Origin: Xanthomonas hyacinthi
GTDB lineage: Bacteria > Pseudomonadota > Gammaproteobacteria > Xanthomonadales > Xanthomonadaceae
Length of the DNA stretch: 64,000 bases
NCBI RefSeq assembly: GCF_009769165.1
Contig: NZ_CP043476.1
Coordinates: forward strand, 3,789,001 to 3,853,000
Reading direction: 5' to 3'
A model generated the notes under the pieces. It saw only the letters and a program-made list of their open reading frames with translations, searched no databases and was not told the origin of the DNA. The translations under genes and the position numbers were made by a program. Positions 1 to 64,000 of the stretch are shown one piece after another; positions within the stretch are counted from its first letter, which is position 1, and every line of letters begins with the position of its first letter.

Positions 1-1438
1 CGGCGCCGATGGCGCGCGTTTCGGGTGTCCAGGCGCCCTGCACGGTGAGCCGCTGGTGGCCTTCGGAGGAGCGCGCGGCGAAGCTGGCATCGTCGGCGCG
101 GAACGTCTGCACCGGCAGCGTGGCGTCCGCGTCCACCGTGCGGAAAGCGATGCCGTGCTGGCGCAATTTGGCCGCGACCAGCGCGGCCTGCGCGGCCGGC
201 ACCAGATAGCCGGCGCGCGGCGCCACGACTTCCACGCTGGGCACGATCTGGTCGCGCAGCGGCACGCGCCACATCTGCGGGGTGCGCTCGTCGTAGCGGG
301 TCATCAGCGCGCCGGACACCGGCGACAGCGTGCGGGTATAGGCGTAGCCGCGGAAATCCACCAGGCGCGACTGTTCGGTGGTGCGGTAGTCCAGCGTCAC
401 CGTGCGCCCGCCCAGCTGTTGCGCGCGCGCGTCGGCGGCCAGCGCGTCGGCGCGCCAGCGGCTGCCGTTGCGCGCCACCTGCTGCAGCACCGAGACGATG
501 CTGTTGCGGGTGATGCGCACGCGCTGCGGATAGGGCTTCCACGAATGCGTTTCCACCAGCATGCCGAAGCGGTTGCGCAGCTGGAAATAGCCGTGCGAGA
601 AGCGCGGCGTGGCCACGCCGTCCTCGAAGCCGGAGGCGGGATCGTCGTCGACCACGAACGAGGGGTAGTAGGGCAACGGCAGCGAGCCCTGCCGCTTCAG
701 GTCGGCGAGCACGCCGTCGCGCAGGCGCAGGCCGTCGCCGCGCAGCGCGGCGTCGCCGGCATGCAGCGGTTCCACCTGTACCGACACGTCGTGCTCGAAC
801 TGCGCGCCGTCGGTGACGTGCAGGTCCACGTACAGCAGCGGATCCCACTGTTCGACCAGGCGCAGCATCGCCTGCATCTCCGGCGCGTCGGCCTTGACGT
901 AGTCGCGGTTGAGGTTGAGGTTCTGCGCGGTGGTGCGCCAGCCCATCTGCTCGGGACCGCGCTGGTTGGGCCGGTTCCAGGCGCCGAAGCGCTCGTGGCC
1001 GTCGACGTTGAACACCGGCACGAACAGCCACACCTGCCTGTCCAGCGCGCCGCGCGCGGCCTGGCCGTCGAGCAGCTGGCGCAGCGCCAGGAAGCCGGCG
1101 TCCTTGCCGTCGATCTCGCCGGCATGGATGCCGCCCTGGATCAGCACCACCGGCAATTTGCGCGCTTGCGCCGTTGCGGCATCCAGCGCGCCGGAGGTGG
1201 ACACCGCCAGCGCCTTCATCGGCCGGCCCTCGGGCGTGGTGCCGAAGTCGAAGCAACGCACCGCCTGCGGATAGCGCTGCGCGAATGCCTCGCACAGCGC
1301 GATGGTCTCGGCATAGCGGCCGGTACGGGCGAAACCGCTGCGTTCGGCCTCGGTGGACAGGCCCGCATCGCTGGCCAGCAATGGCATGCTGCACAGCAGC
1401 ATCGACAGCAGGAAGGGGACCAGCCAGGGTCGGATCAT
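1..1438 (-). CDS. M14 family zinc carboxypeptidase, secreted (C-terminus beyond left edge)
   Basis: Reading from the ATG at 1438 toward the left edge gives an uninterrupted protein of at least 479 residues whose end lies outside the window. Residues 1-22 form a signal peptide (hydrophobic LVPFLLSMLLCSMPLLA), so the enzyme should be exported. The segment GGIHAGEIDGKD carries the M14 zinc ligands His105 and Glu108, and the later DLHVTDG supplies the expected third histidine. The family removes C-terminal residues from peptides. The gene is divergent from the peptide transporter gene at 1618 across about 180 nt, which suggests a shared peptide-scavenging role (inference). The catalytic Glu region cannot be checked because part of the domain may lie off the window. 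Confidence 0.88.
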   Translation of the reverse strand, partial: MIRPWLVPFLLSMLLCSMPLLASDAGLSTEAERSGFARTGRYAETIALCEAFAQRYPQAVRCFDFGTTPEGRPMKALAVSTSGALDAATAQARKLPVVLIQGGIHAGEIDGKDAGFLALRQLLDGQAARGALDRQVWLFVPVFNVDGHERFGAWNRPNQRGPEQMGWRTTAQNLNLNRDYVKADAPEMQAMLRLVEQWDPLLYVDLHVTDGAQFEHDVSVQVEPLHAGDAALRGDGLRLRDGVLADLKRQGSLPLPYYPSFVVDDDPASGFEDGVATPRFSHGYFQLRNRFGMLVETHSWKPYPQRVRITRNSIVSVLQQVARNGSRWRADALAADARAQQLGGRTVTLDYRTTEQSRLVDFRGYAYTRTLSPVSGALMTRYDERTPQMWRVPLRDQIVPSVEVVAPRAGYLVPAAQAALVAAKLRQHGIAFRTVDADATLPVQTFRADDASFAARSSEGHQRLTVQGAWTPETRAIGA

Positions 1439-1617
1439 TGCGGCACCGTCTCGGGGTAGGCCCCCATGATGCGTGCAGCGCGCCGATTGCGAAAGCACCT
1501 GCATGCCGACGCGTCCATCGCGGATGGTTCGATTCGCCCGGAACGATCGGGTAACCTTCTGAAAATTTTGCCTGGACGCCTGCCTGTGACGAGCGAACCA
1601 TCGACGAGGAATTGCGG

Positions 1618-3174
1618 ATGAGTGCGGCCAGCGCACACGCCGGCGCGGGGATGCCGCGGCAGATCCCGTACATCATCGGCAACGAGGCCTGCGAGCGTTT
1701 CAGCTTCTACGGCATGCGCAACATCCTGGTGCAGTTCCTGATCACCTCGCTGCTGCTGCAGGAGATGACCGCGCCCGGCCGCGAGGCCGAGGCCAAGCAC
1801 ATCATGCACAGCTTCATGGTCGGCGTGTATTTCTTCCCGCTGCTCGGCGGCTGGCTGGCCGACCGCTTCTTCGGCAAGTACACCACCATCCTGTGGTTCA
1901 GCCTGGTCTATTGCGCGGGCCATGCCTGCCTGGCGCTGTTCGAGGGTAGCCGCGGCGGTTTCTTCGTCGGGCTCGGGCTGATCGCGCTGGGCGCGGGCGG
2001 GATCAAGCCGCTGGTGGCCTCGTTCATGGGCGACCAATTCGACCAGTCCAACAAGCACCTGGCCAAGCTGGTGTTCGACGCCTTCTACTGGATCATCAAC
2101 TTCGGTTCGCTGTTCGCCTCGCTACTGATCCCGCTGGCGCTGAAGCACCTCGGCCCGGCCTGGGCGTTCGGCATTCCCGGGATCCTGATGTTCGTGGCCA
2201 CGCTGGTGTTCTGGGCCGGGCGCCGCCGCTACGTGCGCGTGCCGCTGCCGCCGAAGGATCCGCATGGCTTCGCCCAGGTGGTGCGCAGCGCGCTGCTGCT
2301 GCGCGCGCCGGGCCAGGGGCGTCCCGGCCTGGCGCTCGCCGCCGCCGCGGTGGCGCTGGCGCTGGCCAGTTTCGCGCTGCTGCCGACGCTGGGCAGCGTG
2401 ATCTGCCTGTGCCTGGCGCTGGTGTTGCTGCTGGCCGGCATCGGCGGCGGCACCTGGTGGCAGCTGGAGCGCGCCCGCGCGGTGCATCCGGACGCGGCGG
2501 TGGGCGGCGTGCGCGCGGTGCTGCGGGTGCTGGTGGTGTTCGCGCTGGCGACGCCGTTCTTCTCGCTGTTCGACCAGAAGGCCTCGACCTGGGTGCTGCA
2601 GGGCCAGCAGATGCAGATGCCCGACTGGTTCAGCGCCTCGCAGATGCAGGCGCTGAATCCGGCGCTGGTGATGCTGTTGATCCCGTTCAACAACCTGGTG
2701 CTGTACCCGCTGCTGCGCCGCGGCGGCTACGAGCCCACCGCGTTGCGGCGGATGACCGCCGGCATCGCCTTCAGCGGCCTGGCCTGGATCATGGTCGGCA
2801 CGCTGCAGGTGGCCATGGACGGCGGCGACGCGCTGTCCATCGCCTGGCAGATCCTGCCGTATGCGCTGCTGACCTTCGGCGAGGTGCTGGTGTCGGCGAC
2901 CGGGCTGGAGTTCGCCTACAGCCAGGCGCCGCAATCGATGAAGGGCGTGGTGATGAGCTTCTGGAACCTGACCACCACGGTCGGCAACCTGTGGGTGCTG
3001 CTGTCCAACGCGGCGGTGCGCAACGACACCGTCACCGCGCACATCGGCAGTACCGGGCTCAGCGAAACCGCGTTCCTGATGTTCTTCTTCGCTGCCTTCG
3101 CCTGCGTCGCCGCGCTGTTGTTCGGGCTGTACGCGCGCCGTTACCGCATGGTCGATCATTACCGTACCGCCTGA
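1618..3174 (+). CDS. POT/PTR family proton-dependent oligopeptide transporter
   Basis: A 518-residue inner-membrane protein with about 12-14 hydrophobic helices. The family signature E-x-x-E-R-F-x-x-Y is seen near residues 22-32 (EACERFSFYGMR), at the end of helix 1, and typifies proton-coupled di/tripeptide symporters. The ATG at 1618 is preferred because GAGGA lies 7 nt upstream; a TTG two codons earlier is in frame but overlaps that site. The rhomboid gene begins 9 nt after the stop, so the two are probably cotranscribed. The neighbouring divergent M14 carboxypeptidase fits peptide uptake and use. Substrate preference cannot be read from sequence. Confidence 0.9.
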   Translation: MSAASAHAGAGMPRQIPYIIGNEACERFSFYGMRNILVQFLITSLLLQEMTAPGREAEAKHIMHSFMVGVYFFPLLGGWLADRFFGKYTTILWFSLVYCAGHACLALFEGSRGGFFVGLGLIALGAGGIKPLVASFMGDQFDQSNKHLAKLVFDAFYWIINFGSLFASLLIPLALKHLGPAWAFGIPGILMFVATLVFWAGRRRYVRVPLPPKDPHGFAQVVRSALLLRAPGQGRPGLALAAAAVALALASFALLPTLGSVICLCLALVLLLAGIGGGTWWQLERARAVHPDAAVGGVRAVLRVLVVFALATPFFSLFDQKASTWVLQGQQMQMPDWFSASQMQALNPALVMLLIPFNNLVLYPLLRRGGYEPTALRRMTAGIAFSGLAWIMVGTLQVAMDGGDALSIAWQILPYALLTFGEVLVSATGLEFAYSQAPQSMKGVVMSFWNLTTTVGNLWVLLSNAAVRNDTVTAHIGSTGLSETAFLMFFFAAFACVAALLFGLYARRYRMVDHYRTA

Positions 3175-3183
3175 GGCCCCCGC

Positions 3184-3819
3184 ATGCCGTCCGTCACTCC
3201 CGTCAATCTGATCCTGATCGTGCTCACCGTGCTGGTGTCGTGGGCGGCGTTCAACAACCGCAAGCTGCTCGACCGGCTGATCCTGTGGCCGCCGGCGATC
3301 GACCGGCACAAGCAGTACGACCGGCTGCTGACCCACGGCTTCATCCATGCCGATTTCCCGCATCTGCTGTTCAACATGATCACGCTGTACTTCTTCGGCG
3401 GCCCGATCGAACGGTTGATGGAACGGCTCACCGGCAGCCTGCTGACCTATCCGCTGTTCTACCTGGCGGCCTTGGTGGTGGCGATCCTGCCCAGCTACCT
3501 GAAGAACCAGAAGAACCCGAACTACTTCAGCCTGGGCGCATCCGGCGCGGTCTCGGCGGTGCTGTTCGCCTACATCCTGCTGGCGCCGTGGACCGGGATC
3601 TATTTCTTCTTCATCCCGATCCCGATCCCGGCGATCCTGTACGCGCTGTTCTACGTGGGCTACAGCATCTGGATGGACCGCCGCGGCGGCGACAACATCA
3701 ACCACAGCGCGCACCTGGCCGGCGCCGCGTTCGGGGTGATGTTCCTGCTGATCATGGAGCCGTCGGTGCTGCAGCACTTCCTCGGCCAGCTGGCGCAGCC
3801 GCGCTTCGGCCGCGGCTAG
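3184..3819 (+). CDS. rhomboid family intramembrane serine protease
   Basis: A 211-residue polytopic membrane protein with the rhomboid core. The catalytic serine is Ser120 in GASGA and the partner is His177 in NHSAHLAGAAFG; the conserved HGFIHAD and HLLFNM stretches (residues 51-66) form the oxyanion and L1 region. Rhomboids cleave transmembrane helices of client proteins inside the bilayer. The gene starts 9 nt after the peptide transporter stop and is probably in its operon. Some rhomboid-fold proteins are inactive, but both catalytic residues are present here. The client is unknown. No clear terminator follows. Confidence 0.9.
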   Translation: MPSVTPVNLILIVLTVLVSWAAFNNRKLLDRLILWPPAIDRHKQYDRLLTHGFIHADFPHLLFNMITLYFFGGPIERLMERLTGSLLTYPLFYLAALVVAILPSYLKNQKNPNYFSLGASGAVSAVLFAYILLAPWTGIYFFFIPIPIPAILYALFYVGYSIWMDRRGGDNINHSAHLAGAAFGVMFLLIMEPSVLQHFLGQLAQPRFGRG

Positions 3820-3925
3820 CGGCGGCGCGAGGGCCGCGTCGCTGCCGGCGCGCATGCGCAGTGCGAGGCGCGCGCGCCGCCTGGCGGTGGGTCGGCCGCG
3901 TCGCGGGCCGCAGGGTCGCGCTCGC

Positions 3926-4126
3926 TCAGGCGGCCTGCTGGCCGCGCAACTGCACCTGGGCGCTGCCGATGGCGGCGTGCTCGTAGGTTTGCTTCAGCCG
4001 GTCGTAGACCTCGCTGTTGAGCTGATCGAATTCCCAGCCCTGGGTGTGACCACCCACGACCAGTTGGTACAGCCCCTCCAGCAATGACGCGTCGTGGTCG
4101 CCCCGGATCTGTTCGTTGTCGCTCAT
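3926..4126 (-). CDS. small acidic conserved hypothetical protein (66 aa)
   Basis: A 66-residue cytoplasmic protein starting MSDNEQIRGDHDASLLEG and ending GSAQVQLRGQQAA. It has no signal peptide, membrane helix or cysteine, and looks like a compact mostly helical fold with acidic N-terminal and polar C-terminal parts. I do not recognise the family. It is accepted as a gene because the residue composition is protein-like and unlike the Arg/Ala-rich noise of spurious frames in this GC-rich DNA, and because it fills an otherwise empty gap. It converges with the rhomboid gene and is divergent from the GNAT gene at 4424. Function unknown. Confidence 0.65.
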   Translation of the reverse strand: MSDNEQIRGDHDASLLEGLYQLVVGGHTQGWEFDQLNSEVYDRLKQTYEHAAIGSAQVQLRGQQAA

Positions 4127-4423
4127 GCGCCTCGCCCCTGTTCGGTTGCCCTGTATGGAGTAAGCAAATCCAATGCCAGGTTTCCACGGTGGTATGCGGT
4201 CGGTAGCGGCCGCGCGCGGCGGACTTTAGCGCTGCCGGCATTTCCGGGCGGGCCGCAGGCCATTCGCGCGTCTGCCAGGTGGGCACATCGTGGTCCGCCG
4301 GCACGGCCCCCGGCCGCAAGTGACGCAGCGCGTCGGCTGCGGGTGACGCAGCGCGGCGCGCGGCTTCACACCGCCGCGGCGCGCGCCCGACCAGACTGAG
4401 CACTCCGTCGCAGGAGCCAGGCC
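4127..4423. other. intergenic region with no gene seen
   Basis: About 300 nt between divergent small genes. The only structure seen is a direct repeat of the 13-mer GTGACGCAGCGCG in two copies about 22 nt apart (near 4320-4355). It presumably carries promoters for both flanking genes, but no convincing -35/-10 pair could be picked. Confidence 0.4.
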
Positions 4424-4711
4424 ATGAGCGCAGCGTCCCTTCCCCCGATCGAACACGATCCGCAGCGGCAGCGCTTCACCTTGCAGCTGGACGGCCACGA
4501 GGCCGAGTTGGATTACCTGATGCAGGACGGGCGCCTGGTCATCACCCATACCGGCGTGCCGACCGCGATCGGCGGCCGCGGGCTGGCGGCACGGCTGGTG
4601 ACCGCGGCGCTGGAGCATGCGCGGGCGCAGGGCTTGAAGGTGGTCCCGGCCTGTTCGTATGCGGCGCTGTTCGTGCAGCGCCATCCCGAATATGCCGACG
4701 TGCTCGGCTGA
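4424..4711 (+). CDS. small GNAT-like N-acetyltransferase (YjdJ/GTL3B type)
   Basis: A 95-residue single-domain protein. It matches the short Gcn5-related family seen in E. coli YjdJ: the core runs VITHTGVPTAIGGRGLAARLV (residues about 40-60), where GGRGLA is the acetyl-CoA pyrophosphate loop, followed by HARAQGLKVVPACSYAALFVQRHPEY, a typical C-terminal strand and helix of this family. It presumably acetylates small molecules or protein termini; the substrate is not known. ATG at 4424 is preceded by AGGAG-like sequence (CAGGAGCCAGGCC). The gene stands alone, with the DUF3298 lipoprotein following 68 nt later. Confidence 0.82.
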   Translation: MSAASLPPIEHDPQRQRFTLQLDGHEAELDYLMQDGRLVITHTGVPTAIGGRGLAARLVTAALEHARAQGLKVVPACSYAALFVQRHPEYADVLG

Positions 4712-4779
4712 GTGCGCACGATGCAGCGACGGCGCGATAATTGCGCATCACACAGATGCAGGACACAGGGGGAGTGGAC

Positions 4780-5628
4780 GTGAGGCACAGGGTACAGACG
4801 GGGCAGAACATTCCGTGGTGGTGGACGGCGCTGGCATTGGCGGCGACGTTGGCCGTGGCAGGGTGCAAGCGCGAGGCCGCTGCGCCGGCCGCCGAACCGG
4901 CGCCGGCTCCGGCGCCCGCCGCCGCCGCCGCGGCGCCGGCGCCGGCGGAACTGAAGGACGTGATCGAACACAACCCCAGCTACGTGGTCGGCATCACCTT
5001 CCCGCCGGCGCTCAACCGCTATCCGGGCCTGGCCGAGGCGGTCGGCCGCTACGCGCAGGCCGCGCGCGGCGAGTTGATGGAGGCGGTCGGCGGCCTCGGC
5101 AACGACCGTCCCAGCGCGCCCTACGAGCTGTCGCTGCAGTTCGGGATGCTGCTGGAGCGGCCCGAGCTGGTGGCGGTGGCCGCCGACGGCAGCCGCTATA
5201 CCGGCGGCGCCCACGGCGAACCGCTGGTGGCGCGCTTCGTGTGGCTGCCGCCGCAGCAGCGCATGCTCACCGCCGCCGCGCTGATCCCCGATCCCAAGGG
5301 CTGGGCGCAGGTGGCCGACTACGTCGCCACGCAGCTGCGCCAGACGCTGCAGGCGCGGGTGGATGCCGAGCAGCTGCCGCCGGAGGACCACGACGAACAG
5401 GTCCGCAGCGCCGATAAGATGATCGCCGAAGGGACCGAGCCGCAAGCGGAGAACTTCAGCCAGTTCCAGCCCCTGGTCGACGCCGCCGGCAAGATCGTGG
5501 CGTTGCGCTTCGTGTTCCCGCCGTACCAGGTGGGACCGTATTCCGATGGCACGCAGTCGGTGGACGTCCCGGCCAGCGTGCTGCGCGGCCTGGTGGCGCC
5601 GGAATACGCGGAGCTGTTCGCTCCGTAG
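4780..5628 (+). CDS. DUF3298/DUF4163-type lipoprotein
   Basis: From the GTG at 4780 the product is 282 residues. The N-terminus has a positive stretch, a hydrophobic segment (WWTALALAATLAVAG) and a lipobox LAVAGC, so it should be a lipid-anchored envelope protein. A Pro/Ala-rich linker ([21 protein letters not shown]) follows and then a globular domain resembling the RsiV-type DUF3298 fold, with features such as SRYTGGAHGEP and FVFPPYQVGPYSDG; the GGAH motif and the YQVGPYSDG ending are typical. GTG 4780 is chosen because GGGGGAG lies 6 nt upstream; in-frame TTG 4741 and ATG 4756 lack this. In other bacteria such domains bind lysozyme or sense the cell wall; here the role is inference only. 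Confidence 0.8.
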   Translation: MRHRVQTGQNIPWWWTALALAATLAVAGCKREAAAPAAEPAPAPAPAAAAAAPAPAELKDVIEHNPSYVVGITFPPALNRYPGLAEAVGRYAQAARGELMEAVGGLGNDRPSAPYELSLQFGMLLERPELVAVAADGSRYTGGAHGEPLVARFVWLPPQQRMLTAAALIPDPKGWAQVADYVATQLRQTLQARVDAEQLPPEDHDEQVRSADKMIAEGTEPQAENFSQFQPLVDAAGKIVALRFVFPPYQVGPYSDGTQSVDVPASVLRGLVAPEYAELFAP

Positions 5629-5631
5629 GAC

Positions 5632-5640
5632 CTATACTAA
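5632..5640 (+). promoter_or_regulatory. candidate -10 element for cfa (CCTATACTA)
   Basis: CCTATACTA lies just after the stop of the DUF3298 gene and about 50 nt before a strong Shine-Dalgarno at 5683-5693. TATACT differs from TATAAT at one base, and the CTATACT form is the classical extended -10 of stress-type promoters. No good -35 hexamer is seen 17 nt upstream. This is a visual assignment only. Confidence 0.35.
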
Positions 5641-5694
5641 TCTGCGATCGGGATAGGCCACGCCGCGCTTGCGCGCGCGGGGCAAGGAAGAAGG

Positions 5695-5892
5695 ATGGAA
5701 CGTATGTCGATAAGCGACCGGGCGATGACGCCGCCTCGTGCGCGCCCAGGCGCGGCCCTGCGGGTTGCCGTGTGCGGCACCCAGGCGGCCGCGCGCGGCT
5801 TGGACAGGCCGGCCTGCCGCGGCGCCACGCACGGCCGCCTGGGCGCCGCGCGCGGCAACGTGGCCTGTCCCGATCGCGTTGGCAGGCCCTAG
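5695..5892 (+). CDS. leader/upstream ORF before cfa (66 codons), possibly a displaced Cfa N-terminus
   Basis: An ATG at 5695 follows an excellent Shine-Dalgarno (AAGGAAGAAGG, 5683-5693), the best in this locus, yet the cyclopropane synthase homology begins about 200 nt downstream in another frame. The frame from 5695 (MERMSISDRAMTPPRARP...) ends in TAG at 5890-5892, 4 nt before the GTG at 5897. The stretch beyond the first 17 codons is Arg/Gly/Ala-rich and covers a palindromic repeat, so it does not look like a folded protein. It may be a translated leader coupled to cfa, or the original Cfa start separated from its gene body by an insertion. Function is inference. Confidence 0.35.
   Translation: MERMSISDRAMTPPRARPGAALRVAVCGTQAAARGLDRPACRGATHGRLGAARGNVACPDRVGRP
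5774..5849. repeat. GC-rich inverted repeat in the cfa leader
   Basis: The arms 5774-5790 (core CCCAGGCGGCC) and 5833-5849 (core GGCCGCCTGGG) match at 16 of 17 positions and could fold the transcript into a long hairpin. A second overlapping pair, GGACAGGCC near 5802-5810 and GGCCTGTCC near 5862-5870, offers an alternative fold. The 12-mer GCCGCGCGCGGC also occurs in both halves. It lies between the best ribosome binding site and the cfa reading frame. Confidence 0.7.
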
Positions 5893-5896
5893 CGGG

Positions 5897-7021
5897 GTGG
5901 GCGTGGCCGGGCCGCTGCAGCGCCGTGTCGTCGATCTGCTCGCCAGCGCCGACGTGCGCGTGGGCGGTGGGCGCGCCCACGACATCGCGGTGCACGATCC
6001 GCGTTTCTACGCGCGGGTGCTGGCGCAAGGGTCGCTGGGCCTGGGCGAAAGCTACATGGACGGCTGGTGGGATGCGCCGGCCCTGGACGCGTTGCTGGCG
6101 CGGCTGATCGACGCGGAGCTGGAGCGGCGCGTGCACGGCCTCGCCGACCTGGCCCATGCGCTGCGCGCGCGCCTGTTCAACCTGCAGCGCGGGCAGCGCA
6201 GCTACGAGGTCGGCCGTCGCCACTACGATCTGGGCAACGACCTGTACCAGGCGATGCTCGGCCGCCGCCTGGTCTACAGCTGCGGCTACTGGGCCGCCGC
6301 CGACGACCTGGACGCGGCGCAGGAGGCCAAGCTGGACCTGGTCTGCCGCAAGCTGCGGCTGCGCCCGGGCATGCGCGTGCTGGACATCGGCTGCGGCTGG
6401 GGCGAGGCGCTGAAGTTCGCCGCCGAGCGCTACGGCGTGGCCGGCGTCGGCGTCACCGTGTCGCAGGCCCAGGCCGATTACGCGCGGCAGTTGTGCCGCG
6501 GCCTGCCGATCGAGATCCGCCTGCAGGACTACCGCGAGGTCGACGAGCGTTTCGACGCGATCTTCTCGATCGGCATGTTCGAGCATGTCGGCGACAAGAA
6601 CTACCGCCGCTACATCGAGCGGGTGCGGCATTGCCTGCGCGCGGACGGGCTGTTCCTGCTGCATACCATCGGCAGCAACGTGTCGCGGCACCGCACCGAT
6701 CCGTGGATCGCGCGCTACATCTTCCCCAATTCGATGCTGCCGTCGGCCACGCAGCTGGCCGCGGCGCTGGAAGGCCGCTTCGTGTGCGAGGACTGGCACA
6801 ACTTCGGCACCGACTACGACCGCACCCTGCAAGCCTGGCGCGACAACGTCGAGGCGGCCTGGCCACGGCTGGATCCGCAGCGCTACGACGCGCGCTTCCG
6901 GCGCATGTGGCGTTTCTATCTGGCCGGATCGATGGCCACCTTCCGCTGCCGCCGCGCGCAGCTGTGGCAGCTGCTGCTGTCGCCCGAAGGTGTACGGGAG
7001 GCCTACCGCGCACCGCGTTGA
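5897..7021 (+). CDS. cfa: cyclopropane-fatty-acyl-phospholipid synthase
   Basis: About 374 residues, closely following E. coli Cfa. The enzyme transfers a methylene group from S-adenosylmethionine to cis double bonds of membrane phospholipid acyl chains. Visible landmarks are GSLGLGESYMDGWW, the SAM loop VLDIGCGWG (residues about 155-163), SIGMFEHVG, LLHTIGS, IFPNSMLPS and EDWHNFGTDYDRTL. Homology to E. coli begins at about LQRRVVDLLASADVRV. GTG at 5897 or 5903 is therefore the likely start, although neither has a good ribosome site; the frame is open further upstream, but that part is Arg/Pro/Ala-rich and palindromic. Translation may be coupled to the leader ORF ending at 5892. Confidence 0.92.
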   Translation: MGVAGPLQRRVVDLLASADVRVGGGRAHDIAVHDPRFYARVLAQGSLGLGESYMDGWWDAPALDALLARLIDAELERRVHGLADLAHALRARLFNLQRGQRSYEVGRRHYDLGNDLYQAMLGRRLVYSCGYWAAADDLDAAQEAKLDLVCRKLRLRPGMRVLDIGCGWGEALKFAAERYGVAGVGVTVSQAQADYARQLCRGLPIEIRLQDYREVDERFDAIFSIGMFEHVGDKNYRRYIERVRHCLRADGLFLLHTIGSNVSRHRTDPWIARYIFPNSMLPSATQLAAALEGRFVCEDWHNFGTDYDRTLQAWRDNVEAAWPRLDPQRYDARFRRMWRFYLAGSMATFRCRRAQLWQLLLSPEGVREAYRAPR

Positions 7022-7096
7022 GCGGCGCGCGGCCGCCGGCGCGGTGCGACAGTGGGTAGCATTGGCGATCCCGACCCAAATGCGATCCCACCCCCC

Positions 7097-7594
7097 ATGG
7101 GAAGTTTCGATCAGACCGAGCGACGCGTGGCGCACACCTGCGAGCGCTACCCCGCCTTCCCGCGCGAGCCCGCCATCCTGGTCAGGCTGCTCAAGCACCT
7201 GTACAAGCGCATCCACGCCAATGCCTGCATGTTGCTCAAGGCCTACGGCATCAGCCCGCCGGAGTACGAGATCCTGATGATGCTGTACGGCACGCCCGGG
7301 CAGTGCATCACCCCGACCGAAGTGGCCGAGGCCGCGGTCGAGAAGCCGGCCAACATCACCCGCCTCACCGACAGTCTGTGCGGCAAGGGCCTGCTGCTGC
7401 GTGCGGCCAGCCCCGAGGACCGGCGCAAGGTCACCCTGACCCTGCAGCCGGCGGGGCTGGCGTTGATCGAACGCTTGTTGCCGGACGTGTGCAGTTTGCT
7501 CGATGCCGAGACCGTGGGCCTGGACGAGGGCGAACAACTGCAGCTGGAGCGGCTGCTCAAGAAGATGCTCGACAGCGTCGACCGCGCCGGCTGA
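7097..7594 (+). CDS. MarR family transcriptional regulator
   Basis: A 165-residue winged-helix regulator. The core PPEYEILMMLYGTPGQCITPTEVAEAAVEKPANITRLTDSLCGKGLLLRAASPEDRRKVTLTL is a MarR domain: the recognition helix lies in KPANITRLTDSL and the wing in SPEDRRKVTLTLQPAG. The N-terminal helix (ILVRLLKHLYKRIHANACMLL) and C-terminal helices should form the dimer interface, and the overall form resembles EmrR/MprA regulators of drug efflux. No efflux genes adjoin it, so the target is unknown; cfa lies upstream in the same direction. ATG 7097 is chosen over an in-frame GTG at 7052; neither has a clear Shine-Dalgarno. It converges with the M3 peptidase gene. Confidence 0.86.
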   Translation: MGSFDQTERRVAHTCERYPAFPREPAILVRLLKHLYKRIHANACMLLKAYGISPPEYEILMMLYGTPGQCITPTEVAEAAVEKPANITRLTDSLCGKGLLLRAASPEDRRKVTLTLQPAGLALIERLLPDVCSLLDAETVGLDEGEQLQLERLLKKMLDSVDRAG

Positions 7595-7654
7595 CGATGG
7601 CGCTTGCCGGTGGCGGCAAGCGCAGGTTGCGGCAGCGGCGCTGTGCCTGGCGGC

Positions 7655-9856
7655 TCAGTCCTTGCCGGCCGGCGTCTGCGGCAGGGCGCCGTCGCCGCCG
7701 CCCGGGGTCAGCCCGCGCTTTTCCAGCAACGGCTCGATCTTCGGCGCGTGCCCGGCGAAATCCTGGAACAGCTGCATCGCATCGACGCTGCCGCCGCGCG
7801 AGAGCAGGGTCTGGCGGAAGCGGTCGCCGTTGGCGCGGCTGAGCCCGCCGTGCTGCTTGAACCACTGCTGGGTGTTGGCGTCCAGCACTTCGGACCAGAT
7901 GTAGGCGTAGTAGCCGGCCGCGTAGCCGCCCATGATGTGGCTGAAGTAGGGCGTGCGGTAGCGCGGCGGCACCGGCGCGTAGGCGATGCCGTCGGCGGCC
8001 AGCGCCTTGGCCTCGAAGTCCATCACCCCCGCCGCCGGCGGCACCTGGCCGGCGCCGAGCTGGTGCCAGCGCTGGTCGAGCATCGCCGCGCCCAGGTACT
8101 CGGTGGTGGCGAAGCCCTGGTTGAACGTGGCCGCGGCCACCACCTTGTCCAGCAAGGCCTGCGGCATCGGCGCGCCGGTCTGGTAGTGCTTGGCGTAGTG
8201 CTTGAGGATGGCCGGATCGTCCGCCCACATCTCGTTGACCTGCGAGGGGAACTCGACGAAGTCGCGCGGCACGCTGGTGCCGGAGAAGTACGGGTACTTC
8301 ACGTCGGAGAACATGCCGTGCAGGGCGTGGCCGAACTCGTGGAACGCGGTGGTGACCTCGTCCCAGGTCAGCAACGTGGGCTGGCCGGCCGGCGGCTTGG
8401 GAATGTTGAGGTGGTTGGCGACCACCGGCTTGTAGCCGGTCAGCGCCGACTGCGACACGTAGGAATTCATCCACGCGCCGCCGCGCTTGGATTCGCGCGC
8501 GTACATGTCGGCGATGAAGATCGCCAGTTGCTGGCCGTCGGCGTCGAACACGTCGTAGACCAGCAGGTCGTCGCGGTAGGTCGGCAGGTCGGTGCGCTGC
8601 TTGAAGCTCAGCCCGTATTCCTGGTTGGCGGCATAGAACACGCCGTTTTCCAGCACGTTCTTCAGCTCCAGGTAGGGCTTGAGCTGGGCCTCGTCGAAGG
8701 CGTACCTGGCCTGGCGCACCTTCTCGGTGTAGTAGGCCCAGTCCCAGGCGGCGAGGGTGAAGCTCGGCTTGCCGGCCGCTTTTTGTTCCTGGTCGATCAT
8801 CGCCTGCAGGTCGGCGGCCTCGCGCCTGGCGTTGGCGACCGCGGCCGGGGCCAGCTTGCCGAGCATCGCGTTGACCGCTTCCGGGGTCTTGGCGGTCTGG
8901 TCTTCCAGCGAGTAGGCGGCGTGGTTCGGGTAGCCCAGCAGCTTGGCGCGTTCGGCGCGCAGGCGCATGATCCGCGACACCAGCGCGGTGGTGTCGTACT
9001 GGCCGCCATGGCTGCCGCGCGCCACCGAGGCTTCGTGGATCTTCTGCCGCAGCGCGCGGTCCTTGAGCTGGCTCAGCGGCGGCTGGCCGGTGGTGTTGAG
9101 CAGCGCGATCACGTACTTGCCGTCGAGCTTGCGCGCCTTGGCCGCTTCGGCTGCGGCCGCGATCTGCGCCTCGGACAGGCCGTCGAGCTGCTTGACGTCG
9201 TCCACCACCACGGCGGCGGCATTCACCTCGGCCAGCACGTTCTGGCTGAACTGGGTGCCGAGCTTGGCCAGCTCGGCGTTCATCGCCTTGAGCCTGGTCT
9301 TGTCGGCATCGCCGAGCTTGGCGCCGTCGCGCACGAAATCGCTGTAGTACTTCTCCACCAGGCGCACGCCCTGCGCGTCCAGGCCGAGCTGGTCGCGGGT
9401 GGCGTACAGCGCCTGGATGCGCGCGAACAGCCGGGGATTGAGCGAGATCGCGTCGCGGTGCGCGGCGAACTTGCCCGCGTATTCGGCCTGCAACTGCTTG
9501 CGCGCGTCGTTGGTGTCGGCGCCGACCAGGTTGAAGAACACCGTGGTCGCGCGATCCAGGACCTGGTCGCTCTGCTCCATCGCCACGATGGTGTTGTCGA
9601 AACTCGGCTTGGCCTTCTGGTTGGCGATCGCCTCCACTTCCTTCAGTTGCTGCGCCATGCCGGCGTCGAAGGCCGGGGCGAAGTCGCTGTCCTCGATCCG
9701 GTCGAACTGCGGGTAGTGCAGCGGCAGCGGACTTTCGGCGAAGAACGGATTGGCCTGCGTGGCCGCTTGCGCGGTGGCGGGCGTGACGGCGTTGGCATAG
9801 GCAGGCATGGACAGTCCGAGCGTGGCGGCGAGCGCGAGGGCGAGGCGGGTGGTCAT
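7655..9856 (-). CDS. dcp: M3 family peptidyl-dipeptidase, exported (Dcp type)
   Basis: A 733-residue zinc metallopeptidase with an N-terminal signal peptide (LALALAATLGLSMPAYA), so probably periplasmic. The zinc motif HEFGHALHG lies near residue 506, with the downstream Glu ligand in VEFPSQVNEMW. Other M3 landmarks include GLSFKQRTDLPTYRDDLLVYDVFD and FSHIMGGYAAGYYAYIWSEVLDA. Dcp removes dipeptides from peptide C-termini and fits the peptide-using genes near the left edge. The C-terminus ends in a Gly/Pro-rich tail (TPGGGDGALPQTPAGKD). It converges with the MarR gene and is divergent from the amidohydrolase gene across 208 nt. Confidence 0.93.
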   Translation of the reverse strand: MTTRLALALAATLGLSMPAYANAVTPATAQAATQANPFFAESPLPLHYPQFDRIEDSDFAPAFDAGMAQQLKEVEAIANQKAKPSFDNTIVAMEQSDQVLDRATTVFFNLVGADTNDARKQLQAEYAGKFAAHRDAISLNPRLFARIQALYATRDQLGLDAQGVRLVEKYYSDFVRDGAKLGDADKTRLKAMNAELAKLGTQFSQNVLAEVNAAAVVVDDVKQLDGLSEAQIAAAAEAAKARKLDGKYVIALLNTTGQPPLSQLKDRALRQKIHEASVARGSHGGQYDTTALVSRIMRLRAERAKLLGYPNHAAYSLEDQTAKTPEAVNAMLGKLAPAAVANARREAADLQAMIDQEQKAAGKPSFTLAAWDWAYYTEKVRQARYAFDEAQLKPYLELKNVLENGVFYAANQEYGLSFKQRTDLPTYRDDLLVYDVFDADGQQLAIFIADMYARESKRGGAWMNSYVSQSALTGYKPVVANHLNIPKPPAGQPTLLTWDEVTTAFHEFGHALHGMFSDVKYPYFSGTSVPRDFVEFPSQVNEMWADDPAILKHYAKHYQTGAPMPQALLDKVVAAATFNQGFATTEYLGAAMLDQRWHQLGAGQVPPAAGVMDFEAKALAADGIAYAPVPPRYRTPYFSHIMGGYAAGYYAYIWSEVLDANTQQWFKQHGGLSRANGDRFRQTLLSRGGSVDAMQLFQDFAGHAPKIEPLLEKRGLTPGGGDGALPQTPAGKD

Positions 9857-10064
9857 CCAGCGGTATCCAGCGATAAGGTTGGACCATGCAGGCTACCGCA
9901 GCGCGGCGCCTGCGGCCCGTGACTAAAGCCATGGGCCTTTTCGCCCGCCGGGACGCATGCTGCGGACGCGCGTGCCTTCGCCGCGGCGGCGGCATCCTAT
10001 AGCGCCTGACCGATGCAGAGCACTGCCATTGCGTGAAGACGGCCGCCGGCCGCGGGGAGAACCG

Positions 10065-12107
10065 ATGAAAGCGATGTTCGGCTTGTGCGTGGCCGCGTGC
10101 GCGGCATGGGCGGCGCCGGCGTGGTCGGCGCAGACGCTGCACTACGTGGTGCTGGTGGACGGCGGCAAGCAGGCCGGGCAGCAGAGCGTCAGCGTCGGCG
10201 ACGACGGCATCACCCGGGTCGACTTCGTGTTCAAGGACAACGGCCGCGGCCCGGAGCTGAAGGAGCAGTACACGCTGGCCGCCGATGGCACCTTCAAGAC
10301 CTACCAGGTGCAGGGCAGCTCCACCTTCGGCGCGCCGGTGGACGAGCGCTTCAGCCGCGACGGCGAGCGCGTGCAGTGGAAGTCCACGTCCGACCAGGGC
10401 GAGCGGCGCGTGACCGGCGGCGCACAGTACTGGCCGCTCGGCGGCACCCCGGCGGCGACCTCGGCGGCGGTGACCGCGCTGAGCCGCCGCGCCGACGGCA
10501 AGCTGCCGTTGATCCCCAGCGGCACGCTGACCCTGCGCAAGCTGCAGCAGGCGCAGGTCGGCCAGGGCAACAGCGCGCGCACGGTGCAATTGGTGGCGCT
10601 GACCGGGGTCGGCTTCACCCCCATCTTCGCCTGGCTCAGCATCGGCGCTGCGCCGCGCCTGTTCGCGTTCATCGCACCCGGCTGGATGCAGCTGATCGAG
10701 ACCGGCTACGAAAAGGACGCCGACGCGCTGGAGGCGGCGCAGAAGCAGGCCGAAGCCACCGCCCTGGTCGACCTGCAACAGCGCCTGGCGCATCCCTTGC
10801 CCGGCACCACGCTGATCCGCAACGCGCGCGTGTTCGACAGCGAGCACGCCACGCTCGGCACCGCCTCCGACGTGCTGCTGCGCGACGGCAAGATCGTCTC
10901 GGTGACCGCCATCGGCAGCGTGCCGGCACCGGCGCAGCAGGTGGTCGATGCGCAGGGGCGGGTGCTGCTGCCCGGCCTGTTCGACATGCACGGCCATGTC
11001 GGCCGCTGGGACGGCGGCCTGCACCTGGCCGCCGGCGTCACCACCGTGCGCGACATGGGCAACGACAACGCCACGCTGCAGCAGGTGATGCAGGAAGAAC
11101 GCGCCGGCCAGTTGCTGATGCCGAGCCTGGTCGCCTGCGGCTTCCTGGAGGGCGAGAGCCCGATGGCGGCGCGCAACGGCTTCGTGATCAGCACCCAGGC
11201 GCAGGCCAACGCAGCGGTCGACTGGTATGCCGCGCACGGCTACGTCGGCATCAAGATCTACAACTCGTTTCCGCAGGCGCTGCTGCGCGACACCGCCGCC
11301 TACGCGCACGCCAAGGGCCTGCGCGTGAGCGGACACATTCCCGTGCACATGCTCGCGCATGAGGCGGTGGAGCAGGGCTACGACGAGATCCAGCACATCA
11401 ACCAGGTGCTGCTGAACTTCTACGCCACCCACGACACCGATACGCGCACGCTGGAGCGTTTCTACCTGCCGGCCAAGCGCACCGCCGAGCTGGATTTCGA
11501 CTCGGCGCCGGTGCAGGCGTTCGTGCAGGAACTGGCCAGGCGGCAGATCGTCATCGATTCGACCGTGGCCACTTTCGACTTCATCCGCCAGCGCCCGGGC
11601 GAGCTGTCGCAGGCCTATGCCGCGGTCGCCGGGCATCTGCCGCCGGACGTGCAGCGCGGGCTGCGCGCGGCCGAGTTCGACATTCCCGACGACGCCACTG
11701 CGGCGCTGTACACCCGTTCCTACGAGAAGATGGTGGCCTTCGTCGGGCGCCTGTACCGCGCCGGCGTGCCGCTGGTGGCCGGCACCGACGCCACCCCCGG
11801 CTTCACCCTGCAGCGCGAGATCGCGCTGTACGTGCAGGCCGGGCTGACCCCGGCGCAGGCGTTGCAGGTGGCGACCTGGAACGGCGCCAAGTATTCGCGC
11901 ACGCTGGACAGCCGCGGCTCGATCGCGCCGGGCAAGCGCGCCGACCTGATCCTGGTCGACGGCGACCCGACCCGCGACATCGCCGACCTGCGCAAGGTCG
12001 CGCTGGTGGTCAAGCAGGGCACCGCGTACTACCCCAGCGAAGTCTACGCGGCGCTGGGCATCGAACCGTTCGCCGCGCCCGCGCGCATCGCCACCGTCGA
12101 GGATTGA
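10065..12107 (+). CDS. secreted amidohydrolase family protein (two-domain)
   Basis: A 680-residue protein with a signal peptide (MKAMFGLCVAACAAWAAPAWSA). Residues about 25-240 form an N-terminal region without a family I recognise, containing a beta-rich stretch and a hydrophobic segment. From about residue 248 there is a complete amidohydrolase domain: GTTLIRNARVFD, the metal-binding HxH in LFDMHGHVG (residue about 307), GVTTVRDMGN, a later SGHIPVHML, GTDATPGFTL and the closing APGKRADLILVDGDPTRDI. Such enzymes hydrolyse amides, often dipeptides or cyclic imides; the substrate is unknown. ATG 10065 follows GGGGAGA. The glutathione peroxidase gene starts 4 nt after the stop, so the two are an operon. 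Confidence 0.87.
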   Translation: MKAMFGLCVAACAAWAAPAWSAQTLHYVVLVDGGKQAGQQSVSVGDDGITRVDFVFKDNGRGPELKEQYTLAADGTFKTYQVQGSSTFGAPVDERFSRDGERVQWKSTSDQGERRVTGGAQYWPLGGTPAATSAAVTALSRRADGKLPLIPSGTLTLRKLQQAQVGQGNSARTVQLVALTGVGFTPIFAWLSIGAAPRLFAFIAPGWMQLIETGYEKDADALEAAQKQAEATALVDLQQRLAHPLPGTTLIRNARVFDSEHATLGTASDVLLRDGKIVSVTAIGSVPAPAQQVVDAQGRVLLPGLFDMHGHVGRWDGGLHLAAGVTTVRDMGNDNATLQQVMQEERAGQLLMPSLVACGFLEGESPMAARNGFVISTQAQANAAVDWYAAHGYVGIKIYNSFPQALLRDTAAYAHAKGLRVSGHIPVHMLAHEAVEQGYDEIQHINQVLLNFYATHDTDTRTLERFYLPAKRTAELDFDSAPVQAFVQELARRQIVIDSTVATFDFIRQRPGELSQAYAAVAGHLPPDVQRGLRAAEFDIPDDATAALYTRSYEKMVAFVGRLYRAGVPLVAGTDATPGFTLQREIALYVQAGLTPAQALQVATWNGAKYSRTLDSRGSIAPGKRADLILVDGDPTRDIADLRKVALVVKQGTAYYPSEVYAALGIEPFAAPARIATVED

Positions 12108-12111
12108 GTGC

Positions 12112-12603
12112 ATGGACACCCCGACCACCGCCTACGCCTTCAGCGCCGACGACCTCGACGGCCGCCCGCAGCCGCTGGCCGACTACGCGGGCAAGGTACT
12201 GCTGATCGTCAACGTCGCGTCCAAGTGCGGCTTCACCCCGCAGTACGCCGGGTTGCAAGCGCTGTGGCGGCAGTACCGCGAGCGCGGGCTGGTGGTGCTC
12301 GGCTTCCCCTGCGATCAGTTCGGCCACCAGGAACCCGGCAACGCGAACGAGATCAAGCGGTTCTGCGCGCTGACCTACGAGGTCGATTTCCCGATGTTCG
12401 CCAAGGTGCAGGTCAACGGCGAGGCCGCGCATCCGCTGTGGCAATGGCTCAAGCAGCAGAAATCCGGGTTGCTCGGCATCGCCGCGATCAAGTGGAACTT
12501 CAGCAAGTTCCTGGTCGGCCGCGACGGCCGTGTGCTGGCGCGCTACGCGCCGACCGACAAGCCGGAAGCGCTGGCGGCGGACATCGAGCGTGCATTGGGC
12601 TGA
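12112..12603 (+). CDS. glutathione peroxidase, cysteine type
   Basis: A 163-residue thioredoxin-fold peroxidase reducing H2O2 or lipid peroxides with thiol donors. The peroxidatic cysteine lies in NVASKCGFTPQY (about residue 40), and further signatures are LGFPCDQFGHQEPG and WNFSKFLVGRDG, which include the family's Gln and Trp/Asn. Cysteine replaces selenocysteine, as is normal in bacteria. There is no signal peptide. The gene sits 4 nt after the amidohydrolase and converges with the ferredoxin-NADP reductase gene, itself linked to oxidative and iron stress. Confidence 0.93.
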   Translation: MDTPTTAYAFSADDLDGRPQPLADYAGKVLLIVNVASKCGFTPQYAGLQALWRQYRERGLVVLGFPCDQFGHQEPGNANEIKRFCALTYEVDFPMFAKVQVNGEAAHPLWQWLKQQKSGLLGIAAIKWNFSKFLVGRDGRVLARYAPTDKPEALAADIERALG

Positions 12604-12634
12604 GCGGAAGCGGTGCGCGCTGCGATCGGCTTTT

Positions 12635-12664
12635 TTGTGGGAGGGGTTTCAACCCCTCCCACAA
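12635..12664. repeat. perfect 14-bp inverted repeat with 2-nt loop
   Basis: TTGTGGGAGGGGTT and its exact complement flank a TC loop between the convergent glutathione peroxidase and fpr genes. A run of T precedes the stem on the plus strand rather than following it, so it is not a textbook terminator for either gene, although the hairpin may still protect both transcript ends. The GTGGGAG edge resembles the termini of the palindromic elements near 15.8 and 24.1 kb. Confidence 0.75.
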
Positions 12665-12719
12665 GGGATCGCCTGCGGATCTGCCTGCAGCGCGAGTACG
12701 CTGTTTCCGCGCCGCCGCG

Positions 12720-13499
12720 CTACTTCTCGACGAACGCGCGCTCGAACACGTAGTGGCCCGGCGTGCCGATCCGCGAGGAGGCGACGAAGCCGCGCGCGTC
12801 CAGGGTCTGGCGCAGGTCGGCCAGCATCTGCGGGCTGCCGCAGATCATCGCCCGGTCGTATCCCGGGTCCAGCGGCGGCAGGCCCAGGGTCTGCTGCATC
12901 TGCCCGCTTTCCAGCAGTTCGGTGAGGCGGCCGCGGTTGCGGAAGTCCTCGCGGGTCACCGCCGGGTAGTACAGCAGCTTGTCGCGGATGGTCTCGCCGA
13001 GGAACTCGTGCTGCGGTAGCGCGTGCTCGAGGTAGTCGCGGTAGGCCAGGTCTTTTTCGAAACGCACGCCGTGGGTCAGGATCACCTTGTCGAAGCGCTC
13101 GTAGGTTTCCGGGTCCTTGATCACCGACAGCCACGGCGCCAGGCCGGTGCCGGTGCCCAGCAGATACAGGTGCCGGCCCGGGTGCAGGTCGCTGATCAGC
13201 AGGGTGCCGGTGGGCTTCTTGCCGACCAGGACCGAGTCGCCCGGCTGGATGTGCTGCAGGCGCGAGGTCAGCGGGCCGTCCGGCACCTTGATGCTGAAGA
13301 ACTCCAGCCGCTCTTCCCAGTTGGCGCTGGCGATGGAGTAGGCGCGCAGCAGCGGCCGCGTCTGCGTCTCCAGGCCGATCATCACGAACTGGCCGTTGTC
13401 GAAGCGGAAGCCTTCGTTGCGGGTGGTGGTGAAGCTGAAGTAGTCGTCGGTCCAGTGACGGACGTCGAGCACCGTTTCGGGGCCGAAAGCAGAGGACAT
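12720..13499 (-). CDS. fpr: ferredoxin--NADP(+) reductase
   Basis: A 259-residue flavoprotein moving electrons between NADPH and ferredoxin or flavodoxin. The FAD-binding motif RAYSIASANW (R-x-Y-S) is followed by the NADP-binding segments LLGTGTGLAPWLSVI and AMICGSPQMLADL, and the protein ends YVFERAFVEK, typical of subclass I bacterial Fpr with an aromatic near the C-terminus. Length matches E. coli Fpr. A palindromic Fur-like site overlaps the likely promoter 50-75 nt upstream, suggesting iron control (inference). It converges with the glutathione peroxidase gene. Confidence 0.94.
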   Translation of the reverse strand: MSSAFGPETVLDVRHWTDDYFSFTTTRNEGFRFDNGQFVMIGLETQTRPLLRAYSIASANWEERLEFFSIKVPDGPLTSRLQHIQPGDSVLVGKKPTGTLLISDLHPGRHLYLLGTGTGLAPWLSVIKDPETYERFDKVILTHGVRFEKDLAYRDYLEHALPQHEFLGETIRDKLLYYPAVTREDFRNRGRLTELLESGQMQQTLGLPPLDPGYDRAMICGSPQMLADLRQTLDARGFVASSRIGTPGHYVFERAFVEK

Positions 13500-13532
13500 G
13501 CCGTTGATCGTGATGGGGAAGGAGCGGCGGCC

Positions 13533-13575
13533 ATTCTACCCCATGCTGGCGCAAATGAGAAGGAATCTCATTTGC
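13533..13575 (-). promoter_or_regulatory. fpr promoter with Fur-like operator
   Basis: Reading the minus strand, TAGAAT (13533-13538) is a good -10 and TTCTCA (13556-13561) a weak -35 at 17-nt spacing. The -35 lies within a 25-bp palindrome, 13551-13575, with perfect 10-bp arms GCAAATGAGA and TCTCATTTGC around AGGAA. The inner TGAGAAG-G-AATCTCA fits the 7-1-7 Fur box pattern at about 10 of 14 arm positions. Binding there would block RNA polymerase. That Fur is the binder is inference. Confidence 0.55.
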
Positions 13576-13708
13576 GCAGGTTCATCCCCGGCGTGCGCCA
13601 CTTCAGCGAACGCCAGTTCGTGGTCGGCCGCGGCCGCGGGGAACGCCAGCGTGGCGCAAGCAAGGCAGGAGGCGTCGCAGCATGGCGGATCCGAAGGGCT
13701 GGTCAGGC

Positions 13709-15592
13709 TCAACGATACCCAGCCGCCTGCAGTTCGAACAGCTCCGCGTAGCGCCCGCGCTGCGCCATCAGTTCGGCATGGGTGCCGCTGGCCTCGATCT
13801 GGCCGCCGGCCAGGACCAGGATGCGGTCGGCCATGCGCACGCTGGAGAAGCGGTGCGAGATCAGCACCGCGGTGCGGTTGTCGGACAGCTCCTTGAAGCG
13901 CTGGAACACCTCGAACTCGCTGCGTGCGTCCAGCGCCGCGGTCGGTTCGTCGAGGATCATCACCTGCGCATCGCGCATGTAGGCGCGCGCGATCGCGATC
14001 TTCTGCCACTGCCCGCCGGACAGGTCCACGCCGCTTTTGAAGCGGCGTCCGATCAACTGCTCGTAGCCGTGCGGCAGACCCTCGATCAACGCGCTGGCCA
14101 TCGCCCGCTGCGCGGCGGCGCGGATCCGCGTCGCATCGCGCATCGAATCGACCCGGCCGACGCCGATGTTCTCGCCGGCGCTGAGGTGGTAGCGCACGAA
14201 GTCCTGGAAGATCACCCCCAGGTTGGCGCGCAACTCGTCCAGGTCGTAGTCGCGCAGGTCGCGGCCGTCGAGCAGGATGCGGCCCTCGTCCGGGTCGTAC
14301 AGCCGCGCCAGCAGCTTGACCAGGGTGGTCTTGCCGGCGCCGTTCTCGCCGACCAGGGCCAGCACCTCGCCGGCGCGCAGCGCGAAGTCCAGGTGCCGCA
14401 CCGCCCATTGCTCGGCGTCCGGATAGCGGAACCCGACGTTCTCGAACACGAAGCCGCGCACGATCGGCACCGGCACCGGCACCGCGCCGGGGCGGGTGCG
14501 GATCTCCGGCACGATGCGGAAGAACGAATACAGATCGTCCAGGTACAGCGCCTGTCCGGCCACCTGCGAAAAGCCGATCAGCAGCCCTTCCAGCAACTGC
14601 CGCAGGCGCAGGAAGCTGCCGGCCAGGAAGGTCAGGTCGCCGATGCTGAAATCGCCGCGCACCGTGCGCCAGGCGATGTAGCCATAGGCCGCGTAATAGC
14701 CCAGCGTGCCCAACGCCGCCAGCAGCGTGCCCCACAGCATGCGCTTGCGCGCCAGCGCGCGGTTGGCCTGGAAGAAGCGCTCGGCCAGCGCCCGGTAGCG
14801 CGCGATCAGGAAGCTGTGCAGATTGAAGATCTTCACTTCCTTGGCGGTCTCGACGCTGGCGCCGACCTGGCGCAGGTAGTCGAGCTGGCGCCGTTCCGAC
14901 GTCCACTGGAAGTTGAGCGAATAGCCCAGCGCATTGAAATGCGCCTCGCCGACGAAGGCCGGCACCAGCGCCAGCGCCAGCAGCAGGATCAGCCAGGGCG
15001 CATAGACCAGCAGGCCGATCGCGAAGCCGACCACGGTGATCGCGTCCTGCACCTGGCCGAACAACTGGCTCATCAGGTTCATCCGGCCCATGGTCTGGCG
15101 CCGCGCGCGGTCGAGTTTGTCCTGCTGCTCGGGGTCTTCGAAATCCTCCAGGTCCAGCTGCGCGGCATGCTCCATCAGCTGCACGCTGGTGACGTTGTTG
15201 AACAGCTCCGACAGCAGCGTGTCGGCATAACTGACCAGCCGCCCGAGCAGGTCCGAGCCGATCGCCAGCGCCAGTTCCAACGCCAGCAATTCCAGCAGCC
15301 GCTGCAGCCGCCCACTGGCCAGCGCCTGGCCGAACGAGGTAACGCTGGGCGACTGCCCGACCAGGTGGATCGCCTCGTCGATGATCAGCTTGCCGATGTA
15401 CAGCGAGGCCACCGGGATCAGCGCGCGCAGCACGCGCAGGCCGATGCTGGTGAGCGTCAGCCAGCGGCTGGTCTGCCAGATCTGGCGCAGGAACGGCGGC
15501 AGGTTGCGCATCGCATCGAAGCGCTCGCGCAGGCTGGGGCCGGTACGAGGCGCGGGCGATGCGGCGCCATGGGAAGCAGGAGAAGAGGCCAT
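13709..15592 (-). CDS. ABC transporter, fused permease and ATP-binding domains
   Basis: A 627-residue half-transporter. An N-terminal six-helix membrane domain (about residues 30-340) precedes a nucleotide-binding domain with Walker A GENGAGKTTLVK, Q-loop FQDFVRYHLS, signature LSGGQWQK, Walker B VMILDEP and the H-loop SHRFSSVRMAD. The order TMD-NBD marks the ABCB-like exporter class, probably a homodimer moving a lipid, peptide or drug outward; no adjacent gene reveals the substrate. The upstream 340 nt hold only repeats. The C-terminus lies about 130 nt from the fpr operator with no gene between that I accept. Confidence 0.92.
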   Translation of the reverse strand: MASSPASHGAASPAPRTGPSLRERFDAMRNLPPFLRQIWQTSRWLTLTSIGLRVLRALIPVASLYIGKLIIDEAIHLVGQSPSVTSFGQALASGRLQRLLELLALELALAIGSDLLGRLVSYADTLLSELFNNVTSVQLMEHAAQLDLEDFEDPEQQDKLDRARRQTMGRMNLMSQLFGQVQDAITVVGFAIGLLVYAPWLILLLALALVPAFVGEAHFNALGYSLNFQWTSERRQLDYLRQVGASVETAKEVKIFNLHSFLIARYRALAERFFQANRALARKRMLWGTLLAALGTLGYYAAYGYIAWRTVRGDFSIGDLTFLAGSFLRLRQLLEGLLIGFSQVAGQALYLDDLYSFFRIVPEIRTRPGAVPVPVPIVRGFVFENVGFRYPDAEQWAVRHLDFALRAGEVLALVGENGAGKTTLVKLLARLYDPDEGRILLDGRDLRDYDLDELRANLGVIFQDFVRYHLSAGENIGVGRVDSMRDATRIRAAAQRAMASALIEGLPHGYEQLIGRRFKSGVDLSGGQWQKIAIARAYMRDAQVMILDEPTAALDARSEFEVFQRFKELSDNRTAVLISHRFSSVRMADRILVLAGGQIEASGTHAELMAQRGRYAELFELQAAGYR

Positions 15593-15933
15593 CCGTGCAT
15601 TGTGCCGGGGCCGGGCGTGCGCGGGGAGTGTTTGGGCGGCGCGCAGGCGCCAAGGTCGGTGTGCAGGCGTGATGGCTAGTTCGCGGTTGCACCTGCCTGC
15701 AATGCATTAGGCCGGTAAGGCATGTCGCCACCGATGGCCTGAGGACACCTGGAGTCGTTCCTACAAGGGCATGCCGAACGACTGCTGCTCAGGCAATCCG
15801 CAGCGTTCCGGCGATAGCCAGTGGTGTAGTCCACTGCACGGCCTGGCGTCCTCCTTGTGTGCGACTTCAGTCGCGACGGGCCTTGCCGACCGTGCTCGAG
15901 TCGCTCCCACAATGAAAAGCGCGGACCGTAGCC
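15593..15933. other. gene-free stretch with palindromic repeat copies
   Basis: No credible gene. The segment contains two pieces of a dispersed repeat: 15730-15767 (CCGATGGCCTGAGG, then GAGTCGTTCC) and 15856-15912, which starts TTGTGTGCGACTTCAGTCGC and ends GAGTCGCTCCCACAA, so its ends are inverted copies of each other. The first piece matches the right half, and the second the ends, of the element at 24060-24144. Confidence 0.7.
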
Positions 15934-16839
15934 TCACTCGTCCAGGCGCAAGGTCAGGCACTTGGCCGCGCCGCCGGCCTTGAGGAATTCGTCCAGCGGG
16001 GTCTGCACCACGCGGTAGCCGATCCCGGCCAAGGCCGCGCACAGTTCGGGCGAGGCGCGGTTGAGCAGCAGGCGCTGGTCCAGGTCCACTGCATTGCAGG
16101 CGAAGGCGAGGGCATCGGCTTCGCCGACCGCGATGCGCTGCGCCGGCGGGATGCGGCGGGCGATCGCTTGCTGGGCGTAGTCGTCGAATGCGGCCGGGTA
16201 GTACAGCAGGTAGCCGTCGCGCAGCGGACAGAAGCAGGTGTCCAGGTGATAGAAACGCGGATCGACCAGGCGCAGCGGCATCACCTCGATGTCCAGCAGG
16301 TCGGCCAGTTCGTGCGCGGCGGCGAGGTCGCTGCGATGGCCGTGGCCCATCCACAGCCGGCGTGCGCCGCGGTCCAGCAGCGCATCGCCGGCGCCTTCGA
16401 AACGCAGATCCTCGGGCAGCGCGCGGATGCGCAAGCCGGCGCGGCGGCACCAGTCGGCGAACAGCGCTTCCTCGTCGCGGCGCTCGGCATGGCGAAAACG
16501 GCTGGGCACGAAGCGGTCGCCGAGCACCAGGCCGGCGTTGGCGCTGAACACCATGTCCGGCAGGCCGGCGGCCGGAGCGATCCGCTCGACCTGCGCGCCG
16601 GCCGCTTCGGCCGCGGCCACCAGCGCATTCCATTGCGCCTGCGCGCGCTCGCGGCTGGCGGCGTGCACATTGCCTTCCATCCAGGGGTTGATCACGTAGT
16701 CCACCGCGAAGTGCTGCGGCGCGCACATCAGCAGGCGATGGCCAGCGGGCGCGGCGGTGGACGCCTGCGTTTCCGGCTCGGCGAGCGCCAGGTCCGTGTC
16801 GTCCGCGGCCGCGCTCCCCGCCAGGAATTTCTCGATCAT
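15934..16839 (-). CDS. arginine deiminase-fold hydrolase (DDAH/amidinotransferase family)
   Basis: A 301-residue protein of the guanidino-group modifying superfamily. It shows MCAPQHFAVDYVINPWM near the start, the D-M-V-F-S-A-N-A-G segment (substrate-binding Asp and Asn), FEGAGDALLD, a catalytic His in FYHLDTCFCPL, and the nucleophilic cysteine near the C-terminus in GGAAKCLTLRL. Family members hydrolyse arginine, methylarginine or citrulline-like guanidino groups; the exact substrate cannot be read. ATG at 16839 (MIEKFLAGS) is chosen because homology begins shortly after it. The frame is open for 121 codons further upstream, but that part belongs to a different, broken gene. Confidence 0.85.
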   Translation of the reverse strand: MIEKFLAGSAAADDTDLALAEPETQASTAAPAGHRLLMCAPQHFAVDYVINPWMEGNVHAASRERAQAQWNALVAAAEAAGAQVERIAPAAGLPDMVFSANAGLVLGDRFVPSRFRHAERRDEEALFADWCRRAGLRIRALPEDLRFEGAGDALLDRGARRLWMGHGHRSDLAAAHELADLLDIEVMPLRLVDPRFYHLDTCFCPLRDGYLLYYPAAFDDYAQQAIARRIPPAQRIAVGEADALAFACNAVDLDQRLLLNRASPELCAALAGIGYRVVQTPLDEFLKAGGAAKCLTLRLDE

Positions 16840-16942
16840 GCCCGCCTCGCTCTGCGTTGGTGATGCGCAAACGCTAGCGGTGTCGTGTTGCGGACACATG
16901 TCTGCTGAAAGCCGGGATGACCAGCCATTCGGCTGTTGAAAG

Positions 16943-16965
16943 CGGGGATTGGGGATTCGGGATTG
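16943..16965. repeat. GGGATTC-type heptamer array beside a truncated gene
   Basis: Three near-identical heptamers (GGGGATT, GGGGATTC, GGGATTG) occur in tandem. A related pair, GGGATTC and GGAATCGGGG, lies at about 17239-17262, on the other side of the truncated carboxymuconolactone decarboxylase remnant. These resemble the arrays that bound the elements near 58.7, 59.8 and 61.7 kb. Confidence 0.6.
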
Positions 16966-16995
16966 AGAGGCGTACCGACTTGCGCCGGTACGCCG

Positions 16996-17240
16996 CTGCG
17001 CTGACGGCATTGCCGGTTGCAGGCCCACGCCGAGCCGGTTCCAGGCATTGATGATGGCGATGACCATGGTCAGGGCGCTGATGCCGTGCGCGTCGAAGTG
17101 CGCCGACAGGGCGGCGTAGGCGTCCTGCGGCGGCGCGGCGGACGGCAGCGTGGTGAGCGCCTCGGCCCAGGCCAGCGCCAGCCGTTCGCGCGGCTCGAAC
17201 AAGCGGCTCTCGCGCCAGCCGGCGAGGGTGTCGAGCTTGG
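16996..17240 (-). pseudogene. truncated carboxymuconolactone decarboxylase/AhpD-like gene
   Basis: On the minus strand the frame reads LDTLAGWRESRLFEPRERLALAWAEALT, then ALSAHFDAHGISALTMVIAIINAWNRLGVGLQP. This matches the C-terminal half of small AhpD/CMD-family proteins, where (N)AWRES-x-x-F-x-x-RERAALAW and NxWNR-x are conserved. The N-terminal half with the active-site CxxC is absent, and a TGA occurs in frame about 20 codons upstream, just beyond a GGGATTC-type repeat. No ATG starts it. The frame then runs on into the DDAH-family gene, giving a false 422-codon fusion. It is a decayed fragment. Confidence 0.7.
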
Positions 17241-17367
17241 GATTCGACGGTGGAATCGGGGCTCATGGCGACCAGGACGGAACAGCGCGTGCCGGCGTGA
17301 CAGCGGGCGGGGCGGTCACTTTGCCCTAAAATGGCCGGGTTTCCCCCCGCCAGCCGTAGAGCCAGCC

Positions 17368-18891
17368 GTGACCTCGATCAAGCAGGAAGACCTCATCCAG
17401 TCCGTCGCCGACGCGCTGCAGTACATCAGCTACTACCACCCGGTCGATTACATCAAGAACCTGGCCGCCGCCTACGAGCGCGAACAGTCGCCCGCGGCCA
17501 AGGACGCGATCGCGCAGATCCTGATCAACTCGCGCATGTGCGCCGAAGGCCACCGCCCGATCTGCCAGGACACCGGCATCGTCACCGTATTCCTCGAGAT
17601 CGGCATGAAGGTGCGCTGGGACGACGCCACGATGGGCGTGGAGGACATGGTCAACGAGGGCGTGCGCCGCGCCTACAACCATCCGGACAACAAGCTGCGC
17701 GCCAGCGTGCTGGCCGACCCGGCCGGCAAGCGCGCCAACACCAGGGACAACACCCCGGCGGTGGTCAACACCAAGATCGTGCCGGGCGAGCACGTCGAGG
17801 TGATCGTCGCGGCCAAGGGCGGCGGTTCGGAAGCCAAGAGCAAGTTCGCCATGCTCAACCCGTCCGATTCCATCGTCGACTGGGTGCTCAAGACCGTGCC
17901 GACCATGGGCGCCGGCTGGTGCCCGCCGGGCATGCTCGGCATCGGCATCGGCGGCACCGCCGAGAAGGCGATGCTGCTGGCCAAGGAAGCGCTGATGGAG
18001 CCGATCGACATCGTCGACCTGCAGGCGCGCGGCGCCTCCAACCGCGCCGAGGAACTGCGCCTGGAGCTGTACGAGAAGGTCAACGCGCTGGGCATCGGTG
18101 CGCAGGGCCTGGGCGGCCTGACCACGGTGCTGGACATCAAGGTCAAGGACTACCCGACCCACGCCGCCAACCTGCCGGTGGCGCTGATCCCCAACTGCGC
18201 GGCCACCCGCCATGCGCATTTCACCCTGGACGGCAGCGGCCCGGTGATGCTGGAGCCGCCGTCGCTGGAGGACTGGCCCAAGCTCACCTACAACCCGAGC
18301 AACGCGCGCCGGGTGAACCTGGACAGCATCACCCGCGAGGAAGTCGCCAGCTTCAAGCCGGGCGAGGTGATCCTGCTCAACGGCAAGCTGCTGACCGGCC
18401 GCGACGCCGCGCACAAGCGCATGATCGACATGCTCAACCGCGGCCAGACGCTGCCGGTGGATTTCAGCAACCGCTTCATCTACTACGTCGGCCCGGTCGA
18501 TCCGGTGCGCGACGAGGTGGTGGGCCCGGCCGGCCCCACCACCGCCACGCGCATGGACAAGTTCACCCGGCAGATGCTGGAACAGACCGGCCTGCTCGGC
18601 ATGGTCGGCAAGTCCGAGCGCGGCGACGCGGCCATCGATGCGATCCGCGACAACAAGGCGGTGTACCTGATGGCGGTCGGCGGTTCGGCCTACCTGGTGT
18701 CCAAGGCGATCAAGGCCGCGCGCGTGCTGGCGTTCGAAGACCTGGGCATGGAGGCGATCTACGAGTTCGAGGTCAAGGACATGCCGGTCACCGTGGCGGT
18801 GGATGCCAGCGGCGAGTCGGTGCACAAGACCGGCCCGCGCGAATGGCAATCGCGCATCGGCAAGATTCCGGTGGTGGTCGAGCCGGCCTGA
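17368..18891 (+). CDS. fumA: class I fumarate hydratase (iron-sulfur)
   Basis: A 507-residue enzyme interconverting fumarate and malate in the TCA cycle. It has both halves of the class I enzyme in one chain: the N-terminal domain with cluster cysteines in RMCAEGHRPICQDTG and LIPNCAATRHAHF, and the C-terminal beta domain (LLTGRDAAHKRMIDML, YVGPVDPVRDEVVGPAGPTTATRMD, AVGGSAYLVSKAIK). GTG at 17368 is chosen because the conserved N-terminus TSIKQEDLIQSVADALQYI begins there; the frame is open upstream but has no homology. Length and single-chain form fit the FumA/FumB type rather than the two-subunit form. Confidence 0.94.
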   Translation: MTSIKQEDLIQSVADALQYISYYHPVDYIKNLAAAYEREQSPAAKDAIAQILINSRMCAEGHRPICQDTGIVTVFLEIGMKVRWDDATMGVEDMVNEGVRRAYNHPDNKLRASVLADPAGKRANTRDNTPAVVNTKIVPGEHVEVIVAAKGGGSEAKSKFAMLNPSDSIVDWVLKTVPTMGAGWCPPGMLGIGIGGTAEKAMLLAKEALMEPIDIVDLQARGASNRAEELRLELYEKVNALGIGAQGLGGLTTVLDIKVKDYPTHAANLPVALIPNCAATRHAHFTLDGSGPVMLEPPSLEDWPKLTYNPSNARRVNLDSITREEVASFKPGEVILLNGKLLTGRDAAHKRMIDMLNRGQTLPVDFSNRFIYYVGPVDPVRDEVVGPAGPTTATRMDKFTRQMLEQTGLLGMVGKSERGDAAIDAIRDNKAVYLMAVGGSAYLVSKAIKAARVLAFEDLGMEAIYEFEVKDMPVTVAVDASGESVHKTGPREWQSRIGKIPVVVEPA

Positions 18892-18972
18892 GCCGCCGCC
18901 GCATGCCGGCGCGGCATGCGAGACTGCCGCCGCCGTCGTCGCCCGGATCCGGCGACTTCCCCAGGAGACTGC

Positions 18973-19608
18973 ATGAGCGCCACCCTGTACTACTCGCCCA
19001 GCACCGCCGCCCTGGTGGTGCACTGGCTGCTGATCGAGCTGGAGGTGCCGCATACGCTGCACGCCCTGGATTTCGAACGGCGCGAGCACAAATCGCCGGA
19101 GTACCTGCAGCTCAATCCGGCCGGCGTGGTGCCGACGCTGCTGTTGGATGGACAGGTGCTGACCGAGGCGGCGGCGATCGCGCTGCACCTGGCCGACCTG
19201 CATCCGCAGGCCGGGCTGGCCCCGCCGCCCGGCAGCCCGGCGCGCGCCGCGTACTACCGCTGGATGTTCTTTTGCGCCAACACGCTGCAGCCGGCGTACC
19301 GCGCCTGGTTCTATCCGGACGAGCCGGCCGGTGCCGACAACGCCGAGGCGAGCAAGGCGCAGGCGCGGCAGAAGCTGGAGGCCGCCTGGGAGCAGGTCGC
19401 GCAGCATCTGCAGGCGAGCGGTCCGTACCTGCTCGGCGCACAGCTGTCGGCGGCCGATTTCATGCTGACGATGATGATGCGCTGGTCGCGCAACATGCCG
19501 CGGCCCAGCGATACCTGGCCGGCGCTGCAGGCGCACGCGCAGCGGATGAAGGCGCGTGCCGCGTTCCAGGAAACCTACCGCCGCGAAGGCCTGACCGACT
19601 GGACCTGA
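18973..19608 (+). CDS. glutathione S-transferase family protein
   Basis: A 211-residue protein with a thioredoxin-like N-terminal domain (LYYSPSTAALVVHWLLIELEVPHTLHALDF, then NPAGVVPTLLLDGQVLTEAAAIALHLAD, containing the cis-proline VP and the E-A/S glutathione contact) and a helical C-terminal domain (YLLGAQLSAADFMLTMMMRW). The class is not certain. ATG 18973 follows AGGAGA at 5-nt spacing, and the in-frame sequence upstream is not protein-like. It is 81 nt downstream of fumarase in the same direction and converges with pldA. Confidence 0.9.
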   Translation: MSATLYYSPSTAALVVHWLLIELEVPHTLHALDFERREHKSPEYLQLNPAGVVPTLLLDGQVLTEAAAIALHLADLHPQAGLAPPPGSPARAAYYRWMFFCANTLQPAYRAWFYPDEPAGADNAEASKAQARQKLEAAWEQVAQHLQASGPYLLGAQLSAADFMLTMMMRWSRNMPRPSDTWPALQAHAQRMKARAAFQETYRREGLTDWT

Positions 19609-19680
19609 GCGCCGCGGCGCCACGCTTGTGCGGCGGCCGCTGACGGCCGCCGCGCGCGTCGGACCTGGGCCGGTCGGGCC

Positions 19681-20832
19681 TCAGTACCACTCCAGCAGCG
19701 ACACGCCCAGGCCCACGTAGGTGGCGCGGTGGTTGTAGTCGATCAGGCTCTCGCCGTAGCCGTCGAACACCTGCACATGGCCGCGCAGCAGGTTGCTGAT
19801 CGGGAAGCCCCAATCCAGCTGCAGCGCGCCGTGCGAGCGGTCGCCGCTGCGCAGCGAATGCCGCGCCATCAGCGAGATCTCGTGGCCGCCGCGGTTGTAG
19901 GTCAGGGTCGCGTCGCCGCGGCCCATGTAGTCCTCGATGTCCGGGTTGTTGTCCTGGCGGTCGCTCTCCGGAATCCGGTACCACGGGCGCAGCACCAGCG
20001 CCCAGTTCTCGCGGTCCAGGCCGATGTTGAGGATCGCCCGGTTCCAGCTGCGCGAGAACGGGTCGCTGCGGCCGTTGGACTGGTGGTTGAGCTGGATCCC
20101 GGTCATCCGCCCCTTCCAGCCGAACAGGCTGTAGTTGTTGCGGAACACCAGCGCCAGTTCCGGCTCGTAGTTGGTCTCGCGGAACGGCCGCGACTGCTCG
20201 CTGTTGTAGACCTGCCAGCGCGAACTCTGGGTATAGGCGCCCCACAGGTCGCCGTTGTCGCCGAAGATGTTCTCCACGATCTTGGTCTTGAAGCTGAGCT
20301 GGAACTTGGCTTCGCTGCTGTCCAGCGGCTCGGCGCTGGTCACCGTGTTGTTCGGGTTCGGCGAGGACGGGGTCTGGTTCTTCTTGCTGGTCCAGAACGC
20401 CGGTAGCAGGTACACCGGCTTGTAGGCGCGCAGCTGGAAGTTGCCGAGCTTGGAATCCTTGGCCAGCTCCCAACGGCTGTCCAGCAGCGAACCCTTGCCG
20501 GCGTTGGCGATGGTGGCGTCGTAGCGGTCGTCCTTGAACAGCGAGGCGGCGCGCTGGCGGGTGCGCGCGGCCGGGCCGGCGTCCTGCGGGATCGACGCAT
20601 CCAGCTGCTGCTTCTGGTTCTCGCTGGCCATCTTCGCCGCCGCATCGGCGGCCTGCGGATCGGCGACCCGGCGCGACAATGCCTGGTCGTAGCAGGACAG
20701 GCGCGCGGCGTCGCCGGAAATGGCGACGCAGGCTTCGGGCGAGGCGGGAGTGGGCATCATTTCCTGGGCATGGGCCAGCGGCATCGCCGCGAAAGACAGC
20801 AGCAACAACGGACGGGCCGGGCGATGGGACAT
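19681..20832 (-). CDS. pldA: outer-membrane phospholipase A
   Basis: A 383-residue precursor with a signal peptide (RPARPLLLLSFAAMPLAHA) and a C-terminal 12-strand barrel ending in Tyr (LGVGLSLLEWY region), as outer-membrane proteins do. The OMPLA catalytic His and Ser lie in GIQLNHQSNGRSDPFSRSWNR; the supporting Asn/Asp lie near DNNPDIEDYMGRGD. The enzyme hydrolyses phospholipids that reach the outer leaflet when the membrane is damaged. An N-terminal region of about 110 residues with a cysteine pair (ACVAISGDAARLSCYDQAL) precedes the barrel. ATG 20832 is preferred because the signal peptide starts there; the frame is open 33 codons further. Confidence 0.9.
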   Translation of the reverse strand: MSHRPARPLLLLSFAAMPLAHAQEMMPTPASPEACVAISGDAARLSCYDQALSRRVADPQAADAAAKMASENQKQQLDASIPQDAGPAARTRQRAASLFKDDRYDATIANAGKGSLLDSRWELAKDSKLGNFQLRAYKPVYLLPAFWTSKKNQTPSSPNPNNTVTSAEPLDSSEAKFQLSFKTKIVENIFGDNGDLWGAYTQSSRWQVYNSEQSRPFRETNYEPELALVFRNNYSLFGWKGRMTGIQLNHQSNGRSDPFSRSWNRAILNIGLDRENWALVLRPWYRIPESDRQDNNPDIEDYMGRGDATLTYNRGGHEISLMARHSLRSGDRSHGALQLDWGFPISNLLRGHVQVFDGYGESLIDYNHRATYVGLGVSLLEWY

Positions 20833-20961
20833 GCAGGTTCTCTCGGAATCAGGCGACGCGGGCGGATGGTGCGCTGCCGATGTGAATGGCCGGCTGCGAA
20901 AATACAGCAGCCAGCGCAACGGGGTCATCACACGTTCATCTCGCGGCGCCCACGCCGCCGC

Positions 20962-21447
20962 TCAGAACAGCCAGGCCGCCGCGAACAGGCCGACCATCGC
21001 CAGCGCCAGGGCCAGCTTGGCGGCGGTGCCCAGGACGATGCCCAGCCAGGTGCCGAGGCCGACCTTGGCCGCCTGCTGCAGTTGCCGGCCATGCCAGTAC
21101 TCGCCGGCCAGCGCACCGACGAAGGGGCCGACGAACAGGCCGATCGGCATGAACAACAGCCCCGCCACGCTGCCCACGACCGAGCCCCATAGCGCCTTGC
21201 GGCTGGCGCCGACGCGCTTGGCGCCGAACACGGTGGCCAGGAAGTCGACCAGGAACGACAGCAGGGTGAGCACGCCGAGCACCGTCAGCATCACCCAGCC
21301 CACGCGCTGGAAGCCGTCGGCCCAGGCCGCCAGCAACAGCCCGGCGAACAGCAGCGGCATTCCCGGCAGGGCCGGCAGCACCACGCCTGCCAGCCCCAGC
21401 GCCACCAGCAGCGCGGCGACCATGTAGTAGATGAACGTAGGATCCAC
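20962..21447 (-). CDS. DUF456 family membrane protein
   Basis: A 161-residue inner-membrane protein made almost wholly of hydrophobic helices. The family marks are GLAGVVLPALPGMPLLFAGL at the first helix pair, DFLATVFGAKRVGASRKALWG in the middle, and FMPIGLFVGPFVGALAGEY, the Gly/Pro-rich repeat typical of DUF456. No biochemical function is established for the family. It lies 129 nt downstream of the pldA start region on the same strand, so the order of transcription is DUF456 then pldA; cotranscription is possible. It is divergent from the cold-shock gene. Confidence 0.87.
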   Translation of the reverse strand: MDPTFIYYMVAALLVALGLAGVVLPALPGMPLLFAGLLLAAWADGFQRVGWVMLTVLGVLTLLSFLVDFLATVFGAKRVGASRKALWGSVVGSVAGLLFMPIGLFVGPFVGALAGEYWHGRQLQQAAKVGLGTWLGIVLGTAAKLALALAMVGLFAAAWLF

Positions 21448-21682
21448 GCGGCGTACTCCGGGGCGATTTTGGGGTTGACAGACGGGGTGTTTTTGCTGAT
21501 TGCATTTTCATTTTGGCCGCGGTAAGTTTTCAGACGCTGCGTTTGCAAAGGTCACCGTGAATCGTGGCCCGATGCGGTAGATCCAACGATCCGCTACAGC
21601 GTTATACCTCGCTTCCTCCTTGCAACCAGCCGCCGAACCCCCGGCGTACCCACCCCTGAGACGTGTTCCAAGGAGTAAGTCC

Positions 21683-21898
21683 ATGACTGACGGCAATCGC
21701 GAAAACGGCACCGTGAAGTGGTTCAACGATGCCAAGGGCTTCGGCTTCATCAGCCGCGAGAACGGCGAGGACGTGTTCGTGCACTTCCGCGCCATCCAGA
21801 CCCAAGGCTTCAAGAGCCTGAAGGAAGGGCAGAAGGTCAGCTTCACCGTGGTGCAGGGCCAGAAAGGCCTGCAGGCCGACGCGGTGCAGCCGGTCTGA
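21683..21898 (+). CDS. CspA-family cold-shock protein
   Basis: A 71-residue single-domain nucleic-acid chaperone. RNP1 is KGFGFIS and RNP2 is VFVHFRAI, flanked by [10 protein letters not shown] and [17 protein letters not shown], all canonical. It binds single-stranded RNA/DNA and melts structure. AAGGAG lies 7 nt before the ATG at 21683. The roughly 235-nt space from the divergent DUF456 gene may hold a long structured 5' leader, as in CspA genes; this was not folded. A strong bidirectional terminator follows at 21945. Confidence 0.96.
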
Positions 21899-21944
21899 TC
21901 CCGGCGCGCTTGCAAGCCGATCGCGCGCAACCGCCGCGCGCAGC

Positions 21945-21972
21945 AAAAAGGCCCGCAGTTGCGGGCCTTTTT
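21945..21972. terminator. bidirectional rho-independent terminator
   Basis: AAAAAGGCCCGCA, loop GT, TGCGGGCCTTTTT form a 13-bp stem with an A run on one side and a T run on the other, between the convergent cold-shock gene (ends 21898) and the glycine-zipper lipoprotein gene (ends 22000). It should stop transcription from both directions. Confidence 0.93.
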
Positions 21973-21999
21973 GCGTTACCGCAGGCGGCGCCAGAGCGC

Positions 22000-22473
22000 T
22001 TAGCGCGGCACCACGCGGCCGTTGACCACGCGCACATAGGTGTTTTCGCGGATCCCGGCCAGGTCGCGCTGGTTGACCACGATCACCCGGCCATCGTCCA
22101 TCTGCACGTGCAGGTCGTAGCTGTCGCCGGTGACGTTGTTCTGGATCTGGTTGCCGGCCAGGGCGCCGGCAGCGGCGCCGGCCACGGCCGACACGTTCTG
22201 GTTGCCCTTGCTGCCGCCGGTATGGTCGGAGATCTCATGGCCGGCGATCGCGCCGACGATGCCGCCCAGGACTGCGCCGGTGCCGGTGGGCGCGGTGCGG
22301 CCGGAGGCCACCGTGTCGATGCGGGTGACGATGCCGCAGTCCGCGCAGCGGGTGTCCGCATAGCCGCGCGACGGCTGGCTGTAGCCGCCGCCACCGCCAT
22401 AGCCCGGGGACGTGGCGCAGCCGGCCAATGCCAGCACGGCGACGGCGCCAGTGGCCAATAGGTGAATCTTCAT
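22000..22473 (-). CDS. glycine-zipper 2TM lipoprotein (SlyB/PcP-like)
   Basis: A 157-residue outer-membrane lipoprotein. The signal peptide ends in a lipobox LALAGC (Cys19). After a Gly/Ser-rich linker and CADCGIVTRIDTV comes the glycine zipper GAVLGGIVGAIAGHEI...GAAAGALAGNQIQ, then a C-terminal beta unit with VQMDDGRVIVVNQ. This matches the SlyB/17-kDa antigen family, which stabilises the outer membrane. ATG 22473 follows GAGGAGA. It shares its terminator with the convergent cold-shock gene. A related but non-lipidated glycine-zipper protein lies at 25405. Confidence 0.88.
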   Translation of the reverse strand: MKIHLLATGAVAVLALAGCATSPGYGGGGGYSQPSRGYADTRCADCGIVTRIDTVASGRTAPTGTGAVLGGIVGAIAGHEISDHTGGSKGNQNVSAVAGAAAGALAGNQIQNNVTGDSYDLHVQMDDGRVIVVNQRDLAGIRENTYVRVVNGRVVPR

Positions 22474-22626
22474 GTGTGTTCTCCTCGACAGGCGGTGGAC
22501 GGCGGCGGACCCGGATTTACACGCATCCTGTCCGCCAGTAGGTGAATGCAACGCCAATCGCCATGCGCGTGCGTTGCCGACGCGCTGCAGCGGCAGTGGC
22601 AATTCATCGAGAAGCTCGATGGCGGG

Positions 22627-23058
22627 TCAGCGGAAATCGCGGTGGCAGGCGTCGCAGCCGTCGTCGATGCGATGGGTGAGCCGCGCGAGCGCGGCGCAGG
22701 TGCCGGGGGCCGTGTCCTGCGCCGCGTCCAGCGTGGCCCGCAGCGCGCCGGCGTGCTGCTGGAAGCGGCGGTCGTCGCTGAGTGCGGGGAACGCGGTTTC
22801 CAGGTCGCTGCCGAGCAGGCGCAGCGTGCGCACGCGCGCTTGCAGCTCGGCGGCGCTGCAGCGGTTCTGTGCATGGCTGCGTTGCAGCAAGGCCAGTTGC
22901 TTGTCCATCACCTGCATCAGCGCGCGCGGGAACGGATCCTGCCGCGCCTGCAGCGCACGCATCGACATCACCGTGGCGACCAGGCCGATCAGCACCCCGG
23001 CGAGCAGCACCAACAGGTAGCGGGAGGCGCTGGAAGCGGGGGCGTGCGGGCTGGCCAT
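22627..23058 (-). CDS. membrane-anchored small cytochrome c-like protein
   Basis: A 143-residue protein with one N-terminal membrane helix (YLLVLLAGVLIGLVATV, residues about 14-30) and a mainly helical periplasmic domain. A single heme-binding motif CDACH (Cys135, Cys138, His139) sits near the C-terminus, as in cytochrome c-prime and b562-like four-helix proteins. Cysteines at about 67 and 121 could form a disulfide. The specific electron partner is unknown. No Shine-Dalgarno is evident before ATG 23058. It is divergent from tcdA, with 102 nt between. Confidence 0.75.
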   Translation of the reverse strand: MASPHAPASSASRYLLVLLAGVLIGLVATVMSMRALQARQDPFPRALMQVMDKQLALLQRSHAQNRCSAAELQARVRTLRLLGSDLETAFPALSDDRRFQQHAGALRATLDAAQDTAPGTCAALARLTHRIDDGCDACHRDFR

Positions 23059-23160
23059 GCGGCGGGCGTGCAGGAGGAAAGCGCGATAGTACGCCGGCCG
23101 CCGCCATTGCGTGGCGGCGCCGCGGCCGCCGCGTCGTTGCCGATGAAATAAACTGCGCGC

Positions 23161-24021
23161 ATGAACGAACAACTGCGTGAGCGCTTCGCCGGCATCGACC
23201 GGCTGTACGGGCGCGGGACCATCGAGCGCCTGGCGCAATGCCGCGTGGCGGTGGTGGGCATGGGCGGGGTCGGCTCGTGGGTGGTGGAGGCCCTGGCGCG
23301 CTCGGCGCTCGGCCATCTGACCCTGATCGATGCCGACGAGATCTGCGTGTCCAACACCAACCGCCAGTTGCCGGCGCTGCAGGGCCAGTACGGGCGCAAC
23401 AAGGCGCGGGCGATGGCCGAGCGCTGCGTGGCGATCAATCCGGCGATCGAAGCGGCCGCGGTCGAGGCCTTCCTGACCCCGTCCAACATCGCCGAGCTGC
23501 TCGGCAGCGGCTTCGACCTGGTCATCGACGCCTGCGACAGCTTCCGGGTCAAGGTCGAGGCCATCGCCTGGTGCCGCCGGCGCAAGCTGCCGCTGCTGAC
23601 CGTGGGCTCGGCCGGCGGGCGTACCGACCCGACCCTGGTGCGCATCCGCGACGTCTCGCGCACCGAGCACGACGCGATGCTGGCGCTGATCCGCAAGAAG
23701 CTGCGCAGCGAGTTCAATTTCCCCAAGAACCCGCAGCGCTACTTCGGCGTGCCGGCGGTGTATTCGCTGGAGAACGTGCGCTACCCGCAGGCCGACGGCA
23801 GCGTCTGCGGGCTGCGCCCGCAGCTGGGGCCGGATGCGGCGCTGAACCTGGACTGCGGCGCCGGGCTGGGCGCGGCCACCCACATCACCGGCGCGTTCGC
23901 CTTCGCCGCCGTGGGCAAGGCCCTGGAGATGCTGTTGAAGCCGAAGCGGACGCCGCAGGCGAGCGTGGCGACGGCCGCAGCGGCGCAGACGGACGACGCG
24001 GCGGCGATCGACGCGGGCTGA
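23161..24021 (+). CDS. tcdA: tRNA threonylcarbamoyladenosine dehydratase (TcdA/CsdL)
   Basis: A 286-residue E1-like (ThiF/MoeB-fold) enzyme that cyclises t6A37 to ct6A in tRNAs. The ATP site is VAVVGMGGVGSWVVEALARS, followed by LIDADEICVSNTNRQ and DLVIDACDSFRVK. The region GSAGGRTDPTLVRIRDVSRTEHDAM is characteristic of TcdA rather than ThiF or MoeB. The last 30 residues are Ala-rich and variable. The gene is alone and is followed by a palindromic repeat. Confidence 0.93.
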   Translation: MNEQLRERFAGIDRLYGRGTIERLAQCRVAVVGMGGVGSWVVEALARSALGHLTLIDADEICVSNTNRQLPALQGQYGRNKARAMAERCVAINPAIEAAAVEAFLTPSNIAELLGSGFDLVIDACDSFRVKVEAIAWCRRRKLPLLTVGSAGGRTDPTLVRIRDVSRTEHDAMLALIRKKLRSEFNFPKNPQRYFGVPAVYSLENVRYPQADGSVCGLRPQLGPDAALNLDCGAGLGAATHITGAFAFAAVGKALEMLLKPKRTPQASVATAAAAQTDDAAAIDAG

Positions 24022-24059
24022 GGCGCACTGCGCCGGCGAAATCGACGCTTTTGAGTTTG

Positions 24060-24144
24060 TGTGGGAGCGACTTCAGTCGCGACGGGCGTTACCGATAGTG
24101 CAGTCGCGACCGATGGCCCGAGGCCACCCCGAGTCGTTCCCACA
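24060..24144. repeat. 85-bp palindromic intergenic element (most complete copy)
   Basis: Starts TGTGGGAGCGACTTCAGTCG and ends GAGTCGTTCCCACA, so the outer 14 bp are inverted copies with a few mismatches; GTCGCGAC occurs in both halves. Related copies lie at 15730-15767, 15856-15912 and, inverted, 48132-48173. It lies between the convergent tcdA and TatD genes and may fold into a cruciform or transcript hairpin. Confidence 0.8.
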
Positions 24145-24198
24145 GACGGCAACCCTGGCCGGACGCGCCAGCACCTGCCGCGGACCGCCAAGTTTGGG

Positions 24199-24984
24199 TC
24201 AGGCGGGCTGCGTAGCCGGCGCCTGCAGTCCGAACAGTTGCTGCGCGTTGCGCGTGGTCTGTGCGGCGATCTGCGCGGCGGGCTGGCCGCGCAGCGCGGC
24301 GATGGCGTCCAGCACCGTGCGCAGCCGCGCCGGTTCGTTGCGCTGGCCGCGGATGGACGCGTCGGGCTGGTCCGGTGCGTCGGTTTCCAGCAGCAGCTGC
24401 TGCAGCGGCAGTTCGGCGGCCAGCCGGCGCAGGCGCTGCGCGCGCGCGTAGGTCACCGGGCCGCCGAGGCCGATCAGGAAATCCAGCTTGTGCAACTGCT
24501 GCGCCTGTTCTGCGCTGCCGGCGAAGCTGTGCACCACGCCGCGCAGGCGCCCGACCTTGCGGATCGCCAGGATCACCGCGTCCACCGCGCGCCGTGCGTG
24601 CACGATCAGCGGCAGGTCGAACTCGCGCGCCAGCTGCAGCTGGCCGAGGAAGTAGCGCTGCTGTTCGGCTGCGTCCAGCCCCTCGACGAAGAAATCCAGC
24701 CCGCATTCGCCGATCGCGCAGGGGCGCTCGCGCGCGATCCAGTCGCCCAGCGCGTTCAGGTGCTCGGGCCGATGCTGCTGCAGGAACAGCGGGTGCAGGC
24801 CATAGGCCGGATACAGGCCAGCGGCGGCCGCGCAGACGTCGCGCAGCTTCGGCCACGACGCCGCGGTCACTGCCGGCACGATCTGCACGGCGACGCCGGC
24901 GGCCTGCGCGCGGGCGATCACGTCGGCGCGATCGGGGGCGAATGCGTCGGCGTCGAGGTGGCAGTGGCTGTCGATCAGGCGCAT
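24199..24984 (-). CDS. TatD family metal-dependent hydrolase
   Basis: A 261-residue TIM-barrel hydrolase. The metal ligands are seen in LIDSHCHLD at the N-terminus, IGECGLDFF, LPLIVHARRA, GVVHSFAG and LLLETDAPDQP. Family members act as 3'-5' DNases or D-aminoacyl-tRNA-linked hydrolases in the cytoplasm; the HCHLD start and length fit the YjjV branch of the family. Its start is 6 nt from the stop of the small membrane protein gene at 24991-25230, so the two form an operon. It converges with tcdA. Confidence 0.92.
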   Translation of the reverse strand: MRLIDSHCHLDADAFAPDRADVIARAQAAGVAVQIVPAVTAASWPKLRDVCAAAAGLYPAYGLHPLFLQQHRPEHLNALGDWIARERPCAIGECGLDFFVEGLDAAEQQRYFLGQLQLAREFDLPLIVHARRAVDAVILAIRKVGRLRGVVHSFAGSAEQAQQLHKLDFLIGLGGPVTYARAQRLRRLAAELPLQQLLLETDAPDQPDASIRGQRNEPARLRTVLDAIAALRGQPAAQIAAQTTRNAQQLFGLQAPATQPA

Positions 24985-24990
24985 CGGCCG

Positions 24991-25230
24991 TCAGCGGCGC
25001 ACGCGCCGCGCGCTGGACGCGCTCGGCTCCGGTGCGGCGGGCGCTGGCGTGCGGGTCTTCCAGGTGGCCAGCAGCAAGCTGCCCAGGCCGAACACGATCT
25101 CGTCGATGAAGGTCAGCGGGTCGGGCAGCAGCACGCTCAGCACGAACAGGCCGGCGGTGAGTTTGAACAGCGTCGGGTAGCGCAATTTGCCGGCCCAGCG
25201 CAGCAAAGGCAGCATGATCGGGTTGGGCAT
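24991..25230 (-). CDS. small membrane protein (DUF6116-like, 79 aa)
   Basis: A 79-residue protein with two hydrophobic segments, one around YPTLFKLTAGLFVLSVLLP (residues about 18-36) and one in FIDEIVFGLGSLLLATW, and a basic, Pro/Ala-rich tail ending ARRVRR. ATG 25230 is preceded by GGAGGAT, a strong ribosome site. The layout fits the DUF6116 family of small gammaproteobacterial proteins, of unknown function. The TatD-family gene follows after 6 nt and is likely translated from the same transcript. Confidence 0.75.
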   Translation of the reverse strand: MPNPIMLPLLRWAGKLRYPTLFKLTAGLFVLSVLLPDPLTFIDEIVFGLGSLLLATWKTRTPAPAAPEPSASSARRVRR

Positions 25231-25404
25231 GGATGATCCTCCGGCGCAGTGATGAAAACGCTAACACGCTTGATATGGCGGCTTTACGGGCGCGGCACCA
25301 GCGCCCGCCGCGGATTTTTGCTGAATAGGGAGCGGATCGGTTCAGCTTCGGCGTGGTAATCACAATAGCGTAGACAACGCGGTGCAGACCGCAGGAGAGC
25401 AACC

Positions 25405-26220
25405 ATGAAAAGCAATACGACAACCATTCTGGTCGCGGCTGGCGCATTGCTGGCCGGCGGTGTGGCCACCGCGGCCTTCATGAACAACCGCGACAAGCAG
25501 GAATTCACCGGCAACGGCGATGTGCGTCCGGCCCCGGACACTACCCCGGGCGGCGACGCCGTCGCCGGCAACGGCGTCGGCGGCAAGCTGGAATACGCCG
25601 ACGTGGTCCGGGTCGATCCGATCACCCAGAAGGAGCAGCGCTACGCCGAGGTGATCGGCACCGAGCCGCTGCGCGAGACCGCCACCACCACCACCCCGCG
25701 TCAGGTCTGCAACGACGTGGTGGTGCAGGAGCGCCTGCCCGAGCGCGATGGCAACGTCGGCGGCACCGTGGTCGGTGCGGTGGTCGGCGGCCTGCTCGGC
25801 AACCAGGTCGGCGGCGGCAACGGCCGCAAGGCGGCGACCGCGGCCGGCGCGGTGGCGGGCGGCTTCATCGGCAACCAGGTCGACCGCAACCATGTCGGCG
25901 GCCGCGTGGTCGACCGCACCGAGCGCCAGTGCCACACCGAGAACAGCACCGCCGAGTCCTCGCGCATCACCGGCTACACCGTGACCTACCGCAACGACGA
26001 CGGCAGCACCGGCACCATGCGCACCGACAGCAAGCCGGGCAGCCGCATCGCGCTGGGCAAGGACGACGTGGTCAAGGGCTACGAGGTCACCTACCGCTAC
26101 GACGGCCAGGAGAAGACCGTGCGCATGGACGACAAGCCCAGCAGCGACCGCCTGCCGGTGCTCGACGGGCGCCTGGTCACGCAGACCGCCGCGGCCAGCG
26201 ACGTGATCGGCCAGCGCTGA
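25405..26220 (+). CDS. glycine-zipper 2TM domain envelope protein
   Basis: A 271-residue protein with an N-terminal hydrophobic helix (TTILVAAGALLAGGVATAAFM) acting as signal anchor. A central glycine zipper, GGTVVGAVVGGLLGNQVGGGNGRKAATAAGAVAGGFIGNQVD, inserts in or spans a membrane. The C-terminal part repeats the unit VTYRNDDGSTGTMR and VTYRYDGQEKTVRMDDKP with GYxVTYR before each, a beta repeat seen in this envelope family. Two cysteines (RQVCNDV and ERQCHTE) could pair. AGGAGAG lies before the ATG. It ends in a strong terminator at 26241. Confidence 0.82.
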   Translation: MKSNTTTILVAAGALLAGGVATAAFMNNRDKQEFTGNGDVRPAPDTTPGGDAVAGNGVGGKLEYADVVRVDPITQKEQRYAEVIGTEPLRETATTTTPRQVCNDVVVQERLPERDGNVGGTVVGAVVGGLLGNQVGGGNGRKAATAAGAVAGGFIGNQVDRNHVGGRVVDRTERQCHTENSTAESSRITGYTVTYRNDDGSTGTMRTDSKPGSRIALGKDDVVKGYEVTYRYDGQEKTVRMDDKPSSDRLPVLDGRLVTQTAAASDVIGQR

Positions 26221-26240
26221 AGCAGCGCACAGCGGCATCG

Positions 26241-26275
26241 AGCAAAGGCCGGCCCTGCGCCGGCCTTTGCTTTTT
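26241..26275 (+). terminator. rho-independent terminator after the glycine-zipper gene
   Basis: GCAAAGGCCGG, loop CCCTGCG, CCGGCCTTTGC, then TTTTT: an 11-bp GC-rich perfect stem followed by a T run, 20 nt after the stop codon at 26220. Confidence 0.92.
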
Positions 26276-26327
26276 CGGGCGGCGGGGACGCCGATACAAT
26301 GCCGGCTCCACCTGCGCGAGTCCCGCC

Positions 26328-27491
26328 ATGCCGTTGCCTTGCGACGATCTGTTCAACGTGGCCGCGCTGCTCAGCGAGGAGGAGCGCGCGATCCAGCAGG
26401 CGGTGGCGCGCTTCGTCGATGCCAGGGTGCTGCCGATCATCGGCGCGGCGTTCGACCAGGCGCGGTTTCCCGCCGAACTGGTGCCGGAGCTGGCGCAGCT
26501 GGGCCTGCTCGGCGCCACGCTGCCGCCCGCCGACGGCGGCGCCGGACTCAACGCGGTCTGCTACGGCCTGATCTGCCAGGAACTGGAACGCGGCGACAGC
26601 GGCCTGCGCAGTTTCGTCAGCGTGCAGTCCTCGCTGTGCATGTATCCGATCCACGCCTATGGCAGCCAGGCGCAGCGGCAGCGCTGGCTGCCGGCGATGG
26701 CCGCCGGCAGCGCGATCGGCTGCTTCGGCCTGACCGAGGCGCAGGGCGGTTCCGATCCGGCCGCGATGCAGACCCGCGCGCTGCGCGATGGCGACGGCTG
26801 GCGCCTGAGCGGCAGCAAGATGTGGATCACCAACGGCAGCCTGGCCGATGTGGCGATCGTGTGGGCGCAGACCGAGGACGGCGTGCAGGGGTTCCTGGTC
26901 GAGGCCGGCACGCCCGGCTTCGGCGTGCAGGACATCGCGCACAAGATGAGCCTGCGCGCCTCGGTGACCTCGGCGCTGTTCCTGGACGCCGTGCGCCTGC
27001 CCGACACGCAGCGGCTGCCGGGCGTGCGCGGCCTGAAGGGCCCGCTGGGCTGCCTGACCCAGGCCCGCTACGGCATCAGCTGGGGCGCGATCGGCGCGGC
27101 GATCGCCTGCCTGCGCGAGGCGCTGGCCTATGCCGGCGAGCGCATCCTGTTCGGGCGCCCGCTGGCGGCCACGCAGAGCGCGCAGATCAAGCTGGCCGAC
27201 ATGGCCCGGCGCATCGCCGCCGCGCAGCTGCTGGCATTGCAGCTGGGCCGGCTCAAGGATGCCGGTGCGCTGCAGCCGGCGCAGGTGTCGCTGGCGAAGT
27301 GGAACAACGTGCGCATGGCGCTGGACATCGCCCGCGAATGCCGCGACCTGCTCGGCGGCGCCGGCATCACCACCGAGTACGGCGCCATCCGCCACGCCTT
27401 GAACCTGGAATCGGTGATCACCTACGAAGGCACCGAGACCGTGCACCAGCTGGTGGTCGGCCGTGAACTGACCGGCATCAACGCGTTCTGA
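26328..27491 (+). CDS. gcdH: glutaryl-CoA dehydrogenase family acyl-CoA dehydrogenase
   Basis: A 387-residue flavoprotein. Features in order: helical N-terminal domain with DARVLPIIGAAFDQARFP, the FAD segment CFGLTEAQGGSDPAAMQT, WRLSGSKMWITNGSLADVAIVWA in the middle beta domain, RYGISWGAIGAA, and the catalytic Glu in ITYEGTETVHQLVVGRELTG near residue 366. The YEGT motif position and the RYGI/WGA sequence mark glutaryl-CoA dehydrogenases, which oxidise and decarboxylate glutaryl-CoA to crotonyl-CoA in lysine/tryptophan breakdown. ATG 26328 fits family length; the frame is open upstream without homology. No lysine-catabolism neighbours are seen. Confidence 0.88.
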   Translation: MPLPCDDLFNVAALLSEEERAIQQAVARFVDARVLPIIGAAFDQARFPAELVPELAQLGLLGATLPPADGGAGLNAVCYGLICQELERGDSGLRSFVSVQSSLCMYPIHAYGSQAQRQRWLPAMAAGSAIGCFGLTEAQGGSDPAAMQTRALRDGDGWRLSGSKMWITNGSLADVAIVWAQTEDGVQGFLVEAGTPGFGVQDIAHKMSLRASVTSALFLDAVRLPDTQRLPGVRGLKGPLGCLTQARYGISWGAIGAAIACLREALAYAGERILFGRPLAATQSAQIKLADMARRIAAAQLLALQLGRLKDAGALQPAQVSLAKWNNVRMALDIARECRDLLGGAGITTEYGAIRHALNLESVITYEGTETVHQLVVGRELTGINAF

Positions 27492-27551
27492 ACCGGTTCG
27501 CGCCGGTGCCGCGATGCCCGGTGCGACCGCCATGCACGAGGAGGCGAGGGC

Positions 27552-28091
27552 ATGAGCATTTTCGATCTGCAACTGGACACCGAACGCCTGCTGCTGCGCC
27601 CGCCGAGCGCGGCGGATTTCGAGGCGTTCACCCGTTTCACCGCCGATGCCGAGGCGATGCGCCACCTGGGCGGCGTGCAATCGCCGCCGGTGGCCTGGCG
27701 CAGCCTGGCGGCGCTGGTCGGCAGCTGGCAGCTGCAGGGATTTTCGATGTTCTCGGTGATCGAGAAGCGCAGCGGGCAGTGGATCGGCCGGGTCGGGCCG
27801 TGGCAGCCGCATGCCTGGCCGGGGACCGAGGTGGGCTGGGCGATCGCGCGCCCGTACTGGGGCCAGGGCTATGCGCCGGAAGCGGCGCGCGCGGCGATCG
27901 ACTGGGCGTTCGCGCAGCTGGGCTGGACCGAGGTGATCCATACCATCGCCGCCGACAACGCCAATTCCAAGGCGGTGGCGGCCAAGCTGGGTTCGCGCTA
28001 CCTGCGCCAGGCGCGCCTGCCCGAGCCGCTGCAGGCGCACGAGGTGGCCGTGTGGGGGCAGTCGCGCGCGGACTGGCAGGCGCGGCGCTGA
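27552..28091 (+). CDS. GNAT family acetyltransferase (RimJ/RimL type)
   Basis: A 179-residue acetyltransferase. The start LDTERLLLRPPSAADFEAFTRFTAD is the hallmark of the RimJ/RimL/SpeG-like group. The acetyl-CoA loop lies in RPYWGQGYAPEAARAAIDWAF (motif Q/R-x-x-G-x-G/A), then VIHTIAADNANSKAVAAKLG, which includes the N-x-x-S-x-x-V-x-x-K-x-G motif. Substrate may be a protein N-terminus or a small amine; it cannot be decided. GAGGAG precedes ATG 27552. It lies 60 nt after the glutaryl-CoA dehydrogenase and may be cotranscribed. Confidence 0.9.
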   Translation: MSIFDLQLDTERLLLRPPSAADFEAFTRFTADAEAMRHLGGVQSPPVAWRSLAALVGSWQLQGFSMFSVIEKRSGQWIGRVGPWQPHAWPGTEVGWAIARPYWGQGYAPEAARAAIDWAFAQLGWTEVIHTIAADNANSKAVAAKLGSRYLRQARLPEPLQAHEVAVWGQSRADWQARR

Positions 28092-28182
28092 GCGGCCTGG
28101 CGGCGGTCGCCTTGGCCGTATTCACCTGGCCGCCCTGCGCCGGCGGCTAGGCTGCAAGCCCCAAATCGGTCAGGAGTACGCC

Positions 28183-28737
28183 ATGAGCCAGTACCGCATC
28201 GCGGTTTTCGTCGGCAGTCTGCGCAAGGAGTCGTGCAACCGGCGCCTGGCGCTGGCGCTGGAGAAACTTGCCGGCGACCGCGCCCGCTTCGCGTACGTGG
28301 AGATCGGCGATCTGCCGCTGTACGACCAGGACCACGACCACGACTACCCGGAGCAGGGCAAGCGGCTGAAGGCGCAGGTCAGCGACGCCGACGCGGTGCT
28401 GTTCGTGACCCCCGAGTACAACCGCTCGATCCCCGGCGTGCTCAAGAACGCGATCGACCTGGGTTCGCGGCCCTACGGCGACAACGCCTTCGCCGGCAAG
28501 CCGGCGGCGCTGTGCGGGGTCTCGCCCGGCACGCTCGGCACCGCGCTGGCGCAGCAGCACCTGCGCAACGTGCTGGCCTACCTGGACATGCCGGTGCTGG
28601 GCCAGCCGGAGGTGTTCGTGCAGTTCAAGGAAGGCTTGATCGCGGCCGACGGCAGCATCGGCAACGCGGACACGCGCAAGTTCCTGCAGGGCTTCGTCGA
28701 CAAGTTCATCGCCTGGGTCGACGAACTGCAGGCCTGA
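28183..28737 (+). CDS. NADPH-dependent FMN reductase (ChrR/YieF-like)
   Basis: A 184-residue flavodoxin-fold quinone or azo-type reductase. The FMN phosphate loop is VFVGSLRKESCNRRLA, and the conserved FVTPEYNRSIPGVLKNAIDLGSRP segment binds FMN and forms the tetramer contact, as in E. coli ChrR. It should reduce quinones with NADPH and may reduce chromate incidentally. AGGAG lies before ATG 28183. It precedes dnaB by 247 nt, an interval holding an octamer tandem repeat. Confidence 0.9.
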   Translation: MSQYRIAVFVGSLRKESCNRRLALALEKLAGDRARFAYVEIGDLPLYDQDHDHDYPEQGKRLKAQVSDADAVLFVTPEYNRSIPGVLKNAIDLGSRPYGDNAFAGKPAALCGVSPGTLGTALAQQHLRNVLAYLDMPVLGQPEVFVQFKEGLIAADGSIGNADTRKFLQGFVDKFIAWVDELQA

Positions 28738-28913
28738 GTCGGCGCGAACGCGCCATCGCAGCCGATGCGACGCGCAGCGGCGACGCTGGCGCTGCGGCGA
28801 TCGGGTTGCGTGGCGGGGCCTGTGCGCAGTTCTCAACGGCTTGTCCACAGACTTGTCCCTAGCCGCGCCGCGCACCGCTGACTAAGATGCCCGACCGGGT
28901 CGCGCCGTCGGCG

Positions 28914-28968
28914 CCGCCCGCCGCCCGCAGTCCGCCGCCCGCAGTCCCGCAGTCCCGCAGTCCCGCAG
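28914..28968. repeat. octamer tandem repeat in the dnaB leader
   Basis: GCAGTCCC occurs three times in perfect tandem at 28941-28964, followed by a partial GCAG; degenerate CCGCCCGCAGTCC units precede it from about 28914. The array ends 16 nt before the dnaB start codon and includes or abuts the ribosome-binding region (AGAGAGAAGA at 28967-28976), so copy-number change would alter the leader only. Confidence 0.85.
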
Positions 28969-28984
28969 AGAGAAGACCCAGCCC

Positions 28985-30403
28985 ATGTCCGCCCGTCCCG
29001 GCTATCGCGGCGACCGCAAAAGCGAGCGTGGCGAACGCAGCGAGCCGCGTATCGATCAGCTGCGCGTGCCGCCGCATTCGATCGAGGCCGAGCAGGCCGT
29101 GCTCGGCGGCCTGATGCTGGCGCCCGACGCCTACGACCGGGTCAACGACCAGCTCACCGACAACGATTTCTACCGCCGCGACCACCAGCTGATCTACCGC
29201 GCGATCCGCGAGCTGGCCGAGAAGGGCCGCCCGTTCGATGCGGTGACGCTGGGCGAGTGGTTCGAATCGCAGGGCAAGCTGGAGATGGTCGGCGACGGCG
29301 CCTACCTGATCGAACTGGCCAGCACCACGCCGTCGGCGGCCAACATCGCCGCCTATGCCGAGATCGTGCGCGACAAGGCGGTGCTGCGGCAGCTGATCGA
29401 GGTCGGCACCAGCATCGTCAACGACGGCTTCCAGCCGGAAGGGCGCGAGAGCGCGGAGCTGCTGGCCAGCGCCGAGAAGGCGGTGTTCAAGATCGCCGAG
29501 GCCGGCGCGCGCGGGCGCAGCGATTTCGTGGCGATGCCCGGCGCGTTGAAGGACGCGTTCGAGGAATTGCGCAGCCGCTTCGAGAACGGCGGCAACATCA
29601 CCGGCCTGGCCACCGGCTACAGCGACTTCGACGCGATGACCGCCGGCCTGCAGCCGACCGACCTGATCATCCTCGCCGCGCGTCCGGCGATGGGCAAGAC
29701 CACGCTGGCGCTGAACATCGCCGAGTACGCGGCGATCAAGTCGAAGAAGGCGGTGGCGGTGTTCTCGATGGAAATGTCGGCCTCGCAGCTGGCGATGCGC
29801 CTGATCTCCTCCAACGGCCGCATCAATGCGCAGCGCCTGCGCACCGGCCAGCTCGAGGACGAGGATTGGGCGCGGGTCACCGGCGCGATCAAGATGCTGA
29901 AGGAGACCAAGATCTTCATCGACGACACGCCGGGCGTGTCGCCGGAGGTCCTGCGTTCCAAGGCGCGCCGGCTCAAGCGCGAGCACGACCTGGGGCTGAT
30001 CGTCATCGACTACCTGCAGCTGATGTCGGTGCCGGGCAACAGCGAGAACCGCGCCACCGAGATCTCCGAGATCTCGCGCTCGCTCAAGGGCCTGGCCAAG
30101 GAACTGGGGGTGCCGGTGATCGCGCTGTCGCAGCTCAACCGCTCGCTGGAAACGCGCACCGACAAGCGCCCGGTGATGGCCGACCTGCGCGAATCCGGGG
30201 CGATCGAGCAGGACGCGGACATGATCGTGTTCATCTACCGCGACGACTACTACAACAAGGAAAATTCGCCGGACAAGGGCCTGGCCGAGATCATCATCGG
30301 CAAGCATCGCGGCGGCCCGACCGGCTCGTGCAAGCTCAAGTTCTTCGGCGAATACACCCGCTTCGACAACCTCGCGCACGATTCGGTGGGCGCGTTCGAG
30401 TAA
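28985..30403 (+). CDS. dnaB: replicative DNA helicase DnaB
   Basis: A 472-residue hexameric helicase that unwinds DNA at the fork. N-terminal primase-binding domain: RVPPHSIEAEQAVLGGLML onward to about residue 125. C-terminal RecA-like domain: LIILAARPAMGKTTLALNIAE (Walker A, about residues 226-246), FSMEMSASQLAMRLIS, LIVIDYLQLMS (Walker B) and VIALSQLNRSLETR, ending in the arginine-finger region DLRESGAIEQDAD. No intein is inserted at the usual sites. The first 22 residues are a basic polar tail. A tandem repeat lies in its leader. Confidence 0.97.
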   Translation: MSARPGYRGDRKSERGERSEPRIDQLRVPPHSIEAEQAVLGGLMLAPDAYDRVNDQLTDNDFYRRDHQLIYRAIRELAEKGRPFDAVTLGEWFESQGKLEMVGDGAYLIELASTTPSAANIAAYAEIVRDKAVLRQLIEVGTSIVNDGFQPEGRESAELLASAEKAVFKIAEAGARGRSDFVAMPGALKDAFEELRSRFENGGNITGLATGYSDFDAMTAGLQPTDLIILAARPAMGKTTLALNIAEYAAIKSKKAVAVFSMEMSASQLAMRLISSNGRINAQRLRTGQLEDEDWARVTGAIKMLKETKIFIDDTPGVSPEVLRSKARRLKREHDLGLIVIDYLQLMSVPGNSENRATEISEISRSLKGLAKELGVPVIALSQLNRSLETRTDKRPVMADLRESGAIEQDADMIVFIYRDDYYNKENSPDKGLAEIIIGKHRGGPTGSCKLKFFGEYTRFDNLAHDSVGAFE

Positions 30404-30576
30404 GGCGCCCGGGCGACTGCGCTGGCGCTCGTGCGCGTGTTGCGCCGCAGTGGATTTTTCGCCGGCGCGCTGATGCATCCGAGCGCAGCGATACCTCTGT
30501 CACAGAGCGCCGCGCTGGCGCTCAAGCCAGATGCGCGGCGGTCGATACCGGGTGGGAACCCATTCCGGATCCTGCC

Positions 30577-31686
30577 ATGCCGCTGACCGTCACCCATGCG
30601 GAAACCGCCAACCGCGATGCCGTCGCCGCCGTCGCCGCGTTGCGTGCGCAGTTGGGCGCCGCACCGCTGGACGCGTTGCTGCTGTTTTGCGATGCCGAGT
30701 ACGACCTGGAGGCGCTGGGCCCGGCGCTCAAAGCCGGCTTCGACTGCCCGGTGATCGGCTGCACTGCCGCCGGCCAGATCGGCGCAGGCGGCTTCCAGAG
30801 CAGCGGCATCCTGGTCGCCGGCCTGCGTGGCGGCGTGCTGCAGGCGCAGCCGCTGCTGATTGCGCCGTTGCGCGACCTGCAGGCGCAGGTCGCGGTGGCC
30901 GCCGAGGCGGTGCAGGCCGCCACCGTCGACAAGACTGGGCGGTGCTTCGCGCTGCTGCTGGTCGATGGGCTGTCCACCTGCGAGGAATACCTGGCCGCGG
31001 CGCTGTACCGGATGATCGGCGACGTGCCGCTGCTCGGCGGTTCGGCCGGCGACAACCTGCGCTTCGAGCGCACCCAGGTCTACTACGACGGCCGCTTCCT
31101 GGCCGATGCCGCGGTGCTGACCGTGTTCCATTCGCAGCATCCGTTCGTGGTGTTCAAGCTGCAGCACTTCATCGCCAGCGAGATCGAACTGGTGGTCACC
31201 GATGCCGACCCGGAGCGGCGCCTGATCCGCGAGATCAACGGCGAGCCTGCGGCGCTGGCCTACGCCGCGGCGATCGGCGTGCCGCTGCAGGCGCTGGACC
31301 CGCACGTGTTCTCCACCTATCCGCTGCTGCTGATGCTGAGCGGCGAACCCTACGTGCGCTCGATCCTGCGCGTCAACGCGGACTTGTCGCTGACCTGCTA
31401 CTGCGCGGTGGAGGAGGGCATGGTGGTGTCGGTCGGCAAGGCGGTCGACGTGATGGAAACGCTGCAGCAGGCCTTTGCCGAGGTGCACGAGGCGGTGTCC
31501 GATCCGGCGCTGGTGATCGGCTGCGACTGCATCCTGCGGCGCCTGGAGTTCGGCCAGTCGCAGATGCAGCAGCAGGTCGGTGCGTTCATGGCGCAGCAGC
31601 GCGTGTTCGGCTTTTCCACCTACGGCGAGCAGTTCAACGGCCTGCACGTCAACCAGACCTTTACCGGCGTGGCGATCGGGAGATGA
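30577..31686 (+). CDS. FIST-domain sensor protein (NosP-like)
   Basis: A 369-residue soluble protein with FIST-N (GCTAAGQIGAGGFQSSGI at about 61-78 and GDVPLLGGSAGDN at 148-160) and FIST-C (VIGCDCILRR at about 313-322 and FGFSTYGEQFNGLHVNQTFTGVAIG, containing His357). FIST proteins of the NosP type bind heme and nitric oxide and control a partner kinase in Pseudomonas, Vibrio and Legionella. Here the kinase gene overlaps its stop by ATGA, the same gene pairing. ATG 30577 is chosen as the first Met before the FIST homology. Heme binding is inference; other FIST proteins bind small ligands such as amino acids. Confidence 0.85.
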   Translation: MPLTVTHAETANRDAVAAVAALRAQLGAAPLDALLLFCDAEYDLEALGPALKAGFDCPVIGCTAAGQIGAGGFQSSGILVAGLRGGVLQAQPLLIAPLRDLQAQVAVAAEAVQAATVDKTGRCFALLLVDGLSTCEEYLAAALYRMIGDVPLLGGSAGDNLRFERTQVYYDGRFLADAAVLTVFHSQHPFVVFKLQHFIASEIELVVTDADPERRLIREINGEPAALAYAAAIGVPLQALDPHVFSTYPLLLMLSGEPYVRSILRVNADLSLTCYCAVEEGMVVSVGKAVDVMETLQQAFAEVHEAVSDPALVIGCDCILRRLEFGQSQMQQQVGAFMAQQRVFGFSTYGEQFNGLHVNQTFTGVAIGR

Positions 31687-32822
31687 GCATGTCCGCAGAT
31701 GCAGCGACGCTACCGACCCTGGCACCTGCCACGGCCGCTTCCTTCGAGAGCGGCGATGCGGCGCTGGTCACCGAGCTGCGCCGGCAACTGGCCGCGCGCG
31801 ACAAGGTGATCGCGGTGCTGAAGAAGCGGGTCACCGCGCGCGACGATGCGGTGGCCTCGCCGCTGGCCACGCTGCAGCAGAACATCGCGTTGGGCAAGGT
31901 CGTGGCGCTGAAGACCCAGGAACTGAGCCGCGAGCGGCAGGAGCTGGAGCAGGCGCTGGCCGACCTGGGCAAGGCGCAGACGGCGCTGCTGCAGGCGCAG
32001 AAGATGGAATCGATCGGCCAGCTCGCCGCCGGCATCGCCCACGAGATCAACACGCCGGCGCAGTACGTGCGCGACAACGTGGCGTTCGTGTGCAAGGCCA
32101 AGCAGATCCTCGATCACGTGTTCGACATGACCTTCGGCATCGTCGATGTGGCGCGGGCGCAGGGCGTGGCGCCGGAGCTGGTCGCCGCGCTCGACGCGCA
32201 GGTGACCTCGTCCAAGTTCCAGTACCTGCGCAAGCAGACGCCCGAGGCCTTGCAGCAGTCGCTGGAAGGGCTTGACCGCATCACCAAGATCGTCAGCGCG
32301 ATGAAGACGTTCTCGCACCCTTCCGCCGGCGAAAAGGAACCGGTGGACCTGCGCGAGCTGATCGCCACCACCGTCACCGTCGCCCGCAACGAGTGGAAAT
32401 ACGTGGCCGAGGTCGAGACCGATTTCGCCGCCGACGTGCCGCTGGTACCGTGCCTGCGCGACGAGATCGGCCAGGTGCTGCTGAATCTGGTGGTCAACGC
32501 GGCGCATGCGATCGGCGACACGCTGGTCCCCGGGCAGCGCGAGCAGGGCCGGATCCGCATCCTGCTGCGCCGTGCCGGCGACAGCCACGTGGACCTGTGC
32601 GTCAGCGACGACGGCCCGGGCATTCCCGAGGCGATCCGGACCAAGGTGTTCGATCCATTCTTCACCACCAAGCCGGTCGGCAAAGGCACCGGCCAGGGCC
32701 TGGCGATCGCCTACTCGACCGTGGTGGAAAAGCACCAGGGGCGGATCTTCTTCGAACCATCGGCGGACCAGCGCGGCACCACCTTCGTGGTGCGGCTGCC
32801 GTTGAACGTTGTGGCGGGCTGA
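31683..32822 (+). CDS. soluble histidine kinase (NahK/VpsS-like partner of the FIST protein)
   Basis: A 379-residue kinase with no membrane segment. Residues about 25-110 form a long coiled coil ([23 protein letters not shown] and later [21 protein letters not shown]). The dimerisation helix has the H-box [17 protein letters not shown] with phospho-acceptor His120. The ATPase domain shows the N-box [25 protein letters not shown] and [16 protein letters not shown]. The ATG overlaps the FIST stop (ATGA), so expression is coupled. The FIST protein is the likely sensor input, since the kinase has no recognisable sensory domain. Confidence 0.92.
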
Positions 32823-32825
32823 GCG

Positions 32826-33932
32826 GTGCGCGTGCTGTTCGTCGACGACGAGAAGCAGGTGCTGGCCGGATTGGAACGCACCATGTTCATGGCCGACCGC
32901 GACTGGGACGTGGCCTTCGCCGGCAGCGGCGCCGAGGCGCTGGCCACGCTGCAGGCGCAGCCGGCCGACGTGGTGGTCTCGGACATGCGCATGCCGATGA
33001 TGGACGGCGCCGAACTGCTGCGCCAGGTGCGCGACAGTTGCCCGCGCACCATTCGCATCATCCTGTCCGGGCATACCGAACAGGAAGCGGCGCTGCGTTC
33101 GCTGGACGTGGCCCATCAGTTCCTGGCCAAGCCTTGCGAGGGCGATGCGCTGATCGAGGCGATCGACCGCGCCGTGGCGCTGCAGGTGCTGCTGGACGAT
33201 CCGGCGGTGCAGGCGGTGGCCGGACGCATCGGCGGGCTGCCGTCGGCGCCGCGCATGTTCGCGCAGCTCAACCGCCTGCTCGGCGACCCCGCTGCCGGCG
33301 TCGCGCAGGTGGCCGCGGTGGTGGAAGGCGACCCGGCGCTGGCGGCCAAGGTGCTGCAGCTGGCCAATTGCGCATTCTTCGGCAACGGCCAACGCGTGGC
33401 CGAGGTCAAGGAAGCGGTCAACCGCATCGGCATCGGCCTGCTGCGCACGCTGGTGCTGGCCAGCGAGGTGTTCCATAGCGACGCCAGCGACTCGGCCGAC
33501 GCGATCTGCGCCGACGCGGTGCGCGCTTCGCAGCTGGCGGCGGTGGTCGGCAAGGGCCATGCCGCCGAGGATGTGGTGACGACCGCGGCGCTGCTGGCCA
33601 ACGTCGGCGCGCTGCTGCCTGACATCGCGCGCCTGTGCCGCGACGCCGACCCGCAGGGGCGCGGGTTCCCGTCGCATGCGGAGATTGGCGCCTACCTGCT
33701 CGGCGTGTGGGGCCTGCCCGGGGCGATCGTCGAGGCAGTCGCCCATCACCGCGCTCCGCGCCGGGTCGCGCATCGCCAGTACGACGCGGTCGGCGTGGTG
33801 CACGTGGCGGTGGCGCTGGCCCATGGCCTGGCGCCGGACCTGGAGTATCTGCAGTCGATGGGCGTGGCCGCGCAGCTGCCGCAGTGGCAGGCGGCATGCG
33901 CACAGATTCGCCAAGCGGAGCACCTGGCATGA
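32826..33932 (+). CDS. response regulator with REC and HDOD domains
   Basis: A 368-residue protein starting at GTG 32826, 3 nt after the kinase stop. REC domain: VLFVDDEKQVL, phospho-acceptor Asp53 in VVVSDMRMPMMDG, and the Thr/Lys switch in RIILSGHTEQ and FLAKPCEGD. From about residue 125 an HDOD domain follows (GGLPSAPRMFAQLNRLLGDPAAGVAQVAAVVEGDPALAAKVLQLANCAFFG and INRIGIGLLRTLVLASEVF), a noncatalytic relative of HD hydrolases used in signalling, ending in a helix-rich tail (HAEIGAYLLGVWGLPGAIVEAVAHHRAP). Its stop overlaps the next start. It presumably receives phosphate from the kinase upstream. Confidence 0.92.
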   Translation: MRVLFVDDEKQVLAGLERTMFMADRDWDVAFAGSGAEALATLQAQPADVVVSDMRMPMMDGAELLRQVRDSCPRTIRIILSGHTEQEAALRSLDVAHQFLAKPCEGDALIEAIDRAVALQVLLDDPAVQAVAGRIGGLPSAPRMFAQLNRLLGDPAAGVAQVAAVVEGDPALAAKVLQLANCAFFGNGQRVAEVKEAVNRIGIGLLRTLVLASEVFHSDASDSADAICADAVRASQLAAVVGKGHAAEDVVTTAALLANVGALLPDIARLCRDADPQGRGFPSHAEIGAYLLGVWGLPGAIVEAVAHHRAPRRVAHRQYDAVGVVHVAVALAHGLAPDLEYLQSMGVAAQLPQWQAACAQIRQAEHLA

Positions 33933-35086
33933 GCGAACCCGAGCTGCCGCGCATCCTGTGCGTGGACGATGAACCCAATCTGCTGGCCGCGCTGGAGCGC
34001 AACCTGTTCGGCCAGTTCGACGTGGTCACCGCCAACGGCGGCGAGGCCGGGCTGGCCGCGATCGCCGAAGGCCCGCCGTTCGCGGCGATCGTGTCGGACA
34101 TGCGCATGCCGGGCATGGACGGCGCCGCGTTCCTGGCTGCGGCGCGCGCGCGCGCGCCGGACAGCGTGCGCCTGCTGCTGACCGGGCAGACCGATGCGCC
34201 TTCGGCGATCGCGGCGATCAACCACGGCGCGATCTTCCGCTTCCTGTGCAAGCCGTGCCCCACCGAGGAACTGGTCGCCGCGCTGGAGCAGGCGGTGGCG
34301 CTGCACCGCGCCACGCTGCTGGAGCGCGAGCTGCTGGAAACCACGCTGGCCGGCACCACGCGCATGCTCACCGAGGTGCTGTCGATGGTCGCGCCCTGGG
34401 CGTTCCAGCGCTCGGCGCAGCTGCAGGCCTGCGTGCGCCACGTCACTGACAAGCTGCCGTGGCCGAACCGCTGGGTGGTGGAAGTGGCCGCGGCGCTGAG
34501 CCACATCGGCTGCGTCAGCGTGCCGGGCGACATCGTGCAGCGCGAGATCGCCGGCGACGCACTGTCCGAGGAAGAGCAGAAGCTGATCGACGGCCATCCG
34601 CTGGTCGCGCATCGGCTGCTGACGGCGATCCCGCGGATGCAGGCGGTGGCCGAGATCGTGCGCTACCAGGCGCTGCCGCCGCCGGCCGACGCAGCGCCGG
34701 ACGTGGTCCGCGGCGCGCAGCTACTGCGCGCGTCGCTGCTGCTGGTGCGCGGGCTGGCGCGCAAGCTGCCGCTGGCGCACGCGGTGCAGGAACTGCGCAA
34801 GGTCGAGCCGCCGCTGCCGCGCGGCTTGATCGACGCGCTCGCCGACCTGCAACTCAATACCCGCAGCGGCATCCGCAAGGCCAAGGTCTGCGATCTGGTG
34901 CCGGGCTGGCGCCTGGAACAGGACGTGGTGTCCAGGCGCGGCATGATGCTGTTGGCGCATGGCAGCGAGCTGAGCCTCACCTCGATCCTGGCCTTGCGCA
35001 ATCTGCAGGCGGCCGGCGCCATCGTCGAGCCGCTGCTGATCAGCTACGGCAGCGAGGAACAGGCCGGCGCGCCGGTCGCCGCTTAG
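33929..35086 (+). CDS. response regulator with REC and degenerate HD-GYP domain
   Basis: A 385-residue protein whose ATG overlaps the previous stop (ATGA). REC: ILCVDDEPNLLAAL, Asp57 in AIVSDMRMPGMDG, LLLTGQTD and FLCKPCPTEEL, resembling RpfG-type regulators. The C-terminal half follows the HD-GYP plan but with losses: HD is SH in AAALSHIGCVSVPGDIV, the GYP loop is missing after EIVRYQALPPP, although LIDGHPLVAHRLLTAIP is kept. It probably does not cleave cyclic di-GMP and may act by binding. A C-terminal domain of about 70 residues (VCDLVPGWRLEQDVVSRRG) follows. Together with the three genes before it, it forms one operon. Confidence 0.87.
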   Translation: MSEPELPRILCVDDEPNLLAALERNLFGQFDVVTANGGEAGLAAIAEGPPFAAIVSDMRMPGMDGAAFLAAARARAPDSVRLLLTGQTDAPSAIAAINHGAIFRFLCKPCPTEELVAALEQAVALHRATLLERELLETTLAGTTRMLTEVLSMVAPWAFQRSAQLQACVRHVTDKLPWPNRWVVEVAAALSHIGCVSVPGDIVQREIAGDALSEEEQKLIDGHPLVAHRLLTAIPRMQAVAEIVRYQALPPPADAAPDVVRGAQLLRASLLLVRGLARKLPLAHAVQELRKVEPPLPRGLIDALADLQLNTRSGIRKAKVCDLVPGWRLEQDVVSRRGMMLLAHGSELSLTSILALRNLQAAGAIVEPLLISYGSEEQAGAPVAA

Positions 35087-35162
35087 CCGGCCCGCGCACT
35101 CACGCCGGCTGCGCGCCGGCCACGCGTATCCTTGCGCGTCCTGTTCCAGCCCCATCCTGCGC

Positions 35163-36587
35163 ATGAGCTACGCCATCGTCTGGTTCCGGCGCGACCTGCG
35201 CCTGCACGACCAACCCGCGCTGCATGCGGCATTGGCCGCCGGGCACACGCCGGTACCCGTTTACCTGCATAGCCCTGGCGACGAAGGCGCCTGGGCCGCC
35301 GGCGCGGCCTCGCTGAGCTGGCTGCAGCGCTCGCTGGCCGCGCTCGACGCGCAGCTGCGCGAGCGCGGTTCGCGGCTGATCCTGCGCCAGGGCCCGGCCG
35401 AGACCGTGCTGCGCGAGCTGATCGCCGAGTGCGGCGCGGTCGCGGTGTACTGGAACCGCCGCTACGAACCGGCCACGCAGCCGCGCGACGCCCGGCTCAA
35501 GCGCGAACTGCGCGAGCAGGGCCTGGAGGTGCACAGCTACAACGGCGCGCTGCTGTTCGAACCGTGGCAGCTGGCCACCCAGCAGGGCGGGCCGTACAAG
35601 GTGTTCACCCCGTTCTGGCGCAGCGCCCTGCGCCATTGGCAGGTGCCGGCGCTGCTGCCCGCGCCGAACGCGTTGCCGCCACCGCCCGCGGCCTTGCGCA
35701 GCCTGCCGCTGGAGCGACTCGACCTTGCGCCGGCGCTGGGGTGGGACCGCGGTTTCTGGGAGGTATGGCAACCGGGCGAAGCGGGCGCGCACGCGGCGCT
35801 GGAGGTGTTCGTCGACGGCGCCCTGCGCAGCTATGTCGAAGGCCGCGACCGTCCCGACCAGGTCGGCACCTCGCGGCTGTCGCCGCACCTGCATTTCGGC
35901 GAGATCGCGCCGTGGCGGATCGTCGCCGCACTGGAATCGCAGCGCAGCGCGGCCACCGGCGCGGTGATCGACGGCTACATCCGCCAGCTCGGCTGGCGCG
36001 ATTTCGCCCATCACCTGCTGCACCATTTCCCGGCCACGCCCGAGCAGAACCTCAATCCGCGCTTCGCCCGTTTCCGCTGGGCCACGCCGGATCCGGCGCA
36101 GCTGCGGGCCTGGCAGCGCGGCCGCAGCGGCGTGCCGATCGTCGATGCCGGGCTGCGCGAGCTGTGGCACACCGGCTGGATGCACAACCGGGTGCGGATG
36201 ATCGTCGCCAGCTACCTGTGCAAGCACCTGCGCGTGCACTGGTCGGAGGGCGCACGCTGGTTCTGGGACACGCTGGTCGATGCCGATCTGGCCAACAATA
36301 CGCTCGGCTGGCAGTGGGTGGCCGGCACCGGCGCCGACGCCGCGCCGTATTTCCGCGTGTTCAACCCGGTGACGCAGGCGCAGAAGTTCGATCCGCAGGG
36401 CCGCTACATCGCGCGCTGGGTGCCGGAACTGGCGGCGCTACCGGTGGCCGCGCGCTTCGCGCCGTGGCTGTCGCCGCAGCGCCTGGCCGCCAGCGCGCCG
36501 CACTATCCGCGGCAGCCGATCGTGGATCTGGCGGCCGGGCGCGACGCCGCACTGGCCGCATACCGCGAGACCGGCGGCAGCGGCTGA
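35163..36587 (+). CDS. phrB: deoxyribodipyrimidine photolyase (class I CPD type)
   Basis: A 474-residue light-driven DNA repair flavoenzyme that splits cyclobutane pyrimidine dimers. The N-terminal antenna domain starts YAIVWFRRDLRLHDQPALHAAL; the FAD domain shows GTSRLSPHLHFGEIAPW, DGYIRQLGWRDFAHHLLHHFP, LWHTGWMHNRVRMIVASYLCKHL, WWxxDTLVDADLANNTLGWQW and AGTGADAAPYFRVFNPVTQA. Length and motifs are canonical, and the Trp chain positions appear kept. It lies 76 nt after the signalling operon in the same direction, but there is no sign that it belongs to it. Confidence 0.95.
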   Translation: MSYAIVWFRRDLRLHDQPALHAALAAGHTPVPVYLHSPGDEGAWAAGAASLSWLQRSLAALDAQLRERGSRLILRQGPAETVLRELIAECGAVAVYWNRRYEPATQPRDARLKRELREQGLEVHSYNGALLFEPWQLATQQGGPYKVFTPFWRSALRHWQVPALLPAPNALPPPPAALRSLPLERLDLAPALGWDRGFWEVWQPGEAGAHAALEVFVDGALRSYVEGRDRPDQVGTSRLSPHLHFGEIAPWRIVAALESQRSAATGAVIDGYIRQLGWRDFAHHLLHHFPATPEQNLNPRFARFRWATPDPAQLRAWQRGRSGVPIVDAGLRELWHTGWMHNRVRMIVASYLCKHLRVHWSEGARWFWDTLVDADLANNTLGWQWVAGTGADAAPYFRVFNPVTQAQKFDPQGRYIARWVPELAALPVAARFAPWLSPQRLAASAPHYPRQPIVDLAAGRDAALAAYRETGGSG

Positions 36588-36703
36588 GGCGCGGATGCGC
36601 ATTGCTGCGCTGCGGCGTGAACCGCGTCAGCGCAGCGCAGGGCATCGCGATTGACGCCCTTCGCCGCGCCATGATTCACTCCGGGCCAGGCACAGGAGCA
36701 TGC

Positions 36704-38158
36704 ATGGCCGCCAGTACAGCCCGCCGCAAGCCGCGGCGCGAACCGATGTCGCGCGTGGATACCGCCTGGTTGCGGATGGAGCGGCCGACCAATCCGATGA
36801 TGATCACCGGCGTGCTGATGCTCGACGAGACGCTGTCGCTGCCGCAGTTCAAGCAGCTGGTGCGCAAACGCTTTCTGGCGTTTCCGCGCTTCCAGCAAAA
36901 GCCGGTGGACACCGCGACCGGCGCCTACTGGCAGCATGACGACGACTTCGACCTGGACTGGCACGTGCGCCTGTCGGCCTTGCCCGGGCGCGGCGGCAAG
37001 AAGGCGCTGGAGCGCTTCGCCGGGCAGATGGCGTCCACGCCCCTGGACAAGACCAAGCCGCTGTGGCAGTTCCATCTGATCGAGCGCTACGAAGGCGGCT
37101 CGGCGCTGGTGGCGCGCATCCACCACAGCTACGCCGACGGCATCGCGCTGGTGCAGGTGCTGCTGTCGCTGACCGATACGCAGCGCACGCCGGAGCCGTC
37201 AGCGCGATTGGGCCGCGCCTGGCTGAAGGACGACGGCAAGGACGTGGTGCGCCGGGTCGGCGCCATCGACCGCTACCTGAAACTGGGCGGACGCATGCTC
37301 GACAAGGGCCGCGAGATGTACCAGGACCCGAACCTGGCGCAGATGCTGGCCAGGGAAGGCGGCCTGATCGGCCGCGAACTGGCCAATGCGCTGCTGCTGT
37401 CCGACGATCCGCCGACGCTGCTGCGCGGACGCCTGGGGGTCAGCAAGCGGGTGGCCTGGGCCGCGCCGCTGGGCCTGGACGAAGTGAAGGCGGTCGGCCG
37501 CGCCTGCGACTGCACGGTCAACGACGTGCTGATGGCAACGATGGCCGGCGCCCTGCGCGACTACATGCGCGAGCGCGGCGAACAGCTGGACGGGGTGACC
37601 CTGCGCGCCACGGTGCCGGTCAACCTGCGCCCGCTGGAGCACGCGCGCAAGCTCGGCAACCATTTCGGGCTGGTGTTCCTGGACCTGCCGGTCGGCGAGG
37701 CCAATCCGGTGCGGCGCCTGCAGCGCGTGGCCGAATCGATGCAGCAGCTCAAGCAGTCGCGCCAGGCGATGGTGGTGTTCGGGCTGCTGGCCGCGGTGGG
37801 CATGGCGCCGGCGGCGCTGCAGTCGCTGGCGCTGGACCTGTTCAGCCGCAAGGCGAGCACCGTGGCGACCAACGTGCCGGGGCCGCAGCAGCCGCTGTAC
37901 CTGGCCGGCAGCGGCGTGCGCGAGATGATGTTCTGGGTGCCGCAGACCGGCTCGATCGGGGTCGGCGTGTCGATCATGAGCTACAACCACCGCGTGCACT
38001 TCGGCCTGATCGGCGATGCGCGGCTGATCCCGGATCCGGATGCGGTGATGCGCCGGATCGGCGCCGAATTCGAGAAGCTGCTGTACCTGGCGCTGATGGG
38101 CGATTGGGAGCATCCGCTGCGCGCGGCGGATGCGGACGCGTTGCTGCCGGTTTCCTGA
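36704..38158 (+). CDS. WS/DGAT family wax ester synthase/diacylglycerol acyltransferase
   Basis: A 484-residue acyltransferase that joins acyl-CoA to alcohols or diacylglycerol. The start MSRVDTAWLRMERPTNPMMI is typical (about residues 16-35), and the catalytic HHxxxDG motif reads HHSYADG at about residue 140. Also seen are WAAPLGLDEVKAVGRACDCTVNDVLMATMAGAL, PVNLRP and ATNVPGPQQPLYLAGSGVREM, the C-terminal family signature. ATG 36704 follows AGGAG at 5-nt spacing. No other lipid-storage gene is adjacent. Whether it makes wax esters, triacylglycerol or something else is not visible. Confidence 0.9.
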   Translation: MAASTARRKPRREPMSRVDTAWLRMERPTNPMMITGVLMLDETLSLPQFKQLVRKRFLAFPRFQQKPVDTATGAYWQHDDDFDLDWHVRLSALPGRGGKKALERFAGQMASTPLDKTKPLWQFHLIERYEGGSALVARIHHSYADGIALVQVLLSLTDTQRTPEPSARLGRAWLKDDGKDVVRRVGAIDRYLKLGGRMLDKGREMYQDPNLAQMLAREGGLIGRELANALLLSDDPPTLLRGRLGVSKRVAWAAPLGLDEVKAVGRACDCTVNDVLMATMAGALRDYMRERGEQLDGVTLRATVPVNLRPLEHARKLGNHFGLVFLDLPVGEANPVRRLQRVAESMQQLKQSRQAMVVFGLLAAVGMAPAALQSLALDLFSRKASTVATNVPGPQQPLYLAGSGVREMMFWVPQTGSIGVGVSIMSYNHRVHFGLIGDARLIPDPDAVMRRIGAEFEKLLYLALMGDWEHPLRAADADALLPVS

Positions 38159-38264
38159 ACGGGGCGCATTCAGGCGTGTCGCGGCGCGCGCTGCGTTCAT
38201 CCCCGTCTCGCAGCCCACTGTTTATGCTTGTCTCCACTTCAATTCAGGTTCGGGAGAGAGCGCG

Positions 38265-38960
38265 ATGAAACGCACCGTCATCCAAGGCATGTCCGTGGCG
38301 CTGGCCAGCGCGCTGGTGTTGTCCGCCTGCGCCACCGGCGGTTCCTACGTGCAGCGCGACCAGTACGGCAACCAGACCGAGCAGCAGAACCGCACCGGTC
38401 GCGGCGCGCTGATCGGCACCGCGGTCGGCGTGGCCGCCGGCCTGCTCAGCGGCAGCAGCGCCACCGAGCGCCGCCAGCACGCGATGATCGGCGCCGGCAT
38501 CGGCGCGCTCAGCGGCGCGGCGATCGGCAACTACCAGGACCGCCAGGAGCGCGCGCTGCGCGAGCGCACCGCCAACACCGGCATCGACGTGCGCCGCGAC
38601 GGCGACAACATCACCTTGAACCTGCCCGACGGCATCACCTTCGACTTCAACCAGTCCACGCTGAAGCCGCAGTTCTATTCGGCGCTCAACGGTGTGGCGT
38701 CCACCCTGGGCGAGTACAACCAGACCATGATCGAAGTGGTCGGGCATACCGACAGCATCGGCAGCGATGCGGTCAACCAGCGCCTGTCCGAGCAGCGTGC
38801 CGCCTCGGTGGCCGCCTACCTGACCGCGCAGGGCGTGCAGCGCGAGCGGATCGAGACGCTGGGTGCGGGCAAGAAGTACCCGATCGCCGACAACGGCACC
38901 GAGGCCGGCCGCGCGCAGAACCGCCGGGTCGAGATCCGGGTGGTGCCGCTGCGTTCCTGA
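38265..38960 (+). CDS. OmpA-family lipoprotein (YiaD-like)
   Basis: A 231-residue outer-membrane lipoprotein. The lipobox is VLSAC (Cys22). A glycine-zipper segment GRGALIGTAVGVAAGLLSGSS ... MIGAGIGALSGAAIGNY (about residues 45-95) precedes the peptidoglycan-binding OmpA domain: ITFDFNQSTLKPQFYSALNGVASTL, VVGHTDSIGSDAVNQRLSEQRAASVAAYL and GAGKKYPIADNGTEAGRAQNRRVEIRV. It tethers the outer membrane to the cell wall. ATG 38265 follows GGGAGAGAG. A terminator follows at 38985. Confidence 0.92.
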   Translation: MKRTVIQGMSVALASALVLSACATGGSYVQRDQYGNQTEQQNRTGRGALIGTAVGVAAGLLSGSSATERRQHAMIGAGIGALSGAAIGNYQDRQERALRERTANTGIDVRRDGDNITLNLPDGITFDFNQSTLKPQFYSALNGVASTLGEYNQTMIEVVGHTDSIGSDAVNQRLSEQRAASVAAYLTAQGVQRERIETLGAGKKYPIADNGTEAGRAQNRRVEIRVVPLRS

Positions 38961-38984
38961 GCCGCGTCCACCAGGCCGCAAATG

Positions 38985-39011
38985 CGAACGGGCCGCTGAT
39001 GCGGCCCGTTT
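38985..39011 (+). terminator. probable terminator after the OmpA-family gene
   Basis: GAACGGGCCGC, loop TGAT, GCGGCCCGTTTC: a 10-bp GC-rich stem with a short T run, 25 nt after the stop. The short run makes it weaker than the other terminators described here. Confidence 0.7.
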
Positions 39012-39116
39012 CGCGTTGCGGCGCCGGCCGCGCGGAAGTGCGGCGAGGTCGCCGCGCGTCGTGCCGCCGCCAGCTCTGCCGCCGCCAGCTGCCGCGGTCG
39101 CGGTGCGCCTGCCTGC

Positions 39117-40202
39117 TCAGACCAGCGCTTCTTCCTCCAGCTCCGGCGCCGGCTCTGCCTCCTCCAGCAACGGCCGCTCGGCCAGCTGCGGCAGCGCCAG
39201 CGTCTGGGTATTCATCGCCACGCCGCTGCACAGGGTGAACTCGGCGCCGCTGTCGGCCTGTTGCGTGGTCAGCTTGGCCGGGCATTGCGCCAGCATGTAG
39301 CTGACGTCGAAGTTGAGCTTGTCGACCAGGAAATCGACGAAGGCACGCACTTTCGGCGACAGCATGCGCCCGCCCGGGAACACCGCGTTGAAATCCAGGT
39401 CCGGGCCGACCCAGCCGCCGAGCACGCGGCGCGCCTTGCCGGCCTCGATCAGCGGCTTGATCGTCGCGTCGCTGGCCAGCACCAGGCCTTCGCCGCAGAC
39501 CAGTCCGCCGATCAGCGCGGCCGAGTCGTTGGCGACCAGGATCGGCTGGATCGCGAACTCGCCGCTCTGCTTGCCGTTGCGCAGCGGCCAGCTGAGCCGG
39601 TTGCTGCCGTTGCGGCCATTGCTCAGCGCCAGCGTGCGGTGGTGCTGCAGGTCGTCCGGGTGCAGCGGCTCGCCGTGGCGTTCGATGTAGTAGGGACTGG
39701 CGAACACCTGGGTGCGGAAGGTGGCCAGCTTGCGCGCCACCATGGTCGAATCCAGCAGCGCGCCCATGTGCAGGGCCACGTCCACGCCTTCGGCGATCGG
39801 ATCGACCTTGTCGCTGGTCATGATCATTTCCAGGCGCACTTCCGGGTGCTGCTTGTGGAATTCGCCCAGGATCGGCGCGACCCAGGAAATGCCGGCCGAG
39901 TAGGGCACGCTGAAACGCAGCCAGCCGCGCGGGCCGGCCTGCAGCTGCCCAACCGCGCTCTCGGCTTCTTCCAGCTCGCGGGCGATGCGCTGGCAATGCT
40001 CGTGATAGACCGCGCCGGCTTCGGTCAGGCCGAGGCGGCGCGTGGTCCGGTGCAGCAGGCGCGCGCCCAGGCGCGCCTCCAGATCCTGGACCTTGCGGCT
40101 GACGGTGGTCTTGGGCAGGCCGAGCGCGTTGGCCGCGGCGATGAAGCTGCCTTGCTCGACCACCTTGACGAAGATCAGGGTGTCGTTCAGATCGTGAGTC
40201 AT
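39117..40202 (-). CDS. LysR family regulator of the divergent efflux operon (SmeRv-like)
   Basis: A 361-residue regulator, longer than the usual 300. N-terminal winged helix: FVKVVEQGSFIAAANALGLPKTTVSRKVQDLEARLGARLLHRTTRRLGLTEAG. The effector domain of periplasmic-binding fold follows, with DVALHMG. The final 50 residues are an unusual extension containing two cysteines (LAQCPAKL, FTLCSG) and an acidic end (EEAEPAPELEEEALV). It is divergent from the efflux operon, as smeRv is from smeU1-V-W-U2-X in Stenotrophomonas, so it is the likely local regulator. The inducer is unknown. Confidence 0.88.
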   Translation of the reverse strand: MTHDLNDTLIFVKVVEQGSFIAAANALGLPKTTVSRKVQDLEARLGARLLHRTTRRLGLTEAGAVYHEHCQRIARELEEAESAVGQLQAGPRGWLRFSVPYSAGISWVAPILGEFHKQHPEVRLEMIMTSDKVDPIAEGVDVALHMGALLDSTMVARKLATFRTQVFASPYYIERHGEPLHPDDLQHHRTLALSNGRNGSNRLSWPLRNGKQSGEFAIQPILVANDSAALIGGLVCGEGLVLASDATIKPLIEAGKARRVLGGWVGPDLDFNAVFPGGRMLSPKVRAFVDFLVDKLNFDVSYMLAQCPAKLTTQQADSGAEFTLCSGVAMNTQTLALPQLAERPLLEEAEPAPELEEEALV

Positions 40203-40258
40203 GGCGGGGTTCCTGAGGAGGGAGAACGATTGGACCGATGGTGGGACGATTATTCCCC

Positions 40259-40272
40259 TTAATTCGGACTAA
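40259..40272. promoter_or_regulatory. candidate LysR-type binding site
   Basis: TTAATTCGGACTAA has the form TTA-N8-TAA with the T-N11-A pattern preferred by LysR proteins. It sits in the 130-nt interval between the divergent regulator (start 40202) and the efflux operon. The match is a visual one to a loose pattern. Confidence 0.4.
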
Positions 40273-40331
40273 TCAAGTGCGGCTTTGACGCCTAATTTGT
40301 ACGCATTCGCCGCCACCCAGGCCATTTGCTC

Positions 40332-40556
40332 ATGCTGCTGCGCACTCTGTTCCAGTTTCTCGTTGGCGTCCGGCGCCCGGATCGGCTCGATGGTACGCCC
40401 ATCGACGTGTCGGAAACCGGTTACCTCAAGGCATTTCGCGAATTCACCCCGCCGCCGCGCAGCCAGAGCGGCAGCATGATGCGCCTGGGCCGGCGCGCCG
40501 GCGATCGGCTGGACCGCATCGCGATTGTCCCGTTCGCGGGAGTAAAAGTCCCGTGA
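40332..40556 (+). CDS. small ORF leading the efflux operon (74 aa)
   Basis: The frame reads MLLRTLFQFLVGVRRPDRLDG, then SETGYLKAFREFTPPPRSQSG, and ends VPFAGVKVP, 74 residues. The start region has only a weak ribosome site. The last codons overlap the next gene by GTGA (40553-40556), a layout typical of translational coupling, which supports it being translated. I do not recognise a family. The first 12 residues are hydrophobic, the rest basic and polar. It could be a regulatory leader or a small accessory protein of the pump. Confidence 0.45.
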   Translation: MLLRTLFQFLVGVRRPDRLDGTPIDVSETGYLKAFREFTPPPRSQSGSMMRLGRRAGDRLDRIAIVPFAGVKVP

Positions 40557-41326
40557 GCGGGACGCTGGACCCGGAGGTGCTGGTGCTCGGCGGCACCGGC
40601 ACCATCGGCCTGGGCGTGGTCCGCGCGTTGCTCGAGGCCGGCAGCCCGGTGCTGGCGGTGGCGCGCGAGCGCGGCCGGCTGCGCGCGCTGCGCGATCGCT
40701 ACAGCGACGAACCGGCGCTGGACGTGCTGCAGGGCTCGGTCGCCAACGATGCCGTTGCCGCCACCCTGGCCGCGGCCGTGGCGCAGCGGCCGCGGCCGCT
40801 GGCCGGGGTGGTCGCCAGCCTCGGCAGCGCGCTGCGTTGCGGGCGCCTGCTGGAGCAGCCGCTGAGCGCGCTGCGCCGGCGCATCGAGGCCGACCTGCTG
40901 CCGCACCTGGCCGCGGCCCGGCAGCTGCTGCCGCTGCTGGCGCAGGCAGAGCGCGGCGGCCGCTACCTCCTGCTCGGCAGTCCGTGCGCGCTGCGCGCCT
41001 GGGCCGGGCATGGCGAAAGCTCGGTGGCCGCAGCGGCGATCCGCATGCTCGCCCAGGTCCTGCACGAAGAGGCCAAGCCGCTGGGCGTGCGCGTGCAACT
41101 GCTGGCGCTGGCCCATCCGGTGTGCCGCAGCGAAGCCGGCGCGGGCGACTGCCCGGAATGGTTCACCGCGCTCAGCGTCGGCCGCGCCGCGGTGTCGCTG
41201 CTCGCCGACGACGGTGTGCCCGGCCAGGCCGTGGTCGACATCGACAAGCATCGCTACGCGCATCCACGCACCTCGTTGATGACCGCATCGCATTTTTCTC
41301 CCTCCACGCACGAGGTCTCTCCATGA
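40553..41326 (+). CDS. atypical short-chain dehydrogenase of the efflux operon (SmeU1-like)
   Basis: A 257-residue Rossmann protein starting at GTG 40553 and overlapping both neighbours (GTGA before, ATGA after). The dinucleotide motif is intact: LVLGGTGTIGLGVVRALLEAG. However the SDR catalytic Tyr-x-x-x-Lys is not seen where expected (after LLLGSPCALRAWAGHGESSVAAAAIRML), so it is probably not a standard oxidoreductase. Its place, first among the pump genes, corresponds to smeU1 of the Stenotrophomonas smeU1-V-W-U2-X operon. Its role is unknown. Confidence 0.82.
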   Translation: MSGTLDPEVLVLGGTGTIGLGVVRALLEAGSPVLAVARERGRLRALRDRYSDEPALDVLQGSVANDAVAATLAAAVAQRPRPLAGVVASLGSALRCGRLLEQPLSALRRRIEADLLPHLAAARQLLPLLAQAERGGRYLLLGSPCALRAWAGHGESSVAAAAIRMLAQVLHEEAKPLGVRVQLLALAHPVCRSEAGAGDCPEWFTALSVGRAAVSLLADDGVPGQAVVDIDKHRYAHPRTSLMTASHFSPSTHEVSP

Positions 41327-42528
41327 ACCCGATTCCGATGTCGTTCCATTCCCCATCGCGCGCCTTGCGCCCGCTGGCGATCGCGCTGCTGGCTGCCGCC
41401 CTGGCCGCCTGCGGCAGCAAGGCCGGCGAGCAGGGTCCAGCGCCGCCGTCGGTCGGCGTCGCGCCCGCACTGCAGAAGGAAATCAGCCAGTGGGACGAGT
41501 TCAGCGGCCGCGTCGAGGCGGTCGAGCACGTCGACCTGCGCCCGCGCGTGTCCGGCTACATCGACAAGGTCGACTATGTCGAAGGCCAGGAAGTGAAGAA
41601 GGGCGAGGTGCTGTTCACCATCGACGCGCGCAGCTACCGTGCCGAACTGGCGCGCGCCAACGCCGAACTGGCGCGGGCGCGGATCCAGTCCAAGCTCAGC
41701 GGCAGCGAGGCGGCGCGCGCCAAGAAACTGTCCGACCAGCAGGCGATCTCCACCGAGACCTGGGAGCAGCGCCATGCCGCCGCCGACCAGGCCGATGCCG
41801 ACGTGCTCGCTGCACAGGCCGCGGTGGACACCGCGCGCCTGAACCTGGAATGGACCCAGGTGCGCGCGCCGATCGACGGCCGCGCCGGCCGCGCCCTGGT
41901 CACCGCCGGCAACCTGGTCAGCGCCGGCGACAGCGCCAATGTGCTGACCACGCTGGTGTCGCTGGACAAGGTGCATGTGTACTTCGATGCCGATGAAGGC
42001 ACCTTCCTGCGCTATGCGCAGATGGCGCGCAAGGGCGAGCGGCCCAGCGAGCGCGACGGGCAGCTGCCGGTGCAGGTCGGCCTGGTCGGCGAGGACGGCT
42101 TCCCGCACGCCGGCAAGGTCGATTTCCTCGACAACCAGATCACCCGCAGCACCGGCACCATCCGCGTGCGCGCCTTGCTGGACAACGCCGAGCGCAACTT
42201 CACCCCGGGCCTGTTCGCGCGCGTGCGGCTGCTTGGCAGCGGCCGCTTCAGCGCGCTGCTGATCGACGACAAGTCGGTGCTGACCGACCAGGACCGCAAG
42301 TACGTCTACGTGGTCGACAAGGACAGCAGGGCGCAGCGCCGCGACGTGCAGCTGGGGCGCAGCGCCGAAGGCCTGCGCATCGTGCTCGGCGGACTCGATC
42401 CCGGCGACCGGGTCATCGTCGACGGGGTGCAGAAAGTGTTCATGCCCAGCATGCCGGTGCAGGCCAAGAGTGTGGCCCTGGTCACGGCGACGCCGGCGGC
42501 CGCACGCAAGGCCGTCGCCCTCGACTGA
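41323..42528 (+). CDS. RND efflux membrane-fusion adaptor (SmeV/MexE-like)
   Basis: A 401-residue periplasmic adaptor, lipid-anchored: the signal ends LLAAALAACGS with lipobox LAAC. The barrel-sandwich half VEAVEHVDLRPRVSGYIDKVDYVEGQEVKKGEVLFTID is followed by a coiled hairpin rich in Ala/Glu (AELARANAELARARIQSKLSG), then EWTQVRAPIDGRAGRALVTAGNLVSAG and VRALLDNAERNFTPGLFARVRLLG. ATG 41323 overlaps the previous stop. It joins the pump to the outer-membrane channel. The 171-nt gap to the pump gene holds no recognisable gene. Confidence 0.93.
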   Translation: MNPIPMSFHSPSRALRPLAIALLAAALAACGSKAGEQGPAPPSVGVAPALQKEISQWDEFSGRVEAVEHVDLRPRVSGYIDKVDYVEGQEVKKGEVLFTIDARSYRAELARANAELARARIQSKLSGSEAARAKKLSDQQAISTETWEQRHAAADQADADVLAAQAAVDTARLNLEWTQVRAPIDGRAGRALVTAGNLVSAGDSANVLTTLVSLDKVHVYFDADEGTFLRYAQMARKGERPSERDGQLPVQVGLVGEDGFPHAGKVDFLDNQITRSTGTIRVRALLDNAERNFTPGLFARVRLLGSGRFSALLIDDKSVLTDQDRKYVYVVDKDSRAQRRDVQLGRSAEGLRIVLGGLDPGDRVIVDGVQKVFMPSMPVQAKSVALVTATPAAARKAVALD

Positions 42529-42699
42529 GCCGTCCCCGACGGAAGCCGCACCGATTGAAGCCGGGCGCGCGCGCAGCGTCGCAGGCCGGTCGCGCTGGCG
42601 GCCGGTCGTTGCCGGCCGGGCCACTGCGGTGGCCCGCCGCCGCCTTGCCCGCGTTCCTGTTCGGCCATCCGTTCCACCCCGTTTCCAGGACCACCACCC

Positions 42700-45600
42700 A
42701 TGGACTTTTCCAGATTCTTCATCGACCGGCCGATCTTCGCGGCCGTGCTGTCGATCGTCATCTTCGCCGCGGGCCTGATCGCGATCCCGCTGCTGCCCAT
42801 CGGCGAATACCCGGACGTGGTACCGCCCTCGGTGGTGGTGCGCACGGTGTATCCGGGCGCCAATCCCAAGGTCATCGCCGAGACCGTCGCCACGCCATTG
42901 GAGGAGGCGATCAACGGCGTCGAGAACATGATGTACATCAAGTCGGTGGCCGGCTCCGACGGCGTGCTGCAGATGACCGTCACCTTCCGCGCGGGGACCG
43001 ATCCGGACGACGCCGCGGTCAAGGTGCAGAACCGCGTCGCGCAGGCGCAGGCGCGCCTGCCCGAAGACGTGCGCCGGCAGGGCGTGACCACGCAGAAGCA
43101 GTCGCCGACCTTCCTGATGGTGGTGCACCTGACCTCGCCGAAGGGCAAGTACGACACGCTGTACCTGCGCAACTACGTGCGCCTGCACGTCAAGGACGCA
43201 CTGGCGCGGATCCAGGGCGTGGGCGATGCGCAGGTGTTCGGCGGCGGCGACTACGCGATGCGCGCCTGGCTGGATCCGGAGCGCGTCGCCGCGCGCGGAC
43301 TCACCGCCGGCGACGTGGTCGCGGCGATGCGCGAGCAGAACGTGCAGGTCTCGGCCGGCCAGCTCGGCGCCGAACCGATGCCCGACAGCAAGTTCCTGAC
43401 CCTGATCAACGCGCAGGGCCGCCTGCGCAGCGAGCAGGAGTTCGGCGACATCGTGCTCAAGGTCGGCGCCGATGGCGAAACCGTGCGCCTGGCCGACGTC
43501 GCACGCCTGCAGCTGGGCGCCGGCGACTACACCCTGCGCTCGCAGCTGGACGGCAAGAACGCGGTCGGCATCGGCATCTTCCAGGCGCCGGGCGCCAACG
43601 CGCTGCAGATCCGCGATCAGGTGATCGCCAAGATGGATGAACTCACCAGGCAGTTCCCGGATGACGTGAAGTACGAGGCGGTGTACGACACCACGATCTT
43701 CGTGCGCGATTCGGTCAGCGCGGTGGTGCATACCCTGCTGGAGGCAGTGCTGCTGGTGGTGCTGGTGGTGATCCTGTTCCTGCAGACCTGGCGCGCCTCG
43801 ATCATTCCGCTGATCGCGGTGCCGGTGTCGGTGGTGGGCACCTTCGCCGCCCTGCATCTGCTGGGCTTCTCGATCAACACGCTGACCCTGTTCGGGCTGG
43901 TGCTGGCGATCGGCATCGTCGTGGACGATGCGATCGTGGTGGTGGAGAACGTGGAGCGCAACATCGAGGAAGGGCTGACCCCGCTGGCCGCGGCGCACCA
44001 GGCGATGCGCGAGGTGTCCGGCCCGATCGTGGCGATCGCGCTGGTGCTGTGCGCGGTGTTCGTGCCGATGGCGTTCCTGTCCGGGGTGACCGGGCAGTTC
44101 TACAAGCAGTTCGCGGTGACCATCGCCATTTCCACGGTGATCTCGGCGATCAATTCGCTGACCCTGTCGCCGGCGCTGGCCGCGCGCCTGCTGCGGGCGC
44201 ACGACGCGCCCAAGGACGCTGCGTCGCGGCTGATGGAGCGGCTGTTCGGCGGCTGGCTGTTCCGCCCGTTCAACCGTTTCTTCAACCGCAGTTCGCACCG
44301 CTACCAGGGCGCGGTCTCGCGCATCCTCGGCCGGCGCGGCGTGGTGTTCGCGGTGTACCTGGTGCTGCTGCTGGTCACCGGGGCGATGTTCAAGGCGGTG
44401 CCGGCCGGCTTCATCCCGACCCAGGACAAGATGTACCTGATCGCCGGCGTGAAGCTGCCCGAGGGCGCCTCGCTCGAGCGCACCGACGCGATGCTGCGCA
44501 AGGTCGCCACCATCGCGATGCAGACCGATGGCGTGGAGCATTCGATCTCCTTCCCCGGCCTCAACGCGCTGCAGTTCACCAACACGCCCAACACCGGTGT
44601 CGTGTTCCTGACCCTGAAGCCGTTCGCCAAGCGCCACCGCAGCGCGCTGGAGATCAATGCCGAGATCAACCAGCGCATCTCGCAGCTGGGCGAAGGCATG
44701 GCGTTCGCGTTCATGCCGCCGCCGATCCTGGGCCTGGGCAACGGCAACGGCTACCAGCTGTTCATCGAGGACCGCGCCAATCTGGGCTACGGCGCGCTGC
44801 AGAACGCGGTCAACGCGATGCAGGGCGCGGTGGCGCAGACCCCGGGCATGAGCTACCCGATCGGCACCTACCAGGCCAACGTGCCGCAGCTGGACGCGGA
44901 GGTCGATCGGGTCAAGGCCAAGGCGCAGGGCGTGGCCCTGACCGATCTGTTCGATACGCTGCAGACCTATCTGGGTTCGACCTACGTCAACGACTTCAAC
45001 CAGTTCGGCCGCACCTGGCAGGTGATCGCCCAGGCCGATGCGCCGTTCCGCGAAGGCGTCGAGGACATCGCGCGGCTGCGCACCCGCAACGCCAGCGGCG
45101 AGATGGTGCCGATCGGCTCGATGGTGACGATCAAGCAGAGCTACGGCCCGGACCCGGTGCTGCGCTACAACGGCTATCCGGCCGCCGACCTGGCCGGCGA
45201 GGCGGATGCGCGCGTGCTGTCCTCGGCCGAAGCGATGGCCAAGCTGACCCAGATCGCCAAGCAGGTGCTGCCCAACGGCATGCAGATCGAATGGACCGAC
45301 CTGAGCTACCAGCAGGCGACCCAGGGCAATGCCGCGCTGGTGGTGTTCCCGCTGGCGGTGCTGCTGGCGTTCCTGGTGCTGGCCGCGCTGTACGAAAGCT
45401 GGACGCTGCCGCTGGCGGTGATCCTGATCGTGCCGATGACGTTGCTGTCGGCGCTGTTCGGGGTGTGGCTGAGCGGCGGCGACAACAACGTGTTCGTGCA
45501 GGTCGGCCTGGTGGTGCTGATGGGCCTGGCGTGCAAGAACGCGATCCTGATCGTCGAGTTCGCCCGCGAACTGGAGCTGCAGGGCAAGGGCATCGTGGAA

Positions 45601-45873
45601 TCGGCGCTGCAGGCCTGCCGCCTGCGCCTGCGTCCGATCGTGATGACCTCGATCGCGTTCATCGCCGGCACCGTGCCGCTGGTGTTCTCGCACGGTGCCG
45701 GCGCGGAAGTGCGCTCGGCCACCGGCATCACCGTGTTCGCCGGCATGCTCGGGGTGACCTTGTTCGGCCTGTTCCTCACCCCGGTGTTCTACGTCGCCCT
45801 GCGCAAGCTGGCCGGGCGCCCGCTGGTGTCGCATGCGCCGGCGCACGCCGCCGATGCGCCGACCCACGCCTGA
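42700..45873 (+). CDS. RND multidrug efflux pump (SmeW/MexF-like)
   Basis: A 1057-residue inner-membrane proton antiporter of the HAE1 family. It starts FSRFFIDRPIFAAVLSIVI, has the porter motif GVENMMYIKSV, and shows LTLFGLVLAIGIVVDDAIVVVENVER with the proton-relay Asp-Asp pair in TM4, then ALTLSPALAAR-like LTLSPALAA and the second half RLRPIVMTSIAFIAGTVPLVFSHGAGAEVRS. The MexF-type subgroup is supported by the two SDR genes and the LysR regulator around it. In Stenotrophomonas, SmeVWX exports quinolones, chloramphenicol and tetracycline-like drugs when derepressed; substrates here are inference. Confidence 0.95.
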   Translation: MDFSRFFIDRPIFAAVLSIVIFAAGLIAIPLLPIGEYPDVVPPSVVVRTVYPGANPKVIAETVATPLEEAINGVENMMYIKSVAGSDGVLQMTVTFRAGTDPDDAAVKVQNRVAQAQARLPEDVRRQGVTTQKQSPTFLMVVHLTSPKGKYDTLYLRNYVRLHVKDALARIQGVGDAQVFGGGDYAMRAWLDPERVAARGLTAGDVVAAMREQNVQVSAGQLGAEPMPDSKFLTLINAQGRLRSEQEFGDIVLKVGADGETVRLADVARLQLGAGDYTLRSQLDGKNAVGIGIFQAPGANALQIRDQVIAKMDELTRQFPDDVKYEAVYDTTIFVRDSVSAVVHTLLEAVLLVVLVVILFLQTWRASIIPLIAVPVSVVGTFAALHLLGFSINTLTLFGLVLAIGIVVDDAIVVVENVERNIEEGLTPLAAAHQAMREVSGPIVAIALVLCAVFVPMAFLSGVTGQFYKQFAVTIAISTVISAINSLTLSPALAARLLRAHDAPKDAASRLMERLFGGWLFRPFNRFFNRSSHRYQGAVSRILGRRGVVFAVYLVLLLVTGAMFKAVPAGFIPTQDKMYLIAGVKLPEGASLERTDAMLRKVATIAMQTDGVEHSISFPGLNALQFTNTPNTGVVFLTLKPFAKRHRSALEINAEINQRISQLGEGMAFAFMPPPILGLGNGNGYQLFIEDRANLGYGALQNAVNAMQGAVAQTPGMSYPIGTYQANVPQLDAEVDRVKAKAQGVALTDLFDTLQTYLGSTYVNDFNQFGRTWQVIAQADAPFREGVEDIARLRTRNASGEMVPIGSMVTIKQSYGPDPVLRYNGYPAADLAGEADARVLSSAEAMAKLTQIAKQVLPNGMQIEWTDLSYQQATQGNAALVVFPLAVLLAFLVLAALYESWTLPLAVILIVPMTLLSALFGVWLSGGDNNVFVQVGLVVLMGLACKNAILIVEFARELELQGKGIVESALQACRLRLRPIVMTSIAFIAGTVPLVFSHGAGAEVRSATGITVFAGMLGVTLFGLFLTPVFYVALRKLAGRPLVSHAPAHAADAPTHA

Positions 45874-45904
45874 TCCGTTCACTCCCTCATTCAAGGACAT
45901 TCGC

Positions 45905-46639
45905 ATGACCACGACCCAGAAAATCGCCCTCGTCACCGGTGCCACCCGCGGCATCGGCCTGCATAGCGTGCGCCAGCTGGCCGAGGCCGGCGTGCACACG
46001 CTGCTGGCCGGACGCGATTCCACCCGCGCCAGCGCCGCCGCGCTGCAACTCCAGGGCGAAGGACTGCCGGTGGAGGCGCTGACCCTGGACGTCACCGACG
46101 CCGCCAGCATCGCCGCCGCGGTGGCGGCGGTGCAGGCGCGCCACGGCCGGCTCGACATCCTGGTCAACAACGCCGGCATCATCGTCGACGACTTCAAGCT
46201 GGCGGTCTCGCAGCAGAGCCTGGAGACCTGGCGCAACACCTTCGACACCAACGTGTTCGGCCTGATCGCGGTGACCCAGGCGTTCCTGCCGCTGCTGCGC
46301 GCCGCGCCGGCCGCGCGCATCGTCAACGTGTCCAGCCTGCTCGGCTCGGTCGCGCTGCACAGCCAGCCGGGTTCGTCGATCTACGACTTCAAGGTGCCGG
46401 CCTACAACGTGTCCAAGAGCGCGGTGAATGCGTGGACCGTGCAACTGGCCTACGAACTGCGCGACACCCCGATCAAGGTCAACAGCATCCACCCCGGCTA
46501 CGTGAAGACCGACATGAATGCCGGCGAAGGCGAGCTGGAGGTGGCCGACGGCGCGCGCAGCAGCGTGATGATGGCGCTGCTCGACGCCGATGGCCCGACC
46601 GGCAGCTACACCCATGTGGGCCAGGTGCTGCCATGGTGA
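45905..46639 (+). CDS. short-chain dehydrogenase/reductase (SmeU2-like)
   Basis: A 244-residue classical SDR. Cofactor motif TGATRGIGLHS; NNAG in LVNNAGIIVDD; catalytic Ser in VNVSSLLGS and the intact YNVSKSAVN (Tyr-x-x-x-Lys); PG motif in IHPGYVKTDMN. The length and the T-G-x-x-x-G-I-G form fit carbonyl reductase-like enzymes. It lies between the pump and the outer-membrane factor, as smeU2 does, and its stop overlaps the next gene. It may handle aldehydes or quinones formed under the same stress that turns on the pump (inference). ATG 45905. Confidence 0.93.
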   Translation: MTTTQKIALVTGATRGIGLHSVRQLAEAGVHTLLAGRDSTRASAAALQLQGEGLPVEALTLDVTDAASIAAAVAAVQARHGRLDILVNNAGIIVDDFKLAVSQQSLETWRNTFDTNVFGLIAVTQAFLPLLRAAPAARIVNVSSLLGSVALHSQPGSSIYDFKVPAYNVSKSAVNAWTVQLAYELRDTPIKVNSIHPGYVKTDMNAGEGELEVADGARSSVMMALLDADGPTGSYTHVGQVLPW

Positions 46640-48084
46640 TCCGTCCGGCGATCGGCGCGCTGGCGCTGGCGCTGCTCAGCGCCTGCGCCAGCGTCGGCCC
46701 CAACTACCGCGCGCCCGAACCGGCGCCGGTGACGCTGCAGGGCGCGGCGGCCCCCGTGTTCGTGACGACCTCGCCGGTGGCGTCGTGGTGGACGCAGTTC
46801 GACGACCCGGTGCTGGAGCAACTGGTGCACCAGAGCCTGGTCGCCAACCTCGACCTGCGCATCGCCCTGTCGCGGGTGCACGAGGCGCGCGCGGTGTTCG
46901 CCGAACAGCGCCTGGACCAGGCGCCGCACGTCACCGCCAACGGCGACTACAGCCGCGGCAAGGCGCCGGATGCCGACGCCGGCGGCGCGCGCGTGCTGAC
47001 CGAGAGCTACAGCCTCGGCTTCGATGCCGGCTGGGAACTGGACCTGTTCGGACGCCAGCGCCGCGCCAGCGAGGCGGCGCGCGCCGACCTGGAAGCCGAG
47101 CAGGCCGGCATGGCCGATGCGCAGGTGACCGTGGCTGCGGAAGTGGCGCGCAACTACTTCGAGTTGCGCGGCGCGCAGCAGCGCATCGCGGTGGCGCGCA
47201 CCACGCTGGACAATCTGCGCGACACCCAGCGCCTGACCGAGACCCGCTCGCAACTGGGCGCCGGCAGCGAACTGGACGTGCAGAGCAGCCGTGCGCGGCT
47301 GAAGGCGATCGAGGCCGACATCCCGTTGCTGGAAGTCAGCGAAGCGCAGGCCCGGCATCGCCTGGCGGTGCTGCTGGGGCGCACGCCCGGCGCGCTCGAC
47401 GCACTGCTGGCGCCGCGCGCGACGCCGGCCTATGCGCGTGCGCTGCCGCTGGGCGACACCACCCAGCTGCTGCGCCGGCGGCCCGACGTGCGCATCGCCG
47501 AGCGCAGGCTGGCGGCGGCAACGGCGCGGGTCGGCGTGGCCACCGCCGATCTGTTCCCGCGGATCAGCCTCAGCGGCTTCGTCGGCTTCCTGTCCGGCGA
47601 TGCCGGCTCGCTGCTGCAGGGCAGCAGCAAGGCCTGGTCGCTGACCCCGTCGATCAGCTGGGCGGCGTTCGACTTCGGCAGCGTGCGCGCGCGGCTGCGC
47701 GCCAGCGAGGCGCAGGCCGACGGCGCCGCCGCCGATTACGAGAAGGCGGTGCTCGGCGCGCTGGAGGACACCGAGAACGCCTTGACCGCCTACGCCAAAC
47801 AGCAGGCGCGGCTGGCCATCGTCGCCGAGCAGGCCGAAGCGGCAGGCCGCGCCGAAGCGCTGGCGCAGATCCGCTACCGCGCCGGTTCTGAGGATTTCCT
47901 GACCCTGCTCGATGCCCAGCGCACCAAACTGACCGCCGACGATGCCCTGGCCGATGCCGAGGCGGCGGTGAACGTCGGCGTGGTGCGGGTATACAAGGCG
48001 CTGGGCGGCTGGGGCCAGGACGCGGTGCTGCCGCAGGATATGGCGCTGGCCGCGCCGCCGGCGCCGGCGCCGGTCCTGCACTGA
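46633..48084 (+). CDS. outer-membrane efflux channel, lipoprotein (SmeX/OprN-like)
   Basis: A 483-residue TolC/OprM-type channel with lipobox LLSAC (Cys near residue 17) and the motif ASVGPNYRAPEPAPV just after it. Two repeated outer-membrane-factor domains are seen: WWTQFDDPVLEQLVHQSLVANLDLRIALSRV, and later GWELDLFGRQRRASEAARADLEAEQAG, RPDVRIAERRLAAATARVGVATADLFPRISLSGF and YRAGSEDFLTLLDAQR. It completes the tripartite pump. ATG 46633 overlaps the SDR stop; GTG 46636 is an alternative start. Confidence 0.93.
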   Translation: MVIRPAIGALALALLSACASVGPNYRAPEPAPVTLQGAAAPVFVTTSPVASWWTQFDDPVLEQLVHQSLVANLDLRIALSRVHEARAVFAEQRLDQAPHVTANGDYSRGKAPDADAGGARVLTESYSLGFDAGWELDLFGRQRRASEAARADLEAEQAGMADAQVTVAAEVARNYFELRGAQQRIAVARTTLDNLRDTQRLTETRSQLGAGSELDVQSSRARLKAIEADIPLLEVSEAQARHRLAVLLGRTPGALDALLAPRATPAYARALPLGDTTQLLRRRPDVRIAERRLAAATARVGVATADLFPRISLSGFVGFLSGDAGSLLQGSSKAWSLTPSISWAAFDFGSVRARLRASEAQADGAAADYEKAVLGALEDTENALTAYAKQQARLAIVAEQAEAAGRAEALAQIRYRAGSEDFLTLLDAQRTKLTADDALADAEAAVNVGVVRVYKALGGWGQDAVLPQDMALAAPPAPAPVLH

Positions 48085-48131
48085 CGGCCTGGGTGTTTTC
48101 TTTCGGCTGTTGACAGCCTTGGGGATCAATC

Positions 48132-48173
48132 TGTGGGGACTCCGGGTGGCCTCGGGCCATCAGTCGCGACGGG
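48132..48173. repeat. inverted partial copy of the palindromic intergenic element
   Basis: TGTGGGGACTCCGGGTGGCC continuing to CAGTCGCGACGGGC matches the reverse complement of the right half of the element at 24060-24144. The 290-nt gap between the efflux operon (ends 48084) and the diguanylate cyclase gene (ends 48375) holds no gene. Confidence 0.7.
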
Positions 48174-48374
48174 CTGCACCGACAAGGCCGTTCATCGCGA
48201 CTGAACAGCTCGCGGCAGGCGAGGGCGCTGCGGCAGCAATGCCGCGGCGCCTGCGCGACAGCGGATGGCGGCGACATCGACAAACAGGTCGATGCCGATC
48301 CTGTTGCCGTCAACCGGGCATCGGCGGCGGCGCTGCCCGTTGGCGCAGGGCTGGCGCAGGCGCAGCACGACCGA

Positions 48375-49361
48375 TCATTCCTGGGCCAGGTCGTCGGCGA
48401 TCATGTAGGTGTCGCGGCCGCCGTTCTTTGCCTGGTACAGCGCCGCGTCGGCGCGCGAGAACCAATCCTGCCAATGCAGCTCGTCGCACAGCATGGCCGC
48501 GCCGAGCGAGACGGTGATGCGGCCGTTGGGGCCGCGCAATGCCTCGCGCGTGGCCTGGTGCAAGCGCTTGCTGAACGCCGCCAGTTCGCTGCGCGATTGC
48601 AGCCACGTCACCACCACGAATTCCTCGCCGCCGAAGCGGAACACCTCGTCCGGCGCGCGCACCTGGAAGCGCAGCAACGCGGCCAGCTCGGCCAGCGTGC
48701 GGTCGCCGGCCGCGTGCCCGTAGAGGTCGTTGACCTCCTTGAAGTGATCGATGTCGAGCACGATCAGCGCGTGCCGGCGCGTCTTGCGGCGCGGATCGGC
48801 CACGCGCTGCGACAGGCTGCGCTCCAGCATGCGCCGGTTCGGCAGCCCGGTCAGCGCATCGTGCGAAGCCAACTGTTCCAACTGTACGCGATCGCCTTCC
48901 AGGCGCAGCGCCAGCACATAGCCCAGGCCGGTGATCAGCAGCGACACGGCGATCAGCGAGAAGGTGTGCTCGGCACCGCGCAAGGTGCCCGGGGTGACCA
49001 GCATGATCACGATCAAGGTGGCGTTGCAGGCCAGCCCGACGCTGCGCGCGACCACGAAGAAGCTGCTCATCATCATCAGGTACAGCCACGGCACCGCCGC
49101 CTGGTGCAGGGCCTGGCCGGCCAACGCGCCGCCCAGCAGCCAGCTCAGGGGCAGCAGCGGGTCCATGCGGCCGTCGCCGCGGCGCAGCGCCAGCGACGTG
49201 GCCAGCGCCGCCAGGCCGGCCAGTGCCGCGCCGGCGACGGCGCTCCATGCATGGCCTTGGAGCCACCGATAGGTCCCGAACAGCAGCAGCACCGCGGCGG
49301 TGGTCGGCCCGAGGATCTTGATGATGCCGAGCCGGAAATGCCGGCGCATCGAATCGCTCAT
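48375..49361 (-). CDS. membrane diguanylate cyclase
   Basis: A 328-residue protein with about five N-terminal membrane helices (residues about 12-155) and a GGDEF domain: SHDALTGLPNRRMLERSL, LDIDHFKEVNDLYGHAAGD, and the active loop RFGGEEF near residue 242. The product-inhibition I-site RxxD is present five residues before the loop (RAPDEVFRFGGEEF). It should make cyclic di-GMP at the membrane with feedback control. The membrane part is of the MASE-like kind, of unknown ligand. ATG 49361 begins MSDSMRRHFRLG; the in-frame codons upstream are not protein-like. It is the first of two cyclases in the window. Confidence 0.92.
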   Translation of the reverse strand: MSDSMRRHFRLGIIKILGPTTAAVLLLFGTYRWLQGHAWSAVAGAALAGLAALATSLALRRGDGRMDPLLPLSWLLGGALAGQALHQAAVPWLYLMMMSSFFVVARSVGLACNATLIVIMLVTPGTLRGAEHTFSLIAVSLLITGLGYVLALRLEGDRVQLEQLASHDALTGLPNRRMLERSLSQRVADPRRKTRRHALIVLDIDHFKEVNDLYGHAAGDRTLAELAALLRFQVRAPDEVFRFGGEEFVVVTWLQSRSELAAFSKRLHQATREALRGPNGRITVSLGAAMLCDELHWQDWFSRADAALYQAKNGGRDTYMIADDLAQE

Positions 49362-49841
49362 GGTCGTATCGCGCTCAGCGCGGCGCACGCGATCGGCCTG
49401 GCAACGGCAAGCTGGGGAGGAACGGCGTACATGCGGACGTCGCGCTGCGGTAGGGTCGCAATGGACAAGCAAATTCTGTGCCGCTTGCATGATCTGCGGC
49501 GCGATTGTCGGTTGCCGCCGACGCCTGTCGGGCGGGCGGCCGACCCGACGGCGCTGGCCCGCGCCATCCGCTGCGCCGCGTGCCGGCGGGACGCGCGCAG
49601 CAGGTCAGGATTCAGGGGCGGAGGCGTCGCAGCTGGCCGCTACCGGCTGTTTCCCGATTGGGCAGGGCGTACGCGAGACGCTGCGGCCGAGCGCAACACG
49701 CTCTATGGCATCGGCATGTGGGCCAGGGCGTGTCGATCCCCAGGCAGATCGCGCTGCTCTTGTGCGCCCCCGGCGACGTCATCGCTCGGGCGTGGGCCGT
49801 CCAGCGCCGGGCGCGGGTCGAGGGACAGGCGGCCTTGGCGC
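49362..49841. other. 480-nt region with no credible gene
   Basis: Several frames are open here on both strands, but their translations are Arg/Ala/Gly/Pro-rich with poor hydrophobic patterning and no ribosome site, so none is accepted. A regulatory region for the diguanylate cyclase must lie at its left end. No repeat or hairpin stands out. Confidence 0.5.
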
Positions 49842-50015
49842 CTACGGGGCTTGGGCGTCGACCAGCTGCAGGCCCTGCCTGGTGAGTGCGATGTCGCCGT
49901 CCTCGCCCTGTGCGGCGTAGTTCGCGCGGACTGCCCAGTTCGCCTCTTCCTCGCCGACGGGCTTGGTGTCGTGGATGTCCTGCAGGATGCGCAGTTGTTC
50001 GCGGGTCGGTTGCAT
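49842..50015 (-). CDS. small conserved hypothetical protein (57 aa)
   Basis: From ATG 50015 the product is MQPTREQLRILQDIHDTKPVG onward to IALTRQGLQLVDAQAP. The composition is protein-like: a short amphipathic helix (REQLRILQDIHDT), an acidic middle (VGEEEANWAVRANYAAQGEDG) and a hydrophobic end. This resembles a short DNA-binding or adapter module (WxVRAN, DIALTRQGLQLV looks like a winged-helix wing), but that is speculation. The frame is open 19 codons upstream with an alternative Met. No neighbours suggest a role. Confidence 0.55.
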   Translation of the reverse strand: MQPTREQLRILQDIHDTKPVGEEEANWAVRANYAAQGEDGDIALTRQGLQLVDAQAP

Positions 50016-50072
50016 GGCACGCCGTGGTCGGCAATCGATGGCAGCAGCGTACATGTCATGCGTGATGGGCAT

Positions 50073-50425
50073 GTCGCCAGTAGTGGCCAGGGCGGCGCGG
50101 CGGCCTTCGGGTCGCCCTGGCGATACGCCGGAAAAGTGGGGGCCGGGGCGGGGCGCGTCGTCGTTCGGACACGCCGCGAAGACATGTTCCTAACAGTGGC
50201 TCCCCCATCCTTGCGCCACCAGCTGTGCGGCCGTAGGTAAATCTCAGGGCTGCTTCAAGGGTGCAGGCATCCGCGGCTGGACCATCTTTTCTTCCGCATG
50301 CGCCGCCGCAGCCCTTGGCTTGCGGCGGCGCTGCCATGAAATTTTTTCATCCGCTCTTCGCCGCCTGGCGCGCTCGCGGCCGATCCGGCCCCGATGGCGT
50401 GCCTGCAGGGGCGGGCAAACAAAAA
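50073..50425. other. 350-nt region downstream of ssrA with no gene seen
   Basis: This region lies between the small gene ending at 49842 (start 50015) and the ssrA terminator. No reading frame has both a start signal and a protein-like translation, and there is no integrase or att-like direct copy of the ssrA 3' end. A GC-rich stretch at about 50300-50400 has a purine/pyrimidine-balanced composition without obvious repeats. Confidence 0.45.
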
Positions 50426-50482
50426 GGGCCGGATCTTCCTGGATGTCCAGAAGACTGGATGTCCAGAAGAATCCGACCCTTG
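50426..50482 (-). terminator. ssrA terminator with duplicated palindrome
   Basis: Read on the minus strand, a stem begins GGGTCGGATTCTTCTGG and closes GGAAGATCCGGCCC, followed by TTTTTG. Nested within it, CTGGACATCCAG occurs twice back to back, each nearly self-complementary, so alternative hairpins can form. It lies 35 nt beyond the tmRNA 3' end. Confidence 0.75.
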
Positions 50483-50516
50483 GTGTACGTCCGCGCACCG
50501 CTGCGAACGTTCAGAT

Positions 50517-50867
50517 GGTGGAGGTGGGCGGAATCGAACCGCCGTCCGAAGGCACTCCATCCCCGGCACTACATGCTTAGCTCATCGTTGGATCTCATCC
50601 CGGAACAGCACGATGTGCGAAGCGCATCCCGGGACCAGCCTGCTTCATTTAGCCAATGGCTGACAGGCAGCCACCACCGGCGATTCCGTGATAATGACCC
50701 TACGTCGCGAGCACGGACACAAGCGATTTCGGGGCTAGGCCTTAAGCGGCCAGTGCGTAGTTGTCGTCGTTGGCAACTATAAGTTTGCTGCTGGATTTAC
50801 GAGGAAAGCGGCCCCCTCGGCATGCGCCAAGCGATTTTGCAACCCCCGTCGAAACCAGTGCACCCCC
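50517..50867 (-). ncRNA. ssrA: tmRNA (transfer-messenger RNA)
   Basis: The RNA rescues stalled ribosomes. Read on the minus strand, the 5' end GGGGGTGCACTGGTTTCGAC pairs with the 3' end CACCTCC before a genome-encoded CCA; the T arm GGTTCGATTCC and acceptor stem form the tRNA-like half. The tag frame (50742-50774) encodes ANDDNYALAA and ends TAA, as known for Xanthomonas. Length is 351 nt. The 3' end is set by CCA at 50517-50519. RNase P would cut at 50867. A promoter lies at 50896-50924 and a terminator at 50426-50482. Confidence 0.95.
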
Positions 50868-50895
50868 GGGGAAAACGTAAAACGCTGACGCGCAC

Positions 50896-50924
50896 AGTGT
50901 AGGGCTCGGGGAGCGCAGTCACAA
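50896..50924 (-). promoter_or_regulatory. ssrA promoter
   Basis: On the minus strand, TTGTGA (50919-50924) and TACACT (50896-50901) are separated by 17 nt, a good sigma-70 match. Transcription would begin about 20 nt before the mature 5' end, leaving a short leader for RNase P to remove. Confidence 0.7.
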
Positions 50925-51015
50925 GTCTTGCGCCACAGGCGGCTTAAGCTGGCTTCACTCGGCTTGCCGGCACCGGGCAGGCCGAAGGATTTCCCCCAGG
51001 CACGGGAGCACCGCG

Positions 51016-53772
51016 ATGGCAACCAGGCAACAGCGTGCGCGCGACGGCGGGCGGGCGCGGAAGCGAGCGGCCACGGTATCGGCGGCCACGGCGAAACCAG
51101 CCAAAGCGGCCGCGCAGGCCGGCCAGGCGCCGCCCGCGCAGCAAAACCCCGCAGCGAAGAAAGCCAGGCCGAAGCAGGCTGTCGCGAAGCCTGACCAGGC
51201 GCAGACCGCGGAAAAGGCCGTCGCTCGGCCGAGCGGGCCGGTGCGGCGCACTGCGGCGAAGACCGCGGCGAGCAACACGTCCAGGGCAGGCGAGTCCAAG
51301 ACGACCAAGCCCAGTACGGCCAAGCCCGGTACGGCCAGGCCGGAAGCCGCCGCCAGGCGCACGCCGTCCGCTCCGCGCAAAGGCAAAACGCGCGCCGCCG
51401 CTGCGGCAAGCGGTCCGGCGCCCGCGCGCACGGCCCGGCCCAAGGCCACCGGCGAGGGGTCGTTGGCGCAAGGGCAGGCGCGCACGGTCGTCTATGTCCA
51501 TGGCATCGGCAACAAGCCGCCGGCCGAGGTGCTGCGCTGCCAGTGGGATCGCGCCCTGTTCGGTCGCGAGATGGGCGAGCGCACGCGCATGGCGTATTGG
51601 GTCAGCCGCGAACGCTATCCGTCGCCGGAACCGGGCAGCTGCCAGGATCAGGACCGTGGCCCGGCGCCGAACCAGGCCGAGCAGCGCGTGCTCGGCGCGC
51701 TGGGCGTGGTGCCGCAACTGGCCGACCTGGGCCAGTTGGCCGATACGCTGGCCGGCAGCGACGCGGAGCGCGCGTACCTGCAGCGGTTGCTGGACGAAGT
51801 GCAGGCGGCCGCGCCGGAGGCCGCCGGCATGCATGCGCAAGGTCCGATCGACGCGCTCAACCGGGTGCTGCTGAAGCTGATCTCCGCCGCGCTGCTGCAG
51901 GACGTGCACGATTTCTTCTTCGTGCCGGCGCGGCGCGAGCAGTTGCGCGAGAGCCTGCGCCAGCGCATGCGTGCCGGCGGCGGTCCGTTCGTGGTTGTGG
52001 CGCACAGCCAGGGCGCGCTGATCGCCTACGACGTGCTGCGCGAATTCGAGGCCGAAGGCTGCGCCGTGTCGCTGTTGCTGACCCTGGGCGCGCCACTGGG
52101 CCTGCCGGTGGTGCGCAGCATGTTCAAGCAGTGGACCGGCACGCCGAAGCTGCCGTTCCCGGCCTGCGTGAAGCGCTGGGTCAACGTCGCCGAGCGCCGC
52201 GATCCGGTGGCGCTGGACGACGATCTGAGCGATGACATCGCCGACGCGCAGGGGCGCTTCCACAACATCGCCGGGTCGCGGATCAATCCGGATTGGCAGC
52301 GCAATCCGCATTCCGGCTCCGGCTACCTGTCCATCCCCGAGGTCCGCGCCGAGGTGCGGCGCGCGGTGGGGGTCGGCTTCGACCAGCCGATCGCGCATCC
52401 GGTGCTGATCAAGGACCTGTCCGACCAGTTGGAGGCGCACGCGCCCAACTATCGCCATGAAGTGCTGATCGAGCTGCAGCGCCTGCCGGGCGAGCGCGAG
52501 CCGGCGCAAGTGAAGTGCGATCTGGTCGCGGCGCTGCGCGAGCTGACCCAGGCTTCCACTGGATTGAAGGGCGACGTGCTGGACGCGGCGATCGAACTGG
52601 AAGACACGCTGCAGCGCTACGTGTCGGCGCGCCTGACCCGTTTCGAGATCGAAAGCCTGCGCGATCGCTATCGCGGCCTGAGCCTGAAACGGCTGTGGCG
52701 CGACGCCGGCAAGCGTGCCCTGATCTACCAGTCGCGCAGCACCGTGCAGGCCGACGCGGCGCAGGTGGCGTACCGCGCGCTCGGCAGCGGCATCGGCTGG
52801 GCGGTGCTGGACAGCGGCATCGCCGCGGCGCACCCGCATTTCCAGCAGCCGGGCCTGGCCGAGACGGTGCTGGCGCAATGGGATTGCACCCAGCGCGGCC
52901 GCGCGCGCGAACTGCGCCGCGGCGCCGGCGCCGGCTTCGCCGCGCTGGACGGCAACGGCCACGGTACCCACGTGGCCGGGATCATCGCCGGGCAGTGCGA
53001 TGCGCCGCTGCCCGGCGTGGCGCCGGCCACGCCGCTGCGCTTTGCCGGCATGGCGCCGCAGGCACGGCTGTACGGGCTGAAGGTGCTGGACGACGATGGC
53101 AATGGCCGCGATTCGTGGATCATCAAGGGCGTGCAGCAGGCCGCCGAGATCAACGAGCGCGCCGGCGAGCTGGTCGTCCACGGGGTCAATCTGAGCCTGG
53201 GCGGCTACTTCGATGCGGAGAGCTACGGCTGCGGCTTCACCCCGCTGTGTAACGAACTGCGCCGGCTATGGCGGCAGGGCGTGGTGGTGGTGATCGCGGC
53301 CGGCAACGAGGGCCTGGCCTGGCTGGTGCAGAACGATGGGCAGGCCTATCCGTTGAACCTGGACCTGAGCATCGGCGATCCGGCCAACCTGGAGGAAGCG
53401 CTGGCGGTGGGGTCGGTGCACAAGAGCAGTCCGCACAGCTACGGCGTGTCGTACTTCTCCTCGCGCGGGCCGACCGCCGACGGCCGGCACAAGCCGGACC
53501 TGGTGGCGCCGGGCGAGAAGATCGTCTCCGCCCACCACCGCTACGACGTGGACGACCCAAGCACCTGGATGGTGGAGATGAGCGGCACCAGCATGGCGGC
53601 GGCGCACGTGTCCGGGCTGATCGCCGCGTTCCTGTCGGTGCGCCGCGAGTTCATCGGCTTCCCGGACCGGGTCAAGCAGCTGCTGCTGGAGCAGTGCCTG
53701 GACCTGCAGCGCGATCCCTACATGCAGGGCCGTGGCCTGCCCAGTCTGATGCGGATGCTGGGGGCGACGTGA
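51016..53772 (+). CDS. fusion of basic tail, alpha/beta-hydrolase and subtilisin-like (S8) protease
   Basis: A 918-residue protein with no signal peptide or membrane helix. Residues 1-150 are Lys/Ala/Pro/Arg-rich and disordered, like histone H1. Residues about 155-450 are an alpha/beta-hydrolase: VVYVHGIGNKPP, nucleophile elbow AHSQG (Ser331), candidate Asp396 (RRDPVAL) and His432 (NPHSGSG). A helical linker (about 460-580) leads to a complete S8 domain: Asp599 (AVLDSG), His649 (GNGHGTHVAG), oxyanion Asn764 (AAGNEG) and Ser859 (SGTSMAAAH). Both active sites look intact. ATG 51016 follows GGGAG. It stands alone between ssrA and secF. Targets and role are unknown. Confidence 0.85.
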   Translation: MATRQQRARDGGRARKRAATVSAATAKPAKAAAQAGQAPPAQQNPAAKKARPKQAVAKPDQAQTAEKAVARPSGPVRRTAAKTAASNTSRAGESKTTKPSTAKPGTARPEAAARRTPSAPRKGKTRAAAAASGPAPARTARPKATGEGSLAQGQARTVVYVHGIGNKPPAEVLRCQWDRALFGREMGERTRMAYWVSRERYPSPEPGSCQDQDRGPAPNQAEQRVLGALGVVPQLADLGQLADTLAGSDAERAYLQRLLDEVQAAAPEAAGMHAQGPIDALNRVLLKLISAALLQDVHDFFFVPARREQLRESLRQRMRAGGGPFVVVAHSQGALIAYDVLREFEAEGCAVSLLLTLGAPLGLPVVRSMFKQWTGTPKLPFPACVKRWVNVAERRDPVALDDDLSDDIADAQGRFHNIAGSRINPDWQRNPHSGSGYLSIPEVRAEVRRAVGVGFDQPIAHPVLIKDLSDQLEAHAPNYRHEVLIELQRLPGEREPAQVKCDLVAALRELTQASTGLKGDVLDAAIELEDTLQRYVSARLTRFEIESLRDRYRGLSLKRLWRDAGKRALIYQSRSTVQADAAQVAYRALGSGIGWAVLDSGIAAAHPHFQQPGLAETVLAQWDCTQRGRARELRRGAGAGFAALDGNGHGTHVAGIIAGQCDAPLPGVAPATPLRFAGMAPQARLYGLKVLDDDGNGRDSWIIKGVQQAAEINERAGELVVHGVNLSLGGYFDAESYGCGFTPLCNELRRLWRQGVVVVIAAGNEGLAWLVQNDGQAYPLNLDLSIGDPANLEEALAVGSVHKSSPHSYGVSYFSSRGPTADGRHKPDLVAPGEKIVSAHHRYDVDDPSTWMVEMSGTSMAAAHVSGLIAAFLSVRREFIGFPDRVKQLLLEQCLDLQRDPYMQGRGLPSLMRMLGAT

Positions 53773-53775
53773 GTG

Positions 53776-53893
53776 CGGCCGGGACTGGAGCCGGCGGGAT
53801 GCGGTCCCGGGGTAAATCGCGGTCAAGCGATTTGATGGGAAAAGCGCCTTTTTGTAGAAAAAGCGGTTTTCTATCCGAGTCCCGAGTCCCGCC
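53776..53893. repeat. intergenic element bounded by GGGACTC-type units
   Basis: After the protease stop, GGGACTGG (53781-53788) faces CGAGTCCCGAGTCCCG (53876-53891) in inverted orientation, with an AT-richer middle that contains AAAAGCGCCTTTTTG, a short hairpin with T run that may end one or both convergent genes. Confidence 0.6.
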
Positions 53894-53895
53894 CC

Positions 53896-54861
53896 TCAGG
53901 GCCTGCGCGCCAACGCCTCGACGTCCTTGGACTTGGGCAGCAGGTCCTGCTTGGTGACCTGGAACGGGCCGATCGACAGCAGCGGCACCGCCACGATCAC
54001 CGAGGACACCACCACGATCACCGCGCCGACCATGTGGGTCAGGGCCAGGCCTTCCATCGAGGTGCCGCCGTACAGGTACAGTGCCAGCGCCGACAGGAAG
54101 AACATCACCGCGGTGATCACGGTGCGCGACAGGGTCTGGTTGATCGAGCGGTTCAGCACTTCCAGCGGCTCCACGCGCAGGCTGCGGAAGTTCTCGCGCA
54201 CGCGGTCGAACACCACGATGATGTCGTTGATCGCAAAGCCCATCACCGACAGCATGCCGGCCAGCACGGTCAGGTCGAACTCGCGGCCGGTGAGCGAGAT
54301 GTAGGCCACCGTCACCAGCAGGTCGAACAGCGCGGTCAGGCTGGCCACCACCGCGAACTTCCACTCGAAGCGGAACGCGATGTAGATCAGGAAACCGACC
54401 AGCATGAACAGCGTCGCGTAGACGCCGTTCAGCGCCAGGTCCTTGCCGACCTGCGGGCCGACGAACTCGCCCGGCTGCACCGTCGCCGGATTTTCCGCCG
54501 TGGTCACCGCCTTGCGCACCTGCTCGGCGAGGTTCTTGGTCAGATCCTCGTTGTTGTGCTCGCCCTGCGGCTGCAGGCGGATCACGATCTCGTTGCCGCT
54601 GCCGACGTTCTGCACCTGCGCGTTCTCGAAGCCGGCCGTGGCCAGCTGCTCGCGCACATGGTCGATGTCCACCGGCTTCTGGAAGCTGGTCTGCACCAGC
54701 GCGCCGCCGGTGAACTCCAGCGCGTAGTTGAAGCCCTTGGCGAAGATCACCCCGAGCGAGGCCAGCGCCAGCACCAGCATCAGCATCAGGGTCGGACGCC
54801 GCCAGCGCATGAAGTCGATCTTGGTGTCGTTCGGAATCAGATGGAGCGGGAAGATTTTCAT
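53896..54861 (-). CDS. secF: Sec protein-export accessory subunit SecF
   Basis: A 321-residue inner-membrane protein with six membrane helices and a periplasmic P1-type domain. It starts KIFPLHLIPNDTKIDFMRWRR and carries the SecF motif GFNYALEFTGGALVQ; later come AINDIIVVFDRVRENFR and LNRSINQTLSRTV, highly conserved in SecF. With SecD and YajC it uses the proton gradient to help pull proteins through SecYEG. ATG 54861 matches the family start. It is last in the yajC-secD-secF unit. A tandem repeat separates it from secD. Confidence 0.97.
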   Translation of the reverse strand: MKIFPLHLIPNDTKIDFMRWRRPTLMLMLVLALASLGVIFAKGFNYALEFTGGALVQTSFQKPVDIDHVREQLATAGFENAQVQNVGSGNEIVIRLQPQGEHNNEDLTKNLAEQVRKAVTTAENPATVQPGEFVGPQVGKDLALNGVYATLFMLVGFLIYIAFRFEWKFAVVASLTALFDLLVTVAYISLTGREFDLTVLAGMLSVMGFAINDIIVVFDRVRENFRSLRVEPLEVLNRSINQTLSRTVITAVMFFLSALALYLYGGTSMEGLALTHMVGAVIVVVSSVIVAVPLLSIGPFQVTKQDLLPKSKDVEALARRP

Positions 54862-54886
54862 GGAGACCTGCTCTTCATAATTTGGA

Positions 54887-54976
54887 CCCCGCACATGGAG
54901 GTGCGGGCTTTGGCGAGGGACTCGCATTTTTGATCCCCCGCACACGGATGTGCGGGCTCTTGCGAGGGACTCGCAT
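54887..54976. repeat. two 41-bp tandem-like hairpin units between secD and secF
   Basis: Copy 1 (54887-54927) and copy 2 (54936-54976) agree at 37 of 41 bases, spaced 49 nt apart. Each starts CCCCGCACA and ends CGAGGGACTCGCAT, with an internal inverted pair CCGCAC/GTGCGG that would form a hairpin in the transcript. Copy 2 overlaps the SecD stop codon. Confidence 0.9.
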
Positions 54977-56820
54977 CAGATCGCGACGGACTTGAGCTTC
55001 TTGCGGCGGCTGTAGATCAGCGTGGCCAGCGCGCGCGACACGGTGATCGCGGTGAACATCGAGGCGAAGATGCCGATGATCATGGTCAGCGCGAAGCCCT
55101 TCAGCGGGCCGGTCCCGAACGCGTACAGGGCCACGCCGACGATCAGGCCGGTGAGGTTGGCGTCGAGGATGGTGCCGCCTGCCTTCTCGTAGCCGGCGAC
55201 GATCGCCGACTTCGGCGGCATGCCCTGCCGCAGTTCCTCGCGGATACGCTCGTTGATCAGCACGTTGGCGTCCACCGACAGGCCGACCGACAGGGCCAGG
55301 CCGGCGAAGCCGGGCAAGGTCATGGTGGCGCCGAACAGCGACATCACCGAGACCACGATCAGCAGGTTCATCAGCAGCGCCACCGAGGTGATCGCGCCGA
55401 ACATGCGGTAGTACACGCCGAAGAACACCAGGGTGAACAGGAACGCGTAGACCACTGCGGTGACGCCGCGCTCGACGTTCTCCGCACCCAGGCTCGGGCC
55501 GATCACGTATTCCTCGACGAAGTCCATCGGCGCGGCCAGCGAACCGGCGCGCAGCAGCTTGGCCAGGTTCTCGGCCTCGACCTTCTCCAGGCCGGTGGTC
55601 TGGAAGTTCTTGCCGAACACGCCGGCGATGCGGGTCGGCGCCAGCGCCTCTTCCTTGACCCGCACGCTGCGCACTTCCTTGCCGTCGACCATGCTCACGG
55701 TCGGGATGCGCTCGATGTAGACCACCGACATCAGCTTGCCGGTGTTGGCGCTGGTGTAGTCGAACATGCGCTGGCCGGCGACGTTGTTGAGGGTGACCGC
55801 CACCGCCGGCAGGCCGTTCTGGTCGTTGCTGACCACGGCACCGACCATCTGGTCGCCGGACACCAGCACGCGCTTGTTCAGCAGTACCGGGGCGCCGCTG
55901 TCGCGCAGGCGGTACACCTTGGCCTCCGGCGGGATGTTGCCGGTGCGCACCGCGTCCTCGGCATTGCCCTCGACCACGCCGCGGAACTCCAGGGTGGCGG
56001 TGGCGCCGATCATGCGCTTGGCCGCGGCGGTGTCCTGCACGCCCGGCAGCTCGACCACGATGCGGTCCTCGCCCTGGCGCTGGATGATCGGCTCGGCCAC
56101 GCCGAGCTGGTTGACGCGGTTGCGCAGCGTGGTCAGGTTCTGCTCGATCGCGCCGGCGGCGATCTGCTTGAGTTCGGCGTCGGGCACGCTGACCGCGATG
56201 GTGCGCGCGGACACGGCATAGCTCAGCGTCGGCTGCGCCTTGGCCAGCGCGGCACGCGCGGCGTCGGCGTCGGCGCCCTCGCCCAGGCCGACCTGGATGC
56301 TGTTGTCGGCACGGCGCTCGACCGAGCGATAGGCAATGCGGTTGTCGCGCAGCGTGGTGCGGATGTCCTCGGCGAAGGCGTCCAGGCGCTTGTCCAGCGC
56401 CGCCTTCTGGTCCACCTGCAGCGCGAAGTGCACGCCGCCGACCAGATCCAGGCCCAGCACCATCGGCTTGCCGCCGATCGCCGACAGCCAGCTCGGCACG
56501 GTCGAGGCCAGGTTCAGCGCCACCGTGTAGTTCTCGCCCACCTGCTGGCGCAGGATGTCGTTGGCACGGGTCTGCGCCTGCAGGCTCGGCAGGCGCACCA
56601 TCAGGCTATCGCCCTCCTTGGCCACCGACTTGGGGGTGATCCCGGCCGCCTTCAGCTCGGCGCTGACCCGCTCGCGCAGGGCCGCGTCGAGCTGGCCGCT
56701 GCGGCTGGCGGTGATCTGTACCGAAGGGTCCTTCTGGTAGACGTTGGGCAGCGCGTACAACGCACTGAACGCCAGCACGATCAGGATGAGGAAATACTTC
56801 CAGCGCGGAAACTCGAGCAT
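54976..56820 (-). CDS. secD: Sec protein-export accessory subunit SecD
   Basis: A 614-residue inner-membrane protein with a long periplasmic domain. It shows LGLDLVGGVHFALQVD (the D1 motif), TLRNRVNQLGVAEPIIQRQGEDRIVVELPGVQDTAAAK, and in the membrane half FAGLALSVGLSVDANVLINERIREELRQG and LDANLTGLIVGVALYAFGTGPLKGFALTMIIGI, including the conserved Asp of the D4 region. It works with SecF and YajC on SecYEG. It follows yajC by 55 nt in transcription order. Confidence 0.97.
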   Translation of the reverse strand: MLEFPRWKYFLILIVLAFSALYALPNVYQKDPSVQITASRSGQLDAALRERVSAELKAAGITPKSVAKEGDSLMVRLPSLQAQTRANDILRQQVGENYTVALNLASTVPSWLSAIGGKPMVLGLDLVGGVHFALQVDQKAALDKRLDAFAEDIRTTLRDNRIAYRSVERRADNSIQVGLGEGADADAARAALAKAQPTLSYAVSARTIAVSVPDAELKQIAAGAIEQNLTTLRNRVNQLGVAEPIIQRQGEDRIVVELPGVQDTAAAKRMIGATATLEFRGVVEGNAEDAVRTGNIPPEAKVYRLRDSGAPVLLNKRVLVSGDQMVGAVVSNDQNGLPAVAVTLNNVAGQRMFDYTSANTGKLMSVVYIERIPTVSMVDGKEVRSVRVKEEALAPTRIAGVFGKNFQTTGLEKVEAENLAKLLRAGSLAAPMDFVEEYVIGPSLGAENVERGVTAVVYAFLFTLVFFGVYYRMFGAITSVALLMNLLIVVSVMSLFGATMTLPGFAGLALSVGLSVDANVLINERIREELRQGMPPKSAIVAGYEKAGGTILDANLTGLIVGVALYAFGTGPLKGFALTMIIGIFASMFTAITVSRALATLIYSRRKKLKSVAI

Positions 56821-56875
56821 TGCAGGACCCCGCGCGACGCCACGCCGGCGCCGCGCCTAGCAGTAAGAAAATGGA

Positions 56876-57220
56876 TCAGGCGGACTTCAGCGTGCCCTTG
56901 GGCAGCACATTGCCGATGGCGCCCTTCTGCACGCGGATGCGCACGTTGTCGGCGATTTCCACGGTGATGAAGTTGTCGCCGATGTCGGTGACCACGCCGG
57001 CCACGCCGCCGGAGGTGATGACCTCGTCGCCGCGGCCGAGCTTGTCCAGCATCGACTTGTGCTCCTTCTGCCGCTTCATCTGCGGGCGGATCATCACGAA
57101 GTACATCACCGCGATCAGGATGATCGGCAGCAGGAACATCTGCATGCCGCCACCGGCGGCAGAAGCGGCGCTGGCGGTCTGCGCCTGGGCCACGGGAATC
57201 AGGAAATCGAGCGGGTTCAT
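56876..57220 (-). CDS. yajC: preprotein translocase subunit YajC
   Basis: A 114-residue protein with a single membrane helix (MFLLPIILIAVMYFVMIRPQMKRQKEHKSML) and a small cytoplasmic domain beginning LGRGDEVITSGGVAGVVTDIGDNFITVEI. These are the family's hallmark segments (MIRPQ and GD-V-TSGG). It associates with SecD and SecF. It lies upstream of them and downstream of tgt, the usual order queA-tgt-yajC-secD-secF. Confidence 0.97.
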   Translation of the reverse strand: MNPLDFLIPVAQAQTASAASAAGGGMQMFLLPIILIAVMYFVMIRPQMKRQKEHKSMLDKLGRGDEVITSGGVAGVVTDIGDNFITVEIADNVRIRVQKGAIGNVLPKGTLKSA

Positions 57221-57349
57221 CGGTGTGTCCTATGGTTTGGGCAGCCCGTCGCCGGTGAGGGCGCGGACCGCTGGTTTGTCGCCGGGGGCGGCAAGCAGCC
57301 GCCGATTATGCCACGATCTCTCCTTACCCCCGGAACGACCTCGGCGCCC

Positions 57350-57479
57350 CCCTTCTCCCCCTGGGAGAAGGTGCCGCGCAGCGGCGGATGAGGGTACGGG
57401 GCGCAGCCTCCTGCGGTCGAAACGACACCAGGCTTCGGCCGTACCCTCACCCCAACCCCTCTCCCGACGGGAGAGGGGC
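57350..57479. repeat. paired-hairpin intergenic element between tgt and yajC
   Basis: Left hairpin CCTTCTCCCCC/TGGGAGAAGG at 57350-57370, right hairpin CCCCTCTCCC/GGGAGAGGGG at 57455-57477, and between them ATGAGGGTACGG faces CCGTACCCTCA in inverted orientation. Thus the whole element can fold as one long stem with two terminal hairpins. The right hairpin adjoins the tgt stop. Confidence 0.8.
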
Positions 57480-57480
57480 T

Positions 57481-58731
<1,251 letters not shown>

Positions 58732-59798
58732 GCCCCACAGCAACATCGCATCGCCGTAGCTGAAGAAGCGGTAGCGCTGCGCGATCGCATGCCGATACGC
58801 GGCGAACATGCGTTCGCGGCCGGCGAAGGCCGACACCATCATCAGCAGCGTGCTCTCCGGCAGATGGAAATTGGTGACCATCGCATCGACGCTGCGGATG
58901 CGGTAGCCGGGCAGGATGAAGATCTGCGTCTCGCCGGCGAACGGATGCAGTGCGCCGTCCTTCGACGCGCTCTCCAGCGCGCGCACCACGGTGGTCCCGA
59001 CCGCGATCACGCGGCCGCCGGCGGCGCGCGTGCGCCGTACCTGCTCGACCAGGCTGGCGCCGACGTTGAGCCATTCGCGGTGCATCACGTGCTGCGCGAG
59101 CGCCTCCACCCGCACCGGCTGGAAGGTCCCTGCGCCCACGTGCAAGGTGACGTGGCCAACGCTCACGCCGCGCGCCTGCAGTGCCTCCAGCAACGGCGCA
59201 TCGAAGTGCAGCCCGGCGGTCGGCGCCGCCACCGCACCGGCCTGCCGCGCGAACACGGTCTGGTAGCGCTCGCGATCGTCCAGCCCGGGCTCGCGGCGGA
59301 TGTACGGCGGCAACGGCAATCGCCCGGCCTGCTGCAGCCACGCCTCCAGGGTGTCGGCGACGTGGAACTGCAAATGGTAGAACTCGCCATCGCGGCCCAG
59401 CACCTCGGCCTCGCCGCCGGCATCCAGGGCGATGCGCACACCGGCCCTGGGCGACTTGCTCACGCCCAGCTGTGCGCGTGCGCGCTGGCCGCCGAGCAGA
59501 CGTTCGATCAGGATCTCGACCCGACCACCGCTGCTCTTGTGCCCGAACAGGCGCGCCGGAATCACCCGGGTATCGTTGAATACCAGCAGATCGCCCGGCT
59601 GCAGCAACTGCGGCAGATCGCGCACCTGGCGGTCGGCGAACGGCGCCGGCGCCGGCGGCACCAGCAGCAGGCGGCTGGCGGAACGTTCGGCCAGCGGCGC
59701 CTGCGCGATCAGTTCTTCGGGCAGCTCATAGCGGAAATCGGACTTCTTCAAGGCCGGCGGGTCGCAGACTAGATGGCCGGACATTGTAGCTGGGGGGC

Positions 59799-59900
59799 TG
59801 GGACTCGGGACTCGGTAGCGGCTGGGCCGCGCGCAATGGCGAATTCCTGGCGCCTGGTGCCGGCTTTTGCCGTTCTCCGGGTCCCGAGTCCCCGGTCCCG
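59799..59900. repeat. intergenic element bounded by inverted GGGACTC arrays
   Basis: TGGGACTCGGGACTCGG (59799-59815) faces CCGGGTCCCGAGTCCCCGGT (59878-59897). It lies between suhB (stop 59910) and the start of queA, so it is in the likely queA leader or its promoter region. The right edge runs into CCCGGCTTCACC, a sequence also adjoining the element at 61619-61754. Confidence 0.75.
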
Positions 59901-59909
59901 GCTTCACCC

Positions 59910-60737
59910 TCAAAACTTCGCGTCGAACTCCGCCGCATAGCCGGTGTTGACGATCAGCTTCTGCAGCACGTCGCTGACCTTGATGTTGCCGGCCACGATC
60001 TGGTACTGCGGGGTGCCGCGGTCGTCGATGCGGCCCGGGGTGGCGCCCTTGAAGTCGGTGATGCGGCCGCCGGCCTCGCGCACCAGCAGCACGCCGGCGG
60101 CGATGTCCCAGGCCTTCACCCCGGCCTCGAAGTAGGCGTCGGTGCGGGCGCAGGCCACGTAGGCCAGGTCCAGCGCGGCCGAGCCGGTGCGGCGGATGTC
60201 CTCGGCCTGCACCATCAGCGCGTCCACGCACTTGAGCTGGGCGCTGGTGCGCTTGCGCTCGCGCGGGGCGAAGCCGGTGTTGACCATCGCGCCGTTCAGG
60301 TCCTTGCGCTCGCTGACGCGGATGCGGCGGTCGTTGAGCACCGCGCCGTTGCCGCGGCTGGCGGTGAACAGCTCGTTGCGCAGCGGATCGAAGATCACCG
60401 CGTCGATCGGCTCGCCGTTCTCGACCAGGGCGATCGACACGCAGTAGTGCGGGAAGCCGCGCAGGTAGTTGCTGGTGCCGTCGAGCGGGTCGATCACCCA
60501 CATGTAGCGGCCGCCGCCCTGCACGCCGCCTTCCTCGCCCATCACCCCGTAGTCGGGATAGGCGCGGCGCAGTTCCTTGACGATCACCTTCTCCGCGTCG
60601 GCATCGACTTCGCTGGCGTAGTCCATGCGGTCCTTCTGCACCACGTTCAGCGCTTCCAGCCGGTTGATATGGCGCAGCAGCACATTGCCGGCGAGGCGGG
60701 CGGCCTTGACCATGACGGTGACGGCGGGTTTTTGCAT
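59910..60737 (-). CDS. suhB: inositol monophosphatase family protein SuhB
   Basis: A 275-residue Mg-dependent phosphatase of the IMPase fold. It has VMGEEGGV, the metal motif [19 protein letters not shown] (DPLDGT), and [24 protein letters not shown] (WDIAAG). In E. coli SuhB also acts in rRNA antitermination; the RKDRMDY region is kept. ATG 60737 begins [18 protein letters not shown], where homology starts. It is divergent from trmJ over 116 nt, the usual arrangement in gammaproteobacteria. Confidence 0.95.
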
Positions 60738-60853
60738 GGCAACGGCTCCCGAGAGGGCGGAGAAGGATCTGGCGGAGGAAAAGAACAGTCCGGCGCGAAG
60801 GCCGGCCGCGCAGTTTACCATCTACGCCCCGTTCGCTCCGCATCTTCACTGCC

Positions 60854-61615
60854 ATGACCGTTTCTGCCCGCATCCGCTTCGTCCTGGTCGGTACCCAGCA
60901 CCCCGGCAACATCGGTGCGGCGGCGCGGGCGATGAAGACCATGGGCCAGGCGCGGCTGGTGCTGGTGGCGCCGGAACGCGCGCTCGACGAGGACGCCTAC
61001 CGGCGCTCGGCCGGCGCCGAGGACGTGCTGCGGCAGGCGCCGGTGCTGGCCAGCCTGGCCGAGGCGGTGGCCGACTGCCAGCTGGTGCTCGGCTGCACCG
61101 CGCGCAGCCGGCGGGTGTCGCTGGAAGAACTGCTGCCGGCGGACGGCGCGCAGCGCCTGGCGACCGCCGCCGCCGAGCAGGCCGAGGTGGCGCTGGTGTT
61201 CGGCCGCGAGCGCACCGGCTTGACCAACGAAGAGCTGCAGCTGTGCCACGCGGCGGTGCATATTCCCTCCGATCCTGCGTTCAGTTCGCTCAACCTGGCC
61301 GCGGCGGTGCAGGTACTGGCCTACGAACTGCGCCTGGCGCAGCTGCGCGGCGAGGGCGCGGCGCCGGCCGTGCCGGAACCCGGTTTCCGCGAGGCGGTGG
61401 CCAGCCATGCGCAGCTGGAAGGGCTGTTCGGGCAGTTGGCCGACACCCTGGACGACATCGACTTCCACAAGGGCCGCGCGCCGGATTCGGCGATGCGCAA
61501 GCTGCGCCGGTTGTTCCTGCGCAACGCGCTGTCCGAGCAGGAAGTGCGGCTGCTGCGCGGCATCCTGTCCGATGCGCAGCGCATGGCGCGGCTGGCCGGG
61601 CAGGCGCGTAGTTAG
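60854..61615 (+). CDS. trmJ: tRNA (cytidine/uridine-2'-O-)-methyltransferase TrmJ
   Basis: A 253-residue SPOUT enzyme that methylates the ribose at position 32 of tRNAs. The N-terminal SPOUT domain starts [26 protein letters not shown] and contains the SAM knot [50 protein letters not shown]-terminal extension (about residues 175-253) includes [23 protein letters not shown], the TrmJ-specific region. It is divergent from suhB and followed by a repeat element. Confidence 0.95.
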
Positions 61616-61618
61616 TTT

Positions 61619-61754
61619 CGGGGCTCGGGACTCGGGACTCGGCAAAGCGCCGGGGATTTCTGGTCATTGGCGACTGGTCGCGTGTCGTGGCGCACAGGAC
61701 GTTCCCTTGCCTTGCCGCGCCGGGATCGCTCCGAGTCCCCAGTCCCCAGTCCCG
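61619..61754. repeat. intergenic element bounded by inverted GGGACTC arrays
   Basis: GGGGCTCGGGACTCGGGACT (61620-61639) faces GAGTCCCCAGTCCCCAGTCC (61733-61752), the longest arms of this family here, about 90 bp apart. It starts 4 nt after the trmJ stop, so it may end that transcript. It adjoins CCCGGCTTCACC, as the element at 59799 does. Confidence 0.78.
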
Positions 61755-61821
61755 GCTTCACCGGCTGTCGCCGGTTGACGCTTTCGGCTAGGCTTGATGG
61801 CTTCTACGTGGGGAATGCGGT

Positions 61822-62739
61822 TTGCAACGTTCGTGGTGGCGTGTCGTCATGGTGTGGCTGGCGCTGGCGATCTGCTGGCCTGCGGCTGTGCACGCGCGTC
61901 CGTCGGTGCTGGTGCTGGGCCGCATCAGCGACAATCCCAAGGCCCACTACGAGCAACTGAAACCGTTGCTGGACTACGTGGTGCCGCGCATGCGCAGCGT
62001 CGGCATCACCTCCGGGCAGATCCTGATGGCCCGCGACAGCCAGCAGATGAGCAGCTACCTGCGCCGCGGCCGCGTCGACTGGGTCACCGAGACCGCGGCC
62101 ACCGCGATGGCGCTGCAGCAGCGCGGCGGGGTGCGGCCGCTGCTGCTGACCGAGCGTGGCGGGGTGCGCGAGTACCACAGCGTGTTCTTCGTGCGCCGCG
62201 ACGGGCCGCTGCACACCCTGCGCGACCTGCAGGGCCGCACCCTGGCGCTGCAGAGCACCTTGTCCACCAGCGCCTATCTGGTGCCGATGATGGCCTTGTT
62301 CGAGCACGACCTGCACCCGGAGATCCTGCTCTCGCCGAAGGACCAGGCGTCGGCGAACACGGTCGGCTACGTGTTCGCGCGCTCGGAACTCAACATCGCC
62401 TCCTTCGTGCACAAGCGCCTGGTGGACTGCGGCGCGTTGAGCAATCTGGACTGGGACGACGACCGCCGCGTGCCGCCGGCGTTCCGCCGCGATTTCCGGG
62501 TGATCTACCGCGCCGAGCCGTTCCCGCGCGCGGTGGAGATGGTGCGCAGCGACCTGGCGCCGCCGGTGCAGGCGCGCCTGCGCGAGGTGTTGCTGGAGGC
62601 CGCCGGCGACCCGCAGGGCCGCGCAGCGCTGCGCAGGTTCTTCGGCACCTCCGGCTTCTATCCGGTGGACCCGGCCTCGCAGAAGCGGCTGGACCAGCTG
62701 CGTGCCGGGGTGGCGCGGGTCAAGCTGGAAGTGGAATGA
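61822..62739 (+). CDS. PhnD-like periplasmic binding protein
   Basis: A 305-residue protein with a signal peptide (VVMVWLALAICWPAAVHA) and the phosphate/phosphonate-binding fold: LVLGRISDNPKAHYEQLKPLLDYVVPRM, DWVTETAATAMALQQRGGVRPLLL, the strand FFVRRDGPLHTLRDLQGRTLALQST and SANTVGYVFARSELNIASF. TTG 61822 (GGGGAA upstream) is taken as start, with ATG 61849 as an alternative. No phosphonate transport or degradation genes adjoin it. Its stop overlaps the diguanylate cyclase gene (ATGA), suggesting it is a ligand sensor for that enzyme rather than a transport protein (inference). Confidence 0.86.
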   Translation: MQRSWWRVVMVWLALAICWPAAVHARPSVLVLGRISDNPKAHYEQLKPLLDYVVPRMRSVGITSGQILMARDSQQMSSYLRRGRVDWVTETAATAMALQQRGGVRPLLLTERGGVREYHSVFFVRRDGPLHTLRDLQGRTLALQSTLSTSAYLVPMMALFEHDLHPEILLSPKDQASANTVGYVFARSELNIASFVHKRLVDCGALSNLDWDDDRRVPPAFRRDFRVIYRAEPFPRAVEMVRSDLAPPVQARLREVLLEAAGDPQGRAALRRFFGTSGFYPVDPASQKRLDQLRAGVARVKLEVE

Positions 62740-64000
62740 AGACGCTGCGCTTCGGATTGCAGGCCAGGTTCCTGCTGGCGATGGGCGTTGCCGCGTTGCT
62801 GATCATGGCGATCCTGGCGCTGCTGCTGGAGCGCCAGGCGGCGATGCAGAACGAGGTGCGCACGCTCAGCGGCAACGTGATCCATGGCCTGTTCGACCGC
62901 AGCATGCGCACCCGCGGCGAAACCCTGGCACGGCAGCTGTCCGATTCGCTGGCCAATCCGGTGTACTACTCGGACCTGGACGCGATCGGCAGCCAGGTGC
63001 GCGCGGCGCTGGGCTACGTGGCGGTGGCCTACGTGCTGGTGTACGACGCCGACGGGCGCCTGATCCACGACGGCAGCGACGAGTTGCCCGGCTACGGCCA
63101 GCGCATGCGCGGCCCGATGGCCGATGCGGCGATCAAGGCCAACGGCCTGCTGGCGCAGGAGTCCGACGAGATCCTGGACGTGTCGATGCCGATCATGATC
63201 GGCGACCAGCGCGTGGGCGGGGTGCGCGTGGGCATGTCCTGGACGCGGGCGCTGGTCTACGAGCGCAAGGCCGGCGAGAACCTGGACGAACGCCTGGACG
63301 CGCTGGGCAAGCGCCACCTGGGCTGGTTGGCGCTGCTGCTGGCCGCGCTGGGGCTGACCGCGGTGATGGTGGCGATCTACGTGCAGCGCACGCTGGTGGC
63401 GCCGGTGCGCTGGCTGGCCGCGGCCGCGCGCCAGATCGAGGCCGGCGACTACGTGGTGGAGCGCCGCGACAGCGGCCGCCACGACGAGGTCAGCGAGCTG
63501 CTGCGCGCGTTCGGGCGCATGAGCGAGGCGATCGCGCGCCACGACCGCGACGTGCGCCACATGGCCTATACCGATGCCTTGACCGGGCTGACCAACCGGC
63601 TCGCGTTCCGCGAAGCGCTGGACCACCGCATGCTGTCCGCACGCGCCTCGCAGCGGCGCCTGGCGCTGCTGTTCGCCGACATCGACGACTTCAAGCGGAT
63701 CAACGACACCCTCGGCCACGAGGCCGGCGACGAGGCGCTGCTGCAGTTCGCGCGGCGCATCCAGCTGGCAGTGGATCAGCTGGGCGGGCACGACGCGCTG
63801 CTGGCGCGCTTCGGCGGCGACGAATTCGTGATCCTGGTCGAGGACGAGCACGCGCTGCAGGTCGCCACTGGCCTGGCCGAGCGCCTGGTGCAGGAACTGC
63901 GCGAGCCGCTGCGGATCCAGGACCGCGAGGTGTTCATGGGCACCTCGATCGGCATCACCGTGTATCCCGGCGATGCCGAAGACGCCTCGGCGCTGCTGAA
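62736..64000 (+). CDS. membrane diguanylate cyclase, cut by right edge
   Basis: At least 421 residues; the end lies outside. An N-terminal helix (FLLAMGVAALLIMAILALLLE), a periplasmic domain of about 150 residues with a double PAS/Cache look (NPVYYSDLDAIGSQVRAALGYVAVAYVLVYDADGRLIHDG), a second helix (LGWLALLLAALGLTAVMVAIYV), a HAMP linker (VRWLAAAARQIEAGDYVVERRDSGRHDEVSELLRAF) and a GGDEF domain with YTDALTGLTNRLAF, FADIDDFKRINDTLGHEAGD and the active loop RFGGDEF at about residue 359. No RxxD I-site is seen. An EAL domain may follow beyond the edge. ATG overlaps the PhnD-like stop. Confidence 0.9.
   Translation, partial: MKTLRFGLQARFLLAMGVAALLIMAILALLLERQAAMQNEVRTLSGNVIHGLFDRSMRTRGETLARQLSDSLANPVYYSDLDAIGSQVRAALGYVAVAYVLVYDADGRLIHDGSDELPGYGQRMRGPMADAAIKANGLLAQESDEILDVSMPIMIGDQRVGGVRVGMSWTRALVYERKAGENLDERLDALGKRHLGWLALLLAALGLTAVMVAIYVQRTLVAPVRWLAAAARQIEAGDYVVERRDSGRHDEVSELLRAFGRMSEAIARHDRDVRHMAYTDALTGLTNRLAFREALDHRMLSARASQRRLALLFADIDDFKRINDTLGHEAGDEALLQFARRIQLAVDQLGGHDALLARFGGDEFVILVEDEHALQVATGLAERLVQELREPLRIQDREVFMGTSIGITVYPGDAEDASALL

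What the first reader, a model, noticed from the sequence alone, without database searches (positions are those of the whole stretch)
51016..53772. One protein with two complete serine-hydrolase active sites and a histone-like tail
Seen in the translation: 150 residues of Lys/Ala/Pro-rich disorder, an alpha/beta-hydrolase with AHSQG, then a subtilisin domain with Asp599, His649, Asn764 and Ser859. There is no signal peptide, propeptide or secretion domain, although most bacterial subtilases are exported. A basic tail suits binding to nucleic acid or a membrane surface. A predicted cytoplasmic protease joined to an esterase or lipase could act in stress, cell death or phage defence, but nothing in the sequence proves any of these.
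Basis: partly seen in the sequence, partly recalled or inferred. Interest (0 to 1): 0.78.

Follow-up and report, generated by a model that had tools for sequence, protein, structure and literature searches.

The report
Fused lipase-like enzyme and subtilisin zymogen
This bacterial gene makes one protein that joins a lipase-like enzyme to a subtilisin protease with its own inhibitor-like domain, apparently kept inside the cell, and relatives of its two halves sit in enzyme pairs that other bacteria seem to use in conflict systems, so it may be a self-contained, protease-controlled switch; none of this has been tested at the bench.

Summary
Window 51016-53772 encodes a real 918-aa protein with a basic disordered tail, an alpha/beta-hydrolase (ABH) and a subtilase (S8). 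Both active sites are complete and conserved: ABH Ser331/Asp396/His432 in 156 of 156 aligned relatives, S8 Asp599/His649/Asn764/Ser859 in 155 of 155 that cover it. The wrong point: there is a propeptide. Residues ~476-566, between the enzymes, are I9-like by profile comparison of their C-terminal part and by the model. The fusion is one clade in six phyla, not a frameshift artefact. Of 22 close S8 cousins without the ABH, 19 are followed by a separate ABH or metallo-beta-lactamase-fold gene. Stand-alone homologues of the fused ABH have a caspase, CHAT or trypsin-like protease within two genes in 5 of 10 annotated plasmid loci. So both halves have kin in protease-plus-hydrolase modules, the logic shown for nuclease-protease immune pairs (PMC12799240). 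Best reading: a single-chain, protease-gated, lipase-like zymogen. Against mobile defence: in Xanthomonas and Pseudoxanthomonas it lies beside tmRNA, mostly with smpB next, without a sensor gene. New variant of a known kind.

The parts
51016..51480 (+). Basic, disordered N-terminal tail (aa 1-155), A/R/P/K/T-rich, net +27
   Evidence: 96 of 100 measured homologue tails have net charge +3 or more
51481..52395 (+). Alpha/beta-hydrolase domain (aa ~156-460)
   Evidence: Pfam sub-threshold ABH hits; AF2 model; profile match to stand-alone ABHs, 262 columns, probability 100
52006..52008 (+). ABH nucleophile Ser331 (AHSQG)
   Evidence: 156 of 156
52201..52203 (+). ABH Asp396, putative triad acid
   Evidence: 156 of 156; assignment inferred from invariance and order
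52309..52311 (+). ABH His432, putative triad base
   Evidence: 156 of 156; assignment inferred from invariance and order
51667..51846 (+). Variable lid-like stretch of the ABH (aa 218-277) with two low-confidence segments (aa 218-235, 268-277); candidate gate
   Evidence: pLDDT under 50; very variable part of alignment A5; gating role is inference
52441..52713 (+). I9-like prodomain (aa ~476-566), strand-helix-strand-helix-strand
   Evidence: AF2 mean pLDDT 90.4; hhalign to I9-bearing S8 relatives E 1.7e-7, probability 93.8 with the junction; prodomain alone E 1.5e-4, probability 51.8, 31 columns, score 27.3 against at most 14.3 in 50 shuffles; Pfam I9 not reached by the window's own segment
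52711..52740 (+). Inferred autoprocessing zone (aa ~566-575); Lys566 in 156 of 156, Ser573 in 155 of 156
   Evidence: the site itself is inference from the subtilisin layout
52789..53730 (+). Subtilase S8 catalytic domain (aa 592-905)
52810..52812 (+). S8 Asp599
   Evidence: 155 of 155 covering
52960..52962 (+). S8 His649
   Evidence: 155 of 155 covering
53305..53307 (+). S8 oxyanion Asn764
   Evidence: 155 of 155 covering
53590..53592 (+). S8 Ser859
   Evidence: 155 of 155 covering
50516..50867 (-). tmRNA gene ssrA, divergent neighbour, 148 bp from the start codon
   Evidence: ARAGORN; conserved neighbour in 14 Xanthomonas/Pseudoxanthomonas/Lysobacteraceae loci
53896..54945 (-). secF, convergent neighbour in the window; relatives have the smpB side there. 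Name by recall from the translation

Best explanation
It is a cytoplasmic, single-chain zymogen with two enzymes: a lipase/phospholipase-like alpha/beta-hydrolase and a subtilase, linked by the subtilase's own I9-like inhibitor domain. Proposed working: the prodomain keeps the subtilase off; a trigger (stress, invasion or loss of folding) lets the subtilase cut its own prodomain junction near residues 566-575, which separates the two enzymes, and cut the hydrolase's mobile lid, which frees the lipase-like active site; the basic tail holds the hydrolase half at anionic membrane or nucleic acid. Supported by computation: both active sites conserved, an I9-like prodomain, no recognisable export signal, one old fusion, each half related to protease-plus-hydrolase modules elsewhere. 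Inferred: cytoplasmic place, self-cleavage, activation of the hydrolase by the protease, lipid as substrate, tail function, trigger.
For: Complete conserved active sites. I9-like prodomain between the enzymes, so ordinary subtilisin self-processing would split the chain (Foldseek's best hit is ProN-Tk-SP with 487 columns against about 345 for mature subtilisins). No signal-like stretch in 100 measured tails, basic tail in 96 of them. S8 cousins: of the 22 rows of the close S8 clade outside the fused part, 13 are followed by an ABH gene and 6 by a metallo-beta-lactamase-fold gene, every gap 24 bp or less, and one (L046) by a metallophosphatase; patatin lies just upstream in L004 and L044. The fused ABH profile matches ten stand-alone plasmid ABHs over 262 columns, score 358.6 against 21.1 for the best of 50 shuffles; 14 plasmid loci were fetched, 10 had annotation, and 5 of these carry a caspase, CHAT or trypsin-like protease gene within two genes. 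Best solved ABH match by sequence: group XV phospholipase A2, E 5e-4. Precedent: proteases activate partner pro-nucleases in Hachiman, AVAST and Canu (PMC12799240; abstract, section 8 and passages seen).
Against: No enzyme activity, cleavage or toxicity has been tested. Lipase identity is weak: Pfam ABH hits are below cut-off. The window's own prodomain does not reach the Pfam I9 model; a sequence search of PDB with the prodomain profile finds no subtilisin propeptide; the profile match without the junction covers only 31 columns at probability 51.8; the solved pro-forms align over the prodomain only with rmsd near 21 and VIA alignments leave it out, so the inhibitory pose is not shown. The split S8 cousins pair with another ABH subfamily than the fused one, so split and fused forms are parallel, not the same two genes. 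The fused gene has no sensor or NTPase neighbour and sits at a stable chromosomal place in Xanthomonas and Pseudoxanthomonas, which fits a housekeeping role as well. Five of the 10 annotated stand-alone ABH loci showed no protease (L085, L086, L091, L094, L095).
Confidence: 0.45

Rival explanations
1. A housekeeping or stress enzyme of the cytoplasm: the subtilase degrades or trims proteins, as intracellular subtilisins do in stationary phase, and the hydrolase removes acyl groups or lipids from the same substrates. No gating between them.
For: Stable place beside ssrA in 14 of 14 Xanthomonas, Pseudoxanthomonas and Lysobacteraceae-MAG loci by DNA match (ARAGORN calls it in 13 of 14), with smpB within 0.8 kb downstream in 13 of 14; 105 scanned neighbours of distant fused copies share no defence family beyond two members; broad spread with conserved sites.
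Against: Stand-alone homologues of the ABH and S8-only cousins lie in protease-plus-hydrolase modules, some with TIR, CHAT, DNA/RNA endonuclease or WD40 genes, unusual for housekeeping. An interrupted copy exists (L025), so the gene is dispensable at least there.
Confidence: 0.33
2. A self-contained immune or abortive-infection effector: the subtilase is triggered by phage or plasmid invasion and the freed lipase kills the cell.
For: Both halves have relatives in conflict-type loci; PADLOC lists a 'subtilase' model that the protein hits at 235 bits; protease-gated killing enzymes are established (PMC12799240); caspase plus alpha/beta-hydrolase pairing is described in VMAP conflict systems (PMC7159879, passages seen).
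Against: No sensor gene; no place in plasmid or phage records covers 80% of the query (best listed 49%; 40 of 266 and 15 of 39 records were listed); core-like position in Xanthomonas. What system the PADLOC model belongs to was not shown by any search.
Confidence: 0.3
3. An exported or surface enzyme that uses an unrecognised route, as most subtilases are extracellular.
For: Most bacterial subtilases are exported (general knowledge). Three of the I9-bearing Bacillota relatives (L078, L080, L082) show signal-peptide-like N-termini by eye.
Against: No hydrophobic signal stretch in any of 100 measured tails of full-length relatives; the tail is strongly basic; other prodomain-bearing relatives start without a hydrophobic stretch by eye (L071, L075).
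Confidence: 0.07

Closest known systems
Nuclease-protease pairs of Hachiman, AVAST, Lamassu, DRT and Canu (Tuck et al. 2025, PMC12799240)
   Same: A protease (trypsin-like or caspase) paired with a hydrolase effector and acquired by several systems. Six S8 cousins of this protein are followed by an MBL-fold gene; of the two tested, L004's hits LmuA and Avs1a models and L061's hits Avs1a below cut-off.
   Different: Here the protease is a subtilase, the hydrolase is an alpha/beta-hydrolase, both are one chain, and no sensor NTPase is present; activation is not shown.
Caspase plus alpha/beta-hydrolase pairs in VMAP ternary conflict systems (Kaur et al. 2020, PMC7159879)
   Same: That paper says a caspase domain there always has an alpha/beta-hydrolase gene as neighbour; stand-alone homologues of the fused ABH sit next to caspase genes in L087 and L089.
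   Different: Subtilase instead of caspase, fused, no MoxR-vWA or VMAP partner seen in the window. Whether it is the same ABH family as theirs was not compared.
Peptidase family S8, subtilases with I9 prodomain (pro-Tk-subtilisin, Tk-SP, CspB)
   Same: Fold, catalytic residues, prodomain-like domain before the catalytic domain.
   Different: The prodomain is internal, carrying a second enzyme and a basic tail on its N-terminal side; no signal peptide.
IetAS (S8 protease plus AAA ATPase)
   Same: An S8 protease model of PADLOC; weak IetS hits here, best 33.7 bits. That IetAS is an S8 plus AAA ATPase pair is recalled.
   Different: No AAA ATPase neighbour seen; a hydrolase domain is fused instead.
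Intracellular subtilisins of Bacillus and Planococcus (PMC6220982, abstract seen)
   Same: Intracellular S8 proteases with an inhibitory propeptide.
   Different: Their propeptide has a LIPY/F motif, absent from this translation; no second enzyme.

Membership tests
Peptidase family S8 | Asp, His, Ser in S8 order with oxyanion Asn | tested here: met
Peptidase family S8 | PF00082 above the curated cut-off | tested here: met
   153.6 bits against 21.8
Peptidase family S8 | Proteolytic activity | not testable with these tools
   needs purified protein
I9 prodomain | Own segment reaches Pfam Inhibitor_I9 | tested here: not met
   no I9 hit up to E 10 for the window segment or the 21 other fusion prodomains
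I9 prodomain | Profile-level homology to I9-bearing S8 relatives | tested here: met
   E 1.7e-7, probability 93.8 with the junction; E 1.5e-4, probability 51.8, 31 columns without it, all 50 shuffles far below; L073, L078, L080, L082 pass the I9 cut-off, L075 misses by 0.6 bits. The N-terminal half rests on the model alone
I9 prodomain | Prodomain seated on the active site | tested here: inconclusive
   VIA alignments start after the prodomain; Foldseek columns extend over it, but with rmsd near 21 for several pro-forms
Protease-plus-hydrolase conflict pairs | Hydrolase homologous to one that sits beside proteases as a separate gene | tested here: met
   profile match score 358.6; protease within two genes in 5 of 10 annotated loci of 14 fetched
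Protease-plus-hydrolase conflict pairs | Sensor or NTPase gene in the locus | tested here: not met
   window neighbours are GGDEF, tmRNA and secF by reading; no recurrent defence family in 105 scanned neighbours of distant fused copies
Protease-plus-hydrolase conflict pairs | Hydrolase activated by the protease | not testable with these tools
   needs biochemistry
Nuclease-protease pairs (Avs1a/HamM type) | MBL-fold nuclease | tested here: not met
   the hydrolase is alpha/beta type
IetAS | Neighbouring AAA ATPase IetA | tested here: not met
   translations of 44000-62000 read by eye
Intracellular subtilisins | LIPY/F propeptide motif | tested here: not met
   absent from the translation, read by eye
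T6SS lipase Tle3 | PF24322 above cut-off | tested here: not met
   no hit for the window ABH; 24.5, 24.8 and 26.0 bits against 27 in P0182, P0201, P0204

The most novel reading that the evidence does not exclude
A single-chain, sensor-free, self-gated lipase: a widespread bacterial protein in which a subtilase zymogen cuts itself free from, and switches on, a fused membrane-attacking hydrolase, giving programmed cell death or immunity from one gene. It would be the lipase-subtilase counterpart of the nuclease-protease pairs.
Probability: 0.3. Interest if true: 0.82.

Novelty: new variant of a known kind. Interest (0 to 1): 0.6.

Why it matters
If the two enzymes gate each other in one chain, the protease-activates-hydrolase logic lately shown for immune nucleases extends to lipase-like enzymes and to subtilases, and one gene could be cloned and tested without knowing any sensor. 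It would also give a function to a large family that records with a name mostly call 'S8 family peptidase' (5786 of 7997 scored candidates at E 0.001 or better, of which only the best 120 were listed; the rest were not checked for the fusion).

Tried and rejected
Frameshift or misassembly joining two genes: rejected, the fusion is a 39-row clade with full support; two of its rows are not intact fused calls (L025 interrupted, L016 shorter ORF call). Four loci are not in the tree: L020, L045 and L063 (no main gene called) and L068 (no HGTH motif).

Chance active-site motifs: rejected. Mobile defence island: not supported for the fused gene. IetS, CspBA, mycosin and PatA membership: NCBIfam scores far below curated cut-offs, IetS weak. 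Split-operon ABH as the ancestor of the fused ABH: not supported; they share only the nucleophile elbow. Patatin of L004 as a relative of the ABH: no.

Prodomain against PDB sequences: two designed helical proteins at E 0.11 and 0.23, no subtilisin. VIA-align did not align the prodomain in any listed chain. Neighbours of stand-alone ABHs: L091 no PDB match, L094 WD40 only. Neighbours of split S8 genes: of 10 scanned, three were telling (patatin L044, CHAT-TIR L049, metallophosphatase L046) and seven were not (DUF885, P450, DUF1349, a redox/AIRS protein, three without hits). Literature: no paper on this fusion was found; only openly licensed full texts are in that library.

Choice of rows: plasmid ABH loci were picked by me from the listed hits for variety of genus, 14 fetched, 4 without annotation (L090, L092, L093, L096), L085 and L095 alike; not a random sample. 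The 12 I9-side sequences are those S8-only loci whose catalytic motif my pattern found, less L076 (too short); many others did not match the pattern. Of 129 and 125 neighbour proteins listed, 105 and 95 were scanned, the second set without the partner genes; 25 of 41 and 25 of 68 families were shown. Many of the 120 proteins listed look like broken-off ends of fusions; I took only clear stand-alone ones further. In one search the printed stop and smpB gap for L005 and L015 are wrong (a second ORF matched the motif); I used the coordinates.
Full report
OBSERVATION. ORF 51016-53772 (+) starts with ATG and gives 918 aa. Pfam finds Peptidase_S8 at 592-905 with 153.6 bits and only sub-threshold alpha/beta-hydrolase (ABH) hits. 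The 120 listed homologues (of 5786 hits among 7997 scored) nearly all cover the whole region, at 92-95% identity in the nearest eight and about 50% in Bryobacteraceae and NC10 bacteria; most named close hits are Xanthomonas and Pseudoxanthomonas.

ACTIVE SITES. Aligning the window protein with the 120 database proteins and 36 genomic fusions (some of them the same proteins), Ser331, Asp396 and His432 are the same in 156 of 156, and the four S8 residues in 155 of 155 that cover them; P0095 stops short. Asp396 and His432 as triad members are inferred from invariance and order. The tail is a family trait: of 120 proteins, 19 lacked the anchor motif, 1 had under 5 residues, and of 100 measured 96 have net charge +3 or more (median length 61) and none a hydrophobic stretch above 1.6.

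PRODOMAIN. The first AF2 model (residues 151-918, 45 sequences) has mean pLDDT 75.7; the second (residues 455-918, 55 sequences) 90.4. Between ABH and S8 lies strand-helix-strand-helix-strand. The window segment does not reach Pfam I9. S8 relatives do: L073, L078, L080, L082 pass the I9 cut-off, L075 misses by 0.6 bits. Profile comparison of 22 fusion prodomains with 12 such relatives gives E 1.7e-7, probability 93.8, over 58 columns that include the junction to the catalytic domain. Without the junction it gives E 1.5e-4, probability 51.8, 31 columns, score 27.3, against at most 14.3 in 50 column shuffles. So the C-terminal half is homologous to I9 by sequence; the N-terminal half rests on the model. 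Foldseek's best hit is ProN-Tk-SP with 487 columns, against about 345 for mature subtilisins, but with rmsd 21, so the pose is not the same or not right. In ordinary subtilisins the prodomain is cut off by the enzyme itself (general knowledge); here that cut would part the two enzymes. That step is inference.

ONE FUSION, MANY PAIRINGS. One genome scan, capped at 80, gave 78 loci. In a tree of 79 S8 domains the fusions form one fully supported clade of 39 rows, of which L016 and L025 are not intact fusion calls, in Pseudomonadota, Cyanobacteriota, Acidobacteriota, Planctomycetota, Chloroflexota and Hydrogenedentota. The 22 remaining rows of the close clade lack the ABH: 13 are followed on the same strand by an ABH gene and 6 by an MBL-fold gene (gaps -79 to 21 and -86 to 24 bp, the most negative probably long start calls), L046 by a metallophosphatase, and L050 and L060 by neither. 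Patatin genes lie just upstream in L004 and L044, and a CHAT-TIR-receiver gene 0.4 kb upstream in L049. Of the six MBL proteins two were tested: L004's hits LmuA, Avs1a and RTasMBL models in PADLOC, L061's hits Avs1a in NCBIfam below cut-off. Around fused copies, recurrent neighbours occur within near kin (Xanthomonas and Pseudoxanthomonas; Synechococcus and Cyanobium; the two Steroidobacteraceae), and response-regulator genes lie next to L023 and L037; no other cluster recurs next to the gene across families.

THE ABH HALF. The fused ABH differs from the split-operon ABH: hhalign probability 29, nucleophile elbow only. A profile search found stand-alone relatives, among many fragments of fusions. 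Ten plasmid proteins of this kind share the triad pattern and match the fused profile over 262 columns, score 358.6, best of 50 shuffles 21.1. Of 14 plasmid loci fetched, 4 had no annotation (L090, L092, L093, L096). Of the 10 others, 5 have a protease within two genes: serine protease in L083 (with TIR genes) and L084 (12 bp away), caspase in L087 (3 bp) and L089 (about 0.2 kb), CHAT in L088 (with a DNA/RNA non-specific endonuclease upstream). The other 5 have none annotated: L085 and L095 a large AAA ATPase, L086 and L094 WD40 genes, L091 a giant unknown. The two serine proteases match Spl or glutamyl endopeptidases weakly. By sequence the ABH profile's best PDB match is group XV phospholipase A2, E 5e-4; Tle3 phospholipase hits in relatives are just below cut-off. 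Lipase-like is therefore a fair guess, not a result.

PLACE IN THE GENOME. In the window the gene is divergent from tmRNA by 148 bp and convergent with secF (name by reading). In 14 loci of Xanthomonas, Pseudoxanthomonas and a Lysobacteraceae MAG (L005-L016, L025, L026) ssrA is beside it in all by DNA match and in 13 by ARAGORN; ARAGORN finds no tmRNA in the other 25 of the 39 loci, including Aquimonas, Silanimonas and Lysobacter. SmpB, named by reading, follows within about 160 bp of the last S8 codon in 11 of the 14, at about 250 bp in L015, 790 bp in L005 and 5.7 kb in L016. The window has no smpB match within its 64 kb. So the gene looks like an inherited chromosomal gene there. Nothing links it to trans-translation beyond place.

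DEFENCE CONTEXT. No place in plasmid or phage records covers 80% of the query; the best listed cover is 49%. Among 105 neighbours of distant fused copies no PADLOC family occurs more than twice at E 1e-10; among 95 neighbours of split copies none more than once, though DISARM-like and Dpd-like proteins appear.

WHAT IS KNOWN. Kaur et al. 2020 (PMC7159879, passages seen) state that a caspase domain in VMAP systems always has an alpha/beta-hydrolase gene as neighbour; their one mention of 'subtilisin' is beside NucA. Tuck et al. 2025 (PMC12799240, abstract, section 8 and passages seen) show that partner proteases activate pro-nucleases by cutting gating insertions; they mention proteases of other families, and the word subtilisin does not occur in the main text. 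Intracellular subtilisins have a LIPY/F propeptide (PMC6220982, abstract seen). No paper on this fusion was found in ten full-text searches.

VERDICT. Each half belongs to a family that pairs a protease with a second hydrolase, and here the pair is one chain with an inhibitor-like domain in the hinge. I give 0.45 to a protease-gated, lipase-like zymogen in general, and 0.3 to the bolder reading of a sensor-free killing effector; the two overlap. A stable place beside ssrA and the lack of a sensor keep the housekeeping reading alive at 0.33.

Noticed in passing
L004:4879-8099, L057, L058, L059, L061, L064: Subtilase genes followed directly by an MBL-fold gene, on a long separate S8 branch: a possible subtilase version of the nuclease-protease pairs. 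Only two of the six MBLs were tested against LmuA/Avs1a models, both with hits.
   Followed up: partly
L044:6953-10290, L004:3832-6783: Patatin-like phospholipase gene immediately upstream of the split subtilase gene.
   Followed up: partly
L049:1693-4083: CHAT-TIR-response regulator fusion upstream of a subtilase plus alpha/beta-hydrolase operon in Rhodococcus aetherivorans.
   Followed up: no
window 53773-53895: The downstream flank differs from the 14 close loci: secF instead of the smpB side, so a rearrangement seems to end just after the gene.
   Followed up: partly
L025:8992-17494, L016:9323-11314, L013:1829-4114: Copies that look interrupted or start out of register in Xanthomonas hortorum, Pseudoxanthomonas winnipegensis and X. 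populi; described only.
   Followed up: no
L007, L008, L013, L014, L016, L025, L026: The tmRNA tag differs: ANDDNYGSD(F/Y)A(I/L)AA in these, ANDDNYALAA in the window and the other six called, with a longer tmRNA gene.
   Followed up: no
L085:4297-4989, L095:4132-4980: Streptomyces plasmid genes annotated 'serine peptidase' that align as alpha/beta-hydrolases of this family, after a large AAA ATPase and before integrase genes.
   Followed up: partly
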